The notes under the pieces are model-generated. The model did not search any database. It saw only the letters and a program-made list of their open reading frames with translations, and was not told the DNA's origin. The position numbers were made by a program, and so were the translations under genes. 64,000 bases of DNA from Stella humosa (GTDB taxonomy: Bacteria > Pseudomonadota > Alphaproteobacteria > ATCC43930 > Allostellaceae). The stretch covers positions 4,756,001 through 4,820,000 of the forward strand of contig NZ_AP019700.1 in assembly GCF_006738645.1 (NCBI RefSeq). Reading direction: 5' to 3'. Shown piece by piece: positions 1 through 64,000 of this stretch; position 1 is the first letter of the stretch, and each line of letters starts with the position of its first letter.

Positions 1-733
1 GCGGGTCGCCCTGGCGGACGACCGGGCCCATCGGGTCCTTGCCGAAGACCTCCGGCAGGATCACGAAGTCCTCGGGGTTGGGGGCGACGGCCGCGCGGAT
101 CGCCGACAGGCCCGAGGTCGTCTGCACGAAGACGTCGCAACGGCCGCCGAAGAAGGCGGTGTTCAGCTCCTTCTGGTCCTCGATCACCACCAGCGTGATC
201 TTGATCGAATACTTGGCCTGGGCATCGGCGATGATGCGCTCCGAGGTCGAGCCGGGGCGCACGCAGATGGTGGCGCCGTCCAGCTCCTTGACCGACTTCA
301 CGCCCAGCTTCTTGGGCACCATGAAGCCCTGCCCGTCATAGAAGGTGGGGGTGATGAAATCGAGACCGAGGTCGGCGTCACGCCCGTAGGTCCAGGTGAC
401 GTTGGACAGGGTCACGTCGACCTCGCCCGTCTGCAGCACGGTCAGGCGGGTCTGGGTGGTGCTCTTGACGTACTGCACCTTGCCGGCGTCGCCCAGCACG
501 GCGGCCGCGATCGCCCGGCAGACATCGACTTCCAGGCCGGTCCACTCGCCCTTGCTGTCGACGACCGAGAAGCCGGGGCGGCTGCCGTTCATGGCGCAGA
601 CCAGCGCACCCCGCGCCTTCACCGCGTCCAGGGTCGGCCCGGCCTCGGCGTCGGAGGACGCAGCCGCCGACGCCATGGCCAGCGAGGCCCCGAAGAGGGC
701 CGGCAACAATCCGCGCGCCAGTAGGGATGCCAT
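1..733 (-). CDS. Amino-acid ABC transporter periplasmic binding protein (AapJ-like), 3' end cut by window edge
   Basis: Begins at an ATG whose complement is at 731-733 and runs leftward off the window, so only the first ~244 residues are visible. A short hydrophobic signal peptide (MASLLARGLLPALFGASLAM) is followed by a mature region with the family hallmarks VDICRAIAAAV, LTVLQTGEVDVTLSN, GQGFMVPKKLGVKSVKEL and ICVRPGSTSE. These match the general L-amino-acid binding proteins (AapJ/BztA) of the SBP_bac_3 family. In that family the protein captures amino acids in the periplasm for an AapQMP-type permease, which would lie left of the window. The family call is firm; the exact substrate is inferred. 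Confidence 0.87.
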   Translation of the reverse strand, partial: MASLLARGLLPALFGASLAMASAAASSDAEAGPTLDAVKARGALVCAMNGSRPGFSVVDSKGEWTGLEVDVCRAIAAAVLGDAGKVQYVKSTTQTRLTVLQTGEVDVTLSNVTWTYGRDADLGLDFITPTFYDGQGFMVPKKLGVKSVKELDGATICVRPGSTSERIIADAQAKYSIKITLVVIEDQKELNTAFFGGRCDVFVQTTSGLSAIRAAVAPNPEDFVILPEVFGKDPMGPVVRQGDP

Positions 734-827
734 GGCAGTCGATCCTTTCGATTGGGTAGGCTGCTGCATATTCGGAAAGGCCGGACTTCGCAGGATACGG
801 GCCACCCGCGCAACGGAAATTGCCCGA

Positions 828-2741
828 TCAGCCGCCGATCGGCCCGCCATCGTCCTTGGTGATCACGATAACCGAGGGCCGGGGCGGCATGCCATCGGCG
901 AAGTCCGGCCAGCGCGTCGACGGCGCCGCGAAGTGGGAGCCGGCCGTCATCCCCGGATGCTGCACCGACAGGAACAGCGTGCGGCCATCCGGCGTGAAGC
1001 ACGGGCCGGTCACCTCCGCCCCGATCGGCGCGCGGTAGAAGCGCCGGGCCCGGCCGCGCTCCGGCCCGGTGGTGGCCGTCACATAGAGGCCGTCGGCCGC
1101 CCCGCCCCTCATCCCGCTGTCGGTGGCGACCCACAGCCGGCCGGCCGGATCGAAGACCAGGTTGTCCGGACAGGACAGCCAGTCGCCGGCCTCCGCCGTG
1201 GGGCCATAGCGCGTTCCCGCATCGACGGCAGGGTTCCCCGAAACCATCAGGACGTCCCAGCGCGCCTCAGTCGCTGCATGGTCGGTGCCGCCCGGACCGT
1301 CCGGCGGGATCATCTCGATGACATGGCCATGGTCGTTGGTCGCGCGCGGGTTGGCCGCCGTCACCTGTTCGGGCCGCCGCTGGTTGTTGTTGGTCATCGT
1401 CACGTAGGCGCGGCCCGTGACCGGGCTGACTTCGACATCCTCCGGCCGGTCCATGGGCGTGGCCTTCACCAGGTCGGCGGCGCGGCGCGCCTCGATCACC
1501 ACCGTGGCCTGGTCAGGGAAGCCGTTCGCGGCCGTCAGTGGCCCTTCGCCCTGCACCAGCCGCAGCCATTCCAGCCGCCCGTCCTCATGGAAGCGGGCGA
1601 CGTGCAGCACGCCCTCGTCCAGCAGGTCTCGGTTGGCGGCGCGGTCGGCCGGGTTCCAGGCGCGCGCCGTCACGAACTTGTAGACGTACTCGAACCGCTC
1701 GTCGTCACCCTGGTAGATCGCCAGGCGGCCGTCGGGACAGACCACCGTGGTCGCCCCCTCATGCTTGAAGCGGCCGAGCGCCGTGCGCTTCACCGGGACC
1801 GAAGCCGGGTCGTAGGGGTCGAACTCGACGATCCAGCCGAAGCGGTTGGCCTCGTTCGGCTCCTGCGCCCGGTCGAAGCGCGCGTCGTGCCGGTGCCAGG
1901 AGTACCAGCTCCTGGGCGACATGCCGTAGCGCGCGCCGGCCGGGTCGGCCGCGGCCCCGCCGCCGAAGAAGAAATGGAAGTTCTCCTCGCCCGTCAGCAC
2001 CGTGCCCCAGGGCGTCTGCCCGCCGGCGCAGTTGGCAAAGGTGCCGGCGACCTGCCGCCCCGCGGGATCGGCCGCGGTGCGCATCCGTGCATGGCCGGCC
2101 GCCGGGCCGGACAGATGCATGGGAGTGGTTACCGTCAGCCGACGCGCGTAGCGCCCCGGCACGACCGACCACCCTTCGGCCCCGTGCCGCACCTCCACCA
2201 CCGACAGGCCGATCGCCGCCATCTCGATCGCGGCCTGCTCGCGCGTCGCGCGCTGCCCGGCGTCGCGGTCCGCGCCGAGCCCAGGGAACATCAGCCCGGG
2301 CACGGTGTATTCGTGGTTGACCACCAGCAGGCCGTGCCGGCTGGAATCGCCCGCGGTCGACAGCGGGAAGTAGCAGGTGAAGTCGCAGTTGTAGCCGAAC
2401 TGCCGGGCCTGGGCGGCGGCGTCCTGGGCGCCGATGGCGAAGGCGGGGGAATCCGCCAGCACCGGATCGCCCCAGCGCAGCAGCACCTGGGACCGATAGC
2501 CGGCCGGGACATGATCGCGGTCGTCGCTGCCGGGCGGGATGGCGGCAAAGCCGGTCGCGGCCTCCTCCGCCACGGCCGGCGGGGAGGGCAAGGCCGGCAG
2601 GGCCGCGGCGGCCACCAGACCCGCGAGCACGGCGCGCCGCGACAGTCGGCGCTCGACCAGCCAGCCGATCGAGGGCTCCGAAGAGGAATTGGCCGGCGGC
2701 CCATCCCTGTCGGCCATCGGCGCGAACTCTGGCTCGTTCAA
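828..2741 (-). CDS. phoX: PhoX-family (DUF839) secreted alkaline phosphatase-like protein
   Basis: About 637 residues. A twin-arginine export signal near residues 30-50 (RRLSRRAVLAGLVAAAALPA) is followed by the long DUF839/PhoX beta-propeller, recognisable from VNHEYTVPGLMFP, CAGGQTPWGTVLTGEEN, YQGDDERFEYVYKFV and DRPEDVEVSPVTGRAYV. Characterised PhoX enzymes are periplasmic Ca/Fe phosphomonoesterases released under phosphate starvation. The most upstream start is a TTG at 2741 preceded by GGAG; an ATG at 2717 (MADRDG) would shorten it by 8 residues. It is divergent from the kinase gene at 2903. No Pho box was recognised in the 161-bp gap. Function is inferred from family. Confidence 0.85.
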   Translation of the reverse strand: MNEPEFAPMADRDGPPANSSSEPSIGWLVERRLSRRAVLAGLVAAAALPALPSPPAVAEEAATGFAAIPPGSDDRDHVPAGYRSQVLLRWGDPVLADSPAFAIGAQDAAAQARQFGYNCDFTCYFPLSTAGDSSRHGLLVVNHEYTVPGLMFPGLGADRDAGQRATREQAAIEMAAIGLSVVEVRHGAEGWSVVPGRYARRLTVTTPMHLSGPAAGHARMRTAADPAGRQVAGTFANCAGGQTPWGTVLTGEENFHFFFGGGAAADPAGARYGMSPRSWYSWHRHDARFDRAQEPNEANRFGWIVEFDPYDPASVPVKRTALGRFKHEGATTVVCPDGRLAIYQGDDERFEYVYKFVTARAWNPADRAANRDLLDEGVLHVARFHEDGRLEWLRLVQGEGPLTAANGFPDQATVVIEARRAADLVKATPMDRPEDVEVSPVTGRAYVTMTNNNQRRPEQVTAANPRATNDHGHVIEMIPPDGPGGTDHAATEARWDVLMVSGNPAVDAGTRYGPTAEAGDWLSCPDNLVFDPAGRLWVATDSGMRGGAADGLYVTATTGPERGRARRFYRAPIGAEVTGPCFTPDGRTLFLSVQHPGMTAGSHFAAPSTRWPDFADGMPPRPSVIVITKDDGGPIGG

Positions 2742-2902
2742 TGGACCTATCTCCAGACTTGGCGGCAGACCGGGAAAGAGAAATGCCTAGCCTGGATCGC
2801 ATGGCGCGGCGACAGGCATATGACGATTTCGCGGCCCTTCTTGCCGAAGCGGCCGCAATCCGATAGAACCCGCGCCGTTCCTCCACCGAAATGTGCCCTA
2901 GA

Positions 2903-3889
2903 ATGGCTGAGACACGCCACGATGTCCTTGGCATTGGCAATGCCATTGTCGATGTCCTGACCCACGCCGACGACGCCTTCCTCGAGCGCGAGGGACTGGC
3001 CAAGGGCACCATGACCCTGATCGACGCCGCCCGCGCCGATGCCCTCTACGCGCGCATGGCATCCGGCGTCGAGATGTCGGGCGGATCGGCCGCCAACACC
3101 ATGGCCGGCATCGCCTCGCTGGGCGGCAAGGCCGCCTATTTCGGCAAGGTGCGCGACGACCAGCTCGGCGGCATCTTCGCCCACGACATCAAGGCGAGCG
3201 GCGTCCACTTCCCGACCGCGCCCGCCACCAGCGGCGCCGGCACCGCCCGCTGCCTGATCCTGGTCACGCCCGACGCCCAGCGCACCATGTCGACATATCT
3301 GGGTGCCTGCGTCGAACTGGGCCCGGACGACGTCGACGAGGCGACGGTGGCGGCATCGGCCGTGACCTATCTCGAGGGCTACCTGTTCGACCCGCCGGGT
3401 GCGCGCGAGGCCTTCGTGAAGGCAGCCGGCATCGCGCGGCGCAACGGCCGCCGAGTCGCCCTCAGCCTGTCGGACCCCTTCTGTGTCGATCGCCACCGCG
3501 ACGCGCTGCGCCTGTTCGTGCGCGAGCATGTCGACGTGCTGTTCGCCAACGAGGTCGAGATCCTGTCGCTGACCGGGGCCGACGACTTCGCGGGCGCGCT
3601 CGACACCATCCGCGGCACCGTGCCGATCGCAGCCCTGACCCGCAGCGCCGAGGGCAGCGTGGTGGCGACGATCGATGCCGTCCACACCGTGGCCGCCGCC
3701 CCCGTCGCCCGCGTCGTCGACACCACGGGTGCGGGCGACCTCTATGCCGCGGGCTTCCTCTACGGCCTGACCGCCGGCCGCGACCTTGCCGAATGCGGCC
3801 GCCTCGGCGCGATCGCCGCGGCCGAGATCATCTCCCACTTCGGCGCGCGACCGGAAACGCCGCTCGCCGGACTGGCCCATCCCATTTGA
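2903..3889 (+). CDS. PfkB-family carbohydrate/adenosine kinase
   Basis: About 328 residues counted from the ATG of MAETRHDV; an in-frame start 12 bp upstream at 2891 is possible. The N-terminal PfkB signature is [10 protein letters not shown], followed by the substrate-lid region with [24 protein letters not shown]. The C-terminal ATP/anion-hole motif is [16 protein letters not shown], whose Asp is the catalytic base in the family. The overall pattern resembles adenosine kinase-type PfkB members of alphaproteobacteria, which phosphorylate a nucleoside or sugar with ATP in the cytosol. It lies 46 bp upstream of typA on the same strand and may be co-transcribed. Substrate assignment is inference. 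Confidence 0.88.
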
Positions 3890-3935
3890 CGCAGCTTCTG
3901 GCATAGGCCTTGCTGCGCTGCCATATCGAGCGCCC

Positions 3936-5756
<1,821 letters not shown>

Positions 5757-5862
5757 GCCCCGGCCACCGCCCTTCCCCCTCGCGTTTCCCGCCGGCCGGT
5801 GATCGTCTATGGTCCCGGCCAGCGAGTCGGTTTCCCCCAACACTCACTCCGAGAGGCTGCCC

Positions 5863-6408
5863 ATGCGGTTCTTCCGCACTCTCCTCGCTGTCATCGGCTG
5901 CCTTCTCCTGATGGAGGCCCCCGTGCAAGCAGCGGACCTGGAAAACACCATCTATCTCGACCTGAAGGACGGCCGCGTCGTCATCGAACTGCGCCCCGAC
6001 CTCGCCCCCAAGCACGTCGCCCGGATCAAGGAGCTGACGCGCAAGGGCTTCTATGACGGCATCGTCTTCCATCGCGTGATCGATGGCTTCATGGCCCAGA
6101 CGGGCGACCCGCGCGGCGACGGCACCGGCGGCTCCGGCCAGAAGCTGGATGCGGAGTTTTCCAAGGAGCGCCATGTGCGCGGCACGCTGTCGATGGCCCG
6201 CGCGGCCAACCCGAACAGCGCCGACAGCCAGTTCTTCATCATGTTCGCGCCCTCGACCCACCTGGACAACCAGTACACCGTGTGGGGCAAGGTCACGCAG
6301 GGCATGGAATTCGTCGACATGATCAAGAAGGGCTCGAGCGCCCAGAACGGCGCCGTCAGCAACCCAGACCGCATCGTGAAGATGCAGGTCGCCGCCGACG
6401 CCAAGTAA
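5863..6408 (+). CDS. Peptidyl-prolyl cis-trans isomerase, cyclophilin type, exported
   Basis: 181 residues. The start is set at MRFFRTLLAVIGCLLLM, giving a signal peptide cleaved near VQAADLE; upstream in-frame residues are not family-like. The cyclophilin core is complete: GFYDGIVFHRVIDGFMAQTG (catalytic Arg in FHRVI), SMARAANPNSADSQFF and YTVWGKVTQGMEFVD. It would catalyse proline isomerisation during folding in the periplasm. It follows typA by about 100 bp and precedes the frameshifted transporter by 22 bp. The family call is secure; paralogue naming (PpiA/PpiB) is not attempted. Confidence 0.93.
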   Translation: MRFFRTLLAVIGCLLLMEAPVQAADLENTIYLDLKDGRVVIELRPDLAPKHVARIKELTRKGFYDGIVFHRVIDGFMAQTGDPRGDGTGGSGQKLDAEFSKERHVRGTLSMARAANPNSADSQFFIMFAPSTHLDNQYTVWGKVTQGMEFVDMIKKGSSAQNGAVSNPDRIVKMQVAADAK

Positions 6409-6430
6409 GCAGAAGCAGAGCCTGGCACCG

Positions 6431-7760
6431 ATGGACGGGGCGGGGCGCGGTCTGGCCGCCATCTGGCGGCAACCGCGCCTGGCCACCGTCCTCGGCCTGG
6501 GCTTCGCCAGCGGCCTGCCCCTGCCGCTGACGTTCGGCACGCTGTCCTTCTGGCTGGCCGAATCCGGGGTATCGCGCACCGCCATCGGCCTCTTCGCGCT
6601 GGTCGGCACCGCCTACAGCCTGAAATTCCTCTGGGCGCCGCTGGTCGACAGCCTGCCCCTGCCCGTCCTGACGGGCCGCTTCGGCCGCCGCCGCGGCTGG
6701 ACGCTGGCGGTCCAGGCCGCCCTCATCGCCGCCATCGCCCTGCTCGGCCTGACCGACCCCGCCGTCGATCCGGCGCTGACCGCCATGGCGGCGCTGGCCG
6801 TCGCTTTCCTGTCGGCCACCCAGGACATCGTCATCGACGCCTACCGGATCGAACTGCTGGAGCCCGAGGAACAGGGCATGGGCGCGGCCGCCATCCAGTG
6901 GGGTTATCGCGGCGGCATGCTGGCCGCCTCGGCCGGCGCCCTCTACGCCGCGGCCTTCGGCGGCTGGGCCGTCGCCTATGCGGTGATGGCAAGCCTGATG
7001 CTGGTCGGCGTGGCGACCGTGCTGCTGTCCCCGGAGCCTGCCCGCCCCCTCACCCCTCGACCCGGCAGCACAGCCGCCATCCTCGGCGGCGACCGGTGGG
7101 CTCGCCCGCGCCGCGGCCTGGGCGCGCGATGCCGTCGTGGCGCCATTCGCGGAGTTCGCCCGCCGCCCGGGCTGGCTCGCCATCCTGCTCTTCGTCGTCC
7201 TCTACAAGCTGGGCGACGCCCTGGCCGGCGTCATGGCCAACCCGTTCTACGTGGCGCTCGGCTTCACCAAGATCGAGGTGGCCAACGTCGCCAAGCTGTT
7301 CGGAGTCGCAGCCACCCTGGCGGGCCTGGCCGTGGCCGGCCTCATCGTCTATCGCTGGGGCGTCTATCGCAGCCTGCTGGTCTGCGGCCTGCTGCAGGCG
7401 GCGTCCAACCTGACCTACGTGCTGCAGGCCTGGGCGGGGCACGACGTCTGGGTGCTGACGCTGACCATCCTGCTGGAGAATTTCACCGGCGGCATGGGAT
7501 CGGCCGCCTTCGTGGCCTACCTGTCGGGCCTGTGCTCGCTGGCCTTCACCGCGACGCAATATGCGCTGCTCTCGTCGCTGGCGGCCGTCGGGCGCACGAC
7601 GCTGTCCGCCAGCGGCGGCTGGCTGGCAGACCGGCTCGACTGGGTCCCGTTCTTCCTGGCGACCACGGCCGCGGCATTGCCGGCCCTGCTGATCCTGCTG
7701 TGGCTGGGCCGCCGCTTCCCGATCGATCCACCCGCCGCCGCCCGTCCGGCAACCCGATAG
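6431..7760 (+). pseudogene. AmpG-like MFS transporter, reading frame broken once
   Basis: Two in-order open frames together make one ~440-residue MFS protein. The first runs from the ATG at 6431 (FASGLPLPLTFGTLSFWLAE and SLKFLWAPLVDSLPLP are typical AmpG/MFS_1-like motifs) to about 7040. From about 7090 the homologous sequence continues in the next frame (APFAEFARRPGWLAILLFVV, YKLGDALAGVMANPFYVALG) and ends at a stop at 7758-7760. The crossover falls in a C-rich stretch near 7041-7056, so a single-base indel explains it. AmpG relatives import muropeptides across the inner membrane for peptidoglycan recycling. Either a recent pseudogene or a sequencing indel; the two halves are otherwise undegraded. 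Confidence 0.8.
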
Positions 7761-8230
7761 CCCACGGCACACGCCCGAGAATTTTTGCCGTGGCGATGGA
7801 TCCGGCCGCATGGTTTATGCGTTCAGCCCGGCGACGCCGCGAAGTTGCGTGGTTCCCAGGCCGCATCTGTTGCAAGTCGGCCACATAGGCACCGGGGAAT
7901 CGCGGAAGTGCCGGGCAAACGGTCGAGGGGACTGCCGACATGCGCAAGATTCGACTATAGATTAATACGATGCCGTCGGCGTGGCGCGCCGCCGCGCCGA
8001 TGTGTGTGGCTGGTGTCACGGGGGGTGCGCAAGCGGTACTGCCGGCGGGGGTCGTGGATTTTCGGGTTGCCAGCCACTGGCCAGACCTTAGAATTCATGG
8101 TCGAGGGGCACCTGTAGGTTTCGGCCTGCGGGTGGTCGTTAGCATCGGTAGTTCGTGGGGCGCGCCCGGCGCCGCGGGATTTCGAGAACGATCCGCGGTG
8201 TGGGCTGAAACGACAAGGAGGTTTTTCTTC
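7761..8230. other. 470-bp non-coding interval upstream of the OmpA-type lipoprotein gene
   Basis: No convincing protein-coding sequence; the in-frame extension of the downstream gene is not protein-like. An inverted repeat with 8-bp arms (CCACGGCA at 7762-7769 and TGCCGTGG at 7786-7793) directly follows the broken transporter and may terminate it, although it lacks a T-run. The interval is less G+C-rich near 7950-7970 (contains TATAGATT), where the promoter of the downstream gene could lie. A very strong ribosome-binding site AAGGAGG ends the interval about 10 bases before the ATG at 8231. Confidence 0.5.
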
Positions 8231-9076
8231 ATGCGATCGATGAAGCTAGGGGCAGTGTTCGCTGTCGGCCTCATGGCGGCCGCCTGCGGCACGACCGAGA
8301 TCGACTCGGTCCGCGGCATGACGCCGACCGGCGGTACGGAATTCACGCAGGCGCTGGCCGCTGGCTATCGCGCGCTTGCCATTCAGGAGGAAGGGCTCCG
8401 CGACTGGTCTGACGCGTATCGCTACGCGAACAAGGGCCTCGCCGCCGGCCAGGGCCAGATGGTCCTGCCGGAAGACCCGGCGAACTGGGCGCTGCCGGCG
8501 AGCATGATGCCGGAGTTCCAGGCTGCCCGCGCCCGCCTGATCGCGGCGCTGGACGGCAATGGCCGTACGCGCCTGCCGCAGGTCGCGGCCGGTGCGCAGC
8601 TTGCCTATGACTGCTGGGTCGAAGAGCAGGAAGAAGGCTGGCAGATCGACTGCATCGAGAAGTGCAAGCGGGACTTCTACGCCCTGCTGGCCCAGCTCGA
8701 AGCCCGCCCGGCCCCGGCCGCGGCACCTGTCCCGGCGGCTCCGCCGGCGGCGCGTCAGTTCATCGTGTTCTTCGACTTTGACCGGTCGAACATCACGGCC
8801 GAAGGCGCCCGCGTCATCCAGCAGGTGATTGCGTCCTACCGCCAGAAGGCTGGCCCGATCAGCGTTGTCGGCCATACCGACCGCTCCGGCACGCCGCAGT
8901 ACAACCAGGGTCTCTCGATCCGTCGCTCGAACTCGGTCAAGCAGGCACTGGTTCGTGGCGGCATCGCCGCCGGCCAGGTCTCGACCGCGGGCCGCGGTGA
9001 GTCCGAGCCCCGGGTGCCGACTCCGGACGGTGTCCGCGAGCCGCAGAACCGCCGCGCCGAGATCCGCATCCAGTAG
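8231..9076 (+). CDS. OmpA-family outer-membrane lipoprotein
   Basis: 281 residues starting at the ATG that follows AAGGAGG. The N-terminus is a lipoprotein signal with lipobox MAAAC (Cys about residue 19). A ~150-residue N-terminal region of unknown fold is followed by a Pro/Ala linker. The C-terminal OmpA peptidoglycan-binding domain starts at about residue 175, with FFDFDRSNITAEGARVIQ, VVGHTDRSGTPQYNQGLSIR and GRGESEPRVPT..NRRAEI. Likely anchored in the outer membrane and bound to peptidoglycan, Pal-like. Strong RBS, long leader and its own terminator suggest a highly expressed single-gene unit. Confidence 0.92.
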   Translation: MRSMKLGAVFAVGLMAAACGTTEIDSVRGMTPTGGTEFTQALAAGYRALAIQEEGLRDWSDAYRYANKGLAAGQGQMVLPEDPANWALPASMMPEFQAARARLIAALDGNGRTRLPQVAAGAQLAYDCWVEEQEEGWQIDCIEKCKRDFYALLAQLEARPAPAAAPVPAAPPAARQFIVFFDFDRSNITAEGARVIQQVIASYRQKAGPISVVGHTDRSGTPQYNQGLSIRRSNSVKQALVRGGIAAGQVSTAGRGESEPRVPTPDGVREPQNRRAEIRIQ

Positions 9077-9097
9077 CGGTTCTCTACCGGCAGACGG

Positions 9098-9133
9098 AAC
9101 GGCGTCGGCTTCGGCCGGCGCCGTTTTCGTTTG
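9098..9133 (+). terminator. Rho-independent terminator after the OmpA-type lipoprotein gene
   Basis: Stem AACGGCGTCGG (9098-9108) pairs with CCGGCGCCGTT (9115-9125) with one G-U wobble. The loop is CTTCGG and is followed by TTTCGTTT. It lies 22 bp downstream of the stop codon. Confidence 0.85.
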
Positions 9134-9283
9134 TGGGCCAGAATGGCCCATCGACCGGAAGGCCCATCGACTGGACAATATCGGCCGCTCGGCCGATAGT
9201 TTGGGCACCTCTCCGCCAGCCGGCAGGGTTCCGGCCATCCGGGACCGGGCCGATGGCCCCATCGCCCTCCCGCGGATCATCCC

Positions 9284-9676
9284 ATGTACAGCGAAACCAC
9301 CCGCACCATCCGCGTCACGGTGAAGCCGTTCTACCTGGAGGATCAGTCCTCCCCGGCCGAGAACCACTATGTCTGGGCCTATCACGTGAAGATCGAGAAC
9401 ACGGGTGGCGAGAAGGTCCAGCTCCGCACGCGCCATTGGCGCATCACCGATGCGCTGGGCCGGGTGCAGGAAGTGCGTGGCCCGGGCGTCGTCGGCGAGC
9501 AGCCGGTGCTGGAGCCCGGCGAATCCTTCGAGTATACGAGCGGCACGCCGCTGCCGACGCCGTCCGGCATCATGGTCGGCACGTACCAGATGGAGGGTGC
9601 CGCGGGCGAGATGTTCGACGTTCGCATTCCCGCCTTCTCGCTCGATAGTCCCCACCAGCCCGTTCGACTCAACTGA
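9284..9676 (+). CDS. apaG: ApaG protein (Co2+/Mg2+ efflux-associated, FnIII-like)
   Basis: 130 residues, the usual ApaG length. It shows the family signature [59 protein letters not shown] and [11 protein letters not shown]. ApaG is a small single-domain immunoglobulin/FnIII-like cytosolic protein linked genetically to cobalt resistance and magnesium efflux; its molecular role is not settled. It stands 34 bp upstream of folE on the same strand, so co-transcription is possible. ATG at 9284. Confidence 0.95.
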
Positions 9677-9710
9677 ACAGGCCGGCTCAACTGAATAATA
9701 ACGAGGCATC

Positions 9711-10337
9711 ATGACGACCGAGGATCCCCAGGCCCCGCCGTCCGACAGGCCGACGCAGTCCGAGGCCGAGGCCGCCGTCCGCACCCTGATCCGCTGGGCC
9801 GGCGACGACCCGGCGCGGGAAGGCCTGCTCGACACGCCCAGCCGCGTCGCCCGCTCCTTCGCCGAGTTCTTCGGCGGCTACGAGCTGGACCCGGTGGGTG
9901 TGCTGCAACGCACCTTCGAGGAGGTCGAGGGCTACGACGAGATGGTCGTGCTGCGCGACATCCGCTTCGAGAGCCATTGCGAGCACCACCTGGCGCCGAT
10001 CATCGGCAAGGCCCATGTCGCCTACCTGCCGCGGACGCGCGTCGTCGGCATCAGCAAGCTGGCCCGCGTGGTGGACCTCTATGCCCGCCGCCTGCAGATC
10101 CAGGAAAAGATGACGGCGCAGATCGCCAACGCGATCGAGGAAGTGCTGCAGCCGCACGGCGTCGCCGTCGTCATCGAGGCCTCGCACCAGTGCATGACCA
10201 CCCGCGGCGTGCACAAGCCGGGTACCAGCCTGGTCACCAGCCGAATGCTGGGCGCATTCCGTGCCGATGCGGCGACCCGGCGCGAGTTCCTGGCCTTCGT
10301 CGGGGTCGGCGGGGCGCCCGGCATGACCAACGTCTGA
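9711..10337 (+). CDS. folE: GTP cyclohydrolase I (FolE)
   Basis: 208 residues. Converts GTP to 7,8-dihydroneopterin triphosphate, the first step of folate (and queuosine) synthesis. Zinc ligands are visible as Cys90 and His93 in [10 protein letters not shown] and Cys161 in [12 protein letters not shown]; the 71-residue Cys-Cys spacing equals that of the E. coli enzyme (Cys110/Cys181). The GTP-binding segment [20 protein letters not shown] is present. The first ~20 residues are an acidic, Pro-rich, probably disordered extension. No break or unusual feature. Confidence 0.97.
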
Positions 10338-10378
10338 GGCGGCACTAGAACCCTCTTCCGCCGACTGGACCGGGCACG

Positions 10379-11830
10379 ATGCCGGCCCTGCGCCCGATAT
10401 TTCACATCATCGGGCTGCTGCTGGGTGTCGTCGCCGGGGCGATGACGCTGCCGGCCCTGCTCGACTGGGCCGACGGCAACGACGGGTGGCGGGCGTTCGC
10501 CATGTCGGCGACACTGACGCTTTTCGTCGGCGTCGGCATGGCGCTGGCCTGCCAGCCGGCCGGCCGGATCGCGCTGACCGTGCGCCAGACCTTCGTCCTG
10601 ACGGTCGCGGTGTGGCTATTCATCTGCGCCTTCGGTGCCCTGCCGTTCATCCTGGGAGCCTCGCAGTTGAGTGTTCCCGGCGCATTCTTCGAGACGATGT
10701 CCGGCCTGACGACATCGGGTGGCACGGTTATCGTCGGATTGGAGAAACTGCCTCGCGGCATTCTGCTGTGGCGATCATTGCTGGTCATGCTGGGCGGGGC
10801 GGGTATCGTCGTCATGGCCGTTGCCGTGCTGCCATTCCTGCGCATCGGCGGGATGCAGCTATTTCGAACCGAGTCGTCCGACCGGTCCGACAAGCTGCTG
10901 CCGCGCGTGTCCCAAATGGCCGGCGCCCTGGTCGCCGTCTACTTCACGCTGGTCGCCCTCTGCTTCTGCCTGTTGTGGGCGGTCGGGCTAGGGTTTTTCG
11001 ATGCGATCTGTCATGCGCTGACGACGGTGGCGACCGGCGGGTTTGCGAACTATGACAGTTCGATCGGACATTTCGGCAATCCTGCGGCGGAGGTCGTCAT
11101 CACGGCTTTCATGCTGCTGGGCGGCACGACCCTGGCCATTTTCATCCGCTTTGCCCGAGGGGACTTTCGCCCGTTGTGGCAGGATAGCCAGCTCCACTGG
11201 TATTTCGGCATCTTCGCGGTCTTCACGCTGTCGATCGCCCTGTGGCAGATCACCATCAACAACGCCGATCCGGTGCATGCCCTGCGCGCCAGCGCCTTCT
11301 CGGTCGCCTCGGTGCTGACCACGACCGGCTTCGCGACCGACGACTATTCGCTCTGGGGCTCCTACCCGGTCGTCTGCTTCTTCTTCCTCACCTTCCTCGG
11401 CGGCATGACCGGATCGACATCGGGCGGCATCAAGATCTTCCGGCTCCAGGTCTTCTACAGCGTCGCCAAGGTGCAGATCGACCGGCTGATGCAGCCCCAC
11501 CGGGTGATCCTGCCGCTCTTCAACGGCCGCGCGGTGGCCGAGCCGATCGTCTTCTCGGTGCTGGCGTTCCTGACGCTCTATGGCATCTCGTTCGGCTTCA
11601 TCGCGCTGGCCCTGTCGCTGTTCGGCCAGGACCTCGTGACCAGCCTGTCGGGTGCGGCCAGCGCGCTCGGCAATGTCGGGCCGGGACTGGGCGAGGTGAT
11701 CGGTCCTGCCGGCAACTTCAGCACGATGCCGGACGGCGCCTTGTGGGTGCTGTCCTTCGGCATGCTGCTCGGTCGGCTGGAATTGCTGACGGTCTTCGTC
11801 CTCTTCACGCCGGCCTTCTGGCGCGACTGA
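10379..11830 (+). CDS. trkH: TrkH-family potassium uptake channel subunit
   Basis: 483 residues, strongly hydrophobic, ~10 membrane segments plus four selectivity-filter loops. The four filter motifs are recognisable: SGLTTSGGTVI, LTTVATGGFANYDSS, VLTTTGFATDDY and ALGNVGPGLGEV. Superfamily members are K+-translocating subunits that pair with a cytosolic TrkA/KtrA ring; no trkA is in the window. ATG at 10379, 41 bp after folE; relative to folE and argE it is a separate function on the same strand. Confidence 0.94.
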   Translation: MPALRPIFHIIGLLLGVVAGAMTLPALLDWADGNDGWRAFAMSATLTLFVGVGMALACQPAGRIALTVRQTFVLTVAVWLFICAFGALPFILGASQLSVPGAFFETMSGLTTSGGTVIVGLEKLPRGILLWRSLLVMLGGAGIVVMAVAVLPFLRIGGMQLFRTESSDRSDKLLPRVSQMAGALVAVYFTLVALCFCLLWAVGLGFFDAICHALTTVATGGFANYDSSIGHFGNPAAEVVITAFMLLGGTTLAIFIRFARGDFRPLWQDSQLHWYFGIFAVFTLSIALWQITINNADPVHALRASAFSVASVLTTTGFATDDYSLWGSYPVVCFFFLTFLGGMTGSTSGGIKIFRLQVFYSVAKVQIDRLMQPHRVILPLFNGRAVAEPIVFSVLAFLTLYGISFGFIALALSLFGQDLVTSLSGAASALGNVGPGLGEVIGPAGNFSTMPDGALWVLSFGMLLGRLELLTVFVLFTPAFWRD

Positions 11831-11896
11831 ACGCTTGCGCGCGGCCCAGGTCCGCGCCTTACTGCCCACCTGCCTTCAGAGTTGGAGTTCGCGAAC

Positions 11897-13060
11897 ATGC
11901 CCGCCGAGGTCGTTTCCTCCGAAGAGATGCTGCGCCGACTGATCGCGTTCGACACCACCTCGCACCTGTCGAACATGGCGCTGATCGACTATGTCCGCGA
12001 GTATCTGGAAGGGCACGGCGTCGCCTCGCACCTCAGCTTCGACGATGACGGCAAGAAGGCCAACCTGCTGGCCACCATCGGCCCCAACGTCGAGGGCGGC
12101 TATGTCCTGTCGGGCCACACCGACGTCGTCCCGGTCGAAGGCCAGCCCTGGGACACCGATCCCTTCACCCTGACCGAGCGCGACGGCAAGCTGTTCGCGC
12201 GCGGCACCTGCGACATGAAGGGCTTCATCGCCATAGCCCTGGCGATGGTGCCGGAGTTCAAGGCCAAGGCGACCAAGCGGCCGATCCATTTCGCCTTCAC
12301 CTATGACGAGGAGGTCGGCTGCTACGGCGTCCAGCGCCTGATCCCCCAGCTCCTCGAGCTGCTGCCCAAGCCCAAGCTCGTCATCGTCGGCGAGCCAACG
12401 GAGATGAAGGTCGCCAACGCCCACAAGGGCGTCCATTCCTACGTCACCACGGTGACCGGCAAGGACGCCCATTCGAGCCAGCCGCAGATCGCCTGCAGCG
12501 CCATCGAGTACGGGGCGGAGATCGTGCGCTTCATCTATGCGATGGCCCACGAGCTGCGCGACAATGCCGACCCGGCCTGCCTCTTCGTGCCGCCCTACAC
12601 GACCTTCAACATCGGCACCATCACCGGCGGCACCGCCGGCAACATCATCCCCCGCCAGTGCCGCTTCGGCTGGAACTTCCGGCAGTTGCCGACCGACGAC
12701 CCGGCCCAGATCAAGGCGCGCTTCGACGATTTCGTCGCCAACGAGATCCTGCCGCGGATGCGCCGCGAGTTCCCGGGCGCCCAGGTCGAGACGACGGGCG
12801 TGAACGTGCTGCCGGCGCTGGCGCCGGAGCAGGATTCCCCGGCCGAGGAGATGGCCAAGTCGCTGACCGGCAACAACGGCAGCGTCGTCGTCTCGTTCGG
12901 CACCGAGGCCGGCCACTTCCAGCAGGCGGGCCTGCCGACCGTCGTCTGCGGCCCCGGCAGCATCATGGAAGCCCATCAGCCGAACGAGTTCATCACGCGC
13001 GCGCAGATGCAGGCCGGCGAGGCGTTCCAGCGCCGCATGGCCGACCGCGCGGCCGCCTGA
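11897..13060 (+). CDS. argE: Acetylornithine deacetylase (ArgE), M20 family
   Basis: 387 residues from the ATG at 11897, which has GGAG nine bases upstream; an in-frame TTG at 11882 would overlap that RBS. Metal-site motifs of the M20 di-zinc hydrolases are present: SGHTDVVPVEGQPWDTDPF, GTCDMKGF, FTYDEEVGCYG (catalytic Glu pair), GEPTEMKVANAHKG and the C-terminal FGTEAGHFQQAG. It hydrolyses N-acetylornithine to ornithine and acetate in arginine synthesis. The argD-argF operon lies 2 kb to the right on the opposite strand, consistent with an arginine role, though related M20 amidases cannot be fully excluded. Confidence 0.9.
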   Translation: MPAEVVSSEEMLRRLIAFDTTSHLSNMALIDYVREYLEGHGVASHLSFDDDGKKANLLATIGPNVEGGYVLSGHTDVVPVEGQPWDTDPFTLTERDGKLFARGTCDMKGFIAIALAMVPEFKAKATKRPIHFAFTYDEEVGCYGVQRLIPQLLELLPKPKLVIVGEPTEMKVANAHKGVHSYVTTVTGKDAHSSQPQIACSAIEYGAEIVRFIYAMAHELRDNADPACLFVPPYTTFNIGTITGGTAGNIIPRQCRFGWNFRQLPTDDPAQIKARFDDFVANEILPRMRREFPGAQVETTGVNVLPALAPEQDSPAEEMAKSLTGNNGSVVVSFGTEAGHFQQAGLPTVVCGPGSIMEAHQPNEFITRAQMQAGEAFQRRMADRAAA

Positions 13061-13082
13061 CCGGCGCTGCCATCTGTAGCGG

Positions 13083-13925
13083 ATGGCCGGGATTGCGAAC
13101 GACGATGCGCTGCTGACGCGCATCGTCGCCGCCATCGGTGCGGTCCCTGGCGTGGCGGCGGTCGTGCTCGGTGGCTCGCGCGCCCGCGGCACGGCCCATG
13201 CCGCCTCCGACTATGACATCGGCCTCTACTATTGGGCCGACCGCCCGATCGACACCGCCGCCCTGGGGCAGGCGGTGGAGGGCCTGGACGAGAGCGACCC
13301 ACCCGCCCGCGTGACGGCCATCGGCGAGTGGGGCGCCAACATGGATGGCGGCGGGTGGCTGCATGTCGGCGGCCATGCCGTGGACCTGCTCTATCGCGAG
13401 CTGGGCCGCGTCGAGGCAGCCATCGAGGACGGCCGGCGCGGCGGCGTCCGCCCGCTATACCAGCCAGGGCACCCGCACGCCTTCCTGTCGACCATCCCGA
13501 TGGGCGAGATCGCCATCTGCCAGCCGCTGCTGGATCGCGACGGCGTCGTCGCCGGCTTGCAGGCGCGCACCCGGCCCTATCCGCCTGCACTGACGCAGGG
13601 GATCTGCCGGCTCTTTCTGTGGGAGGCGGAGTTCGCCGTCGCCAACGCCCGCAAGGCGGTGCCGCGCGGCGACCTCGTGCATGTCGTGGGCTGCGGCTAT
13701 CGCGCCGTCGCCTGCCTGGCCCAGGTGCTGTTCGCCCTGGAGGGCCGCTACCTGATCAACGAGAAGGGCGCAGTCGCCGAGGCCGCGGGCTTCCGCTACA
13801 GCCCGAGGCACTGGCGCGAACGGGTCGAGGGGGCGTTCGTCGATCTGGCAGCCGGCCGCTTCGAAGCTGGGCTGGCCGGTCTCGCCGGCCTGCACGCCGA
13901 AACCGCCCGTCTGGCGGGCTGCTGA
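13083..13925 (+). CDS. Nucleotidyltransferase-fold protein (MNT/aminoglycoside-adenylyltransferase-like)
   Basis: 280 residues. The N-terminal nucleotidyltransferase signature is VVLGGSRARGTAHAASDYDI (GGS followed by D-x-D, catalytic metal ligands), with a further acidic strand HAVDLLYREL. The rest is helical, ending in an Ala/Gly-rich tail. This architecture is found in stand-alone nucleotidyltransferases that transfer a nucleotide to small molecules or proteins; the substrate cannot be read from sequence. It starts 22 bp after argE and ends only 4 bp from the convergent hslO stop. No HEPN partner is adjacent, which argues against a classical MNT/HEPN toxin pair. Confidence 0.8.
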   Translation: MAGIANDDALLTRIVAAIGAVPGVAAVVLGGSRARGTAHAASDYDIGLYYWADRPIDTAALGQAVEGLDESDPPARVTAIGEWGANMDGGGWLHVGGHAVDLLYRELGRVEAAIEDGRRGGVRPLYQPGHPHAFLSTIPMGEIAICQPLLDRDGVVAGLQARTRPYPPALTQGICRLFLWEAEFAVANARKAVPRGDLVHVVGCGYRAVACLAQVLFALEGRYLINEKGAVAEAAGFRYSPRHWRERVEGAFVDLAAGRFEAGLAGLAGLHAETARLAGC

Positions 13926-13929
13926 CAGC

Positions 13930-14868
13930 TCAGAACGCCGTCGCCTCCGCCGTCACGCGCTCGGGCGCGATGCGATAGAGGCGCGCGCAGAACTCGCAGC
14001 GCACCTCGATCTTGCCGTCGACCTCCAGGTCGCCACGATCCTCCGGCGGCAGGCTGGCCAGGATCGACAGCACCCGCTCCTCGCTGCAGCGGCAGCCATC
14101 CAGGATGGTGCCGGGCGCGAAGACCCGCACGCCTTCTTCATGGAACAGACGGAACAGCAGGGCGGCCGGCGTCAGCGTGGCACTGGTCAGTTCGTCGTTG
14201 CGGCAGGTGGCGATCAGCGACATGACGTGGCGGAACTGGTCGTCGCGGGTCTCTTCGTCCTGGTAGCCGCGATCCTGCTCCGGCAGGCGCTGGATCATCA
14301 CCGCGCCGCCGCGCCACGGCCCCGTCTCGCCGTCGCGAGCGACAGCGACGCGGATGCCGGTCTCAATCTGCTCCGACTGGCGGAAATAGTGGTGCACGGC
14401 ATCGACCAGGCTGGTGCCGACCACCTCGACGATCCCCTGGTAGCGCTCGGTGTCCGGCCCCTGGTCGATCGTGAAGGCGAGATGGCCGGTACCGAGCAGG
14501 CGGCCGAGCGAGGCGCCGGACTGGGCCAGTGCCGCCAGCCGCTCGCTGTCGTACTGGGCATAGCCGCGCACCGAGCGAGTGGCCGCCACATAGTCCGCCA
14601 CCAACAGCTTGATCGGGCCGTCGGTGCGGGTCTGCAGCGTCAGGATGCCGTCGAACTTCAGCATGGTGGCAATGGTCGCCGTCAGCACCACCAACTCGCC
14701 GAGCTGGGTCGCCACGGCGGCCGGGTAGTCGTGCCGGGTCAGGATCGCGTCGAGGGCGGGCCCCATCCGCACGAGCCGCCCGCGCAGGTGGCTCGATTCG
14801 ACCTGGAAGGGCTGGACCAGGTCGTCGGTGGGAACCGTCTCGCCCGACAATGGATTTCCCTCGCTCAC
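13930..14868 (-). CDS. hslO: Redox-regulated chaperone Hsp33
   Basis: 312 residues. The start is assigned to a GTG whose last two bases share the TGA stop of argF (GTGA overlap); no good ATG is available. The Hsp33 core shows [40 protein letters not shown] and [12 protein letters not shown]. The C-terminal zinc redox switch is complete: CRC, then a ~30-residue linker, then CEFC. Oxidation of these four cysteines releases zinc and activates the holdase under peroxide stress. Co-translation with argF makes it the last gene of an argD-argF-hslO operon. Confidence 0.95.
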
Positions 14869-15791
14869 TCCAGGCACCAGGCGAGAATACCCTTCTGGGC
14901 ATGCAGGCGGTTCTCGGCCTCGTCGAAGACGACCGACTGCGGGCCGTCGATGACCCCTTCGGTCACCTCCTCGCCGCGATGGGCCGGCAGGCAGTGCATG
15001 AAGATGGCATCCTTGCCCGCCGCCGCCATCAGCCGCTCGTCGACGCGGTAGGGGGCCAGCAGGTTGTGGCGGCTGCCGGCATCGGCATCGCCCATCGACA
15101 CCCAGGCATCGGTGACGACGCAATCGGCACCCTTCACCGCGGCATAGGGGTCGTCCAGGATGGTAACCGCCCCGCCGGACTGGCGCGCCCATTCGATCAG
15201 CTTCGGATCGGGCCGCAACTCGCTCGGGCAGGCGATCCGGAGTTCGAAGCCGAACCGCACCGCGGCATGGATCCACGAGGCCGCGACGTTGTTGCCGTCG
15301 CCGCTCCACGCCACCACCCGACCGCGGATCGGCCCGCGATGCTCCTCGAAGGTCATCACGTCGGCCATGATCTGGCAGGGATGGCTACCGTCCGTCAGGC
15401 CGTTGATGACCGGGACGGTGGCCGCCTCGGCCAGTTCCTTCAGCTTCTCGGGCCGGGTCGTGCGGATCATGATCGCATCGACGTAGCGCGACAGGACGCG
15501 GGCGGTGTCGGCCACCGTCTCGCCGCGGCCAAGCTGCATCTCGGATGCGGACAGGACGACGACTTCGCCGCCCAGTTGCCGCATGCCGACCTCGAACGAC
15601 ACGCGCGTGCGCGTCGACGGCTTCTCGAAGATCATCGCCAGCGTCTTGCCGGCGAGGGGCCGTTCGGCCCGGGGGGTCCGCTTGTAGGCGGCCCCCCGTT
15701 CCAGGATCGCGCGCAGCGTGCTGGCGTCGATCCCGTCGAGGTCGAGGAAGTGTCGCGGCATCGCCGCGGTCAGTGTGTCCAGTCCCGGCAT
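14865..15791 (-). CDS. argF: Ornithine carbamoyltransferase
   Basis: 308 residues from the ATG at 15791, which is preceded by GAGAAG and overlaps the argD stop by 22 bp; a second ATG at 15761 (MPRHFLDL) is the alternative. Carbamoyl-phosphate site [15 protein letters not shown], the HPCQIMAD segment, the ornithine site DAWVSMGD and the catalytic [11 protein letters not shown] are all present. It converts ornithine and carbamoyl phosphate to citrulline in the cytosol. The overlaps with argD upstream and hslO downstream indicate translational coupling. Confidence 0.97.
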
Positions 15792-16942
15792 GTCTTCTCG
15801 ACGATGGCAACCGCTTCGTCGATTTCCCCCTCTCCAATGATGAGCGGCGGCAGCAGCCGCACGACGTTCTCTCCCGCGCCGACCGTGATCAGGCCGTTCT
15901 CGCGTAGCTTCGTGCCGAAATCGCCGCTCGGCACCTCGCAGCGCAGGCCCAGCATCAGCCCGGCGCCGCGCACTTCGGCCAGCACCTTGGGATACTTGGC
16001 CGCGACGTCGGACAGGCGGTTGCGCAGGACGCCACCGATCCGTTCCACCCGCGTCAGGAACCCGTCCGACAGCAGGACATCCAGGACCGCATTGCCGACC
16101 GCCATCGCCAGCGGATTGCCGCCGAAGGTGGAGCCGTGCGTGCCGGCGGTCAGGCCGACCGCCGCCTTCTCGGTCGCCAAGCAGGCACCCATGGGGAAGC
16201 CGCCGCCGATGCCCTTGGCGATCGTCATCACGTCGGGCGTGATGCCGGCCCATTCATGGGCGAACAGCTTGCCCGTGCGGCCGACGCCGGACTGCACCTC
16301 GTCGAACACCAGCAGCAGGCCGTATTCGTCGCAGATCGCCCGCAGCGCCTGGAGGTACTCGGCCGTGGCCGGGCGGATGCCGCCCTCGCCCTGCACCGGC
16401 TCCACCAGGATGGCGGCGGTGTCGTCGCGGATGGCGGCCCGCATCTCGTTGGTGTTCGAGAAGGCGACATGGTCGAACCCCTCCGGGATCGGCTCGAAGC
16501 CCTTGGTGTACTTGTAGCCGCCCGTCGCCGCGATCGTCGTCATGGTGCGGCCGTGGAAGGCGGCCTCGGCCGTGATGATGCGGAACCGCCCGGGATTGCC
16601 GGTCTCGTCATGATACTTGCGCACCAGCTTGATCGCGCACTCGTTCGCCTCGGCGCCCGAATTCGTGAAAAACATGGTGTCGGCGAAGGTGTTGGCAACC
16701 AGCCGCTCGGCCAGCCGCTCACCCTCGGGGATGCGCCACAGGTTGGAGACGTGCCAGACCTTCTTGGCCTGCTCCGTCAGGGCGGCGATCAGATGCGGGT
16801 GGTTGTGGCCCAGGCACGTGACCGCGATGCCGCTGGCGAAATCCAGGAAGCGTCGCCCGTCGGTTGCGTAGAGATAGGCGCCATCGCCCCGTTCGAACGA
16901 TAGGTCGACGCGGGCGTAGGTCGGCATCACGGGCGAAATCAT
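15770..16942 (-). CDS. argD: Acetylornithine/succinyldiaminopimelate aminotransferase
   Basis: 390 residues starting at [20 protein letters not shown], with AGGAGGA eight bases upstream. Class III PLP aminotransferase motifs: [15 protein letters not shown] (phosphate-binding), [42 protein letters not shown] and the PLP lysine in [18 protein letters not shown]. It transfers an amino group from glutamate to N-acetylglutamate semialdehyde in arginine synthesis and often doubles in lysine synthesis. First gene of the argD-argF-hslO operon; the promoter and leader hairpin upstream are described separately. Confidence 0.96.
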
Positions 16943-16988
16943 CGGCAGTCCTCCTGGCAGTGCGGAGATCGGCCAACCCCAAATCGAA

Positions 16989-17010
16989 CCGGGCCGCACG
17001 TGCGGCCCGG
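16989..17010 (-). promoter_or_regulatory. Perfect hairpin in the argD leader
   Basis: A 22-bp perfect palindrome (arms CCGGGCCGCA and TGCGGCCCGG with a CG centre) would sit at the very 5' end of the transcript from the promoter at 17019-17049, 46 bp upstream of argD. In the transcribed strand it is followed by TTCGATTTGGGG. Flanking GGCCAACCCC (16971-16980) and GGGGTTGGGCC (17027-17037) form a wider inverted repeat that overlaps the promoter spacer. Attenuator, protein site or mRNA-stability hairpin cannot be distinguished by sequence. Confidence 0.6.
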
Positions 17011-17018
17011 AAAAGCGA

Positions 17019-17049
17019 AGTATATCGGGGTTGGGCCGTAACCTGTCAA
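17019..17049 (-). promoter_or_regulatory. Sigma70-type promoter of argD-argF-hslO
   Basis: On the minus strand TTGACA (complement at 17044-17049) and TATACT (complement at 17019-17024) are separated by 19 bp; both boxes are near-consensus. The predicted start is near 17012, leaving a ~70-nt leader that begins with the 22-bp hairpin. Confidence 0.65.
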
Positions 17050-17170
17050 TCGAGCGCGAACCCTCGGCGTCGAACCGCCGGCACCGCGGCGCCGGTCATG
17101 ACTACAAAGGTTTCCGTTCCCGAAAGCATGGCCGGAGGCTAGCAGACCGCCCGGAGCCCGCAAACCGCGA

Positions 17171-17217
17171 ACTTGTCCTGGGACAAGTCGCGCCCGGCCC
17201 CGGGACGGCCTTGTCCC
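17171..17217. repeat. Three GGACAAG/CTTGTCC arms: overlapping inverted repeats after the DUF4340 gene
   Basis: ACTTGTCC-TG-GGACAAGT at 17171-17188 is a perfect 18-bp inverted repeat. The GGGACAAG at 17180-17187 can instead pair with CTTGTCCC at about 17210-17217, so two mutually exclusive hairpins are possible. The site begins 13 bp past the stop of the minus-strand DUF4340 gene and ~120 bp upstream of the argD -35 box. It could be a terminator region for the Gld-like cluster or an operator; no T-run is present. Confidence 0.5.
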
Positions 17218-17229
17218 AGCTCCCGCCGA

Positions 17230-18258
17230 TCAGCTCTCGCCCGTCAGGTCCACCAGCTTGGTGGTGAAGGGGGCCGTCTTGTAGCCCAGCATCTCGAAGT
17301 CATAGGGCTCGAGCCGGGCCTTCAGGGCGGCCGCTTCCTTGCGCACCTCCTCGCTGGCGTCGGCCGCGGCCTCGACCGTGAAGCGCGACCAGGCGCGATA
17401 GTTGGTCTCGTGCGTGGCGACCGTGACCAGCAGGCCGTCGAAGGTGCGGATCTCGGCCTTGGTGGCGTTGTCGGGGATGTCGGCCTCGCCGCGCTTGCGC
17501 ACGTCGTCGAGGTCGAGGCCGGCCAGCGCGGTGGCGGCCTTGGTCACCTTGTCCTTCTCCTTCACCGCCTTGCCTTCCGGCAGGTCGATGGCAACCATCT
17601 CGTCTGCGGGCTTGTCGCGGCGGATGACGAGGCGGCTGCCATCCGGCTGGATGGTCGTCACCTCGGCGATACGCTCGGCCTTGATGTCGACCAGGGCGCG
17701 GACCAGGAAGCGGGGATAGTCGCCGGTAACGTCGACATTGCCGGCCGCCAGCCATGCCTGGTCGCTACCCTTGCGCCGGACATAGAGCGAATCCCGACCG
17801 CCGCCCAGGCGGTCGATGCGCCGCCGCCCGACGATGACGTCGGCGATGACCGCACCCTGCCCGTCCTTCACCGTCATCAGGGTCGAACGCGCGTCATTGC
17901 CGGTGGCGTCCTCGACCTGGAGACGCGGATAGAGGTCGGGCTTGCGGGTCTTGCTCTCGACCAGGCGCAGCTCGGCCAGTTCCACCAGCACCCGGCGGAT
18001 CTGCTCGCCATTGGCCGGGAAGTCGCCCTTCTCGACGTAGATCCAGCGATCGCCCTGCTGCTTGAAGGTGGCCGTCCCGCTGCTGCGGGTCAGCACCAGC
18101 TCGCGGGCGTCGTTGGCGCGGCGCTGCAGCTCGGGCAGGAAGATCTCGCCCGCGCGCGCCGTGATGGGGGCGTCGCGGCCGCCGACCGACAGGTAGACCG
18201 CACCGGCGGAGGCCACGATCGCGGCCCCCACCAGGACCATGAAAGTCGTCTTGCGCAT
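17230..18258 (-). CDS. DUF4340 domain-containing protein, membrane-anchored
   Basis: 342 residues with an N-terminal membrane anchor (TFMVLVGAAIVASAGAVYL). DUF4340 repeats follow, with ATFKQQGDRWIYVEKGDFPA, DATGNDARSTLMTVKDGQGAV, GRDSLYVRRKGSDQAWLAAG and PDGSRLVIRRDKPA. DUF4340 proteins usually follow a GldG-like protein and an ABC exporter, as here (15 bp after the preceding gene). Molecular function is not known. Topology suggests a single-pass protein with a large periplasmic domain. Last gene of the four-gene ABC cluster. Confidence 0.85.
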   Translation of the reverse strand: MRKTTFMVLVGAAIVASAGAVYLSVGGRDAPITARAGEIFLPELQRRANDARELVLTRSSGTATFKQQGDRWIYVEKGDFPANGEQIRRVLVELAELRLVESKTRKPDLYPRLQVEDATGNDARSTLMTVKDGQGAVIADVIVGRRRIDRLGGGRDSLYVRRKGSDQAWLAAGNVDVTGDYPRFLVRALVDIKAERIAEVTTIQPDGSRLVIRRDKPADEMVAIDLPEGKAVKEKDKVTKAATALAGLDLDDVRKRGEADIPDNATKAEIRTFDGLLVTVATHETNYRAWSRFTVEAAADASEEVRKEAAALKARLEPYDFEMLGYKTAPFTTKLVDLTGES

Positions 18259-18273
18259 GGGTTGGGTGCTCCC

Positions 18274-20274
18274 TCAGGCCCGCTGGGTGGCGGTGCGCGA
18301 CCGGCCGCGGCGCCGGCTGCTGCGTCGCCACAGGCCGATCAGCACGGCGACCAGGGCGACCAGGATGGGGACCAGGCCGATATTGACGAACTGCACGATG
18401 GATTGCAGGCGGTCGATGTCCTTGCGCAGCGCCAACTGCACGTCGCGCAGTTCCTTGCGGGTCGCCACCATCTCGGTGCGGAACTGCTCGATCGAGCGCT
18501 GCTGGTCGGTCGTCAGGATCGCCTGCGCGCCCTGGCCCTGGCCCTGGTTGCGGATGTCGGCCAGCTTCTTCTCGACATCCTTCAGCTTGTCCTGCAGCTC
18601 CTTCTCCTTGGCGCGGAACTGCTGCTCGGCGTCGCGCTGCAACGCCTGCACCTGCTCGAACGGCCTGGACGAGGTGCCGCGCGAACGCAGCCCGATCAGG
18701 TCGTTGGAGCCGGTCAGGTTCTCGATCGCATTGGCGACGAAGTCGGCATTGTTGGCGGTCGGCACCTGCATGCGCTGGCCGAAGAAGTCCTGCGTGTTGA
18801 CCCAGAATCGGTCGTCCAGGATGTCGGTGTCGGCAACCACGATCAGGTTCACGGGCTGGCGCGACTGGGCCAGGTGCTTCTCCATGGCCTTGGCGTGGTC
18901 GGCCGCGATCTTGGCAGCTTCCTCCTCGGCCTTCTTCTTGTCCTCCTCGCTGTCCGAGGCAGGCTTGGGCGCCTCCTTGCGGGGCGGCCCGTCCGGGAAC
19001 GCGGTCTTCGTCGGGCCCTGCACGCGGGCGGCGATGATCTCGCGCTTGTTCTGCGGCTGGAAGCGGTTCAGCAGGCCCAGCACGTCGGGCACCGGCTGCG
19101 TGAACTCGGCCGCATCCAGCTCCATCGAGGCCTGGCTCGACTGGATCAGCGGCTTGATCTCGGTGGTGCCGCCCTCGGCCTTGCGCAGCATGCCGGTGGT
19201 GGCCGCGTTGATCTGGTTGAGGTCGGCCGTGACCGGGTCGGCGGTGTCGAAGTTGGCCGGCCGCAGCGTCAGCCAGGCGACATAGTCGACGGCCTGGATG
19301 CGGCTGGAGCCGCCGGCATTCACCTTGCGGGCCGAGAAGCGGTCGCCCAGGACCTTGCCCTTGGGCATCTCGACGCCCCAGGCCTTCATCAGCGTGTCGA
19401 GATTGGACGAGGCATCCTCGACCGGCCCGCGCTGCATCGGGTTCGGGCGCGAGCGCTCGGCCTCGGAATTGGGGTCGACGAAGACGATCGCCCGGCCGCC
19501 GCGCAGGACGAACTGGTCGATCGCATACTGGGTCTGCGGCGGGATCGTCTTGGGGTGGACGACCATGACGACCGACACGTCGTCGCCGATCTCGGCCACT
19601 TCGCCGCCCAGCTGGCGCATCTCGAAGAAGGCGCGAAGCTGCTCCATGATCGCCCAGGGCTGCGGCGGACGGCCCGTCATGCGCATGGCCATGACGTCGC
19701 CTTCCAGCGGCAGCTCGGTGATGAGCGCCACTACCTTCTTCTTCGGGTTGGCGAGGTTGTAGACCAGCTTGGTCAGGTCGTACTCGAGGAACCGCTCGCG
19801 CTCCGGCTGGAGGAAGGCGATCACCTGCTCGTCGTCGGTGGAGTTGGTCGCGGCCAGGCCGAAATAGACCTGCTCGCCACCCTGGGTGATCGGCACGCCC
19901 TGCAGCCCGAAGGCGACGGCGCGATCCTCCTCGTCCGAGAAGGGCAGCGGGTTGAGCTGCTCGACGCGGATCTTGCCGCCGGAGATCGAGGAATACTCGT
20001 CCAGCAACTCGCGCACGCGCGTCGCATAGGTGGCGTAGGCCGGCACTTCGCGGCCGAGCCGGTCGGAATAGTAGAAGCGGATGGTGATCGGCTCGTCGAT
20101 CTGGCGGAGCGCCGAGCGCGAACCCGGCGACAGCGTGTAGAGCTGCTGCTGGGTCAGGTCGAGGCGCTGGGTCCAGGACTGGGCCAGGATGTTGACGGCG
20201 ACGAAGAGGACGGCGGCGGCAGCCAGCGCGATCAGCGAATAGAGCGCGTGGTTGCGACGGAAGGGGGCGTTCAT
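18274..20274 (-). CDS. GldG-family ABC-associated protein (ABC_transp_aux)
   Basis: 666 residues from the ATG at 20274; a GTG nine bases earlier is possible. An N-terminal membrane segment (LYSLIALAAAAVLFVAVNIL) is followed by a large extracytoplasmic region (VAFGLQGVPITQGGEQVYFG, YAIDQFVLRGGRAIVFVDPN). A charged Lys/Glu-rich stretch and coiled-coil (~residues 420-600) precede a C-terminal membrane segment (FVNIGLVPILVALVAVLIGL) with a basic tail. This layout matches GldG/ABC_transp_aux proteins that accompany ABC-2 permeases. In Bacteroidetes GldFG act in gliding and secretion; the proteobacterial role is unknown. Confidence 0.88.
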   Translation of the reverse strand: MNAPFRRNHALYSLIALAAAAVLFVAVNILAQSWTQRLDLTQQQLYTLSPGSRSALRQIDEPITIRFYYSDRLGREVPAYATYATRVRELLDEYSSISGGKIRVEQLNPLPFSDEEDRAVAFGLQGVPITQGGEQVYFGLAATNSTDDEQVIAFLQPERERFLEYDLTKLVYNLANPKKKVVALITELPLEGDVMAMRMTGRPPQPWAIMEQLRAFFEMRQLGGEVAEIGDDVSVVMVVHPKTIPPQTQYAIDQFVLRGGRAIVFVDPNSEAERSRPNPMQRGPVEDASSNLDTLMKAWGVEMPKGKVLGDRFSARKVNAGGSSRIQAVDYVAWLTLRPANFDTADPVTADLNQINAATTGMLRKAEGGTTEIKPLIQSSQASMELDAAEFTQPVPDVLGLLNRFQPQNKREIIAARVQGPTKTAFPDGPPRKEAPKPASDSEEDKKKAEEEAAKIAADHAKAMEKHLAQSRQPVNLIVVADTDILDDRFWVNTQDFFGQRMQVPTANNADFVANAIENLTGSNDLIGLRSRGTSSRPFEQVQALQRDAEQQFRAKEKELQDKLKDVEKKLADIRNQGQGQGAQAILTTDQQRSIEQFRTEMVATRKELRDVQLALRKDIDRLQSIVQFVNIGLVPILVALVAVLIGLWRRSSRRRGRSRTATQRA

Positions 20275-20283
20275 GGCTGGCAC

Positions 20284-21018
20284 CTATCGGCTCTTCGAGA
20301 GGTCCACCAGGACGACGTTCGCGAAAAGGAACAATGCGATCGCCGAACCGAAGAAGACCACGTCGCGAACGTCGATGACGCCACGAACGATGGCGCTGAA
20401 ATGGGTGAGGAAGCTGAAGGACGCGATGGTGTCCAGCACCGCCTGCGGCGCCCAGCCAGAGAAGAAGCTGATCACGATGGGCGAGCCCGAGACGGTGAAG
20501 AGGAAGCAGACCACCGCCCCCAGCACGAAGGCGATCACCTGGTTGCGCGTGATCGCCGACATGCAGGAGCCGATCGCCAGGAAGGCGCCGGCCATCAGGA
20601 AGCTGCCGATGTAGCTGGCCAGGATCACGCCATTGTCGGGGTCGCCCAGCCAGCGGACCGTCAGCCACACCGGGAACGTCAGGACCAGGGCGATGCCGGT
20701 GAAGGCCCAGGCGGCCAGGAACTTGCCGATGACGGCCGCCGGGATCGACACCGGCAGGGTGAGGAACAGCTCGATCGTGCCGGTCTTGCGCTCCTCGGCC
20801 CACATCCGCATGGCGATCGCCGGGATCAGGAACAGATAGAGCCAGGGGTGGAACATGAAGAACGGCTGCAGGTCGGCCTGGCCGCGATCGAAGAAATTGC
20901 CGAGGAAGAAGGTCAGCGATCCCGCCAGGGCCAGGAAGATGACGATGAAGACATAGGCGACCGGCGTGGCGAAGTAGCTCGCCAGTTCGCGCCGGAAGAC
21001 CACCCAGGTGGTGCGCAT
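20284..21018 (-). CDS. ABC-2 type permease, GldF-like
   Basis: 244 residues from the ATG at 21018 (MRTTWVVFRRELASYFATPV). Six membrane segments are apparent, and the family features FFMFHPWLYLFLIPAIAMRM and EERKTGTIELFLTLPVS are conserved in GldF/NosY-like ABC permeases. It would form the membrane channel for the ATPase encoded directly upstream (14 bp gap) and act with the GldG-like protein downstream (9 bp gap). Substrate unknown. Confidence 0.9.
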   Translation of the reverse strand: MRTTWVVFRRELASYFATPVAYVFIVIFLALAGSLTFFLGNFFDRGQADLQPFFMFHPWLYLFLIPAIAMRMWAEERKTGTIELFLTLPVSIPAAVIGKFLAAWAFTGIALVLTFPVWLTVRWLGDPDNGVILASYIGSFLMAGAFLAIGSCMSAITRNQVIAFVLGAVVCFLFTVSGSPIVISFFSGWAPQAVLDTIASFSFLTHFSAIVRGVIDVRDVVFFGSAIALFLFANVVLVDLSKSR

Positions 21019-21032
21019 GGGGTGGGCGCTCC

Positions 21033-22022
21033 TCAGCTCTGCGGCAGGGTCAGGATGCGGAACACGTCGTCGAGGCGACCCTGCTCCACCCGGATCTGGT
21101 CGAACGGCCATTGCCGGGCGCGCAGCGTGCCGCCGACGTCGCCGACGATGTCGACGCCGTTCTTGGGGATGACCAGCAGCGTGACCGCGCCGTTGACGAC
21201 GGGCCCGGCCTCGACCGCGGCCACCTTGTTGTGGCGGATCAGCTCTGCCCGGGCGGCGTCATGCATCGGCACCGGGATCGTGACGGACACGGCATTGAAG
21301 TGGCGCGAGCGCGATTCCAGCCCGGCCGGCGTGTCGTCGGCGACGATCTTGCCGCGCGCGATGACGATGGCGCGCGAGCAGACCGCGTGGACCTCTTCCA
21401 GGATGTGGGTCGAGATGACGATCGCCTTGCGCGCCGACAGTTCCTGGATGAGGGCGCGCACCTCATGCTTCTGGTTGGGGTCGAGCCCGTCGGTCGGCTC
21501 GTCCAGGATCAGCACGTCGGGATCGTGGACCAGCGCCTGGGCCAGACCGACGCGGCGCTTGAAGCCCTTGGAGAGCGTGTCGATCGGCTGGTGCAGCACC
21601 TCGCCCAGGTCGATGCGGTCGACGACGTCGGTGATGCGGCGGCGCTTGTCGGCGCCCGAGATGCCGCGGATCGAGGCACAGAAATCGAGGAAGCCGGCCG
21701 GCGTCATGTCGGGATAGGCGGGCGCGCCCTCGGGCAGGTAGCCGATGTGGCGCTTGGCCTCGATCGGCTTGTCCTGGATCTCGAAGCCGCAGATGGTGGC
21801 CGTGCCGGCGGTCGGCGCCAGGAAGCCCGTGGCCATCTTCATCGTCGTCGACTTGCCGGCGCCGTTGGGGCCAAGGAAGCCCAGCACCTCGCCCCGCGCC
21901 ACCCCGAAGCTGACCCCGTCGACCGCCAGGATGGTCCCGAACTGCTTCGTCAGCCCGCGAATGGCGATCATCGCCTCCGCGCCCGATCGCGTCGCGGCGC
22001 CTGGATTTGCCGTCTCGGCCAT
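21033..22022 (-). CDS. ABC transporter ATP-binding protein, GldA-like
   Basis: 329 residues. Walker A GPNGAGKSTTMKM, Q-loop region HIGYLPEGAPAYPDMT, signature LSKGFKRRVGLAQALV, Walker B DVLILDEPTDGLDPNQ and the switch His in STHILEEV are all present, followed by a ~100-residue C-terminal extension typical of GldA/CcmA-like exporter ATPases. It energises the permease at 20284-21018. The start is taken at 22022; MIAIRGLTK at 21971 is an alternative that removes a 17-residue Ala-rich leader. First gene of the cluster. Confidence 0.93.
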   Translation of the reverse strand: MAETANPGAATRSGAEAMIAIRGLTKQFGTILAVDGVSFGVARGEVLGFLGPNGAGKSTTMKMATGFLAPTAGTATICGFEIQDKPIEAKRHIGYLPEGAPAYPDMTPAGFLDFCASIRGISGADKRRRITDVVDRIDLGEVLHQPIDTLSKGFKRRVGLAQALVHDPDVLILDEPTDGLDPNQKHEVRALIQELSARKAIVISTHILEEVHAVCSRAIVIARGKIVADDTPAGLESRSRHFNAVSVTIPVPMHDAARAELIRHNKVAAVEAGPVVNGAVTLLVIPKNGVDIVGDVGGTLRARQWPFDQIRVEQGRLDDVFRILTLPQS

Positions 22023-22186
22023 ACCCCGTCCCACCCTTGTTCAATCTGATGCACCACCGGCGAACGCCGCGGCGCGTGGGGCGCCCTGCCCCCCGACATA
22101 GGGGCACCCCTGATTGGGTGCCCGATTTAAGGAATTGGCCAGGATTTGCAAGAGGCGTATTGACGCCCCGGTTGGGGCGCCAAGCC

Positions 22187-22774
22187 TCAGCGCGGCAACA
22201 ATTTTTCGATTTCGCCCGTGATTTCCGCGCTGCCCGGGCGCACCCGCGACGGCCACGTGCCGACGAGATGACCCTCGCCGTCGATCAGGTACTTGTGGAA
22301 GTTCCAACGCGGCGCCGCCCCCTCGCCGGCCTCGGCGGCGATCCAGCGGAAGAGCGGGTGGGCCTGGGCGCCGACCACCGCCTGCTTCTCGGTCATCGGG
22401 AACTCCACCCCGAAGCTGGTCTCGCAAAAGGCCTGGATCTGGGCGTTGGTGCCCGGCTCCTGCGCGCCGAAATCGTTCGCGGGCACGCCCAGCACCACCA
22501 GGCCGCGCCCGGCATACTGCTTGTGCAGCGCCTGCAGGTCCTCGTATTGCGGGGTGAAGCCGCATTGCGAGGCTGTATTCACCACCAGCACCGGCTTGCC
22601 CTTGTAGTCCGCCAGCGCGATCGGCTGCCCGTCGATGCCCTCGAACGTGAACTGATGTGCGGTCATGCCCGTCTTTCCCGTTGTGACGACCCGGCCCTGG
22701 AGCGCCATGGGGGTGAAGGACCAGGCCAGCGCCGCCACGGCGGCGAATGCGGTCTTGATGGTGGAACGCGCCAT
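22187..22774 (-). CDS. Glutathione/thiol peroxidase, exported form
   Basis: 195 residues. The start ATG at 22774 has GGAGGGG upstream. A hydrophobic N-terminus (AFAAVAALAWSFTPMALQG) suggests export. The GPx core is complete: peroxidatic Cys71 in VNTASQCGFTPQYEDLQAL, the conserved VLGVPANDFGAQEPG, FPMTEK and RWNFHKYLIDGEG (active-site Trp/Asn). It would reduce hydroperoxides using a thiol donor (in bacteria often thioredoxin rather than glutathione), probably in the periplasm. It is a single gene between the Gld-like cluster and an ABC uptake operon. Confidence 0.93.
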   Translation of the reverse strand: MARSTIKTAFAAVAALAWSFTPMALQGRVVTTGKTGMTAHQFTFEGIDGQPIALADYKGKPVLVVNTASQCGFTPQYEDLQALHKQYAGRGLVVLGVPANDFGAQEPGTNAQIQAFCETSFGVEFPMTEKQAVVGAQAHPLFRWIAAEAGEGAAPRWNFHKYLIDGEGHLVGTWPSRVRPGSAEITGEIEKLLPR

Positions 22775-22830
22775 GGTCTCGGATCCCCTCCAGCCCGTTG
22801 GATCGTGCAGGAAGATAGGCTGCGCCCGAC

Positions 22831-23625
22831 CTAGCGCCAGCGCAACAGCAGCCGTTCGGCCAGCGCCACCAGGCCCGCGGCCGACAGGCCCAGGGCCGAC
22901 AGCACCACGACTCCGGCCAGAAGCTGGTCGGTGCGCATCAGGTTGCCGGCCGTCAGCACGAAGGCGCCGAGCCCGGTGTCCGCGCCGATCATCTCGGCCG
23001 CCACCACCAGGATGACGGCGATCGCGACCGTGATGCGAAAGCCGGCCAGCACCGTCGGCATGGCGCCCGGCAGGACGATGCGCAGCACGATCGCCCAGGC
23101 CGGCAGGCCGAAGCTCTGCCCCATGCGCACCAGCGAGCGCGGCACCGCATCGACGCCGCCCGCGGCCGCGATCACGGTCGGGAAGAAGACGCCGGCCGCA
23201 ATCGTCGCCACCTTGGACGGCTCGCCGATGCCGAACCACAGGATGAAAAGCGGCAGGATCGCGATCTTAGGGATGGGGAAGAGCGCCGAGACCAGCGGCA
23301 TGCCTGCCGCCCGGGCGGTGGCGAAGATGCCGACCGCCAGGCCCACGGCCAGCCCCAGCACGGTGCCCAAAGCCCAACCCGCGGTCACCCGGCCGAGCGA
23401 GGCCAGCAGATGCTGCGTCAGCGCGCCGGACGCCGCCAGTTCGGCCAGCGCCCGGCCGACCGCCACCGGCGACGGCAGGAAGAGCGGGTTCGCCAGCCCC
23501 GTCGTCACAGCCGCCTGCCACACCAATATCAGGCCCATCAGGGACGCGACCGACACCAGCCGCCGCCGCCGGCGGACGAATCCGCCGCCGCGGAAGGGCA
23601 CGGGTTGCGTGTCCGGCGCGGTCAT
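22831..23625 (-). CDS. ABC transporter permease (SsuC/TauC type)
   Basis: 264 residues with about six membrane segments. The EAA-loop region reads VDAVPRSLVRMGQSFGLPAW..VLPGAMPTVLAGFRI and the C-terminal half MIGADTGLGAFVLTAGNLMR, both characteristic of nitrate/taurine/alkanesulfonate-type permeases. Its ATG overlaps the stop of the upstream ATPase gene (ATGA), so the two are translationally coupled. Together with 23622-24422 and 24434-25456 it forms a full importer; the substrate class (sulfonate, nitrate, pyrimidine precursor) cannot be fixed. Confidence 0.93.
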   Translation of the reverse strand: MTAPDTQPVPFRGGGFVRRRRRLVSVASLMGLILVWQAAVTTGLANPLFLPSPVAVGRALAELAASGALTQHLLASLGRVTAGWALGTVLGLAVGLAVGIFATARAAGMPLVSALFPIPKIAILPLFILWFGIGEPSKVATIAAGVFFPTVIAAAGGVDAVPRSLVRMGQSFGLPAWAIVLRIVLPGAMPTVLAGFRITVAIAVILVVAAEMIGADTGLGAFVLTAGNLMRTDQLLAGVVVLSALGLSAAGLVALAERLLLRWR

Positions 23626-24422
23626 GGCGCGGTCCTTTCGCGGACCGCCTCGCGGTCGGCCAGCTCGCGGTCGGCGATCCGCGCCTCGTCGCGCAGCAGC
23701 GCCCACAGATGCTGGTTCAGCTCCGCCATGCGGGCGGCCCGGGCGGGCTCCGACCGTTCGTCGCGCGGCACGTCGACGGCCAGTATCTCGCGGATGCGGC
23801 CCGGCCGGCGCGACAGGACGGCGATGCGGTCGGCCAGGCGCAGCGCCTCGGCCAGGTTGTGGGTGACGTGGACGGCGGTCGTGCGCTCGCGCCGCCACAC
23901 GGCCAGGAACTCCTCGGTCAGCAGGTCGCGGGTCTGGGCGTCGAGTGCCGACAGCGGCTCGTCCAGCAGCAGCACCGCCGGCCGAACCACCAGCGCGCGC
24001 GCGATGCCGACGCGCTGGCGCATGCCGCCCGAAAGCTGGGCCGGGAAGGCCGCCGCGAAATCGGCCAGCCCCATCCGGCGCAGGGCATCGTCGACGCGGG
24101 CGCGCCGCTCGGCCGCCGGCAGGCCGTGATGCTCCAGTGCCAGGGCCACGTTGCCGGCGACGCTGCGCCAGGGCAGCAGGGCAAAGTCCTGGAAGACATA
24201 GGTCAACGGGTTCAGGCAGCCGTCCGGTGCTGCCCCCCGCGTCGCGACCCGGCCGCGCGAGGGCCGCAGCAGCCCGCCCATGATGCCGAGCAGGGTCGAC
24301 TTGCCCGACCCCGACGGGCCGATCAGCGACAGGATCTCGCCCGGGCGCACGGCAAGGTCGATGCCGTCCAGCACCGCCAGCTCGCCGTAGGCGTGGCCCA
24401 CCCCCTCGACCAGCAGCTCCAT
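23622..24422 (-). CDS. ABC transporter ATP-binding protein (SsuB/TauB type)
   Basis: 266 residues from MELLVEGVGHAYGELAVLDG. Walker A IGPSGSGKSTLLGIM, Q-loop VFQDFALLPWRSV, signature LSGGMRQRVGIARALV, Walker B VLLLDEPLSALDAQT and switch HVTHNLAEAL are intact. The gene lies 11 bp after the binding-protein gene and overlaps the permease gene by 4 bp. It energises import across the cytoplasmic membrane. Confidence 0.95.
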   Translation of the reverse strand: MELLVEGVGHAYGELAVLDGIDLAVRPGEILSLIGPSGSGKSTLLGIMGGLLRPSRGRVATRGAAPDGCLNPLTYVFQDFALLPWRSVAGNVALALEHHGLPAAERRARVDDALRRMGLADFAAAFPAQLSGGMRQRVGIARALVVRPAVLLLDEPLSALDAQTRDLLTEEFLAVWRRERTTAVHVTHNLAEALRLADRIAVLSRRPGRIREILAVDVPRDERSEPARAARMAELNQHLWALLRDEARIADRELADREAVRERTAP

Positions 24423-24433
24423 GGCCGGCGCCT

Positions 24434-25456
24434 CTACCGCGGCACGTTGCGGTGCCCCTCCACGAAGCCGAGGTCGAGGATGGCGGCGGCGTCGACCCCC
24501 GGATCGACCATCTTCTGGCCCTGCCACCAGGCGACTTGGTCGTGGATGTCGCCGACATCCAGCCGGCCCTGCGGGTCGACCCAGGGCAGCCCGGTCTCGA
24601 TCAGGGCGGCCGGCTGCTGGGTGTATTTCTCCAGGATCGCCATCAGGGCCGCATAGTCCGCGCTCTTCACCGGCCGGTCGGCGCCGTCGCGCTGGTTGAA
24701 GGCGGCGTGATAGTCGGCGGTGCCGCGGGCATAGGCGCGCACGAAGCGCGCGACCTGGGCGCGGCGGCCGGCCACCGCCCGGCCCGAGGTGAAGAGGGCT
24801 CCGAGCTGCCAGGGCGTGGCGTCGCCGACCCAGCCGAGCAGCCGCCCCTCGCCCGATGCGATCATCGGCAGGGCCACGCTGGACGGCAGGATGAGCGCAT
24901 CCACCTGCCCACCCTTGAAGGCCGAGACCATGTTGGGGATGGATTGCAGCGGCACCAGCCGCACGCGGGCCAGCTCGAACGCCTCCTTCCGGGCCAGCAG
25001 GCCGATCATATAGTGGAAGGTCGAGCCGGTCTGGGTGATGCCGAGGCTGCGGCCGGGAAAGTCCGACAGGGCGCGCAGGCCGGCGTCTGCCGCCTTGGGC
25101 GTCGCCAGGTAGGCGCTGAGGTGGAAGCCCGCCACGTCGGCCGCCTGGCCGGCCACGATCTTCAGGGCGCCCTTGCCGGCCAGGTTGTAGAAGCCGGCCG
25201 TCAGGCCGGTGACGCCGAAATCGGCGTCGCCCGTGGTCACCGCGACGGCCACCGGCTGGGCGGCGGTGAAGAACTTGAAGGCGACCTCCAGCCCCTCTGC
25301 CGCAAAATGGCCCCTATCCTGGGCGATGAACAGCGGCCCCGAGGAGGACAGGCGCAGGACGGCGACGCTCACCGCCTCGGCATGGGCGGTCACCCCGCCA
25401 TACAGCACGGCAAGAAACGCGAGAACTCCGGACAATGCGAGCCTGCGGGTCATCAT
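24434..25456 (-). CDS. ABC transporter substrate-binding protein (NMT1/SsuA-like)
   Basis: 340 residues. Two adjacent ATGs (25456, 25453) follow a GGGGGAG ribosome site. Signal peptide LALSGVLAFLAVLYGGVTAHA, then a periplasmic type-II binding fold of the NMT1/SsuA/ThiY class: FIAQDRGHFAAEGLEVAFKF, GDADFGVTGLTAGFYNLAG, GITQTGSTFHYMIGLLARKE and VSAFKGGQVDALILPSSVA. It delivers its ligand to the downstream ATPase/permease pair. Ligand not identifiable from sequence. Divergent from the LysE gene. Confidence 0.92.
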   Translation of the reverse strand: MMTRRLALSGVLAFLAVLYGGVTAHAEAVSVAVLRLSSSGPLFIAQDRGHFAAEGLEVAFKFFTAAQPVAVAVTTGDADFGVTGLTAGFYNLAGKGALKIVAGQAADVAGFHLSAYLATPKAADAGLRALSDFPGRSLGITQTGSTFHYMIGLLARKEAFELARVRLVPLQSIPNMVSAFKGGQVDALILPSSVALPMIASGEGRLLGWVGDATPWQLGALFTSGRAVAGRRAQVARFVRAYARGTADYHAAFNQRDGADRPVKSADYAALMAILEKYTQQPAALIETGLPWVDPQGRLDVGDIHDQVAWWQGQKMVDPGVDAAAILDLGFVEGHRNVPR

Positions 25457-25549
25457 GTTCTCCCCCCGTTCGCGGCGGGCGCACGCTATCGGTCGCGACC
25501 GACCACCGTCAACGCCGGCCGGGCGTTGCGTTCGCCGCCGCCGCCGCTT

Positions 25550-26269
25550 ATGGGGTTGGGACACCTTCGCAGAGACGAGGGATTTCGCACGGCCTGCACG
25601 GGCCGACGGCCCACCAGGCGGGAGCAGCTTCTGTCCCTTCTCACCCTCTTCTTCCTCAAGGGGATCATCGCCGGCGTGATCATCGCCGCCCCGGTCGGGC
25701 CGGTGGGCGTGCTGTGCGTGCGCCGCACGATCTTCGAAGGGCCGGTCTACGGCTTCGTCTCCGGGCTTGGGGCGGCGGTGGCCGATGCGCTGTTCGGCAT
25801 CGTGGCCGCCTTCGGGCTGACCGTCATCTCGGACTTCCTGATCGGCCACCAGGGGTGGCTGAAGGGCGTGGGCGCCGCCTTCCTGCTGTTCATCGGCGGC
25901 CGCGCGCTGCTGTGGGAGCGCGACTCCGCGCCCGCCCCCATCAGCGGCGACAGCCTGCTGGGCGCCTTCGCCTCCACCTTCGCCCTGACGGTCACCAACC
26001 CCATCACCATCCTGGCCTTCGCCGGGGTCTTCGCGGCCGCCGGCCTGTCCGGCGAGGAAGCGACCTGGGGCCGCGCCGGCATGCTGGTGGCCGGCGTCTT
26101 CGCGGGCTCGCTCGCCTGGTGGTTCCTCCTCTGCGCGGTGGCCGGCGGCGTCCGCCACCTGGTGCGCGAGGTCCATCTGGTATGGGTGTCGCGCAGCTCG
26201 GGCGCGATCCTGGTCGCGTTCGCCTTTTTCCTGATCCTCACCATGACGCCCTGGTCGCCGATCGACTGA
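25550..26269 (+). CDS. LysE/RhtB-family amino-acid exporter
   Basis: The last ~212 residues are a typical LysE-family protein with six membrane segments: APVGPVGVLCVRRTIFEGPV (family signature), ADALFGIVAAFGLTVIS, FALTVTNPITILAFAGVFAA and SSGAILVAFAFFLILT. The nearest canonical start is the ATG at 25550, which gives a 27-residue basic leader unlike the family. A CTG at 25631 with GGAG six bases upstream gives the usual ~212 residues. The true start is therefore uncertain. Divergent from the binding-protein gene at 25456. Confidence 0.86.
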   Translation: MGLGHLRRDEGFRTACTGRRPTRREQLLSLLTLFFLKGIIAGVIIAAPVGPVGVLCVRRTIFEGPVYGFVSGLGAAVADALFGIVAAFGLTVISDFLIGHQGWLKGVGAAFLLFIGGRALLWERDSAPAPISGDSLLGAFASTFALTVTNPITILAFAGVFAAAGLSGEEATWGRAGMLVAGVFAGSLAWWFLLCAVAGGVRHLVREVHLVWVSRSSGAILVAFAFFLILTMTPWSPID

Positions 26270-26303
26270 CCGGGGCCGCCCCCGTCGGCGTCACGGAGCC
26301 TTG

Positions 26304-28700
26304 ATGACGGTACATCCCCCGGTGCCCCGGCACCCCATTCTTGCCCGCCCGCTGCTGCCCCTGCTGTGGTCCATCCTGGCCCTGTGGGCGGCGCTGGCCG
26401 TCGCCATGCCGGCCGCCGCCCAGATCCCCCCCTCCATGCTGGGGATCGGCAACAAGCCCAAGGCCGAGGCGGCGGCGCCGGCCCAGCCCGCCGCCCTGCC
26501 CTCGGCCGAGGAGGTCGAGCAGCTTGCCAAGACGCTGGAGGACCCGGCCCGCCGCGCGGACCTGATCCGCCAGTTGCGCCTGCTGTCGCAGGCCGGCCGG
26601 CCGGGTGCTGCCGCCCCCGACGCCCCGGCACCGGCGCCGGCCGCGATCGACCCCGGGTCGCCGGGCGAGGTGGTGCTGGGCCAGGTGGCGGCCGCGGCCG
26701 ATGCGGTCGTCCGCGCGATCGTCGATGCCGGCAGCCTGATGGCGAACCTGCCGGCGCTGGCCGACTGGCTGGTCGACCAGTTCGACGACGCCGAGAGCCG
26801 CACCCGCTGGATCGGCATCTTCTCCGAGCTGGCCGTCGTCTTCGGCGCGGCCATCCTGGTCGAGCTGATCGCCTGGGGCGCGCTGCGCCGGCCGCGCCAG
26901 GCACTGGCCGCCCGCACGGTGCGCGGCGGCCGCCTGCGCCGCGTGCCCTACGCCTTTCTGCGGCTGGTCATCGAGCTGGCCCCGGTGGCGGCCTTCGCCG
27001 GCATCGCCTATGGCACGCTGGCCCTGCTGCCGCCGGACTTCGCCGCCCGCTTCATCAGCCTGACGGTCGTGCGCGCCGTGGTGCTGGCCGGCCTGGTGGT
27101 GGCGATCGCGCGCGCCGTCCTGATGCCCGATGCGCCCGGACTGCGCATCCTGCCGCTGGGCGAGGAGTCGGCCCATTATGTGATGATCTGGATCCGGCGC
27201 TTCGTGGCGCTCGGCATCTACGGCTTCGCCATCCTCGACATCACCTTCCTGATCGGCCTGCCCGTTTCCATCTACCAACTCTTCGAGCGCGTGCTGGGGC
27301 TGGTGCTGGCGGGGCTGGCCGTGGTCTTCGTGCTGCAGAACCGTATCGCCGTCGCCGACTGGCTGCGCGAGGAGCCGAAAAGCCACCTTGGCCAGCCACG
27401 CGTGGCCTCGGCCCTCTGCGGCTGGCTGGCAGAGACCTGGCACCTCATGGCGATCATCTATGTGGTGCTGCTGGCGATCGTCTGGCTGTTCCAGATCCCG
27501 AGCGGCTTCACCTTCGTGCTGCGCGCATCGGCCCTGTCGATCCTGATCATCGCGCTGGCGGCGCTGGCCCAGGCGGGCGCGCGCCGGTTGATCCGCCGGG
27601 TCTTCGCCGTGTCGCCGAGGCTGGCGCGCGACTTCCCCAACATCGAGGCGCGCGCCAACCGCTACATGGCGATCGTCGGCATCGTCGCCTCCACCGCGAT
27701 CACGGCGATGGCGGTCGTCCTGCTGCTGCAAGCCTGGGGGCTGCGGTCGCTCGACTGGCTGTCCTCGTCCTTCGGCCAGCGGCTGACGGGCGGGCTGGTG
27801 TCGATCGTCGTGGTCGGCCTGCTGGCGCTCTTCGTCTGGGAGGTGGTCGACCGCGTCATCGACCGCACCCTGCAGCGCCTGTCGCGCCAGGCGCCGACGG
27901 CCGGCAGTGCGGTGCGCCTGCGCACCTTCCTGCCGCTGATCCGCAACGTCGCCATGGTGGTGCTGGCCACCATCTTCATCCTGGTCGCGCTGTCCGAGAT
28001 CGGCGTCAACATCGCGCCCCTGCTGGCCGGCGCCAGCATCATCGGCATCGCGGTCGCCTTCGGCGCCAACGCGCTCGTGAAGGACGTCATCACCGGCCTC
28101 TTCATCCTGATCGAGGGCACCATCAACATCGGCGACGTGGTGGAGGTGGACGGCCGGGCCGGCGCCGTCGAGGGCCTCAGCATCCGCACCATGCGCCTGC
28201 GCGACGCCGCGGGGGCGGTCCATACGGTCCCGTTCTCGAACGTCACCTCGGTCAAGAACATGACGCGGGACTTCAGCTTCGTGGTGATCGAGGCCAACGT
28301 CAGCTACGATACGGACCTGGACATGGCGATGAAGGTGCTGGCGGACGTGGAAGAAGGCATGCGTGCCGACCCCGCTTTCGCCGGCATGATCTCGGCGCCG
28401 CTTGCGATGGACGGCGTCGACCGCTTCGCCGACAGCGCCATCATCATCCGCGCCCGCATCCGCACGCCACCCGGCAAGCAGTGGCCCGTCTCCCGGGAGT
28501 TCAATCGCCGCATGAAGCAGGCATTCGACCGCGCCGGCATTGAGATTCCCTTCCCCCACCAAGTCGTGGTGGGCGAGGGCATTCGTGTGGCCGAGGCGAC
28601 AACGCAACCCCCGGCCGTCATGCCGCCGCCCCAGGTGTCGCCGCCTGCACAGGTGTCGCCGCCTGCACAGGTATCGCCGCCAGCATCGGCCGGCGCATGA
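26304..28700 (+). CDS. MscS-family mechanosensitive channel, large multi-TM form
   Basis: 798 residues from the ATG at 26304 (GGAG five bases upstream; a TTG precedes it). A signal peptide ending near MPAAAQ is followed by a periplasmic Ala/Pro-rich region, about ten membrane segments, and the MscS core at ~residues 550-760. The pore helix and cytoplasmic beta domain are ASIIGIAVAFGANALVKDVI, GLFILIEGTINIGDVVEVDG and AVHTVPFSNVTSVKNMTRDF. The C-terminal tail is a Pro/Ala/Gln repeat (listed separately). It would gate on membrane tension or osmotic shock. Its stop overlaps the next ATG (ATGA). Confidence 0.93.
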   Translation: MTVHPPVPRHPILARPLLPLLWSILALWAALAVAMPAAAQIPPSMLGIGNKPKAEAAAPAQPAALPSAEEVEQLAKTLEDPARRADLIRQLRLLSQAGRPGAAAPDAPAPAPAAIDPGSPGEVVLGQVAAAADAVVRAIVDAGSLMANLPALADWLVDQFDDAESRTRWIGIFSELAVVFGAAILVELIAWGALRRPRQALAARTVRGGRLRRVPYAFLRLVIELAPVAAFAGIAYGTLALLPPDFAARFISLTVVRAVVLAGLVVAIARAVLMPDAPGLRILPLGEESAHYVMIWIRRFVALGIYGFAILDITFLIGLPVSIYQLFERVLGLVLAGLAVVFVLQNRIAVADWLREEPKSHLGQPRVASALCGWLAETWHLMAIIYVVLLAIVWLFQIPSGFTFVLRASALSILIIALAALAQAGARRLIRRVFAVSPRLARDFPNIEARANRYMAIVGIVASTAITAMAVVLLLQAWGLRSLDWLSSSFGQRLTGGLVSIVVVGLLALFVWEVVDRVIDRTLQRLSRQAPTAGSAVRLRTFLPLIRNVAMVVLATIFILVALSEIGVNIAPLLAGASIIGIAVAFGANALVKDVITGLFILIEGTINIGDVVEVDGRAGAVEGLSIRTMRLRDAAGAVHTVPFSNVTSVKNMTRDFSFVVIEANVSYDTDLDMAMKVLADVEEGMRADPAFAGMISAPLAMDGVDRFADSAIIIRARIRTPPGKQWPVSREFNRRMKQAFDRAGIEIPFPHQVVVGEGIRVAEATTQPPAVMPPPQVSPPAQVSPPAQVSPPASAGA
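28632..28685 (+). repeat. Three 18-bp tandem repeats encoding the MscS-type protein tail
   Basis: Units of CAGGTGTCGCCGCCTGCA at 28632-28649 and 28650-28667, then a variant with two changes at 28668-28685. They encode three QVSPPA units at the C-terminus. In-frame (18 = 6 codons), so copy-number slippage would change tail length without breaking the gene. Confidence 0.9.
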
Positions 28701-29503
28701 CCGCCACCCCCGACATCGCGGCCTGGCGCCCCTATGCCGGGCGCAACCCGCGCGGGTTGTGGTCGCTCTACCGCAAGGAGGTGATGCGCTTCGTCAAGGT
28801 CGCCACCCAGACGGTGATGGCGCCCCTGGTGACGACGCTGCTGTTCCTGGCCGTGTTCGCCCTGGCGCTGGGCGGGGCCGACCGCATGGTGGGCGGCGTG
28901 CCCTATGTCCAGTTCCTGGCGCCGGGGCTGGTGATGATGGCGATCGTCCAGAACGGCTTCGCCAACACCTCGTCCTCGATCGTCATCGCCAAGGTGCAGG
29001 GCAACGTCGTCGACATGCTGATGCCGCCCTTGTCGCCGGCCGTGCTGACGGCGGGGTTCGCGCTGGCCGGCATGACGCGCGGGCTGGCGGTGGGCCTGGC
29101 CGTCGGCCTGGCGATGGCGATCTTCGTCGGCCTGCCGGTGGCCGACCCGTTCGCCATCGTCTTCCATGCCGCGGCAGGCGCGCTGATGCTGGCCCTGATC
29201 GGCATCGTGGCCGGCCTGTGGTCCGAGAAGTTCGACCATATCTCGGCCGTGACCAATTTCGTGGTGACGCCGCTGGCCTTCCTGTCCGGCACCTTCTACT
29301 CGGTCGAGCGGCTGCCGGCGGAATGGGCCTTCATCGCCCATCTCAACCCTTTCTTCTACATGATCGACGGTTTCCGGGCGGGCTTCATCGGCCATGCCGA
29401 CGGCAACCGGCTGGTCGGGTTCGCGGTCCTGATCACGGCCGACCTCGGGCTCTGGATTCTCTGCCATCGCCTGTTCCGGATCGGCTACAAGCTGAAGCCC
29501 TGA
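28697..29503 (+). CDS. ABC-2 type transporter permease without adjacent ATPase
   Basis: 268 residues with six membrane segments. The family motifs VMAPLVTTLLFLAVFALALG, FANTSSSIVIAKVQGNVVDM, PPLSPAVLTAGFALAGMTRG and PLAFLSGTFYSVERLPAEW identify the ABC-2 (YadH/NodJ-like) permease class. The gene overlaps the MscS stop by 4 bp and precedes ggt by 30 bp. Its ATPase partner, normally the adjacent upstream gene, is absent here; the upstream neighbour is instead the channel gene. Probable export function; substrate unknown. Confidence 0.9.
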   Translation: MTATPDIAAWRPYAGRNPRGLWSLYRKEVMRFVKVATQTVMAPLVTTLLFLAVFALALGGADRMVGGVPYVQFLAPGLVMMAIVQNGFANTSSSIVIAKVQGNVVDMLMPPLSPAVLTAGFALAGMTRGLAVGLAVGLAMAIFVGLPVADPFAIVFHAAAGALMLALIGIVAGLWSEKFDHISAVTNFVVTPLAFLSGTFYSVERLPAEWAFIAHLNPFFYMIDGFRAGFIGHADGNRLVGFAVLITADLGLWILCHRLFRIGYKLKP

Positions 29504-29533
29504 ACGCTGCAGCCTGCCCATCCGGAGTAGTCC

Positions 29534-31222
29534 ATGACGCCACGCCGCCGGCCCGCCATCGCCGCCCTTCTGCTGGCCCTGCTGCTGCCGGCGGTGCCGG
29601 AAGCCGCCGAGCGGGCGGTCGTCACCTCGGCCCACCCGATCGCCTCGGCCGCGGGCAAGGCGATCCTGGACCAGGGCGGCAACGCGATCGACGCGGCGGT
29701 CGCCGTCCAGATGGCGCTGTCGGTGGTGGAGCCGCACGCGTCGGGCATCGGCGGCGGCGCCTTCCTGCTGCTGTGGGACCCCGCCCGCCCGGCGGTCGTG
29801 CGCGCCTTCGACGGCCTCGCCTCCCAGCCGGCGCGCGCCGCCATCAGCATATCCTACGAGGCCGACGGGTCCCGCCTGCCCTACGAACGGGTCGAGAATT
29901 CGGGCCGGTCGGTCGGCGTGCCCGGTGCCGTCGCGATGCTGGCCGAGCTGCACGCCAAGGAGGGCCGCCTGCCCTGGTCCGCCCTGTTCGCGCCCGCGAT
30001 CCGGGCGGCCGAGGACGGCTTTCCCATGCCGCCCTACCTGCACCATGCGCTGGTGGTGGTGGGGGCCAAGCTGAAGGACCCGGCCCTGCGGGCGGAATGG
30101 ATGGACGCCGACGGCCGGCCGCGCCCGCTGGGTACCATCGTGCGCAACCAGGCCCAGGCGGCAAGCCTGCGGCTGATCGCCGAAAAGGGCGCCGACGCGT
30201 TGCGACAGGGCGAGTTGGCCCGCGCCATCATCGCCGCCGTCACCAGCGACGAGGCCGCCCCGGGCTGGATGACGGAGGCCGACCTGGCCGCCTATCGCCC
30301 GCGCGAGCGCGATGCCTTGTGCGCCCCGGCGCTGGGCCATCGCATCTGCTCCATGCCGCCGCCGTCCTATGGCGGGGTCGTCACCCTGCAGATCCTGGCG
30401 ATGGCGGGCCAGCACGGCATCGCCAGCCTGCCGCCGGACAGCCCGGCCGCCGCCCACCTCTTCCTGGAGGCCAGCCGCCTGGCCTATGCCGATCGCCTGC
30501 TCCATATCGGCGACCCGGATTTCGAGCAGGTGCCGACCGCGGGCCTGGTCGACCCGATCTATCTGCGCCAGCGGGCCAGCCAGATCCGTGCCGACGCCGT
30601 CATCCCGAAGGTGACGGCCGGCGACCCGCCGGGACGGCGGGCCGACATCGTGCCGTCGGAGCCGGGCAGCGAGCCGACCACGAGCCACCTGGCTATCGTC
30701 GATCGCGATGGCCGCATCGTGTCGATGACCACCACCATCAATCTCTATTTCGGCTCGAAGATCGCCGCCGGCGGCTTCTTCCTGAACAACGCCCTGACCA
30801 ACTTCTCGGCCCAGATGCGCGACGGGCAGCTCGCGGTCAACCGCATGATGCCGGGCAAGCGTCCCTACACCTCGATGGCGCCGACGATCGCCTTCGACGC
30901 CGCGGGAAAGCCCGTGCTGGCCGTGGGTGCCGCCGGCGGCGTGCGCATCCCCAGCTACGTCGCCCAGGCCGAGCTGGGCGTGCTGGCCTGGGGCATGGAC
31001 ATCGGCGCTGCCATGGCCCAGCCGCACTGGCACAATGCCAACAGCCAGAGCGAGGTCGAGAGCGAGACCCCGGCGGTCGCCTTGCAGGATGCCCTGCGGG
31101 CGCTGGGCCACCAGCCGAAGGTGCAGGCGATGCAGAGCGGCCTGGCCGGCATCGCCCGCACACCCGCGGGCTGGGTGGGCGCGGCCGATGCCCGGCGCGA
31201 CGGCGCCGCCGTCGGCGACTGA
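29534..31222 (+). CDS. ggt: Gamma-glutamyltransferase
   Basis: 562 residues. GGAG six bases before the ATG. Signal peptide PAIAALLLALLLPAVPEAAE; N-terminal GGT motifs ASAAGKAILDQGGNAIDAAV and EPHASGIGGGAFLLLWD. The autoprocessing/catalytic threonine is Thr383 in EPTTSHLAIVDRDG, and the C-terminal substrate loop is AAGGVRIPSYVAQAEL. It is a periplasmic Ntn-hydrolase that cleaves glutathione and other gamma-glutamyl compounds. Oddity: its last ~31 codons are duplicated 5.9 kb downstream, beyond a restriction-modification module, so this 3' end may have arrived with the module while keeping the frame intact. Confidence 0.94.
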   Translation: MTPRRRPAIAALLLALLLPAVPEAAERAVVTSAHPIASAAGKAILDQGGNAIDAAVAVQMALSVVEPHASGIGGGAFLLLWDPARPAVVRAFDGLASQPARAAISISYEADGSRLPYERVENSGRSVGVPGAVAMLAELHAKEGRLPWSALFAPAIRAAEDGFPMPPYLHHALVVVGAKLKDPALRAEWMDADGRPRPLGTIVRNQAQAASLRLIAEKGADALRQGELARAIIAAVTSDEAAPGWMTEADLAAYRPRERDALCAPALGHRICSMPPPSYGGVVTLQILAMAGQHGIASLPPDSPAAAHLFLEASRLAYADRLLHIGDPDFEQVPTAGLVDPIYLRQRASQIRADAVIPKVTAGDPPGRRADIVPSEPGSEPTTSHLAIVDRDGRIVSMTTTINLYFGSKIAAGGFFLNNALTNFSAQMRDGQLAVNRMMPGKRPYTSMAPTIAFDAAGKPVLAVGAAGGVRIPSYVAQAELGVLAWGMDIGAAMAQPHWHNANSQSEVESETPAVALQDALRALGHQPKVQAMQSGLAGIARTPAGWVGAADARRDGAAVGD

Positions 31223-31240
31223 CGGCGGCGCGGGCGCCCG
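31129..31240 (+). repeat. Direct repeat, copy 1 (3' end of ggt)
   Basis: 112 bp covering the last 31 codons of ggt, its stop and 18 bp beyond. It matches 37049-37160 base for base at an offset of 5920 with 9 differences and no gaps (103/112). The differences lie at 31139, 31141, 31162, 31177, 31180, 31183, 31189, 31190 and 31214. It marks the left edge of the restriction-modification island. Confidence 0.95.
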
Positions 31241-31400
31241 CCGTAGCCTATCCGCCAGGGGGGGTGCCAAAGTGGCGAACACGCCGACCAAGGGCGATTG
31301 CAGGTTGTGTGCCCACGGGTAAGCCGGCGTATGCTCGCCATCCATAGGAGGGCCGCTGCTGCTTGGGTGGCGCCAAGTCTGAGCCATTGAGGGGGCCGTA

Positions 31401-33512
31401 TTGCTGGTCGGGGAAATCCGCAGTCAGATCGACAGCATCTGGAATGACTTCTGGTCGGGCGGCGTTTCGAACCCGCTGAGCGTGATCGAGCAGATCACCT
31501 ACCTGCTGTTCATCAAGCGCCTGGACGAGTTGCAATCCGTCGAGGAGCACAAGGCCAACACCCTGAGGGCGCCACTGGAGCGGCGGATATTCCCCGAGGG
31601 CGCTGATCCACGCGGCGAGCCCTACGAAAACCTGCGCTGGTCACGGTTCCGGGACAAGGAGCCGCGCGAGATGTTCCGGATCGTCGAGGAGCACGTCTTC
31701 CCCTTCATCCGTGAGCGGGTCGCCGCCGAGGGCTCGCTGGCCAGGAGCATGCGCGACGCGCGCTTCCAGATCCCGACGCCGGCCCTCCTGGCCAAGGCGG
31801 TCGACAAGCTCGACCATGTGCGCATGGGCGACCGCGACACCAAGGGCGATGTCTACGAGTACATGCTGGGCAAGATCGCCAGCGCCGGCCAGAATGGACA
31901 GTTCCGCACGCCCCGCCACATCATCGCGCTGATGACGGCGCTGATGGCGCCGACGCCCAAGGACGTGATCTGCGACCCGGCGGCGGGAACCTGCGGCTTC
32001 CTGGTGGCGGCCAGCGAATACCTGCGCGAGCACCACGCCGGGCTATTCCGCGACGACGCCCAGCGCCGGCACTTCCACGAGCAGGCATTTCACGGCTTCG
32101 ACTTCGACCCGACCATGCTGCGCATCGGGGCGATGAACATGATCCTGCACGGGGTGGAGAACCCCGTGATCGAGTATCGCGACAGCCTGTCGGAGGACAT
32201 CGCCGGCGAGAAGGAGCGCTACAGCCTCATCCTCGCCAACCCGCCGTTCGCGGGCTCGCTGGACTACGAGCAGACCGCCCGCGACCTGCAGCAGGTGGTG
32301 AAGACCAAGAAGACCGAGCTGCTGTTCCTGGCCCTCTTCCTGCGCCTGCTGCGCACCGGCGGCCGGGCGGCGGTGATCGTGCCCGACGGGGTGCTGTTCG
32401 GCTCGTCCAAGGCGCACAAGGAGCTGCGCCGCATGCTGGTCGAGGATCACAAGCTGGACGCGGTGATCTCGCTGCCGTCCGGTGTGTTCCGGCCCTATGC
32501 GGGTGTGTCGACGGCGATCCTCTGCTTCACAAAGACGGGCGTCGGCGGAACGGACCACGTCTGGTTCTATGACATGAAGGCAGACGGCCTGTCGCTGGAC
32601 GACAAGCGGCAGGAGCTGCTGCCGGCGGAGAAGCTGGGCCCGACGCCGGATGCCGACCTGACGGAGGCCGAGCACGAGAAGAACAACTTGCCCGACATCC
32701 TCAAGCGTTGGATGGAGCGGGATGGCGCCGAACGCGAGCGGCCACGAACGGCGCAGAGCTTTTGTGTACCTAAGAAAGATATCGTGCACGATGGTGCCTA
32801 CGATCTTTCTATAAATCGCTACCGACAAACATTGCGTGTTGTGGTCGGCGACATTGGCCCAGCAGAAATAGTTGAGACTCTGAAATCTCTGAGAGATGAG
32901 ATCGCAGAAGAATTCAAAAATATTGAACGCACCGCAACGGTTGCACCTTCCCGCAGAGGCTGGAGGAGACTGCGCTTGGATGAGGTAACGGAATGTTTAG
33001 ACCGACTCCGAAAGCCAGTTAAGGAAAGCGATCGGATACCCGGCACCGTCCCCTACTATGGCGCCAATGGTCAACAAGGCTGGATAGATAGGCCGATATT
33101 TAATGAAGATCTTGTTCTTGTAGCAGAAGATGGTGGTTTTTTTGATCAACCATGGCGCGGCGTGTCATACAAAATATCCGGACCTTCGTGGGTTAATAAT
33201 CACGCACACATACTCCGCCCGATAAGATCAATAATAGATGTTAATTATCTTCACCATGCTTTGCGTAATTTTGATTTCACGAAATATATATCAGGGACAA
33301 CAAGATCAAAATTAACTCAAGCACAATTAAATTCCACTATCATACTTGTTCCGCCAATTGAAGAACAAGTTATAATTGCGAATGAGTTCGATAGAATTGA
33401 TGCCCTAAAAATGAAGCTTAAATCTTCGCTTCTTGTTGCAAACACATTAGATGCAGCAATTCAACGACAATTCTTCGACTATAACGATGATTTAGCGTCA
33501 CCAAAAACATAG
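31401..33512 (+). CDS. Type I-like N6-adenine methylase fused to a half-specificity (single TRD) domain
   Basis: 703 residues. TTG start with GAGGGGG five bases upstream. HsdM N-terminal helical domain (NPLSVIEQITYLLFIKRLDE), then the methylase core with SAM motif around Asp192 (DPAAGTCGFL) and catalytic NPPF at residues 280-283. From about residue 518 (RRGWRRLRLDEV) an HsdS-type target-recognition domain begins (GTVPYYGANGQQGWIDRPIF, NNHAHILRP) with the conserved helix segment PPIEEQVIIANEFDRIDAL, and the protein ends. Only one TRD and one spacer helix are present, so bipartite recognition would need dimerisation. Bases ~32760-33512 are A+T-rich with A/T-ending codons, unlike the G+C-rich first two thirds. 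Confidence 0.9.
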   Translation: MLVGEIRSQIDSIWNDFWSGGVSNPLSVIEQITYLLFIKRLDELQSVEEHKANTLRAPLERRIFPEGADPRGEPYENLRWSRFRDKEPREMFRIVEEHVFPFIRERVAAEGSLARSMRDARFQIPTPALLAKAVDKLDHVRMGDRDTKGDVYEYMLGKIASAGQNGQFRTPRHIIALMTALMAPTPKDVICDPAAGTCGFLVAASEYLREHHAGLFRDDAQRRHFHEQAFHGFDFDPTMLRIGAMNMILHGVENPVIEYRDSLSEDIAGEKERYSLILANPPFAGSLDYEQTARDLQQVVKTKKTELLFLALFLRLLRTGGRAAVIVPDGVLFGSSKAHKELRRMLVEDHKLDAVISLPSGVFRPYAGVSTAILCFTKTGVGGTDHVWFYDMKADGLSLDDKRQELLPAEKLGPTPDADLTEAEHEKNNLPDILKRWMERDGAERERPRTAQSFCVPKKDIVHDGAYDLSINRYRQTLRVVVGDIGPAEIVETLKSLRDEIAEEFKNIERTATVAPSRRGWRRLRLDEVTECLDRLRKPVKESDRIPGTVPYYGANGQQGWIDRPIFNEDLVLVAEDGGFFDQPWRGVSYKISGPSWVNNHAHILRPIRSIIDVNYLHHALRNFDFTKYISGTTRSKLTQAQLNSTIILVPPIEEQVIIANEFDRIDALKMKLKSSLLVANTLDAAIQRQFFDYNDDLASPKT

Positions 33513-33523
33513 AGTAATTGCCA

Positions 33524-36500
33524 ATGCCGCAGTTCTCCTTCCTCGCCGCCGAGTTTTCCGAGATTCACCGCCTTGCGGCGCTGGCGGAGGGGATGGCGCG
33601 GACGGATGCACGGGGGGCGTGCTTCTATGCGCGGCTGGCGCTGGAGACAATGGTCGGCTGGCTCTACAGGCATGAGCGCAGCCTGCGGCCGCCGTATGAG
33701 AAGACTTTGTCGGCGCTGATCCACGAGGCAACGTTCCGCAACCTGGTGGGTCCGGCGCTGCTCGCCAAGGCCAAGGTGGTCAAGGACCTGGGCAACAGGG
33801 CCGTTCACGAGGGTGGTCGCCCCGTGCCGCCCAGCGACGGGATCGCCGCGGTGCGGGAGTTGTTCCACCTGACCTATTGGCTGGCGCGCACCTATGCGCG
33901 CGGGGCGAAGCCGGCGGGCGCGATCGAATTCGTGGCCGACGCGCTGCCGGTCAACAAGGCGGTGGCGGTCGCCCGGCTCGACCAGTTGAATGCCGCGGCC
34001 CAGCGCTTCGTCGAGGCGGAGAAGGCGCGCGAGGCGGCGGAGGCGCGGCAACGCGCCAGCGAGGAGGACCGCGCCCGGCTGGAGGCCGAGATCGCGCGGC
34101 TGCAGGCCGAAGTGGCCGCCGCCAAGGCCGCCAACACGCAGGCGCCGGATACGCACGACTATGGCGAGGCGGCGACCCGCGACCTGTTCATCGACCTGTT
34201 GCTGCGCGAGGCCGGCTGGAGCTTCACCCGGCCCGGCCACGACACCGAGTATCGCGTCACCGGCATGCCCAACCAGCCGGGCGAGGGCTTCGTCGACTAT
34301 GTGCTGTGGGGCGACGACGGCCGGCCGCTGGCCATCGTCGAGGCCAAGCGCACCCGCAAGGACGGGCGCGCCGGCCAGCAGCAGGCCAAGCTCTATGCCG
34401 ACTGCCTGGAGGCGATGACCGGGCAGCGGCCGGTGATCTTCTGCTCCAACGGCTACGAGCACTGGATCTGGGACGACGGGCGCTACCCGCCCCGGCCAAT
34501 CCAGGGTTTCCTGACCAAGGACGAGTTGGAGTTGGCGATCCGCCGGCGCACGACCATGCAGCCGCTGGGTTCGGCCACGATCGACGGGACGATCGTCGAG
34601 CGCTACTACCAGACCCGTGCCATCCGCCGCGTGGCAGAGGCCTTCGAGAAGGACAAGGCCCGTCGCGCGCTGCTGGTCATGGCCACCGGCTCGGGCAAGA
34701 CGCGCGCGGTGATCGCGCTCTGCGACCTCCTGATGCGGGCGAACTGGGCACGTCGCATCCTGTTCCTGGCCGATCGCCAGGCGCTGGTGAACCAGGCCGT
34801 GGGTGCCTTCAGGAAATTCCTGCCGGACACATCGCCAGTCAACCTGCTGATGGACAGGCGGGCGACCGGCCGGGTCTATGTCTCGACCTATCCGACGATG
34901 ATGAACCTGATCGACAAGGCCGAGGGCGAGACCCGGCGCTTCGGCCCCGGCCACTTCGACCTGATCGTCATCGACGAGGCGCATCGCTCGATCTATCGCA
35001 AGTACGGCGCGATCTTCGACTATTTCGACAGCCTGCTGGTGGGCCTGACCGCCACGCCCAAGGACGAGGTGGATCGCGACACCTATCGCCTGTTCGACCT
35101 GCAGCGGGGCGTGCCGACCGACGCCTATGGCCTGGAGGAGGCGGTCAATGACGGCTTCCTGGTGCCGCCGCTCGCTGTCTCGGTGCCGTTGAAGTTCCAG
35201 CGCGGCGGCATCCGCTATGACGACCTCTCCGAGGACGAGAAGGAGCAGTGGGACGCCGTCGAATGGGACGACGACGGCAACGTGCCGGCCGCGATAGAGC
35301 CCACCGCCTTGAATACCTGGCTGTTCAACGCCGACACGGTGGACAAGGTGCTGGAGCACCTGATGACCCACGGCCAGCGGGTGGCCGACGGCGACCGGCT
35401 TGGCAAGACCATCATATTCGCGAAGAACCAGGACCACGCCCGCTTCATCGTCGCGCGGTTCGACAAGGCCTATCCGCACCACGCAGGCGCCTTCGCCAGG
35501 GTGATCATCTCGGCCGATTCCTATGCCCAGAGCCTGATCGACGACTTCAGCCAGCCAGCGAAGGCACCGCACATCGCCGTGTCGGTCGACATGCTGGACA
35601 CCGGCATCGACGTGCCCGAGGTGGTGAACCTGGTGTTCTTCAAGGTCGTGCGTTCGAAGACGAAGTTCTGGCAGATGCTGGGACGGGGCACGCGGCTTTG
35701 CCCCGACCTGTTCGGACCCGGCCGGCACAAGACGCATTTCACGGTGTTCGACTTCTGCCAGAACTTCGAGTTCTTCAACCAGAACCCGGAGGTGACCGAC
35801 GGCGCGATCGGGGATTCCCTTTCCAAGCGCCTGTTCGCCGCGCGGGTCGAATTGATCTGTGCCCTGGACGCGTTGCACCCGTCGGGCGACTTGCTGTTGA
35901 TCAAGGCTGTCCCCACCGAGGGCCCTGCTGGCGCAGGCCTGTCCGAGGACAAGGCAGCGTTCGAAAGTGGCGACAACGCCGCGTCGGCTTCTGCCAGGCT
36001 GCGCGATGAGGTGGCCAGGATACTGCGCGAAGAGATCGCCGGCATGAGCGTGGACAATTTTCTGGTCCGCGCGCATCGACGCCATGTGGAGAAGTTCGGC
36101 GATCCGGCAGCCTGGGTGCGCCTCAGCCTCGACGACCAAGCCGAGCTGGTCAACGAGGTGGCCGGCCTGCCCAGCAGCGTCGCCGACGACGACCTGGCGG
36201 CCAAGCAGTTCGACGCCCTCATCCTGCGTACCCAGCTCGCGGTGCTGAGGGCGGAGAGCGCGTTCGGCGGCCTGAGAAAGAAGGTGGTCACGCTGGCCAC
36301 GCTGCTGGAGGAGATGTCGAACATTCCCGCGGTAGCGCGCGAGCTTGTCCTGATCCAGGAAGTCCAGGGCGACGACTTCTGGCAGGACGTCACAGCGCCG
36401 ATGCTGGAGACGGTGCGCCGACGCCTGCGCGCGCTGATCAAGCTGATCGAGGTGAAGGGGCGAGAGATCGTCTACACCGACTTCGAGGATGCGATTGGCC

Positions 36501-37006
36501 CAGGCACCGCGGTCGAATTGCAAGGCGTGGGCGCCGGCACCGACGTGATTCGCTTCCGACTGAAGGCGCGCCACTTCCTGCGAGCGAACGAGGACCACAT
36601 CGCGGTGCAGAAGCTCCGGCGCAACGAGCCGCTGACCCCTACGGACTTGGCCGAATTGGAACGCATCTTCGTAGAGGCGCAAGTCGCAGCACCGGAAGAC
36701 CTGGAACGCGTGCAAGCGGACGGCGGCCTGGGGCTGTTCGTCCGGTCCCTGGTGGGGCTGGATCGTGAAGCCGCCAAGGCTGTCTTCGGCGCCTTCACGG
36801 CCCAGCGGCGGTTGTCGGCCAATCAGATCGAGTTCCTGAACATGATCATCGATCACCTGACGGAGCGAGGCTCGATGGACCCTCGCCTGCTCTACGAGAG
36901 CCCATTCACGGACCTGGACCCGATGGGCCTCGCGGGAATGTTCGGCGACGACGCCGGCGCCGTCGTGGATATCCTCGCCGAAGTCCGCCGCCGGACAGCC
37001 GCCTAG
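33524..37006 (+). CDS. hsdR: Type I restriction endonuclease R subunit (HsdR-like) with N-terminal DUF4145-type domain
   Basis: 1160 residues from the ATG at 33524 (TTG at 33518 possible), 11 bp after the methylase stop. Order: DUF4145-like helical domain (LALETMVGWLYRHE, KVVKDLGNRAVHEGG) and a coiled-coil at ~160-205. The PD-(D/E)xK nuclease follows with Asp258 (FVDYVLWG) and Glu273/Lys275 (IVEAKRT). The SF2 translocase has Walker A MATGSGKTR (Lys392), DEAH at 484-487 and motif VI QMLGRGTRL; an EcoEI-type C-terminal domain ends it. All catalytic residues are present, so an active ATP-dependent restriction subunit is expected. Base composition is G+C-rich like the host. Confidence 0.92.
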   Translation: MPQFSFLAAEFSEIHRLAALAEGMARTDARGACFYARLALETMVGWLYRHERSLRPPYEKTLSALIHEATFRNLVGPALLAKAKVVKDLGNRAVHEGGRPVPPSDGIAAVRELFHLTYWLARTYARGAKPAGAIEFVADALPVNKAVAVARLDQLNAAAQRFVEAEKAREAAEARQRASEEDRARLEAEIARLQAEVAAAKAANTQAPDTHDYGEAATRDLFIDLLLREAGWSFTRPGHDTEYRVTGMPNQPGEGFVDYVLWGDDGRPLAIVEAKRTRKDGRAGQQQAKLYADCLEAMTGQRPVIFCSNGYEHWIWDDGRYPPRPIQGFLTKDELELAIRRRTTMQPLGSATIDGTIVERYYQTRAIRRVAEAFEKDKARRALLVMATGSGKTRAVIALCDLLMRANWARRILFLADRQALVNQAVGAFRKFLPDTSPVNLLMDRRATGRVYVSTYPTMMNLIDKAEGETRRFGPGHFDLIVIDEAHRSIYRKYGAIFDYFDSLLVGLTATPKDEVDRDTYRLFDLQRGVPTDAYGLEEAVNDGFLVPPLAVSVPLKFQRGGIRYDDLSEDEKEQWDAVEWDDDGNVPAAIEPTALNTWLFNADTVDKVLEHLMTHGQRVADGDRLGKTIIFAKNQDHARFIVARFDKAYPHHAGAFARVIISADSYAQSLIDDFSQPAKAPHIAVSVDMLDTGIDVPEVVNLVFFKVVRSKTKFWQMLGRGTRLCPDLFGPGRHKTHFTVFDFCQNFEFFNQNPEVTDGAIGDSLSKRLFAARVELICALDALHPSGDLLLIKAVPTEGPAGAGLSEDKAAFESGDNAASASARLRDEVARILREEIAGMSVDNFLVRAHRRHVEKFGDPAAWVRLSLDDQAELVNEVAGLPSSVADDDLAAKQFDALILRTQLAVLRAESAFGGLRKKVVTLATLLEEMSNIPAVARELVLIQEVQGDDFWQDVTAPMLETVRRRLRALIKLIEVKGREIVYTDFEDAIGPGTAVELQGVGAGTDVIRFRLKARHFLRANEDHIAVQKLRRNEPLTPTDLAELERIFVEAQVAAPEDLERVQADGGLGLFVRSLVGLDREAAKAVFGAFTAQRRLSANQIEFLNMIIDHLTERGSMDPRLLYESPFTDLDPMGLAGMFGDDAGAVVDILAEVRRRTAA

Positions 37007-37048
37007 GTCGAGCGGCCGCCGCCTTGTGGCACAAGGTGGGGTAGAGAA

Positions 37049-37160
37049 GATGCAGAGCCGGCTGGCCGGCATCGCCCGCACGCCCGCGGGCTGGGTCGGT
37101 GCCGCCGACCCCCGGCGCGACGGCGCCGCCGTCAGCGACTGACGGCGGCGCGGGCGCCCG
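37049..37160 (+). pseudogene. Direct repeat, copy 2: severed 3' end of ggt
   Basis: Encodes MQSRLAGIARTPAGWVGAAD and the rest of the ggt C-terminus up to TGA, plus 18 bp shared beyond the stop. Relative to copy 1 the nine differences give three amino-acid changes (Gly to Arg, Ala to Pro, Gly to Ser) and five silent codon changes. It has no upstream ggt sequence. Because the next native gene (37161) begins immediately after it, this copy probably represents the original chromosomal ggt end. Confidence 0.85.
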
Positions 37161-37751
37161 CTACAGGACGCCCGTCAGGATCGCAATGCCGGCCAGGGTG
37201 GCGACGCCACCGGCGGTCCGCACCATCACGCCACCGGCCGTGCCGCGCGCCACCAGCCAGCCGAGGCCGAGCCCGGCCGCGTGCAGGGCCGCCGTCGCCA
37301 GCAGGAAGCCGGCGGCATAGCCGAGGCCGCCGGCATTGGCCGGCATCTCCGCCCCGTGGGCGTAGCCGTGGAAGATGGCGAAGAAACCGACCAGGCCCAT
37401 GGCAACCGCCATCGGCGCGCGCACGCCGAACGCCACGGCAGCGCCGAGTACGACGATCGAGAGCGCGATGCCGGCCTCGACCAGCGGCAGCGTGAAGCCT
37501 GCCATGCCGGCCAAGCCACCCACCGCCATCACGCCGACGAAGCTGGCCGGCAGCAGCAGGCGAGCTCGCCCGCCCATCTGGAAGGCCAGGACGCCGACCA
37601 GCACCATCGCCAGGACATGGTCGAGCCCGCCGGCGGGATGGGCCATGCCGTGCGCGAAGCCGCTGGCATGGTCGACGCCGGTATGGGCCATGGCGACGGC
37701 GGGCAGCAGCCCGGCGACTGCTGCGGCAAGCGCGGCGGAAACGATCCTCAT
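37161..37751 (-). CDS. HupE/UreJ-family membrane protein
   Basis: 196 residues. Signal peptide VSAALAAAVAGLLPAVAMAH, then the HupE/UreJ hallmark HTGVDHASGFAHGMAHPAGG (histidine-rich metal-site motif) and about five further membrane segments including GLVGFFAIFHGYAHGAEMPA. Members are nickel (or possibly cobalt) permeases usually found with hydrogenase or urease genes, but no such gene is in the window. It converges on the ggt relic with no spare bases between repeat end and stop codon. Confidence 0.9.
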   Translation of the reverse strand: MRIVSAALAAAVAGLLPAVAMAHTGVDHASGFAHGMAHPAGGLDHVLAMVLVGVLAFQMGGRARLLLPASFVGVMAVGGLAGMAGFTLPLVEAGIALSIVVLGAAVAFGVRAPMAVAMGLVGFFAIFHGYAHGAEMPANAGGLGYAAGFLLATAALHAAGLGLGWLVARGTAGGVMVRTAGGVATLAGIAILTGVL

Positions 37752-37842
37752 ATCTCTACCCCCGGGGGTTGGTTCGCGAGCCCGGCTGCTGGCCGGGCAT
37801 CTGCCGCCGATTGAATCCCTCGGCGCGGACGACGGCAAGCCT

Positions 37843-38205
37843 TCAGCCGGCGATCGCGCTGCAATGCGCTGCGGCCACGCGCCACAGGCCGCCGTCGCGG
37901 CACCACAGCCGGCTGTAGCGGAAGCCCCCGCCGAAGGGCGTGTCGTCCCAGCTTCCGGCCAGGTCGGCCCGCACCACGACCAGCACGGCATCGGCGGCCG
38001 GGCGCACCAGCACCTCGGAGAGTTCCAGGCGCGACAGGCGCAGCAGGCCGGACTGGTGCGCCTCCAGGTCCATCGCCTTGGTCAGGACGCGGCCGCCCTG
38101 GTCCACGAACACGAGGTCGTCCATCAGCAGGCCGTCCAGCGCCGCCACGTCGCCGGCCAGCATGGCCGCCCGCAGCCGCCGTTCCGCATCCTCGATCGCC
38201 GTCAT
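37843..38205 (-). CDS. Small NTF2-like/SnoaL-like protein
   Basis: 120 residues. Cone-shaped alpha+beta NTF2 fold suggested by the opening helices AIEDAERRLRAAMLAGDVAA, LDGLLMDDLVFVDQGGRVL and the closing strands FRYSRLWCRDGGLWRVAAAH. Such proteins (DUF4440/SnoaL-like) serve as small hydrolases, isomerases or ligand binders. The ATG overlaps the stop of the GMC oxidoreductase gene (ATGA), so it is the last gene of that operon and may act on the same substrate. No specific function can be assigned. Confidence 0.82.
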   Translation of the reverse strand: MTAIEDAERRLRAAMLAGDVAALDGLLMDDLVFVDQGGRVLTKAMDLEAHQSGLLRLSRLELSEVLVRPAADAVLVVVRADLAGSWDDTPFGGGFRYSRLWCRDGGLWRVAAAHCSAIAG

Positions 38206-39806
38206 GCCGCCTCGCCGCGTATCAGGGCCGCCCCGCGCTCGCCGATCATCAGCGAGGCCGCATTGGTGTTGGCCGAGGTCACCGTCGGCATGACCGAGGC
38301 GTCGACCACGCGCAGCCCGTCGACGCCATGGACGCGCAAGGCGGGGTCGACCACCGCGCCCGGGTCGGTGCCCATGCGGCAGGTGCCGACGCAATGGAAG
38401 ACGGTGCCGCCGGCCGTCCGCACGAACTCGAAGATCTCGTCGTCCGTCTGCGCCGCCGGCCCCGGCAGCACCTCGTCGTCCCACAGGTCGCGGAAGGCGG
38501 GCTGGGCGTGGATCTCGCGCAGCATGCGCACGCCGGCCACGATGACGCGGCGGTCATGCGGGTCGGAGAAATATTCGGGCGCGATGCGCGGCTGCTCGCG
38601 CGGGTCGGTGGAGCGGATGGCGACCGTGCCGCGCGAGCGCGGGTGGCACTGCCAGACCGACGAGGTGAAGCCCGAATAGCGGTGCAGCGGCGTGCCCGGC
38701 CGGTCGACCGACAGCGGCATGACGTTGAACTGCACGTCGGGCCGGCCGCCCTCGGCCCACCGCGTGCAGGCAGCACCGCCGACCTGCCCCGCCCCCACGG
38801 TCAGCGGGCCGGCATTGCGGAAGAGCCAGTCGAACCCCATCCGGGCCAGTTGCACCGGGCTGCGCACGGCGTCGTTCAGCGAGATCGGCTGGCGCAGGCG
38901 GACGATCGTGCGCGCCTGGTAGTGGTCCTGCAGGTTGGCGCCGACGCCGGGCAGGTCGGCCAGCACCGGGATGCCATGCCCGCGCAGCAAGTCGGCCGGG
39001 CCGATGCCGGATAGCTGGAGAAGCTGGGGGGACTGCAGGGCGCCCGCCGACAGGATCACCTCGCCCTCGGCCCGGGCCGACCGGACCGTGCCGCCGTCCA
39101 GCCATTCGACGCCGACCGCGCGGCCACCCTCGACCAGCACGCGCCGGGCGAGCGCGCCGGTGACGATCGTCAGGTTGGCCCGGTCGCGGACAGGAGCCAG
39201 GAAGGCGGCCGACGCGCTGGCCCGCCAGCCGTCGCGCACGCTGAGCTGGTAGCGGCCGACCCCGTGGGTGGTCTCGCCGTTGAAATCCGGGTTGAAGGGC
39301 AGCCCCTGCTGCTGGGCCGCCGCCAGCCAGGCGTCGCAGGCCGGGTTGTGGTTGCGCAGGGGCGAGACGGTCATCTCGCCATGGCCGCCGCGATACTGGT
39401 CGGGCGGTCCCTGCCAGCGCTCCAGCCGGCGGAAATGCGGCAACACGTCGCGATAGGACCAGCCGGTGGCGCCAGCGGCCGCCCAGTCGTCGAAATCCGC
39501 GTGCTGGCCGCGAATGAAGATCAGCCCGTTGATCGAGCTGGAGCCCCCCAGGATGCGGCCGCGCGGCCAGACGATGGCGCGCCCGCCCGAGCCCTCGGAC
39601 GGCTCGGTCGCGAACAGGCGCGAGAAGCGCTCGTCATAGATCGTGCGGAAATAGCCGACCGGCAGGCGCAGCCAGAAATTGCGGTCGGCCCCGCCCGCCT
39701 CCAGCAGCAGCACGCGGCAGGCGGGGTCGGCCGACAGCCGGTTGGCGAGCACCGAGCCCGCCGAACCGCCGCCGACCACGACATAGTCGAAGACCGGAAG
39801 GGCCAA
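38202..39806 (-). CDS. GMC-family FAD-dependent oxidoreductase (choline dehydrogenase-like)
   Basis: 534 residues. A TTG start is assigned because it begins 4 bp after the binding-protein stop and directly yields the FAD-binding DYVVVGGGSAGSVLANRLSA; no ATG fits. GMC signatures: GRILGGSSSINGLIFIRGQH, VILSAGALQSPQLLQLSGIG and the C-terminal active-site region FHCVGTCRMGTDPG..SANTNAAS with its catalytic His/Asn pair. The enzyme oxidises an alcohol or polyol using FAD in the cytosol. Operon context with an ABC importer suggests it starts catabolism of the imported compound. Confidence 0.92.
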   Translation of the reverse strand: MALPVFDYVVVGGGSAGSVLANRLSADPACRVLLLEAGGADRNFWLRLPVGYFRTIYDERFSRLFATEPSEGSGGRAIVWPRGRILGGSSSINGLIFIRGQHADFDDWAAAGATGWSYRDVLPHFRRLERWQGPPDQYRGGHGEMTVSPLRNHNPACDAWLAAAQQQGLPFNPDFNGETTHGVGRYQLSVRDGWRASASAAFLAPVRDRANLTIVTGALARRVLVEGGRAVGVEWLDGGTVRSARAEGEVILSAGALQSPQLLQLSGIGPADLLRGHGIPVLADLPGVGANLQDHYQARTIVRLRQPISLNDAVRSPVQLARMGFDWLFRNAGPLTVGAGQVGGAACTRWAEGGRPDVQFNVMPLSVDRPGTPLHRYSGFTSSVWQCHPRSRGTVAIRSTDPREQPRIAPEYFSDPHDRRVIVAGVRMLREIHAQPAFRDLWDDEVLPGPAAQTDDEIFEFVRTAGGTVFHCVGTCRMGTDPGAVVDPALRVHGVDGLRVVDASVMPTVTSANTNAASLMIGERGAALIRGEAA

Positions 39807-39809
39807 GCG

Positions 39810-40826
39810 TCAGCCCTGGACGGTGTCGAGGAAGAGCTTGGGGTCGAAATATTGCGCGGCCGGCACCGGATTGGCGATCTTGGCCGCCTCCACATAGAAA
39901 TCCGTCACCTGCTGCAGCCACTTCGTCACCGAGCCGTCCGCATAGAGCTTCCGCCACTCCGCCGTCGGGAACACCTTCTGGGCGGCGAACTGCTCCTTGA
40001 TGTCGGCGATCGGCACCTGGGGATAGTGGTTCTTCTGCAGCACCTCGAGCGCCTCGTCCGTGCGGCCGACCAGCATGTCGTTGCCGGCCGCCCAGGCGCG
40101 CACGACCCGGGCCAGCACTTCGCGGTTCTTGGCATGGTAGTCGTTGGCCGCCGCCCAGCCCGAGACGATGGCGGCCTTGGGGTAGTAGGCCGAGGCATCG
40201 ACCAGCTTCTTGGCGCCCGGCACCTTGTCGCGCACGGTCACGTTGAAGGGGACCCACAAGGCGACGGCCGGCACGGCGCCGGCGATGAAGGACGTCACCG
40301 CCTCGGCCATGCGCTGGTTCAGGATCTCGACGTCGCCCGGGCCGATGCCGTTGGCACGCAGGGCGGTGTCGAGGAAGACGTGGGCCGTCGTGCCCGTGGT
40401 GGTCGCGATGCGCTTGCCCTTCAAGTCGGCGAAGCTGCGGATGCCCTGGTCCTCGCGCACCCAGAGCTGGGCGGTGGCGAACTCCACGCAGTTGGCCAGG
40501 AACATGCGGCCCTGGCCGCGCGCCGGGAAGTTCGAGATGACGGCGCCGGTCGACAGCATGTCGAGGCTGCCGCCAACCATCGCCTGGAACAGCTCCAGCC
40601 CGGTGGTGAAGGGTTTGAACTCGGGCTCCAGCCCGTTCCGGCCCCAGGCATCGAGATGCTGGGCCAGCCACATCTGGCCGTCGACCGCCAGCGTGTGCAG
40701 GTAGCCGATGCGGATCCTGGTCTTCGCCTGGGCGAGTGCCGGCATGGTCAGCGCGGGCATGCCGAGCGCTGCCAGCCCGGCCGTGGCGGCGGTGCCGGCG
40801 AGCAGCCGGCGGCGGGTGGTCTGCAT
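39810..40826 (-). CDS. ABC transporter substrate-binding protein (NMT1/SsuA-like), Tat-type signal
   Basis: 338 residues from the ATG at 40826 (GGGAGGA eight bases upstream). The N-terminus TTRRRLLAGTAATAGLAALG has a twin-Arg-like signal. Periplasmic NMT1-type domain: IGYLHTLAVDGQMWLAQHLD, ELFQAMVGGSLDMLSTGAVI, DLKGKRIATTTGTTAHVFLD and ILNQRMAEAVTSFIAG. It lies 26 bp after the ATPase gene and 4 bp before the GMC gene. The ligand is unknown; the gene context suggests a compound oxidised by a GMC enzyme. Confidence 0.92.
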   Translation of the reverse strand: MQTTRRRLLAGTAATAGLAALGMPALTMPALAQAKTRIRIGYLHTLAVDGQMWLAQHLDAWGRNGLEPEFKPFTTGLELFQAMVGGSLDMLSTGAVISNFPARGQGRMFLANCVEFATAQLWVREDQGIRSFADLKGKRIATTTGTTAHVFLDTALRANGIGPGDVEILNQRMAEAVTSFIAGAVPAVALWVPFNVTVRDKVPGAKKLVDASAYYPKAAIVSGWAAANDYHAKNREVLARVVRAWAAGNDMLVGRTDEALEVLQKNHYPQVPIADIKEQFAAQKVFPTAEWRKLYADGSVTKWLQQVTDFYVEAAKIANPVPAAQYFDPKLFLDTVQG

Positions 40827-40852
40827 GGTCTGGTCCTCCCTTGCTTGTTGTT

Positions 40853-41653
40853 TCACTCGGCGACAGCCTGGCCCAGGCGGGCCTGGGCCGCATACTCCGC
40901 CATCACCAGGTCGCGCAGGTGCGAGCGGAGGCGGCCGAATTCCGGCTGCTCGTGCAAGGCCTCGGTGCGGGGATAGGCAAACGGCACCTCGACGATCTCG
41001 CGGATGCGGGTGGGCCTGGCCGTCATCACGACGATGCGCGAGGAGAGGTAGAGCGCCTCCTCGACCGAATGGGTGATCATCATCACCGTTTTGCCCTCGG
41101 CCCGCAGCACGTCCAGCAGCAGGTTCTGCATGGCGCTGCGGGTCTGCGCGTCGAGCGCGCCGAAGGGCTCGTCCATCAACAGGAACTGCGGCTCGACGGC
41201 GTAGGCGCGGGCCAGCGCCAGGCGCTGGCGCATGCCGCCCGACAGGGTGCGCGGCCAGGCGTCGGCGAAATCCTCCAGCCCCATCAGGCGCATGTAGCGC
41301 CGCGCGATCTCGGCCCGCTCGGCTGGCGGGCGGCGGTTGGCCCGCAGCTTCAGCCCGAACTCGATGTTCTGGCGCACCGTCAGCCAGGGGAAGACGCCAT
41401 ATTCCTGGAAGATCACGCCGCGATCGGGCCCCGGGCCGGCGATCGGCTTGCCATCCAGCAGCACGCGGCCGGCGGTCGGCTGCATGAAGCCCGCCACCAT
41501 GTTCAGCATCGTCGTCTTGCCGCAGCCGGACGGGCCGATGACCGAGACGAACTCGCCGTCATGGATGGTGTAGCTGACGTCGTCGACGACGCGCAGCCCA
41601 CCGAAGCTGACGGAGACGTTCTCGAACGCGATGCGAACGGGGGTGGCGGTCAT
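40853..41653 (-). CDS. ABC transporter ATP-binding protein
   Basis: 266 residues. Walker A IGPSGCGKTTMLNMVAG, Q-loop IFQEYGVFPWLTVRQN, signature LSGGMRQRLALARAYA, Walker B FLLMDEPFGALDAQT and switch MITHSVEEAL are intact; TauB/SsuB-like length and order. Start ATG at 41653 overlaps the permease stop (ATGA). It drives the importer together with 41650-42414 and 39810-40826. Confidence 0.95.
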   Translation of the reverse strand: MTATPVRIAFENVSVSFGGLRVVDDVSYTIHDGEFVSVIGPSGCGKTTMLNMVAGFMQPTAGRVLLDGKPIAGPGPDRGVIFQEYGVFPWLTVRQNIEFGLKLRANRRPPAERAEIARRYMRLMGLEDFADAWPRTLSGGMRQRLALARAYAVEPQFLLMDEPFGALDAQTRSAMQNLLLDVLRAEGKTVMMITHSVEEALYLSSRIVVMTARPTRIREIVEVPFAYPRTEALHEQPEFGRLRSHLRDLVMAEYAAQARLGQAVAE

Positions 41654-42414
41654 GCCATGCGCTCCTGCCAGACCAGCAGGCGACGGGCGACCCGCCGCAG
41701 CACGAGGTCCATCGCCAGCGCGATGAAGCCGATCGAGATGATGCCGACATAGATGATGTCGAGCTGGAAGAACGACGCCGCGTCCTGGATCAGGGCGCCC
41801 AGGCCGCGCTGGGCCGCGATCAGCTCCGATGCCACCAGGGTCGCCCAGGCGACGCCGAGCGCCACCCGCAGCGCCGTCAGCATGTGCGGCACCGTCATCG
41901 GCACCACTACCTTCAGGAAGATCTCGCGGTCGTTGGCGCCGAGCGTGCGGGCGACGCGCAGATAGATCGGGCTGATCTGGGCGATGCCCTCATACATGAC
42001 GATGACGCCCGCGAAGAACGCCGCGTAGAAGAGGATCACCGTCTTGGCCAGTTCGTCGACGCCGAAATGGACGATGACCAGCGGGATCAGCGCGATCGGC
42101 GGCAGGGCGCGGAAGAAGTTCACGAGCGGGTCGACGAAGACCCTGACCGGGCGATACCAGCCGAGCACGAAGCCCGCCGGCACCGCCAGCGCGATGCCGA
42201 GCGCCACCCCGGTCAGCACCCGGCGGGTCGACATCAGCACGTCCATCGGCAGGCGGCCCGACGACAGCTCGGCGAAGCGGGCGGCGACCGCGTGCGGCGG
42301 CGGCACCAGGGCCGGATTGATCAGCCCGCTGTAGTGGACCGCATACCAGAGGCCGACGATCGCCAGCCAAGGCGACAGGATCAACGCCGTGCGTCGCAAG
42401 TGGCCCCCGATCAT
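41650..42414 (-). CDS. ABC transporter permease (SsuC/TauC type)
   Basis: 254 residues with about six membrane segments. EAA region ISPIYLRVARTLGANDREIF and the family motif ASELIAAQRGLGALIQDAAS. ATG at 42414 (MIGGHLRRTALILSPWLAI). First gene of the minus-strand operon permease-ATPase-binding protein-GMC-NTF2; divergent from the GntR gene across a very short shared control region. Confidence 0.93.
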   Translation of the reverse strand: MIGGHLRRTALILSPWLAIVGLWYAVHYSGLINPALVPPPHAVAARFAELSSGRLPMDVLMSTRRVLTGVALGIALAVPAGFVLGWYRPVRVFVDPLVNFFRALPPIALIPLVIVHFGVDELAKTVILFYAAFFAGVIVMYEGIAQISPIYLRVARTLGANDREIFLKVVVPMTVPHMLTALRVALGVAWATLVASELIAAQRGLGALIQDAASFFQLDIIYVGIISIGFIALAMDLVLRRVARRLLVWQERMA

Positions 42415-42420
42415 CCTATA

Positions 42421-42467
42421 GTTGGAACGTTCTCTCCCTGCCCGAAACGTACGCAAGTTGGGATGTT
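42421..42467. promoter_or_regulatory. Direct repeat between divergent GntR and ABC genes, candidate operator
   Basis: GTTGGAACGTT at 42421-42431 and GTTGGGATGTT at 42457-42467 match at 9 of 11 positions and lie 36 bp apart start to start, close to the permease start and at or within the 5' end of the regulator gene. Spacing and location fit binding by the adjacent GntR/UTRA regulator; HutC-type operators are more often palindromic, so this is tentative. Confidence 0.4.
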
Positions 42468-43216
42468 TGGCACAAGCACGTAAATCACCGGCCCATCCGC
42501 TGTTCGGCGCCAGCCGGGTCCCGCTCTACCTGCAGCTGGCCGAGGTGCTGCGCCGTCATGTCGGCCGGGGCCGCTGGCCGGCGGGCGCGACGCTGCCGTC
42601 GATCGAGGCGCTGATGGCGGAATTCCAGGTGGCGCGCGTCACCGTGCGACAGGCCGTGGCCTTGCTGGCACGGGAAGGCCTGCTGTCGCCCCAGCGCGGC
42701 CGGGGCACCTTCGTCACCCGGGCCGAGGAGGCGCGCCACCGGCTGAAGGTCGAGACGACGCTGGCTGACCTGGTGGAGATGTACCGGGGCGACGTCCCGG
42801 AACTGCTGACCATCGCCGAATCGGACACCGCCCCCACGCTGACCGAGCGCGACGGCATGGCGGCGCCGGCCTATTTCCAGATGCGGCGGGTCCACTCCCG
42901 CCATGGCGAGCGCTATTGCGTCATCACCATCCATATCGATCTGCGCATCTTCCGCCTGGCGCCCGAGCGCTTCCGGCACGAGGTCATCCTGCCGGTGCTG
43001 GTGGCGATCCCGGGCCTGGAGATCGCGCGCGCCCGCCAGACGCTGGAGATATCCCGGGCCGACCCCGAGGTGGCCGGCCTGCTCGGCATCCCCGTCAACG
43101 AGCCGATCGCCGAGGTGCGCCGGGTACTATGCGACCCCGCCGGCACGGTCATCTACCTGGCCGAGGTCACCTATCGCGGCGACTATGTCCATCTCGACAT
43201 GGATCTGCGGCCCTGA
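42422..43216 (+). CDS. GntR-family (HutC/UTRA) transcriptional regulator
   Basis: Up to 264 residues. The start is unclear: TTG codons at 42422, 42458 and 42467 are the only options before the DNA-binding domain. The winged helix-turn-helix runs from VPLYLQLAEVLRRHVGRGRW to VRQAVALLAREGLLSPQRGR and is followed by a UTRA effector domain (RMRRVHS-like, here FQMRRVHSRHGERYCVITI; VNEPIAEVRRVLCDPAGTVI). It is divergent from the ABC/GMC operon, which it most likely controls, with the imported compound or a metabolite as effector. Ligand identity is not inferable. Confidence 0.9.
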   Translation: MERSLPARNVRKLGCLAQARKSPAHPLFGASRVPLYLQLAEVLRRHVGRGRWPAGATLPSIEALMAEFQVARVTVRQAVALLAREGLLSPQRGRGTFVTRAEEARHRLKVETTLADLVEMYRGDVPELLTIAESDTAPTLTERDGMAAPAYFQMRRVHSRHGERYCVITIHIDLRIFRLAPERFRHEVILPVLVAIPGLEIARARQTLEISRADPEVAGLLGIPVNEPIAEVRRVLCDPAGTVIYLAEVTYRGDYVHLDMDLRP

Positions 43217-43249
43217 ACGCGGGGCCGCGGACCTGCTAGGATGGCGGCC

Positions 43250-43456
43250 ATGCGTGCCTGGGACATCCCCTCCCCTTGCGTCGGCATCTGCCGGCTCGAT
43301 GCCGATTCGGGCCTTTGCCAGGGCTGCCATCGCACCATTGCCGAGATTTCCGCCTGGCCGCGGCTGGACGCGCCCGCCCGCCTGGCCCTGCTGGACGAGA
43401 TCGCCCGCCGCCAGCGTGCCGAAGCCGAACGCCAACCGGCCGGCGGGGCGTGCTAG
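43250..43456 (+). CDS. DUF1289 small cysteine-rich protein
   Basis: 68 residues from the ATG at 43250 (AGGA eight bases upstream; a second ATG at 43241 adds three). DUF1289 signature SPCVGICRLDADSGLCQGCH..EISAW with four conserved cysteines, likely a small metal or Fe-S binding module. Common in proteobacteria; biochemical role unknown. Lies 33 bp after the GntR gene. Confidence 0.87.
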   Translation: MRAWDIPSPCVGICRLDADSGLCQGCHRTIAEISAWPRLDAPARLALLDEIARRQRAEAERQPAGGAC

Positions 43457-43499
43457 ACTCGCCAGAATCAAGCCATCCATTTCCTGCCCCGAGGCCGCC

Positions 43500-43832
43500 A
43501 TGCGACGCCAGTTCCCCCTTGCCGCCCGCCTGATCCCCCTGGCCGCGACCCTGCTGGCCCTGTCGGCCTGCGCCAGCCAGAGCTGGGTCAAGCCGGGGGT
43601 CGAAGACGCGCAGATGCGCGCCGACCACCGCGAATGCGTGCGCCTGGCCCAGCCCGCCGTCGAGCGCGATGCCCGCATCGAGAGCGACATCATGTCGACC
43701 CGCGGCGACGACTATCGCCGGTCGGGCCAGATGATGACGCGCAGCAACGTCGCCGAGGCGCGCACCGCCGGGCGCCAGGACGACGAGGTCTATAGCTGCA
43801 TGCGCGGGCGCGGCTACTCGCAGGGCGAATAG
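43500..43832 (+). CDS. Small predicted lipoprotein
   Basis: 110 residues. Typical lipoprotein signal LIPLAATLLALSACASQSWV with lipobox LSAC. The mature part is short, charged and Arg/Asp-rich (ADHRECVRLAQPAVERDARI) and ends in YSCMRGRGYSQGE, with two further cysteines that could form a disulfide. No family recognised by eye. The ATG lies 43 bp after the DUF1289 stop on the same strand. Confidence 0.8.
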   Translation: MRRQFPLAARLIPLAATLLALSACASQSWVKPGVEDAQMRADHRECVRLAQPAVERDARIESDIMSTRGDDYRRSGQMMTRSNVAEARTAGRQDDEVYSCMRGRGYSQGE

Positions 43833-43857
43833 GCGCCGCGGGCGAAGCAGGCGGCCG

Positions 43858-44307
43858 ATGACGGCAGCCACCGTGGGCGTCGGGGCGATCGACCCGACCG
43901 ACCCGGCCAGCTTCCGCCTGTGGCGGGAGGAAATCCTGCGCTATGGCGACATGGACACCAACGGCCATGTGAACAACGTCGCCATCTCGCAGTTCTGCGA
44001 GGGCGGCCGCGTCGCCTTCGAGCGCACGGGCGACCTGCAGCGCGACAACCCGGAGTACGGCCTGTCGCTGGCCAAGGTGACGATCGAGTTCCGCGCCGAG
44101 GCGTACTTTCCCGGCATGGTGCGTATCGGCACGCGCGTCATGGGCTTCGGCCGCTCGTCCTGCCGGCTGCTCCAGGGGCTGTTCCAGGACGGGCGCTGCA
44201 TCGCCACCAGCGAGGCGGTGTCAGTCTGCTTCGACATCCGGGCGCGCAAGGCGGCCCCCTATCCCGAGGCCTTCAAGGCCCGGATCCTGAAGATCGCCGG
44301 CGGCTGA
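43858..44307 (+). CDS. Acyl-CoA thioesterase, hotdog fold (4HBT-like)
   Basis: 149 residues. Hotdog-fold thioesterase features: YGDMDTNGHVNNVAISQFCE (catalytic Asp with the NGHVNN turn), LAKVTIEFRAEAYFPGMVRI and FQDGRCIATSEAVSVCFDI. It would hydrolyse acyl-CoA or a related thioester in the cytosol. ATG at 43858; the next gene starts 6 bp after its stop, so the two are probably co-transcribed. Chain-length specificity unknown. Confidence 0.9.
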   Translation: MTAATVGVGAIDPTDPASFRLWREEILRYGDMDTNGHVNNVAISQFCEGGRVAFERTGDLQRDNPEYGLSLAKVTIEFRAEAYFPGMVRIGTRVMGFGRSSCRLLQGLFQDGRCIATSEAVSVCFDIRARKAAPYPEAFKARILKIAGG

Positions 44308-44312
44308 CAGCG

Positions 44313-45239
44313 ATGGAAGCGCCCGGCGTGCCGATCCCCCGCTCCGCCTTCCTGCGGCTGGCCGCGGCGGCAGCCCTGGGCGCGGGAACCGCGGGGGCGG
44401 CCGAGCCGGCGACGATGGCGACGCGGCCGATCCCGTCGACCGGCCAGCCCTTGCCGGTGATCGGCTGTGGCACCTGGCGCACCTTCGACGTGGCGGCGGA
44501 GCCGGCGGCGCTCGCCCCGCTGGCCGAGGTGCTGGCGGTGCTGTTCCGCGCCGGCGGTTCGGTGATCGACAGCTCGCCCATGTATGGCCGATCCGAGGCG
44601 GTGGTGGGCCAGTTGCTGACGCAGGCGCGAAGCCATGACCGTGCCTTCGTCGCGACCAAAGTGTGGACGCGCGGCCGCGAGGCCGGCATCGCCCAGATGC
44701 GCCAGTCGATGGCCCTGCTCCAGCGCCGACGGGTCGAGCTGATGCAGGTCCACAACCTGGTCGACTGGAAGACCCACCTGGCGACGCTGCGGCGCTGGAA
44801 GGCCGAGGGCCTGGTCGGCCATGTCGGCATCACCCACTACACCCAGTCGGCCCATGACGAGCTGGAAGCGGTGATGCGGGCCGAGCCGCTGGACTTCGTG
44901 CAGATCAACTACGCGCTGGACGACCGCGCGGTCGAACGCCGCATCCTGCCGCTGGCGGCCGACCGCGGCATGGCGGTCCTGGTCAACCAGCCGTTCGGCG
45001 GCGGCGGGCTGCTGCGCGGCCTGCGCGACCGGCCGCTGCCCGACTGGGCGGGCGAGATCGGCTGCCGGACATGGGCGCAGATCCTGCTGAAGTTCCTGCT
45101 GGGGCACCCGGCCGTGACCTGCGTCATCCCCGGTACCAGCCGGCCGGCGCACATGGCCGACAATGCCGCCGCCGGCAGCGGCCCGGTACCGGACGAGGCG
45201 GTGCGGGCGCGGATCGCGGCTGCCTGGCAGGCCGGCTGA
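44313..45239 (+). CDS. Aldo/keto reductase with N-terminal signal-like sequence
   Basis: 308 residues. The first ~30 residues (RSAFLRLAAAAALGAGTAGA) look like an export signal, unusual for a normally cytosolic family. The AKR barrel follows with the full catalytic tetrad: Asp and Tyr in VIDSSPMYGRSE, Lys in FVATKVWTRG, His in LMQVHNLVDW. The end of the barrel is LLGHPAVTCVIPGTSRPAHM (cofactor-phosphate contacts). It probably reduces a carbonyl with NADPH; location uncertain because of the leader. Starts 6 bp after the thioesterase stop. Confidence 0.9.
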   Translation: MEAPGVPIPRSAFLRLAAAAALGAGTAGAAEPATMATRPIPSTGQPLPVIGCGTWRTFDVAAEPAALAPLAEVLAVLFRAGGSVIDSSPMYGRSEAVVGQLLTQARSHDRAFVATKVWTRGREAGIAQMRQSMALLQRRRVELMQVHNLVDWKTHLATLRRWKAEGLVGHVGITHYTQSAHDELEAVMRAEPLDFVQINYALDDRAVERRILPLAADRGMAVLVNQPFGGGGLLRGLRDRPLPDWAGEIGCRTWAQILLKFLLGHPAVTCVIPGTSRPAHMADNAAAGSGPVPDEAVRARIAAAWQAG

Positions 45240-45296
45240 GACGAGCGGGCAAGGCCGCACTTGCCGCCGGGCGGCGCATCACTATGCTGCCGCGCC

Positions 45297-46496
45297 ATGC
45301 AAGACAATCCGAAGACGCGGCCACGCGTCACCCTGCTGCCCGGCCACGACAAGCGCGCCCGCCACGGCCACCCCTGGATCTATTCCAACGAGATCGCCAT
45401 GGACGCGGCCGCCAAGGCGCTGCCGCCCGGCACGCTGGTGACGGTGGTGACGGCCGAAGGCACCCAGGTCGCGGCCGCCACGTTCAACCCGCACACCCTG
45501 ATCGCCGCCCGCGTGCTGACGCGCGAGGCCGGCAGCCACATCCATGACGAGTTCATCCGCCGCCGGGTCCGGCGCGCGCTCGATATCCGCGACCGGCTGT
45601 TCCCGCGCCCCTTCTATCGGCTGATTCATGCCGAGGCCGACGGATTACCGGGCCTGGTCGTCGACCGCTATGGCGACGTGCTGGCGGTGCAGTTGAATAC
45701 CGCCGGCATGGCCATGCTGTGGCCGTCGGTGATGGAAGCCTTGCAGGCGATCATCAACCCGCGTGCCATCGTGCTGCGTGGCGACAGTTCGGCCCGCACC
45801 CAGGAAGGCCTGCCGCTCGGTGTCGAGATGGCGCTGGGCGAGCTCGATGGCCCGGTCGAGATCGAGGAAAATGGCGGTCGCTTCTCCATCGACGTGATGG
45901 GCGGGCAGAAGACCGGCTGGTTCTTCGACCAGCGGGAGAACCGGGCCTGGGTGTCCCGCCTGGCGCAAGGTTCGCGCGTCCTCGACCTCTACACGTATGG
46001 CGGTGGCTTCGCGGTGGCTGCCGCCCTGGCCGGCGCCAGCGAGGTGCTGGCGATCGACCGGTCGGAGCCGGCCCTGGCGAACGCCAGCACGGGCGCCCGG
46101 CTGAGCGGCGTCGAGGGCGTATGCACCTTCAAGCGCGGCGAGGTCTTCGCCGAACTGGAAGGCCGCGCCAAGGGCGAGGAATTGTGGGATCTCGTCATCG
46201 CCGACCCGCCGGCCTTCGTGAAGTCCCGCAAGGACCTGGCGTCGGGCACCCGCGGCTATCGCAAGTTGGCCAAGCTGTCGGCCCAGGTGACGAAGCCGGG
46301 CGGCTATCTCTTCATCGCCTCATGCTCGCACAATGTGGAGCTGTCGGTCTTCGCCGAGCAGGTGGCGCGCGGGGTGGCCGATGCAAACCGCTCGGCGCGC
46401 ATCCTGCGCACGGGCGGCGCCGGGCCGGACCATCCGGTGCACCCGATGCTGCCGGAAAGCGCCTACCTGAAGAGCCTGACGCTGGCGATCGACTGA
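45297..46496 (+). CDS. rlmI: 23S rRNA (cytosine-5) methyltransferase RlmI-like
   Basis: 399 residues starting at MQDNPKTRPRVTLLPGHDKR. Layout matches RlmI/YccW: N-terminal PUA domain (HPWIYSNEIAMDAAAKALPP), RlmI-specific EEHD-like domain, then a Rossmann SAM-methyltransferase (GWFFDQRENRAWVSRLAQGS, VLDLYTYGGGFAVAAALAGA, DLVIADPPAFVKSRKDLASG) and closing FIASCSHNVE (catalytic Cys). Methylates a cytosine in 23S rRNA. Single gene; convergent with ccmI. Confidence 0.92.
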   Translation: MQDNPKTRPRVTLLPGHDKRARHGHPWIYSNEIAMDAAAKALPPGTLVTVVTAEGTQVAAATFNPHTLIAARVLTREAGSHIHDEFIRRRVRRALDIRDRLFPRPFYRLIHAEADGLPGLVVDRYGDVLAVQLNTAGMAMLWPSVMEALQAIINPRAIVLRGDSSARTQEGLPLGVEMALGELDGPVEIEENGGRFSIDVMGGQKTGWFFDQRENRAWVSRLAQGSRVLDLYTYGGGFAVAAALAGASEVLAIDRSEPALANASTGARLSGVEGVCTFKRGEVFAELEGRAKGEELWDLVIADPPAFVKSRKDLASGTRGYRKLAKLSAQVTKPGGYLFIASCSHNVELSVFAEQVARGVADANRSARILRTGGAGPDHPVHPMLPESAYLKSLTLAID

Positions 46497-46517
46497 GTAT
46501 CGTCTTGGGAGGGGGAT

Positions 46518-46605
46518 GGACCCGGCCGGAGGGGGGCACCGGCCGGGTCCGTCGCTTGGGGAAGCGAGGTCGAGAGCACCCTTGGGGAGGGGGGATCGTG
46601 CTCTC
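46518..46605. repeat. Two strong inverted repeats in the rlmI-ccmI convergent gap
   Basis: GGACCCGGCCGG (46518-46529) pairs perfectly with CCGGCCGGGTCC (46539-46550) around a 9-base loop. GAGAGCAC (46572-46579) pairs perfectly with GTGCTCTC (46598-46605). Read on the minus strand the loops are C-rich (CCCCCCT, CCCCCCTCCCC) and resemble the terminator loops of the two small-RNA candidates at 53.9 and 54.2 kb. No T-run follows either hairpin on either strand. Possible bidirectional terminator or third small-RNA-like element. Confidence 0.5.
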
Positions 46606-46653
46606 ATAGGTACAGACGCTTTACCCCCCGAAAAGGTTCACGCCCCGATTCGA

Positions 46654-48006
46654 TTATTTTTCGGGTAGCTGCGCGAGGCGCGCCTCGACCGCCTGGCGAG
46701 CGGGCGTGCCGGCCGGCAACCGCTCCAGCAGGCGCTGCCACAGCCGCCGCGCCTCCGCCGGGTCGCCGGCATCGGCCGCGGCCCGCCCGAGATACCACAG
46801 CGCCTGGGGATGGTCGGGCGCCAGCCGAGCCACGGCGCGGATGGACTCGAGGAAGTCCGGCGGCAAGGTGTCGTCGCCACCGGCGACCTCGAGCTGGGCG
46901 TTGGCAAGGTCCAGGCGCAATTCCACATCGTCGGGGAATGCCGCAACCGCGGCCGTCATCGCCGCCTCCAGCCGCTGCGGCTGGTCCAGCACGCGCAGCG
47001 CCTGGGCAAGCCGCTGCCAGCCGTCGCGATCGGCCGGCTGGGCGCGCAGGCGTTCCTCCAGCCCGTCGACCATGCCGCCGATCGCCTTCATCCGGTCTTC
47101 CGGCGACATCCGCAGGATGGCCTCGCCGCCCGCCGGCACCCCGGCCGGGGCGGGCACGGCTGCCGGCGGCACCGGCACGCCGCGCTGGGCGGCAGCCGCG
47201 GCGATGCGCTGGCGCAGGATCGGCCGCCAGGGCGCGTCGGCGCCCGAAACCGCCTCCAGCGCCGTCCAGCGCGCGAGCGCGCCGTCGAGGTCGCCCGCCT
47301 GCTGGGCCGCCTCGCCCAGGAAGAACATGGCGCGGGGATCGTCGGGCGCGCGCTCGAAGGCCGCCCGCGCGGCCGGCGTCACGATGCCGCCTGCCGCCAT
47401 GGTCAGGGCCTCGCCATGGGCGGCATGCAGGTCGGGCCGGTCGCCGCCCAGCGCCAGGCGGTGGCGAAAGGCCTCGGCCGCGTCGGTGAAGCGCTGCAAC
47501 CGCACCAGCGTGCGGCCCAGCCGTTCCCAGCTCTCGACATCGTCCGGCCGCTCCTCGAGCCGGCGCACCAGGGCGTCGACGGCGGCCTGCGCCCCGGCCG
47601 CCACCGGGTCGCCGGGCGGCGGCCCGGGCCGGGATGCCAGCGGCTGGGCCGGCAGGCGCGGCTGGCCATGCCAGCCATAGACGGCAAGCGCGCCCAGCGG
47701 GATCAGCAGAGCCAGGACGACCGCCAGAATCGAGCGGCCCTCGCCCGCCGCCGGCTCGGCCTCCGCCCGGTCGGCGGCGACCAGGATGCGCCGCTCGATC
47801 TCCACGCGGGATGCGGCCGCCTCGGCCGACCCGACCTCGCCCGCCCCCCGCGCGCGCTCGACCTCGGCCAACTGGTCGCGATAGATGGCAAGGTCGTAGG
47901 CTAGCCGCCCCTCGCCCGCCACCCCGTCCCGCCGCAGCAGGGGCCGGGCCAGCAGCGCCAAGATGACGGCCGCCAGCAGCCCCGCCAGGATCCAGAAGAC
48001 GATCAT
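46654..48006 (-). CDS. ccmI: Cytochrome c maturation protein CcmI (CycH)
   Basis: 450 residues. N-terminal membrane helix MIVFWILAGLLAAVILALLA, cytoplasmic loop with LAYDLAIYRDQLAEVERARG (CcmI family start), a second membrane segment near residue 100 and a long periplasmic TPR-like region (ESWERLGRTLVRLQRFTDAA, GWQRLAQALRVLDQPQRLEA). It holds apocytochrome c for haem ligation with CcmF/CcmH. ATG overlaps the ccmH stop (ATGA). Last gene of ccmABCDEFGHI. Confidence 0.94.
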   Translation of the reverse strand: MIVFWILAGLLAAVILALLARPLLRRDGVAGEGRLAYDLAIYRDQLAEVERARGAGEVGSAEAAASRVEIERRILVAADRAEAEPAAGEGRSILAVVLALLIPLGALAVYGWHGQPRLPAQPLASRPGPPPGDPVAAGAQAAVDALVRRLEERPDDVESWERLGRTLVRLQRFTDAAEAFRHRLALGGDRPDLHAAHGEALTMAAGGIVTPAARAAFERAPDDPRAMFFLGEAAQQAGDLDGALARWTALEAVSGADAPWRPILRQRIAAAAAQRGVPVPPAAVPAPAGVPAGGEAILRMSPEDRMKAIGGMVDGLEERLRAQPADRDGWQRLAQALRVLDQPQRLEAAMTAAVAAFPDDVELRLDLANAQLEVAGGDDTLPPDFLESIRAVARLAPDHPQALWYLGRAAADAGDPAEARRLWQRLLERLPAGTPARQAVEARLAQLPEK

Positions 48007-48488
48007 GGCTGGCGCTCCGGCGGACCGGGCTCAGCCAGCAGCGTCGCGACCCTGGCCCGGTCGGCCGTGGAAAGCTCGGCCGGCAGGGCCGGGCGCAGCC
48101 GGCGGCGCCGGAACGCCACCAGCGCCACGCCGCCGCCCAGCAGCAGCACCGCGGGCGGGGCCAACCACAAGGCCCAGGTGGCGGGCTTCATCGGCGGCCG
48201 CAGCAGCACGAAGTCGCCGTAGCGCGCCACCAGGTAGTCACGCACGCCGGCATCGTCGTCGCCCGCGGTCAGCCGCTCGCGCACCAGGCGGCGCAGGTCG
48301 CGGGCCAGCGGCGCGCTGGAATCGTCGATCGACTGGTTCTGGCAGACGAGGCAGCGCAGCTCGCGAGACAGCAGGCGCGCGCGTGCTTCCAGCGCCGGGT
48401 CGGGCAGGGCCTCGCCCGGCTCGACCGCGGCGAGCGGGCCCGCCGCCAGCAGCAGCGGCAGCAGCAACGCCAGCAGCAATGCCCGCAT
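48003..48488 (-). CDS. ccmH: Cytochrome c maturation thiol protein CcmH
   Basis: 161 residues. Signal/anchor ALLLALLLPLLLAAGPLAA; CcmH signature RELRCLVCQNQSIDD with redox pair Cys46/Cys49; C-terminal membrane anchor ATWALWLAPPAVLLLGGGVA. It reduces apocytochrome c CXXCH thiols in the periplasm before haem attachment. ATG shares one base with the ccmG stop (TGATG). Length corresponds to the short CcmH form, with the TPR part supplied by separate CcmI. Confidence 0.95.
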   Translation of the reverse strand: MRALLLALLLPLLLAAGPLAAVEPGEALPDPALEARARLLSRELRCLVCQNQSIDDSSAPLARDLRRLVRERLTAGDDDAGVRDYLVARYGDFVLLRPPMKPATWALWLAPPAVLLLGGGVALVAFRRRRLRPALPAELSTADRARVATLLAEPGPPERQP

Positions 48489-49018
48489 CAGCCGCGCCGC
48501 AGCCGTTCGATCATCGCCAGGATCGGGTCCAGGTCCTGCGGGCCGAAGGCGCCGACATGGCGGTAGCGGATGCGGCCGGCGCGATCGATCACGAAGGTCT
48601 CCGGCACGCCATAGACGCCCCATTCGATGCTGGCGCGGCCATCGGCATCGACGCCGATGCGACGGTAGGGGTTGCCAAGCTGGGCCAGGAAGCGCCGGGC
48701 ATCATCCGGCTTGTCCTTCTGGTTGATGCCATAGATCGGCACCCCCTTCTCGGCCGCCAGGCGCATGAGGATCGGGTGCTCGGCCCGGCAAGGCACGCAC
48801 CAGGAGGCGAAGACGTTGACCAGGGCCACCTCCCCGCCCAGGTCGGCCGTCTTCAGGGCCGGCGCCACGTCGGCCAGCGCCGGCAGGTCGAAGGCGGGCG
48901 CCGGCTTGTCGATCATGGCCGAGGGCAAGGTCTTGGGATCGAGCCCGAGGCCGGCCAGCAGGTAGGCCGCGATCAGCGCGAACACCAGGGCGGGGACGAT
49001 GTAGAGCAGTCGGCGCAT
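48488..49018 (-). CDS. ccmG: Thiol:disulfide interchange protein CcmG/DsbE
   Basis: 176 residues from the ATG at 49018. Membrane anchor YIVPALVFALIAAYLLAGL and a thioredoxin fold with active-site WCVPC (Cys74, Cys77) in VNVFASWCVPCRAEHP and the cis-Pro region VYGVPETFVIDRAG. Passes reducing power to CcmH/apocytochrome c in the periplasm. 13 bp after ccmF. Confidence 0.96.
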   Translation of the reverse strand: MRRLLYIVPALVFALIAAYLLAGLGLDPKTLPSAMIDKPAPAFDLPALADVAPALKTADLGGEVALVNVFASWCVPCRAEHPILMRLAAEKGVPIYGINQKDKPDDARRFLAQLGNPYRRIGVDADGRASIEWGVYGVPETFVIDRAGRIRYRHVGAFGPQDLDPILAMIERLRRG

Positions 49019-49031
49019 GGGGGGTTTCCGT

Positions 49032-51008
49032 TCAGGCGCGGACGGCGGCGGCCGCCGCCCGGCGGGTCGGCGCCCCCACGCGCAGGCGGCGGTCGCTGAG
49101 CGACAGCATGCCGCCCAGCGCCATGATGGCGGCACCGATCCACAGCCACGGCACCAGCGGCTCGTGATAGATGCGCATGGTCCAGCCGCCCTGCCCGTCC
49201 GGGTCGCCCAGGACGACATAGTGGTCGACCACCCAGCGGGTGTGGATCGCGGCCTCGGTCGTCGGCATCGCCTGCACCGGGTAGAAGCGCTTCTCGGGAT
49301 GGACGGTGGCGATGACGCGGTCGCCCGAGCGGATGGTGACGGTCGCCCGCTCGGCCCGCCAGTTGGGCCCGGGGGCGGATTCGACCCCTTCCAGCATGTA
49401 GGAATAGCTGCCGAGCGTCGTCCGGCCGCCGACCTTCACGACATCGACCAGCTCGCTCTTCCAGGCGGACGCGGCGACGGCGCCGGCCACCAGGATGCCG
49501 GTGCCGGCATGGGCCACGACCGCCCCCCAGGTCGCCCGCGGCAGGTGGATAGCGCGCGACAAGCTGTTGCCGGCGGGCACGCGGAAGAGGCGGATGCGCT
49601 CGGCCAAGTCGACGAAGGCGCCGACCACCAGCCAGGCCGCCAGCGCCATGCCCAACAGTGCCATCACGGGCTTGGCGGCCATCAGATAGAGCGCCAGCAG
49701 CGCGGCCACGACGCCGGCTGCCGCCGCCACGCCGAGCCGGCCCAGCGCGCCCGCCAGGTCGGCGCGCTTCCAGGACAGCAGCGGCCCCACCGCCATCGCC
49801 GCCACCAGCGGCACCATCAGCGGCACGAAGGTCGCCTCGAAATAGGGGGCGCCCACCGACACCTTGCCGCCGGTCACCGCCTCCAGCGCCAGCGGATAGA
49901 GCGTGCCGACCAGCACGGTGGCCGCGGCCGTCGACAACAGCAGGTTGTTCAGCACCAGCGCGCCCTCGCGGCTGACCGGGGCGAAGATGCCGCCCGGCGC
50001 CAGGCTGGGCGCGCGGATGGCATAGAGCAGCAGCGAGCCGCCGATGACGACGACCAGCAGGGCCAGGATGAAGACGCCGCGCGCCGGGTCGACCGCGAAG
50101 GCATGGACCGAGGTCAGCACGCCCGAGCGCACCAGGAAGGTGCCGAGCAGGCTGAGCGAGAAGGCGAGGATGGCCAGCAGGATCGTCCAGCCCTTCAGCG
50201 CGTCGCGCTTCTCGACCACGATGGCCGAGTGCAGCAGGGCGGTGCCCACCAGCCAGGGCATGAAGGAGGCGTTCTCGACCGGGTCCCAGAACCACCAGCC
50301 GCCCCAGCCCAGCTCGTAATAGGCCCACCAACTGCCGAGCGCGATGCCCAGCGTCAGTGCACACCAGGCAGCCAGCGTCCAGGGCCGGACCCAGCGCGCC
50401 CAGGCGGCATCGACCCGCCCCTCGATGAGGGCGGCCACCGCGAAGGAGAAGGCGACGGAGAAGCCGACATATCCCAGGTAGAGCATCGGCGGGTGGAAGG
50501 CCAGGCCCGGGTCCTGCAGCAGCGGGTTGAGGTCGCGCCCGTCCGGCGGCGCGGGGTCGAGGCGCAGGAACGGGTTGGAGGTGGCCAGGACGAAGAGGAG
50601 GAAACCGACGCCGACCAGCCCCTGCACCGACAGCACGCGCGCCTTCAGCCGGGGCGGCAGGTTGGCGCCGAACAGCGCCACCGCGGCACCGAACAGCGCC
50701 AGGATCAGCACCCAGAGGAGCATCGAGCCCTCATGGTTGCCCCAGACGCCGGTCACCTTGTAGAGCATCGGCTTGGCCGAATGGCTGTTCTGGGCCACCA
50801 GCTCGACCGAGAAGTCCGAGACGACGAAGGCATAGGTCAGGGCGGCGAAGGCCACCGCCACCAGCGCTGCCTGGCCGATCGCGGCCGGGGCCGCCAGCCC
50901 CATCAGCCGGCGATCGCCGCGCGCGGCCCCCAGCAAGGGCAGCGTGCCCTGCACCAGAGCGACGAACAGTGCCAGCGCCAGCGCGAAATGGCCCAGTTCG
51001 ACGATCAT
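49032..51008 (-). CDS. ccmF: Haem lyase subunit CcmF
   Basis: 658 residues, about 14-15 membrane segments. WWD haem-handling motif GWGGWWFWDPVENASFMPWL, the preceding AFHPPMLYLGYVGF histidine region and KVTGVWGNHEGSMLLWVLIL are all typical of CcmF. It transfers haem from holo-CcmE to apocytochrome c. ATG overlaps the ccmE stop (ATGA). Full family length. Confidence 0.97.
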   Translation of the reverse strand: MIVELGHFALALALFVALVQGTLPLLGAARGDRRLMGLAAPAAIGQAALVAVAFAALTYAFVVSDFSVELVAQNSHSAKPMLYKVTGVWGNHEGSMLLWVLILALFGAAVALFGANLPPRLKARVLSVQGLVGVGFLLFVLATSNPFLRLDPAPPDGRDLNPLLQDPGLAFHPPMLYLGYVGFSVAFSFAVAALIEGRVDAAWARWVRPWTLAAWCALTLGIALGSWWAYYELGWGGWWFWDPVENASFMPWLVGTALLHSAIVVEKRDALKGWTILLAILAFSLSLLGTFLVRSGVLTSVHAFAVDPARGVFILALLVVVIGGSLLLYAIRAPSLAPGGIFAPVSREGALVLNNLLLSTAAATVLVGTLYPLALEAVTGGKVSVGAPYFEATFVPLMVPLVAAMAVGPLLSWKRADLAGALGRLGVAAAAGVVAALLALYLMAAKPVMALLGMALAAWLVVGAFVDLAERIRLFRVPAGNSLSRAIHLPRATWGAVVAHAGTGILVAGAVAASAWKSELVDVVKVGGRTTLGSYSYMLEGVESAPGPNWRAERATVTIRSGDRVIATVHPEKRFYPVQAMPTTEAAIHTRWVVDHYVVLGDPDGQGGWTMRIYHEPLVPWLWIGAAIMALGGMLSLSDRRLRVGAPTRRAAAAAVRA

Positions 51009-51499
51009 GGCCGGGGGTTGGCTCCCGCCTGCGGCGCGAGCGCGGCGCCGGGCTTCAGCCCCTCGCCTTCTTTCCAACGGCCGGATTTCTTCAGGGCGTC
51101 GGCGACCTCGCGCGGCATGTAGGTCTCGTCGTGCTTGGCCAGCACCTCGCGCGCCTCGAAGGTGCCGTCGGGGCGCATCCGGCCCTCGGTCACCACGCCC
51201 TGCCCCTCGCGGAACAGGTCGGGCAGGATGCCGCGATAGGCGACCGCGATGGCGTGCGCGCCGTCGGTCACGCGGAAGGTGACGCTGCGGCCGTCGGTCG
51301 AGCGGGCGACGCTGGCGGTCTCCACCAGCCCGCCCAGGCGGAACGAACGGTCGCCGGGCGCGCCCTTCGCCTGCACGTCGCTGGGGCTGTAGAAGAAGAC
51401 GAGGCTGTCCTGGAAGGCAGCCAGCATCAGGGCCGTGGCGCCGCCGAGCAGGCCGAGCGCCACGGTCAGGACCAGCAGGCGGCGGCGCTTGCGGGTCAC
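51005..51499 (-). CDS. ccmE: Periplasmic haem chaperone CcmE
   Basis: 164 residues. Basic N-terminus and one membrane anchor (LLVLTVALGLLGGATALML), then the OB-fold. Covalent haem ligand His123 in the invariant LAKHDETYMP, with Tyr127 as axial ligand. Holds haem delivered by CcmABCD. ATG overlaps the ccmD stop (ATGA). Confidence 0.97.
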   Translation of the reverse strand: MTRKRRRLLVLTVALGLLGGATALMLAAFQDSLVFFYSPSDVQAKGAPGDRSFRLGGLVETASVARSTDGRSVTFRVTDGAHAIAVAYRGILPDLFREGQGVVTEGRMRPDGTFEAREVLAKHDETYMPREVADALKKSGRWKEGEGLKPGAALAPQAGANPRP

Positions 51500-51708
51500 G
51501 AGGCGGAGTCCATGCCGGGTTGGATACGGCCGCGCGCGCGCCGGCCGCCGGCGGCATTCAGCCGGGCTAGCATGCGCTCAGCACGGGCGAGGTGCAGCAG
51601 GCTGGCCAGCAACACGCCCAGCAGGACCAAGCCGGCCACGCCATAGGCCGCCCAGACGAAGCCGGCATGGCCGTTGGCCGCCAGGAAGACGGTCAGGGAT
51701 TCCATCAT
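51496..51708 (-). CDS. ccmD: Haem exporter small protein CcmD
   Basis: 70 residues (69 from the second ATG). One membrane helix YGVAGLVLLGVLLASLLHLA followed by RAERMLARL, the usual CcmD pattern; C-terminal basic tail. Helps release holo-CcmE from CcmABC. Seven bp after ccmC and overlapping ccmE. Confidence 0.93.
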   Translation of the reverse strand: MMESLTVFLAANGHAGFVWAAYGVAGLVLLGVLLASLLHLARAERMLARLNAAGGRRARGRIQPGMDSAS

Positions 51709-51715
51709 CGCGCGC

Positions 51716-52447
51716 TCATGCCTCTGCTTCCATCGCGGCCAGGCGCAGCGCGCGGACCCGCCGCGTCATGATCTCGGCCCGCACGCGCAGCATCAGCAGG
51801 GCCGCGAAATAGAAGCCGAAGCCGGCCGCCATCAGCAGCAGGGGCGTCAGCATGGAGGAATGGATGGCCGGCCCGTCCATGCGGGCGACGCTGGCCGGCT
51901 GGTGCAGCGTGTTCCACCAGTCGACCGACCATTTGATGATCGGCACGTTGACCAGCCCGACGATGGCCAGGATCGAGGCGGCCCGGCCGCCGCGCACCGG
52001 ATCGTCGAAGGCGCCCAGCAACGCCATGTAGCCGAGATAGAGGAAGAAGAGCACCAGCACCGAGGTCAGCCGCGCGTCCCACACCCACCAGGCGCCCCAC
52101 ATGGGCTTGCCCCAGAGCGAGCCGGTAATGAGGCAGATGAGGGTGAAGGCCGCCCCGATGGGGGCAGCCGCCCGGGCCACGATCTCGCCCAGCGGGTGCT
52201 TCCACACGAGTGCGGAGATGCTGCCGCCCGCCACCACGGTATAGACGAGGAGCGCCATCCAGGCCGACGGGACGTGGACGTACATGATCCGCACCGTCTC
52301 GCCCTGCTGGTAGTCGGCCGGCGAGGCCACCAGCGCGAACCACAGGCCGGCTGCGATGCACACGATCGCGGCAGCCGCGAACCAGGGCATAGCCACGGTC
52401 GCAAAGCGCAGGAAGCGGGCAGGGTTGGCGAAGCGGTGCATCACCAT
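51716..52447 (-). CDS. ccmC: Haem exporter protein CcmC
   Basis: 243 residues from the ATG at 52447 (a second ATG at 52441). Six membrane segments, WWD motif MWGAWWVWDARLTSVLVLFF and flanking histidine regions (YVHVPSAWMALLVYTVV). Loads haem onto CcmE. Separated from ccmB by a 122-bp gap that contains the 19-bp tandem repeats, the only sizeable gap in the ccm cluster. Confidence 0.97.
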   Translation of the reverse strand: MVMHRFANPARFLRFATVAMPWFAAAAIVCIAAGLWFALVASPADYQQGETVRIMYVHVPSAWMALLVYTVVAGGSISALVWKHPLGEIVARAAAPIGAAFTLICLITGSLWGKPMWGAWWVWDARLTSVLVLFFLYLGYMALLGAFDDPVRGGRAASILAIVGLVNVPIIKWSVDWWNTLHQPASVARMDGPAIHSSMLTPLLLMAAGFGFYFAALLMLRVRAEIMTRRVRALRLAAMEAEA

Positions 52448-52520
52448 CGTCAGTGCGCAATGGTCTCTCGGTCGTATGTATCACCGGCACCAGGGCCGCA
52501 CCATGCGGCGGAACCCCTCA

Positions 52521-52577
52521 CCGCCGGCCTGCTACTCCACCGCCGGCCTGCTACTCCACCGCCGGCCTGCTACTCCA
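52521..52577. repeat. Three perfect 19-bp tandem repeats at the 3' end of ccmB
   Basis: CCGCCGGCCTGCTACTCCA repeated at 52521-52539, 52540-52558 and 52559-52577 without mismatch. The rightmost unit includes the ccmB stop codon and last codons; the other two lie in the ccmB-ccmC gap. The 19-bp period is not a codon multiple, and each unit reintroduces a TAG on the minus strand in a different frame. Confidence 0.95.
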
Positions 52578-53235
52578 CCGATTGCCGCAAGGCAGCCGCG
52601 GCGGCAAAGGGCGCTGCCGCCAGCGTCGCCAGCAGCAGCGCGCCCAGCACGAGGAGATGGGGCCGCGCCGGCAGCCCGGCAATGGCGGCATCCACGGCGG
52701 CCACGCCGAAGATCAGCACCGGCACCGTCAGCGGCAGCACCAGGAGCGCCAGCAGGATGCCGCCGCGCCGGGCGCCCAGCACCAAGGCGGCACCGATGGC
52801 GCCCATCAGGACCAGCGTCGGGGTGCCCAGCGCCAGGGCCGCCAGCAGGATCGGCAGCCCCTCCACCGGCAATTGCAGGAAGAGGGCAAGGACGGGGGCC
52901 GCCAGGATCAGCGGCAGGCCGCAGAGCAGCCACTGCGCCAGGCACTTGGCCACCACCAGCGCCACCGCCGACAGGGGCGACGCCAGCATCGCCTCCAGGC
53001 TACCATCCTCATGGTCGGCCAGGAAGAGGCGGTCCAGCCCCAGCATGACCGACAGAAGTGCGGTGACCCAGATCACGCCGGACGCGATGCGCGCCAACAG
53101 GTTCGGTTCCGGCCCGACGCCGAAGGGAAAGAGGCTGGCGGCCAGCACGAAGAAGAGGACGACGGCAGCCGCATCCCCGCCCTGGCGTAGGGCCAGGCGC
53201 AGGTCACGCGCCAGGATGGCCGTGAAGGCCCTCAC
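52570..53235 (-). CDS. ccmB: Haem exporter permease CcmB
   Basis: 221 residues from a GTG at 53235 that overlaps the ccmA stop (GTGA). Six membrane segments; family motifs FFVLAASLFPFGVGPEPNLL, LDRLFLADHEDGSLEAMLAS and MGAIGAALVLGARRGGILLA. Forms the exporter with CcmA and CcmC. Its last codons lie in the 19-bp tandem repeat. Confidence 0.96.
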   Translation of the reverse strand: MRAFTAILARDLRLALRQGGDAAAVVLFFVLAASLFPFGVGPEPNLLARIASGVIWVTALLSVMLGLDRLFLADHEDGSLEAMLASPLSAVALVVAKCLAQWLLCGLPLILAAPVLALFLQLPVEGLPILLAALALGTPTLVLMGAIGAALVLGARRGGILLALLVLPLTVPVLIFGVAAVDAAIAGLPARPHLLVLGALLLATLAAAPFAAAAALRQSVE

Positions 53236-53852
53236 GGCCCGGCCGGCCCGAGCCGCAGGGTCCGCGCGCCCGGCGTGGCGATCGGCACATGGGTGGCGAG
53301 CACGGCCAGGCCGCCGTCGCGGCAATGGCGGTCGAGCATCGCCTCGACGATGGCGACCGAGGCCGCGTCGAGCCCGACCGTCGGCTCGTCCAGCAGCCAC
53401 AGCGGTGCGCGGCCCAGCAGCAGGCGAGTGAGCGCAAGGCGGCGGCGCTGGCCCTGGGACAGGTAGCGGGCGGGCGTATCGGCGACGCCGTCCAGCCCCA
53501 GCCGGTCAAGGGCTGCCGCCACGTCCAGGCCACCAGGGCCGGCGAGCGCACCCCAGAAGGCCGCATTCTCGGCCGCGGTCAGCCCCGCCTTGATGCCGTC
53601 GCCATGGCCCAGCCAGCGCAGCCGCGCCCGGTGGGCTTCGGGATCGTCGGCAACCGCGGCGTCGTCCCAGCGCATCTGGCCCGCGACCGGCGCCACCAGG
53701 CCCGCCATCAGGCGCAGCAGGCTGCTCTTGCCGGCACCGTTGGGGCCGAGCAGGGTCAGCGCCGTGCCGGCCTCCACCCGGAAGTCGAGGTCGCGGAAGA
53801 CCAGCCGCTCGCCGCGGACGCAGCTCAGCCCGATGCCTGCGAAAACGCTCAT
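53232..53852 (-). CDS. ccmA: Haem exporter ATP-binding protein CcmA
   Basis: 206 residues. Walker A GPNGAGKS (residues 36-43), signature LSQGQRRRLALTRLLLG, Walker B WLLDEPTVGLDAAS, switch His in LATHVPIATP. ATP hydrolysis releases holo-CcmE from CcmC. First gene of the nine-gene ccm cluster; no promoter was pinned down between it and the small-RNA candidates just upstream. Confidence 0.97.
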   Translation of the reverse strand: MSVFAGIGLSCVRGERLVFRDLDFRVEAGTALTLLGPNGAGKSSLLRLMAGLVAPVAGQMRWDDAAVADDPEAHRARLRWLGHGDGIKAGLTAAENAAFWGALAGPGGLDVAAALDRLGLDGVADTPARYLSQGQRRRLALTRLLLGRAPLWLLDEPTVGLDAASVAIVEAMLDRHCRDGGLAVLATHVPIATPGARTLRLGPAGP

Positions 53853-53870
53853 CGCGGCGGTTCATAGCAT

Positions 53871-53915
53871 GGAAAAGGAAGAAGGGCGGCTGCCGAGGGG
53901 GGCCGGCAGCCGCCC
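53871..53915 (-). terminator. Intrinsic terminator of candidate A
   Basis: On the minus strand GGGCGGCTGCCG (complement at 53904-53915) pairs perfectly with CGGCAGCCGCCC (complement at 53884-53895) around a C-rich 8-base loop, followed by TTCTTCCTTTT. Confidence 0.8.
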
Positions 53916-54001
53916 TGGGGCAGCGGGGTCGCAGTGCTGCCAAGGAGGCATCGAGAACCGTCGCCAGGGGCGGTCTGTTCCCTGTCGACGCTATGAATGT
54001 G
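53871..54001 (-). ncRNA. Small-RNA candidate A (paired with candidate B)
   Basis: About 130 nt on the minus strand, ending in an intrinsic terminator at 53871-53915. Contains the 14-base core GCCTCCTTGGCAGC (complement at 53936-53949), identical in candidate B. Its GGCAGC can pair with a downstream GCTGCC to form a hairpin, leaving CCTCC (anti-Shine-Dalgarno-like) next to it. The upstream block 54008-54044 is shared with B at 27 of 37 positions with identical spacing and probably contains the promoter. No open frame with a plausible start is conserved between A and B. Confidence 0.6.
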
Positions 54002-54007
54002 ATGCAC

Positions 54008-54044
54008 GAATGCGACAGGTCCAGGGTCAGATTGCGGCAAATCC
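54008..54044 (-). promoter_or_regulatory. Conserved upstream block of candidate A
   Basis: Minus strand carries TTTGCC, then AATCTGACC, seven bases, then TGTCGCATTC. The same words with the same spacing stand before candidate B (54321-54357). This suggests a shared promoter or regulator site; the boxes are not classical sigma70. Confidence 0.5.
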
Positions 54045-54186
54045 GAGGCATTTTGCGCCGTATTGGCTGATTGTCGCGCCGTCGATCGCGAAAAGCCGCA
54101 GCCCTTCAAAGGCCTGCCGGCCGATCCTGGTGGATCGTCTCAGCCGCCGGGGGACCGGCCGGGCCGAGAACTGCATTTCCTGCCTG

Positions 54187-54230
54187 AAAAAAAAGAAGGG
54201 CGGCCGCCGAGGGGGGATCGGCGACCGCCC
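54187..54230 (-). terminator. Intrinsic terminator of candidate B
   Basis: Minus-strand stem GGGCGGTCGCCG pairs with CGGCGGCCGCCC (one G-U), loop ATCCCCCCT, followed by TTCTTTTTTTT. Confidence 0.88.
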
Positions 54231-54314
54231 GGTGACAGCGTGGGTCGCTGCCAAGGAGGCGTTGAAACCGCCGCTTGGTACGAGCCTTCGTGCCTTGCGA
54301 CAGGTATCAATCTG
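54187..54314 (-). ncRNA. Small-RNA candidate B (paralogue of A)
   Basis: About 128 nt on the minus strand with a textbook terminator at its 3' end (54187-54230). Shares the core GCCTCCTTGGCAGC (complement at 54247-54260), the adjacent small hairpin (GGCAGC with GCTGTC, a G-U replacing one pair of A) and the C-rich terminator loop. Located between candidate A and the divergent MFS gene at 54449. Probably a tandem duplicate of A; regulation of translation by pairing with Shine-Dalgarno sequences is a reasonable but untested idea. Confidence 0.62.
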
Positions 54315-54320
54315 ATGCCG

Positions 54321-54357
54321 GAATGCGACACTCGCTTGGTCACATTAAGGCAAAACC
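54321..54357 (-). promoter_or_regulatory. Conserved upstream block of candidate B
   Basis: Minus strand carries TTTGCC, then AATGTGACC, seven bases, then TGTCGCATTC; matches the block before candidate A in content and spacing. Confidence 0.5.
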
Positions 54358-54448
54358 GTGATTTATCGTCCCGGCCGCGAGGCTTGGCATGCCACCGGGA
54401 AGGTCGCGTTGGCCCGTCTCTTGATGCTATTGGCCGTGGCCATATCCC

Positions 54449-55615
54449 ATGCAGAATCAACCCCTTCCCGGTCGCGTGCGGCCCGCGGCCGCCAGGCGCG
54501 CGACGGCCGTCGTCTTTTTCGCCAACGGTGCCGGCTTCGGCCTGTGGGCCGCCCATATACCCGCCATCAAGGACGGGCTGGGCCTGTCGGAGGGCGAGCT
54601 TGGCCTGGCCCTCCTGATGCTGGCCGCGGGGGCGGTCGCCACGATGCCGCTGGCCGGGCGCTGCGCCGTCGCCATCGGCAGCCGTCCGACCGTCCTGGCG
54701 GTGGGCCTTGCCTTTGCCGCGTTCCTGGCGCTGCCGCCGCTGGCGCCCAGCCTGGCGGTGCTGATGGCCACCTGTCTGCTGCTGGGGGCCGCCAACGGCG
54801 CGATCGACGTGGCGATGAACACGCACGCGACGGCCGTCGAGCGGGCCTGGGACGGGCCGATCATGTCGTCGTTCCACGCCTTCTACAGCCTGGGCGGGCT
54901 GGCCGGGGCCACGGCCGCCGGGCTGGCCATCTGGGCGGGGGCGGCAGCGGCGCCGACGATGGCGGCAGGCTCGGCCGTCCTGCTGCTGGCCGTCGCCGCC
55001 ACCGCCCCCTTCCTGGCGGTGCCACCGCTGCCGGCCGTGCCGCGCGCGGGCACGGTGCGGCCGCATGGGCCGGTGGTGCGCCTGGGCATCCTGGCCCTGC
55101 TGGGGTTCCTGGCCGAGGGCTCGCTGATCGACTGGTGCGCGGTCTACATGGTGGAGACGGTGGGCACGTCCCAGGCCACGGGGGCGGCCGGCTATGCCGC
55201 TTTCTCCCTGGCCATGACGACCGCCCGGCTGACGGGGGACCGGGTCGCCGCCCGCCTGGGACCGGAGCGGACGCTGACGCTGTCGGGCCTGGTCGCGGCG
55301 GCCGGGCTTGGCCTGGCGGTGGCGCTGCCGCACCCGCTGCTGGCTCCGGCGGGGTTCGCGCTGGCGGGCCTGGGCCTGGCCAACATCGTGCCGTTGCTGT
55401 TTGGTGCTGCCGCCCGCGTGCCGGGGGTGGCGGCCGGCGACGGCGTGGCGATGGTCGCGGTCTTCGGCTACACGGGCGCCTTGGCCGGGCCGCCGCTGAT
55501 CGGCTTTGCCGCCGAATGGACCAGCCTGCGGACGGCGCTGTGCGGCCTGGCCGTCGCGGCAGCGGTCATCGTGCCGCTGGTGCCCTGGGCGTTGGGCCGG
55601 CGGGTCGAGCGTTGA
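54449..55615 (+). CDS. MFS transporter (YbjJ/FucP-like)
   Basis: 388 residues, 12 membrane segments. Opening GAGFGLWAAHIPAIKDGLGL and GAANGAIDVAMNTHATAVER with MSSFHAFYSLGGLAGATAAG are characteristic of the YbjJ-like MFS group. Substrate unknown; group members are often annotated as sugar or drug transporters without proof. The stop is 4 bp before the next gene's ATG, suggesting co-transcription with the hybrid sensor. Divergent from small-RNA candidate B. Confidence 0.9.
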   Translation: MQNQPLPGRVRPAAARRATAVVFFANGAGFGLWAAHIPAIKDGLGLSEGELGLALLMLAAGAVATMPLAGRCAVAIGSRPTVLAVGLAFAAFLALPPLAPSLAVLMATCLLLGAANGAIDVAMNTHATAVERAWDGPIMSSFHAFYSLGGLAGATAAGLAIWAGAAAAPTMAAGSAVLLLAVAATAPFLAVPPLPAVPRAGTVRPHGPVVRLGILALLGFLAEGSLIDWCAVYMVETVGTSQATGAAGYAAFSLAMTTARLTGDRVAARLGPERTLTLSGLVAAAGLGLAVALPHPLLAPAGFALAGLGLANIVPLLFGAAARVPGVAAGDGVAMVAVFGYTGALAGPPLIGFAAEWTSLRTALCGLAVAAAVIVPLVPWALGRRVER

Positions 55616-55619
55616 GCAC

Positions 55620-58418
55620 ATGTCCGGGCGCGACCGTGCGGGAATGGCGAAACTGTCGTACATTCCGGCGATGAGGGCGACCGGGGGCGCTGGCGCGGAC
55701 GGGCCGGACGGCAATGCCGTGACCGGGACCCGGGGGCTGCCCGGACTGGCGGCATGGATCGGGCTTGGCCTGGGCCTGCTGGTCATCGCCATCACGACGC
55801 TGACGATCGCGATCGTCGAGCAGACGATGATCCGGCGCGCCGACCGGCAGGCGCTGGCGGTGGTCGAGTCCAAGGCCGACACCCTGGCCCGCCTGCTCGA
55901 GCGCGGCATGTACGAGCGCTGGCGCGAGCTGCGGCTGTTCGCGCGCACCGTGGGCGAGGACCTGTCGGCCGGGCCGGCCGTCGCCGAGGATCCCCAGTGG
56001 CTGGACCGGCTGCGTGGCGGCCTCGACCGCATGCAGGTCAGCTATCCGCTCTATTCCTGGCTCGGCTTCGTGCGCAGCGACGGCATCCTGATCGCCAGCA
56101 GCATCCGCCGGTTCGAGGGCAGCAGCGTGCGCGACCGCGACTGGTTCGAGAAGTCGCAGGACCGGCCGTTCCTGGGCGACGTGCGCGACGCCGGCGTGAT
56201 CGCGGCCGAGGTGAAGCGCCATTCGGACGATCCCGTCCGCTTCATCGACATCGCGGCCCCCATCCGCCGGGACGACGGTTCGTCGGCCGGCATCATCGCC
56301 GCCCACCTGAACTGGGACTGGGCGGCCGACATCATGCGCCTGCTGCCCGACCGGGTGGACGCCCAGTCGGCCGAGGCCATCATCGCCCGCCGGGACGGCC
56401 TCATCATCGCCGGCCCGCAGGCGCTGCGGAACACCAAGCTGCCGCCGGCCGTCCTGGCGGCAATGCCGGCCGCCGGGCGCGTGGACCAGCAGCCGGCCGC
56501 GACCCGGCTGGAATGGCCGGGAACGGGCCGCGCCTACTATGTGGGCGCAGCACCCCTGGCCCACTCGGACGAGTATCCCTCGCCGCAATGGATCGCCGTC
56601 GCCCGCTGGTCGAGCGAGGCCGCCCACGCCGAGACCGGCGCCTGGCGCTGGCGGGCGTTCCTGCTGGCCGTTCCCATCTTCCTGGCGCTGCTGCTGCCGC
56701 TGATGCTGGTCGTCCGCTGGCTGGTGCGGGGGCTGGGCGAGCTGACGCGGGCCGCCCGGGCCGCTGCCGAGGGGCAGCCATGGGCGCTGGCCGCCGGCCG
56801 GCCCCGCGCTCGCGAACTGGCCAGCCTGCTGGGCGCGGTCGACCGGCTGGTGTCGCAGCAGGCCAGCCAGCTCGACCGGCTGACGGCGGCCAACCGCGAC
56901 CTGGAGCAGCGGGTGACCGAGCGCACCCGGCAACTGCGCGGGGCTTTGGCCGCGCAGGTCGAAGCCGGGCCCGCGACCGCTGGCGCGACCGCCGGCCGGG
57001 GCCCGTTCCTGACCGCCGTCGGGCAGGAGATACGGCCGGCGATGGAAGCGATCGCCGGCATCGCCCAGGCGATCCTGCGCGATTCGCCCGATCCCGAGGC
57101 CCGCGCCCAGGCGCGTCGGCTTCTCGATACGGCCGATGCCTTGCAGCCGGTCCTGGACGACACGGCCGACCTGTCGCGCATCGATGCCGGGCAGGTGCCG
57201 GTCACGCCGCGGCCGTTCCGGCTGTCGGACCTGGTGGAGCGCTGCATCGGCACGGCCCGGCCGTTGGCCGACGCCAAGGGCGTGACGCTGGCGGCCACGA
57301 TCGACCCAGCCGTCCCCGACGCGCTCTCGGCCGACCGCCAGCGCATGCAGCAGATCGTCACCAGCCTGCTGACCGGCCTGGTGCGCCAGACGGCGGCCGC
57401 CCGGGTGCGGCTGACCGTCTCGATCGAGGCCGCGGCCGGCACCCGGCTGGACCTGCGCTTCGAGGTGTCGGACATGGCAGACGGCGCCCAGCCGGGCAGA
57501 GCGCCGGCCGGCGAAGGCAATCTGGGCCTGGTGCTGGCGCAGGGGCTGGCGGGGGCGCTGGGCGGCCGGCTGGATGCGCGCATGGCGCAGGCCGGCGGCG
57601 GCACCGCGATCGCCTGCATCCTGCCGGTGTCGGCCGGGCCGGCGGACGCCCGCCCGGCGGAGACGGCGGCGGAACGGCCGGGCTTGCGCATCCTGCTGGT
57701 CGACGACGTCGCCATCAACCGGGCGACATTGGCCGCCCTGCTCGACACCGGCCAAAATGTCCTGGACGAGGCGGGCGACGGCGAGGACGCCGTCCGCCTG
57801 GCGGCCGAGGGCGGCTACGACCTGATCCTGATGGATCGCTTCATGCCGGGCATGGACGGGCTGGAAGCGACCCGGCGGATCCGCGCCCTGCCCGGTCCGG
57901 CCGGCCGCACGCCGATCCACGGGCTGACCGGGGCGGCCGCGGGCTCCGACCTCGCCACCTGCCTGGCGGCCGGGATGGACGGGGTGATGGCCAAGCCGGT
58001 GCGGCCCGACGCGTTGCAGGCCCTGCTGGCATCCCTGACTGCCGCAGCCGCAGCCGTCCCGACGCCCGACCCCGCGCCCGACCTGCAGGCCGCCGACCGC
58101 CTGCGCCGATCGCTCGGCGAGGCCGCGTTCACGGGACTGCAGCGCCAGTTCTCGACCTTCGCGCACGAGACCGCGGCCGCCCTGGCCGCGGCGGTCGTCG
58201 CCGACGACACGGACGAGATCGTCCGCGTGGCGCACATGATCGCCGGCACGTCCGGCTCCTTCGGCCATCCCAGCCTGAGCCAGGAAGCGCACGCCCTGCA
58301 GCGGGCCGCGCGCGCCGGCCAGCCCGCGGCCGACATCCGCGAAGGCGGCCGCCGGCTGGCGCGGTCCACCGCCGAGGCCGCCCGGCGCGTCGAAGCCGCC
58401 CTGGCGACGCCGGCCTGA
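55620..58418 (+). CDS. Hybrid sensor protein with degenerate kinase core, intact receiver and HPt domains
   Basis: 932 residues from the ATG at 55620. Membrane helix ~45-65, a periplasmic Cache-like sensor (YSWLGFVRSDGILIASSIRR, DRDWFEKSQDRPFLGDV), a second membrane helix ~345-370, HAMP-like linker and coiled-coil. In the dimerisation segment FLTAVGQEIRPAMEAI the phospho-accepting His is Gln469. The ATPase part lacks a recognisable N box (LLTGLVRQTAAARV) and G1 box (DMADGAQPG), keeping only a G2-like GEGNLGLVLAQGLAGALGG. The receiver is intact (Asp695/696, Asp739 in LMDRFMPGMDG, Lys792), as is an HPt domain with His872 (AHMIAGTSGSFG). Confidence 0.87.
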   Translation: MSGRDRAGMAKLSYIPAMRATGGAGADGPDGNAVTGTRGLPGLAAWIGLGLGLLVIAITTLTIAIVEQTMIRRADRQALAVVESKADTLARLLERGMYERWRELRLFARTVGEDLSAGPAVAEDPQWLDRLRGGLDRMQVSYPLYSWLGFVRSDGILIASSIRRFEGSSVRDRDWFEKSQDRPFLGDVRDAGVIAAEVKRHSDDPVRFIDIAAPIRRDDGSSAGIIAAHLNWDWAADIMRLLPDRVDAQSAEAIIARRDGLIIAGPQALRNTKLPPAVLAAMPAAGRVDQQPAATRLEWPGTGRAYYVGAAPLAHSDEYPSPQWIAVARWSSEAAHAETGAWRWRAFLLAVPIFLALLLPLMLVVRWLVRGLGELTRAARAAAEGQPWALAAGRPRARELASLLGAVDRLVSQQASQLDRLTAANRDLEQRVTERTRQLRGALAAQVEAGPATAGATAGRGPFLTAVGQEIRPAMEAIAGIAQAILRDSPDPEARAQARRLLDTADALQPVLDDTADLSRIDAGQVPVTPRPFRLSDLVERCIGTARPLADAKGVTLAATIDPAVPDALSADRQRMQQIVTSLLTGLVRQTAAARVRLTVSIEAAAGTRLDLRFEVSDMADGAQPGRAPAGEGNLGLVLAQGLAGALGGRLDARMAQAGGGTAIACILPVSAGPADARPAETAAERPGLRILLVDDVAINRATLAALLDTGQNVLDEAGDGEDAVRLAAEGGYDLILMDRFMPGMDGLEATRRIRALPGPAGRTPIHGLTGAAAGSDLATCLAAGMDGVMAKPVRPDALQALLASLTAAAAAVPTPDPAPDLQAADRLRRSLGEAAFTGLQRQFSTFAHETAAALAAAVVADDTDEIVRVAHMIAGTSGSFGHPSLSQEAHALQRAARAGQPAADIREGGRRLARSTAEAARRVEAALATPA

Positions 58419-58424
58419 CGGCCC

Positions 58425-59060
58425 TCAGCCCTTGGGGGCGATCGGCCAGCCGGGGCGCATGATCGAGAAGACGGTGTCGACCTTCACATAGTCCATGTAG
58501 CCCAGGCGCCCGATCGGCTCGACCCGCTTGTAGTCGACCAAGCCGTCGACGATGACGCTGTCGTCGATATGGATGCCGATGACCTCGCCGAAGACGACGG
58601 TGTTGGGCTGGGCCGGGTCGGCCGTCGCCAGGTCCACGGCCGCGGTGAAGCGGCATTCGAGGTGGATCGGGCTTTCCTTCACCCGCGGCGCCTTCACCAG
58701 TTCCGACGGCGCCATGGTGAGGCCGGCCAGTTCGAACTCGTTGACGCCGAACGGGGACGGGGCGGCCGTGATGTTCATGGCCTCGCGCAGCGCCCAGGTG
58801 CAGATGTTGACCACGAACTCGCCGCTGTCGCGGGCGTTGGCCACCGTGTCCTTCATGCCGCCGCCCTGCTGGTGGGCGCTGGTGGAGGCGAACATGACCT
58901 GGGGCGGGGTGTAGGCGACGCCGTTGAAGAAGGAATAGGGCGCCAGGTTGGCCCGCCCCTGGCTGTCGATGGTGGAGATCCAGCCGATCGGCCGCGGCAC
59001 GACGATGGCGTTGAAGGGGTTGTGGCGCAGGCCGTGGGGCTGGTCGCCGCGATAGAACAT
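58425..59060 (-). CDS. Flavin reductase-like FMN-binding protein
   Basis: 211 residues from MFYRGDQPHGLRHNPFNAIV (GGAG nearby upstream); a longer frame to 59171 runs into the divergent gene's leader and is not family-like. Split-barrel FMN domain: VVPRPIGWISTIDSQGRANL, APYSFFNGVAYTPPQVMF, FVVNICTWALREAMNITAAP and ESPIHLECRFTAAVDL. Members reduce flavin with NAD(P)H or act on flavin-dependent substrates. Convergent with the hybrid sensor (6 bp apart) and divergent from the SDR gene. Confidence 0.92.
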   Translation of the reverse strand: MFYRGDQPHGLRHNPFNAIVVPRPIGWISTIDSQGRANLAPYSFFNGVAYTPPQVMFASTSAHQQGGGMKDTVANARDSGEFVVNICTWALREAMNITAAPSPFGVNEFELAGLTMAPSELVKAPRVKESPIHLECRFTAAVDLATADPAQPNTVVFGEVIGIHIDDSVIVDGLVDYKRVEPIGRLGYMDYVKVDTVFSIMRPGWPIAPKG

Positions 59061-59185
59061 GATGGCTCCGCTGACTGGAAAGGGTGACGCATCCTGCCGT
59101 CCCGGCATCCATCGCGCCAGCCGGCGATTGACCGGGATGGCCGGCGATGCTCCGATCGGCCCTTCATTCACCGGAGATGCCGCCC

Positions 59186-59953
59186 ATGCCCGACGCCCTT
59201 CCGCTCGCCGGCCGCCCCGTCCTCCTGACCGGGGCCGGGGGCGACATCGGCCGCGCCATGATGGCGGCCTTCGCCCGCGCCGGCGCCCGCATCGCGGCCG
59301 CCGACATCGACCCCGCTCGCGCCGAGGCCGCGGCCGCCGTCGCCCGCGACCTGGGGGTGGACGCCATCGCCGTCCCGCTCGACGTCACCCGGTCGGAATC
59401 CTGCCGCGAGGCCGTGGCCGCGGCGGTGGCGGCCTTCGGGTCCTTGCGCGTGCTGGTGAACAACGCGGCAGCACTCGCCATCCGCGGCACGGTGGTCGAC
59501 CTCAGCGAGGCCGACTGGCACAGCCAGATGGCGGTCAACCTGACCGGCCCGTTCCTGATGGCCAAGCACGCCATCCCGGCGATGCGCGCCGGCGGCGGCG
59601 GGGTCGTCGTCAACCTCGCCTCGCAACTGGGCCATGTCGGCCAGGCGGGGCTGGCGGCCTATGGGGCGGCCAAGGCCGGCATCCACAATTTGACGCGCAT
59701 CATGGCGATCGACCATGCGGCGGACGGCATCCGCGTCGTCAGCCTGTCACCCGGCGCGATCGAGGGCACGCGAGTCCGCTCCCGCTTCCCCGACGACGAT
59801 GCCATGCGCGCCTACAATGACCAGCGCCACATCCTGGGCCGCATGGGCCGGCCCGACGAGATCGCCTCAGCCGCCGTGTTCTTGGCGAGCGATGCCGCCA
59901 GCTTTATGACCGGCGCGGATTTGCTGGTGGATGGCGGCTATACGGCCTGGTAG
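59186..59953 (+). CDS. Short-chain dehydrogenase/reductase
   Basis: 255 residues from the ATG at 59186, which has GGAG nine bases upstream (a second ATG at 59177 would overlap that RBS). Rossmann motif LLTGAGGDIGRAMMAAFARA, Asp in AADIDPARAE (NAD preference), LVNNAAALAI, catalytic Ser in NLASQLGHVG and YGAAKAG (Tyr/Lys pair), then LSPGAIEGTRV. Classical SDR; oxidises or reduces an alcohol/carbonyl. Substrate unknown. Confidence 0.94.
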   Translation: MPDALPLAGRPVLLTGAGGDIGRAMMAAFARAGARIAAADIDPARAEAAAAVARDLGVDAIAVPLDVTRSESCREAVAAAVAAFGSLRVLVNNAAALAIRGTVVDLSEADWHSQMAVNLTGPFLMAKHAIPAMRAGGGGVVVNLASQLGHVGQAGLAAYGAAKAGIHNLTRIMAIDHAADGIRVVSLSPGAIEGTRVRSRFPDDDAMRAYNDQRHILGRMGRPDEIASAAVFLASDAASFMTGADLLVDGGYTAW

Positions 59954-60047
59954 GGGGCGGGCGGCGGTGCGTCCCTCGACTGCTCGCTGCGCTGCGCGCT
60001 CGGGATGAGGGAGGTCTCTGGAATACAAGAAATAGGCGCGCCGGCCG
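59954..60047. repeat. Intergenic imperfect palindrome, candidate dispersed repeat
   Basis: Between TCCCTCG (about 59971) and GAGGGA (about 60006) lies an imperfect inverted repeat rich in GCGCTG. The pattern resembles the short intergenic palindromes common in alphaproteobacterial genomes. No second copy was found in the window, so membership in a dispersed family is unproven. Confidence 0.4.
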
Positions 60048-62350
60048 CTACACCTGCTCGATCACCGGCGGATCGAATATCCCCACTGCCGGGGCCGGGC
60101 CTTCCCAGCGTTCGACCTCCACCAGGCAGGTCATGGCGACCGGGGCCTGGGCCAGCTTGGAGGTGGGCTTGTCCAGCGTCAGCACGTTGGGGTTGCCGTG
60201 GCGGTCCAGCGAGCCCGGCACGCCGGGCTCGGCCGGGTCGAACCAGGAGCCGGTCGGTAGCTGCAGGACGCGGGGCATCACCGCGTCGGTGACGACGGCA
60301 CCGGCCAGGCAGGCGCCGCGGTCGTTGAAGACGCGCACCAGGTCGCCGGTGGCGATGCCGCGCGAGGCCGCGTCGGCGGGGTTGATCCACAGGGCCTCGC
60401 GGCCGGCGACCTTGGCCTCGCGGCAATAGGGGCCGTGGTCGTACTGGCTGTGCAGCTTGCGGTCGGGCTGGTTGGAGATGAGGTGGAGGGGGTGGCGGGC
60501 GGCCATTCCGCCGGCTCCAGCCAGACCGGGTGGCCGGGGCAGTCGTCATAGCCGAAGCTCTCGATCGCGGCCGAATGAATCTCGATGCGGCCGGACGGCG
60601 TCGGCAGGCGGGCGGCCACCGGGTCGGCGCGGAAATCGGCCATCAGGATGTGGGGCCGCTCGACCGCCGGCAGGGCGAACCAGCCCTTCTCCCAGAAGGC
60701 ATCGAACTCCGGGAAGTCGATGTCGAGCCGCGCGCCGCGCTGGCGGGCGACGGCGTAGAGGTGGCGGACCCAGTCCATCTCGGTCCGGCCCTCGGTGAAG
60801 GCATCGCGCAGGCCCAGGCGGTCGGCCAGGTCGGCGAAGGCGTCATGGTCGTTGCGCGCGCCGCCGACGGGGGCGATGGCGCGGTGCATGGCGACCAGGT
60901 GGCCGTCATTGCCGGCACAGGACAGGTCGTTGCGCTCGAACGGCGTGGTCGCCGGCAGGACGATGTCGGCATGGCGGGCGAGCGGGTTCCAGAATTGCTC
61001 GTGCACCACCACCGTCTCGGGCCGCTGCCAGGCGCGCACCAGGCGGTTCAGGTCCTGGTGGTGGTGGAAGGGGTTGCCGCCGACCCAATAGACCATGCGG
61101 ATGTCGGGATAGGCGAAGCGCCCACCGTCGAAATCGAACGCCGCACCCGGGTTCAGCAGCATGTCGGCGATGCGGGCGACGGGGATGAAGTCCTTCACCG
61201 GGTTGATGCCCTGGGGCAGCGACGGCCAGGGGAAGGCGCGCACGGGGTTGCCCTGCCCATTCATGTCGGCATATCCGAAGCCGAAGCCACCGCCGGCCAG
61301 CCCGATCTGCCCCAGCATGGCGGCCAGCGTGATCGCCAGCCAGTAGGGCTGCTCGCCATGGTCGCCGCGCTGCACCGACCAGCCGACCGAGATCATCGTG
61401 CGCTTGGCCGCCATGCGGCGGGCAAGGCCGCGGATGGTGTCGGCCGGCAGGCCGCAGATGGCGGCGGCCCACTCGGCATCCTTGGGCTGGCCGTCGGCCG
61501 TGCCCATCAGGTAGGGCAGGAAGCGGTCGAAGCCCTCGGCATAGCGATCGAGGAAGGCGCGGTCGTGCAGCCCCTCTGCCACCAGCGTGTGGGCCAGGCC
61601 CAGCATGATGGCGGCATCCGTGTTGGGCAGCGGCGTCAGCCATTCCGCCCCCAGAAAATCGGCCGCGTCGGAGCGCAGCGGGCCGACCAGCACGAACTCC
61701 ACGCCCGCCGCCTTGCACTGCTCCAGCCCCTCGCGGACCGTGTGCCGGCTGACGCCGCCCGAATGGACCTGGGCGTTCTTCATCGGCATGCCGCCGAACA
61801 TGACGACGAGGCCGCGCCCCTCGGCAATCGCCGGCCATTGCGTGTGGTCGTCGAGCAGGCCGCGCGGGTCGCCGATGACGCGCGGCACGATCACCTGGGC
61901 CGCGGCATAGCTGTAGGCATTGACCGAGCGGGTGTAGCCGCCGCCCAGGTTGAGGAAGCGGCGCATCTGGCTCTGGGCGTGGTGGAAGCGGCCGGCGCTG
62001 GCCCAGCCATAGGAGCCGGCATAGATCGCGCGGCTGCCGAACGTCTCGCGCACGCGGGCCAACTCGCCCGCCACGAGGTCCAGCGCCGTATCCCAGCCGA
62101 CCTCGACGAACGGCTCCCCGCCGCGGCCCTCGCCGCCCGCGCGCTCCCGCCTTGCCAGCCACGAGCGGCGGACCATCGGCCCGCGGATGCGCAAGGGGCC
62201 GTCCAGCGTCGGCGGGACGGAGCGGGCGATGGGCGACGGGTCGCCATCCAGCTCGAACGGGTGCAGGCCGACCAGCCGGCCGTCCCGCACCTCCGACCGG
62301 TAGGTGCCCCAATGGGTGGCGGTGGTGGCGAAAGCCGCGTCCTGGGGCAT
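60048..62350 (-). pseudogene. Molybdopterin S/N-oxide reductase (BisC/TorA-like), one frameshift near 60507
   Basis: About 767 residues if repaired. Starts MPQDAAFATTATHWGTYRSE; the Mo-ligand region GSYGWASAGRFHHA has the Ser typical of DMSO/TMAO/biotin-sulfoxide reductases; also VHEQFWNPLARHADIVLPAT and VGGNPFHHHQDLN. The frame runs intact to ~60510 (HPVWLEPAEW) and then continues one frame over as AARHPLHLISNQPDRKLHSQ to the stop at 60048. Adding one G after that Trp codon restores PAEWAARHPLHL. The rest of both halves is undamaged, so a recent mutation or an assembly error is equally possible. No Tat signal, so probably cytosolic. Confidence 0.85.
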
Positions 62351-62376
62351 CGTCCGGTCCTTTCCCTGCTGGGCCG

Positions 62377-64000
62377 TTACTCGGCTGCGGCGGCCGTGGC
62401 GCCGTAGAGGCGGGCGGCGGCCTCGGCCGAGACCAGCCCGTCGCGCAGGTCGGCCGCCACCTGGTCGCGCGGCCGGGTGTTGGGGTCGCCGATGCCGGCA
62501 CCGCCGGGGGTCTGGATGATGAGGCGTTCGCCGGGCGGCACCATCTGCGAGCCCTTGCCCTTCATCACCAGCCCGGAGGCCAGGCCGACCGTGCCCGACG
62601 CCCCGTCGCCGCCGCCCTCGCGCCCGCGCGGCGGATGGTCGATGCGGTCGAAGGCGGCCAGCAGCTCGACCGGCAGGCCGTCCGCGCTCTCGATCTCGAT
62701 GATCTGGCCGAGCCCGCCGCGGGTGTGGCCGGCGCCGGCCGAATCCGCCCGCAGCTCCTTGCGCCAGAACAGCAGCGGCGTGACCGATTCGGCGATCTCG
62801 ACCGGGGTGCCGCGCACGCCGCTGGGATAGGCGGTGGCCGACAGCCCGTCCTTGGCCGGCCGGGCGCCGGTGCCGCCGTTGGAAGTGATGGTGACGGCGA
62901 AGCCGTACTTGCTGTCGGGCTTGTCGGCGCTGGGGCCGCGGAAGGTCATGTTGTAGAGGCAGGACGTGCCCTCGGCCGGCACGCGCTCGGGCACCACCTG
63001 GCGCAGGCAGCCGAACACCATGTCGGGCAGCATCTGGCCGGTGATGTGGCGGGACGAGACCGGCAGCGGATAGGGCGCGTTCAGGATGGTGCCGGGGGGT
63101 GCGGACACCGTCAGCGGCTCCAGCGAGCCGGCATTGTTGGGGATTTGCGCTGCCACGACGCAGCCCAGCCCGAAGCAGGTATAGGCGGTCGTATAGGCGA
63201 TCGGCACGTTGATGCCCTTCGACGACGCAGGCGAGGTGCCGTCATAGGCGACGTGGATCGACTTTTCCGACACGGTCACCGTCGCGTGCAGGTCGATCGG
63301 CTGGTCGAAGCCGTCGATGCGCATGCGGTGCGTCCAGCTACCCTTGGGCAGGCGCGCGATCTCCGCCAGGACGGCCTCGCGCGAGTGGTGGATGATGTGC
63401 TCTGCCAGGTCGTCGAGGCTGTCGAGGCGGAACTCGTCCATCATCTCCGACAGGCGCTTGCAGCCGACATCGTTGCAGGCGGCCAGCGAATAGACGTCGC
63501 CCTCGGTGTCGACGGGCAGGCGCGTGTTGGCGCGGATCATCGCCAGCAGCGTCTGGTTCATCTGGCCGCGCTCGGCCAGTTTCAGCATGGGGATGTAGAG
63601 CCCCTCCATGAAGACGTCGGTGCCGTCCGGCCCGAAGCCGATGCCGCCAATGTCCATGAGGTGGCTGGTGCAGGACAGCAACGCCACCAGCTTGCCATGG
63701 TGGAAGCAGGGCGTCGTCAGGACGAAATCATTGAGGTGGCCCGTGCCCATCCACGGGTCGTTGGTGATGTAGATGTCGCCCTCCTCCATCGTCTCGACGG
63801 GGAAGTGCCGCAGGAAGTGCCTCACCGATTCGGCCATGGAGTTCACATGGCCGGGCGTGCCCGTCACCGCCTGCGCCAGCATCCGCCCGCGCAGGTCGAA
63901 GACGCCCGCCGACAGATCGCCGCATTCCCGCACGATCGGGCTGAAGGCGGTGCGGATCAGGGTCTGCGCCTGCTCCTCGACGACCGCGATCAGGCGGTTC
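62377..64000 (-). CDS. Hydantoinase B/oxoprolinase family protein, 5' end beyond window
   Basis: At least 541 residues; the frame is open to the right edge, where it reads AVVEEQAQTLIRTAFSPIVR just before RECGDLSAGVFD. HyuB-family motifs: GTPGHVNSMAESVRHFLRHF, EEGDIYITNDPWMGTGHLND, CTSHLMDIGGIGFGPDGTD, TSCLYNMTFRGPS and IIQTPGGAGIGDP. It would pair with a HyuA-type ATP-binding subunit, expected to the right of the window, to hydrolyse a hydantoin, oxoproline or related lactam (acetone-carboxylase relatives also exist). The end lies 26 bp upstream of the broken reductase gene on the same strand. Confidence 0.9.
   Translation of the reverse strand, partial: NRLIAVVEEQAQTLIRTAFSPIVRECGDLSAGVFDLRGRMLAQAVTGTPGHVNSMAESVRHFLRHFPVETMEEGDIYITNDPWMGTGHLNDFVLTTPCFHHGKLVALLSCTSHLMDIGGIGFGPDGTDVFMEGLYIPMLKLAERGQMNQTLLAMIRANTRLPVDTEGDVYSLAACNDVGCKRLSEMMDEFRLDSLDDLAEHIIHHSREAVLAEIARLPKGSWTHRMRIDGFDQPIDLHATVTVSEKSIHVAYDGTSPASSKGINVPIAYTTAYTCFGLGCVVAAQIPNNAGSLEPLTVSAPPGTILNAPYPLPVSSRHITGQMLPDMVFGCLRQVVPERVPAEGTSCLYNMTFRGPSADKPDSKYGFAVTITSNGGTGARPAKDGLSATAYPSGVRGTPVEIAESVTPLLFWRKELRADSAGAGHTRGGLGQIIEIESADGLPVELLAAFDRIDHPPRGREGGGDGASGTVGLASGLVMKGKGSQMVPPGERLIIQTPGGAGIGDPNTRPRDQVAADLRDGLVSAEAAARLYGATAAAAE

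What the first reader, a model, noticed from the sequence alone, without database searches (positions are those of the whole stretch)
31129..37160. R-M island bracketed by 112-bp direct copies of the ggt 3' end
The sequence shows the last 31 codons of ggt, its stop and 18 bp beyond at 31129-31240 and again at 37049-37160, with 9 mismatches and no gaps, flanking a two-gene restriction module. Five of the changed codons are synonymous, so the copies look like two alleles of a functional gene rather than a fresh duplication. Inference: the module was brought in by recombination at ggt carrying its own ggt tail, leaving the host tail stranded on the far side. Protein-coding 3' ends used this way without an integrase are little described.
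Basis: partly seen in the sequence, partly recalled or inferred. Interest (0 to 1): 0.85.

Follow-up and report, generated by a model that had tools for sequence, protein, structure and literature searches.

The report
Restriction island between two ggt tails
A small DNA-defence (restriction-modification) cassette has been inserted right behind an ordinary enzyme gene, so that a copy of that gene's tail now sits on each side of it; this is a clear, well-preserved case of a way of gene insertion that is already known, but with no recombinase gene found in it.

Summary
The last 30 codons, stop and 18 bp beyond ggt occur at 31129-31240 and again at 37049-37160 (112 bp, 9 mismatches, no gaps). They bracket 5,808 bp in which only a type I restriction-modification pair was found: HsdM fused to half an HsdS, and an EcoEI-type HsdR. 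Two same-genus genomes carry the empty site (ggt and hupE tail to tail, one tail, no module) in long synteny; a third has one tail and no hupE beside it. So this is an insertion that added a ggt tail.

The reading "two alleles, the module brought its own tail" is possible and slightly favoured, not proven. Most polarisable synonymous changes lie on the branch of the working copy, where selection alone would make them synonymous; the tail tree is unresolved (498 v 456 of 1000 bootstraps).

[quoted passage not shown] Related R-M cassettes sit the same way, with no integrase detected, behind tRNA genes in two Micromonospora and one acidobacterium; other elements at that Micromonospora tRNA-Arg do carry an integrase. 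Novelty: new member of a known kind.

The parts
29534..31222 (+). ggt, gamma-glutamyltransferase (562 aa), intact, ending in tail copy 1
   Evidence: Pfam PF01019 7.5e-131; same-genus orthologues 74/72/64% identical
31129..31240 (+). tail copy 1: end of ggt, stop and 18 bp (left boundary of the island)
31241..31400 (+). 160-bp leader of the module; 65.6% G+C; no other match at E <= 0.01 in its own genome, one 39-bp match (82%) in G003, none in G001 and G002
31401..33512 (+). HsdMS: type I DNA methyltransferase fused to one target-recognition domain (703 aa, TTG start as listed)
   Evidence: Pfam N6_Mtase, HsdM_N, one Methylase_S at 520-674; PADLOC MTase_I
32771..33512 (+). target-recognition part, 42.2% G+C against 66.1% in the hsdM part
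33518..37006 (+). HsdR, EcoEI-type restriction subunit (1162 aa)
   Evidence: Pfam ResIII, EcoEI_R_C, HSDR_N; PADLOC REase_I
37049..37160 (+). tail copy 2: stranded ggt end (right boundary of the island), abuts the hupE stop codon
37161..37754 (-). hupE/ureJ, convergent; the older neighbour of ggt
   Evidence: Pfam PF04955 2.4e-52; same arrangement in G003 and G001

Best explanation
A 5.8-kb type I R-M cassette integrated at the 3' end of ggt in the lineage of this genome, probably after its split from G001 and G003. It arrived joined to a ggt tail of its own. Integration fused the host's ggt body to that incoming tail (copy 1), so ggt stayed whole, and left the native tail with hupE on the far side (copy 2). 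In effect it works like an island that targets a gene's 3' end and carries a replacement end, as prophages do at icd, but no integrase was found in it: either a CIME-like element bounded by attL/attR-like blocks and moved by a recombinase in trans, or the same event done by homologous recombination through the tail. Shown: one added tail, empty sites in two relatives, open ggt frame, R-M genes as the only genes identified. Inferred: that copy 1 is the incoming one, and which recombination machinery acted.
For: Empty sites: G003 aligns to 21220-31231 and 37050-44311 with its single tail used twice (99 bp overlap); G001 likewise (116 bp); no HsdR relative in G001-G003. Copy 1 is the more changed copy and copy 2 keeps more ancestral states: 5 private changes v 1. 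Copy 2 differs from G001 at 7 of 81 nt, fewer than any of 528 overlapping windows of ggt between G000 and G001 (minimum 10). The block ends in 26 identical bases from the last codons over the stop. Analogues: of 73 HsdR relatives with usable flanks, 3 have bracketing repeats that are gene 3' ends, all tRNA (L096 tRNA-Met, L120 and L123 tRNA-Arg), with no integrase hit inside and none among the 6 proteins of L096 and L120 run through Pfam. At the Micromonospora tRNA-Arg site, 5 of 13 other stretches that I picked do encode an integrase. PMC10111431 (passages): identity blocks can reach about 250 bp at sites such as icd, and attP then carries a replacement end.
Against: No integrase hit in the island or in the whole window; none of the 3 same-genus genomes has an element at ggt; no integrase-bearing element at a ggt 3' end was found, though I did not search for one systematically; the 8 listed papers of one literature search (331 found) show no ggt site. 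The allele argument rests on 9 mismatches and the tree does not decide. Copy 2's two private changes are both non-synonymous, as decay after stranding would give under any model. The 18 bp behind the stop are identical in both copies and unlike G001 and G003, so both tails come from this species or a very near one. L095, a further relative bracketed by an 18-bp tRNA-Leu end, does have a weak integrase-like match beside the tRNA, so not all such cassettes lack one.
Confidence: 0.5

Rival explanations
1. Insertion with long target duplication: the R-M unit inserted into the ggt-hupE junction and duplicated about 112 bp of target in place; the copies were identical at first and drifted apart.
For: Fits the empty sites, the length ('in the order of 100 bp', PMC3874152), the R-M-only content and the lack of an integrase. 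Copy 2's private changes are both non-synonymous and copy 1's mostly synonymous, as expected if only copy 1 stayed under selection.
Against: A freely decaying copy 2 should have changed more than the constrained copy 1; it has changed less (1-2 v 5). P is 0.001-0.058 or 0.005-0.21, so the model is strained, not excluded.
Confidence: 0.33
2. In-place duplication first; later the ggt body with copy 1 was exchanged for an allele from another strain by ordinary homologous recombination.
For: Would also give a copy 1 richer in changes than copy 2.
Against: Needs two events; a break in ggt could not be tested for want of close strains.
Confidence: 0.12
3. No insertion: assembly artefact, chance repeat or dispersed repeat family.
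For: None found.
Against: Single-contig genome; copies that differ by 8% are hard to get from misassembly; genome-wide and class-sample searches give no family; empty sites in two relatives.
Confidence: 0.02

Closest known systems
Insertion with long target duplication of R-M genes (Nobusato et al. 2000; Furuta et al. 2010; Furuta not held, Nobusato not opened; known here only as cited in passages of PMC3031569, PMC1643837, PMC3874152)
   Same: R-M unit, direct repeats of about 100 bp of target, single copy in the empty relative, no recombinase found
   Different: [quoted passage not shown] whether published cases share this was not seen
Gene-3'-end integrative islands with replacement ends (prophages at icd; passages of PMC10111431)
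   Same: Target gene stays whole, second copy of its end on the far side, long identity block
   Different: No integrase found in the island; no integrase shown to use ggt. (That icd replacement ends differ mostly by synonymous changes is recalled, from no call.)
CIME, cis-mobilizable element (passages of PMC5704250, PMC3146451)
   Same: Direct repeats of a gene 3' end at both boundaries, no integration or transfer genes found
   Different: att function of the ggt tails not shown; no partner element at ggt found
tRNA-bound R-M cassettes without detected integrase: L120, L123 (Micromonospora), L096 (Acidobacteria), found here
   Same: Related HsdR (57-58% identity), bracketed by a gene 3' end and its copy, no integrase hit
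   Different: tRNA genes instead of a protein gene; repeats 46-50 bp; separate HsdM and HsdS in L120 and L096; further genes inside L096

Membership tests
Insertion with long target duplication (R-M) | Related genome with the empty site and one copy of the repeat | tested here: met
   G003, G001
Insertion with long target duplication (R-M) | Long direct repeat of target (order of 100 bp) at both ends of an R-M unit | tested here: met
Insertion with long target duplication (R-M) | Both repeats derive from the same target in place | tested here: inconclusive
Integrase-type island at a gene 3' end | Integrase gene within the element | tested here: not met
   Only HsdMS and HsdR identified; tblastn with 21 and then 30 tyrosine-recombinase frames negative for the island and the whole window; serine integrases not tested
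Integrase-type island at a gene 3' end | Target gene whole, second copy of its end on the far side | tested here: met
CIME | attL/attR retained, no integration or transfer genes | tested here: inconclusive
   No such genes found; that the tails act as att sites not testable here
CIME | Mobilised with or by an element using the same att site | not testable with these tools
   No element at ggt in G001-G003; five tyrosine-recombinase matches elsewhere in the own genome, none within the window
Type I R-M system | HsdR with nuclease and helicase domains, HsdM, specificity domain | tested here: met
Type I R-M system | HsdS with two target-recognition domains | tested here: not met
   One Methylase_S domain only, fused to HsdM

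The most novel reading that the evidence does not exclude
EcoEI-type R-M cassettes form a recurrent class of integrase-less islands across phyla. They carry a host gene's 3' end (tRNA or, as here, a protein gene) as a homing arm and spread between related strains by recombination in that arm, restoring the gene each time, with any matching integrase or RecA supplied by the host or a neighbouring element.
Probability: 0.22. Interest if true: 0.6.

Novelty: new member of a known kind. Interest (0 to 1): 0.4.

Why it matters
It is a clean natural example, with empty sites, of a defence cassette that settled behind a housekeeping gene without a visible recombinase. The diverged tails make the open question (target duplicated in place, or tail imported with the cassette) testable with a handful of further strains, and the tRNA cases found alongside suggest that this R-M type uses gene 3' ends more than once.

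Tried and rejected
Repeat family or chance: rejected by the genome-wide and class-sample searches. Consensus scan: the one promoter-like and one terminator-like site found do not exceed the shuffles and neither is at a junction. The hairpin over the ggt stop is strong in copy 2 (z -2.62, 1 of 200 shuffles fold as well; minus strand z -1.97, 7 of 200) but ordinary in copy 1 (z -1.37, 23 of 200), and no T-run follows it. Module leader elsewhere in the genus: one 39-bp match only. Repeats around the modules of L068 and L127 are dispersed, several copies each, not att-like ends. L067's tRNA-Ser end copy lies on the same side as the tRNA and does not bracket the module. Plasmids: 38 of 72,556 records match HsdR at E <= 1e-100, all below 60% identity. 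No tRNA lies in the window.

Mended work: one search printed the wrong end of ggt for G003/G001 (minus-strand loci; redone); one search read the tail one base out of frame (redone; its body figures stand); one search chose some integrase frames loosely, so it was redone with 30 frames, with the same 5 of 13.

Papers: Furuta 2010 is not held; Nobusato 2000 was not opened. I saw passages only of PMC3031569, PMC1643837, PMC3874152, PMC10111431, PMC5704250, PMC3146451 and PMC12595487 (tmRNA islands with R-M genes that do carry an integrase); every other paper was seen as a listing row. A five-term search for islands without integrase gave 0 papers, a six-term one 57 papers of which 12 rows were shown; these do not show absence from print.
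Full report
OBSERVATION. The 112-bp pair is real and at the stated places: 9 mismatches, no gap, 5 synonymous and 3 non-synonymous codons. The block is one base, 30 codons, the stop and 18 bp; one further base (31241/37161) also matches, so BLAST reports 113 bp. The last 26 of the 112 bases are identical. Copy 2 abuts the hupE stop codon. In the 5.83-Mb genome no third long match was reported (40 of 505 first-look candidates scored); the next match is the 3' end of a ggt paralogue. In a sample of 385 class genomes the 112-mer matched 42 at E <= 1e-4, with two long matches only in the window's own genome.

CONTENT. Between the copies lie 5,808 bp (31241-37048) with HsdMS 31401-33512 and HsdR 33518-37006, both on the + strand (Pfam; PADLOC). 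HsdR has the EcoEI-type C-terminal domain. HsdM carries a single target-recognition domain at its C-terminus; no separate HsdS was seen between the tails. G+C is 66.1% in the hsdM part, 42.2% in the recognition part and 66.9% in hsdR, against 70.1% for the window. No integrase was found in the bracketed stretch or the window.

EMPTY SITE. In G003 and G001 (same genus; ggt proteins 74% and 72% identical), ggt and hupE stand tail to tail with 23 and 19 bp between the stops and one ggt tail. G003 matches 21220-31231 and 37050-44311 (81.1% and 82.6%), the two subject stretches overlapping by 99 bp; G001 matches 21098-31237 and 37046 onward, overlapping by 116 bp. No relative of HsdR is in G001, G002 or G003. 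G002 (64%) has one tail and neither hupE nor the DUF4440 gene behind it; the gene that lies at 38202-39806 in the window (an oxidoreductase by its look; not run against a library) follows directly. So ggt-hupE without module is the state in two relatives, and the module with one tail is best read as added; a precise loss of module and one tail in the relatives is possible but less simple.

WHICH TAIL IS NATIVE. Over the 81 alignable nucleotides, sites against G001 and G003 give: copy 1 private 5, copy 2 private 1, copy1+copy2 v G001+G003 1, copy2+G001 v copy1+G003 2, other 1, private to G001 4, private to G003 6, constant 61. The ninth mismatch (31214) lies beyond that stretch and is likely a copy 2 change, because G002 has a glycine codon there as copy 1 has. 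Copy 1's private changes are four synonymous (one of them, at 31189, shared with G002) and one P-to-A; P stands there in 16 of the 23 genuine tails among 29 homologue loci (two further pattern hits, L037 and L038, were spurious and four loci gave none). Copy 2's private changes are G-to-R and G-to-S, so copy 2 has begun to decay. Against free decay since an old duplication, copy 2 has few changes: P = 0.017, 0.0013, 0.058 or 0.011 by how two unpolarised sites are shared out (synonymous sites of copy 1 v all sites of copy 2), or 0.005 to 0.21 when non-coding and some non-synonymous sites of copy 1 are counted. The site numbers in these tests are rough estimates of mine. Copy 2 differs from G001 at 7 of 81 nt and 4 of 27 third positions, below every one of 528 overlapping windows of ggt (minima 10 and 5); binomial P 0.006 for the third positions, one of several comparisons. 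For scale, 2.1% of G000-G003 and 2.8% of G003-G001 windows reach 7 or fewer differences. Neighbour-joining on the tails does not decide: copy1+copy2 498, copy2+G001 456 of 1000. I take copy 1 as the likelier incomer, with modest weight.

RELATIVES OF THE MODULE. One scan of genome contigs gave 282 HsdR relatives, of which the best 80 were kept; best-segment identity up to 73% in a partial one and 69% in full-length ones. Looking for same-strand repeats (blastn, E <= 1e-3) between up to 9 kb before and 6 kb behind HsdR, 73 had usable flanks and 7 were too short; the end of HsdR was approximate for many. Five of 73 had any repeat. Two (L068, L127) are dispersed repeats. Three are gene 3' ends: L120 and L123 (Micromonospora; intact tRNA-Arg on one side, a 46- or 50-bp copy of its end on the other, 7.2-7.3 kb apart) and L096 (acidobacterium; tRNA-Met and a 47-bp copy of its end, 9.4 kb apart). 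A separate search with 18-base tRNA ends (26 of 80 loci have a tRNA) added L095, whose module lies between a tRNA-Leu and an 18-bp copy of its end 17.7 kb away; there a weak integrase-like match lies beside the tRNA. The L120 island holds HsdM, HsdS, HsdR and a 128-aa protein without Pfam match; L096 also holds a PhyH-like, a Fic and a 157-aa protein. L120, L123, L096 and the window gave no hit to 30 tyrosine-recombinase frames. In two Rhizobium loci (L118, L126) a tRNA-Gln end lies just behind HsdR. In 96 of 101 sampled genomes of the L120 genus the tRNA-Arg end occurs, by my count in 50 of 101 more than once (some may be second tRNA genes). I took 13 stretches with two or three copies, mostly short ones, so this is no random sample: 5 encode an integrase near one end, 8 gave no hit. 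Thus elements with and without a detected integrase share one site there, which is the pattern of CIMEs and the best analogue for the ggt island. No such partner was found at ggt.

MECHANISM. Shown: one added tail; ggt frame open to its end. Inferred: a circle or fragment carrying one ggt tail and the module recombined with the host tail. A site-specific recombinase in trans and homologous recombination give the same product. In-place target duplication is the main rival and cannot be excluded.

AGAINST THE LITERATURE. PMC3874152 (passages): some R-M systems insert with long, variable target duplications in the order of 100 bp; [quoted passage not shown] PMC3031569 (passages): genome comparison suggests this for all types of R-M systems. 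PMC1643837 (passages): in H. pylori, insertion with long target duplication is often tied to R-M genes. PMC10111431 (passages): the att identity block can reach about 250 bp inside genes such as icd, with attP carrying a replacement end. PMC5704250 and PMC3146451 (passages): CIMEs defined and exemplified, the latter with 15 ssrA islands without an integration module. The island is therefore a new member of a known kind; which of the two kinds remains open.

Noticed in passing
31401-33512: HsdM fused to a single target-recognition domain (half of an HsdS). HsdM was found in 62 of 80 relatives, and none of these had an open frame over 640 aa there; the domain is nearest to the first half of HsdS in L084 (53%) and L125 (50%).
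   Followed up: partly
32771-33512: Sharp drop to 42% G+C in the recognition domain, suggesting a separate, AT-rich origin of the specificity part.
   Followed up: no
31203-31231 and 37123-37151: A hairpin spans the ggt stop codon; the copy 2 change matching 31214 (G to A) turns a G-U pair of its predicted stem into A-U, so copy 2 may be kept as a two-way terminator between hsdR and hupE.
   Followed up: partly
L120 6796-14081, L123 6717-14086: Micromonospora tRNA-Arg(ACG) looks like an insertion hotspot: copies of the tRNA end 0.9 to 19 kb apart in the 13 stretches read, an integrase in 5 of them.
   Followed up: partly
L118 13423-14829: Rhizobium: a tRNA-Gln end just behind HsdR, then a 153-aa protein and a nucleotidyltransferase-like protein, then the tRNA-Gln gene; looks like two small islands in tandem.
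   Followed up: partly
L095 240-18077: Terriglobia MAG: R-M module within 17.7 kb between a tRNA-Leu and an 18-bp copy of its end, with a weak integrase-like match near the tRNA.
   Followed up: partly
L049 (G002:C333): In G002 hupE and the DUF4440 gene are missing behind ggt, so the ggt downstream junction has changed more than once in the genus.
   Followed up: no
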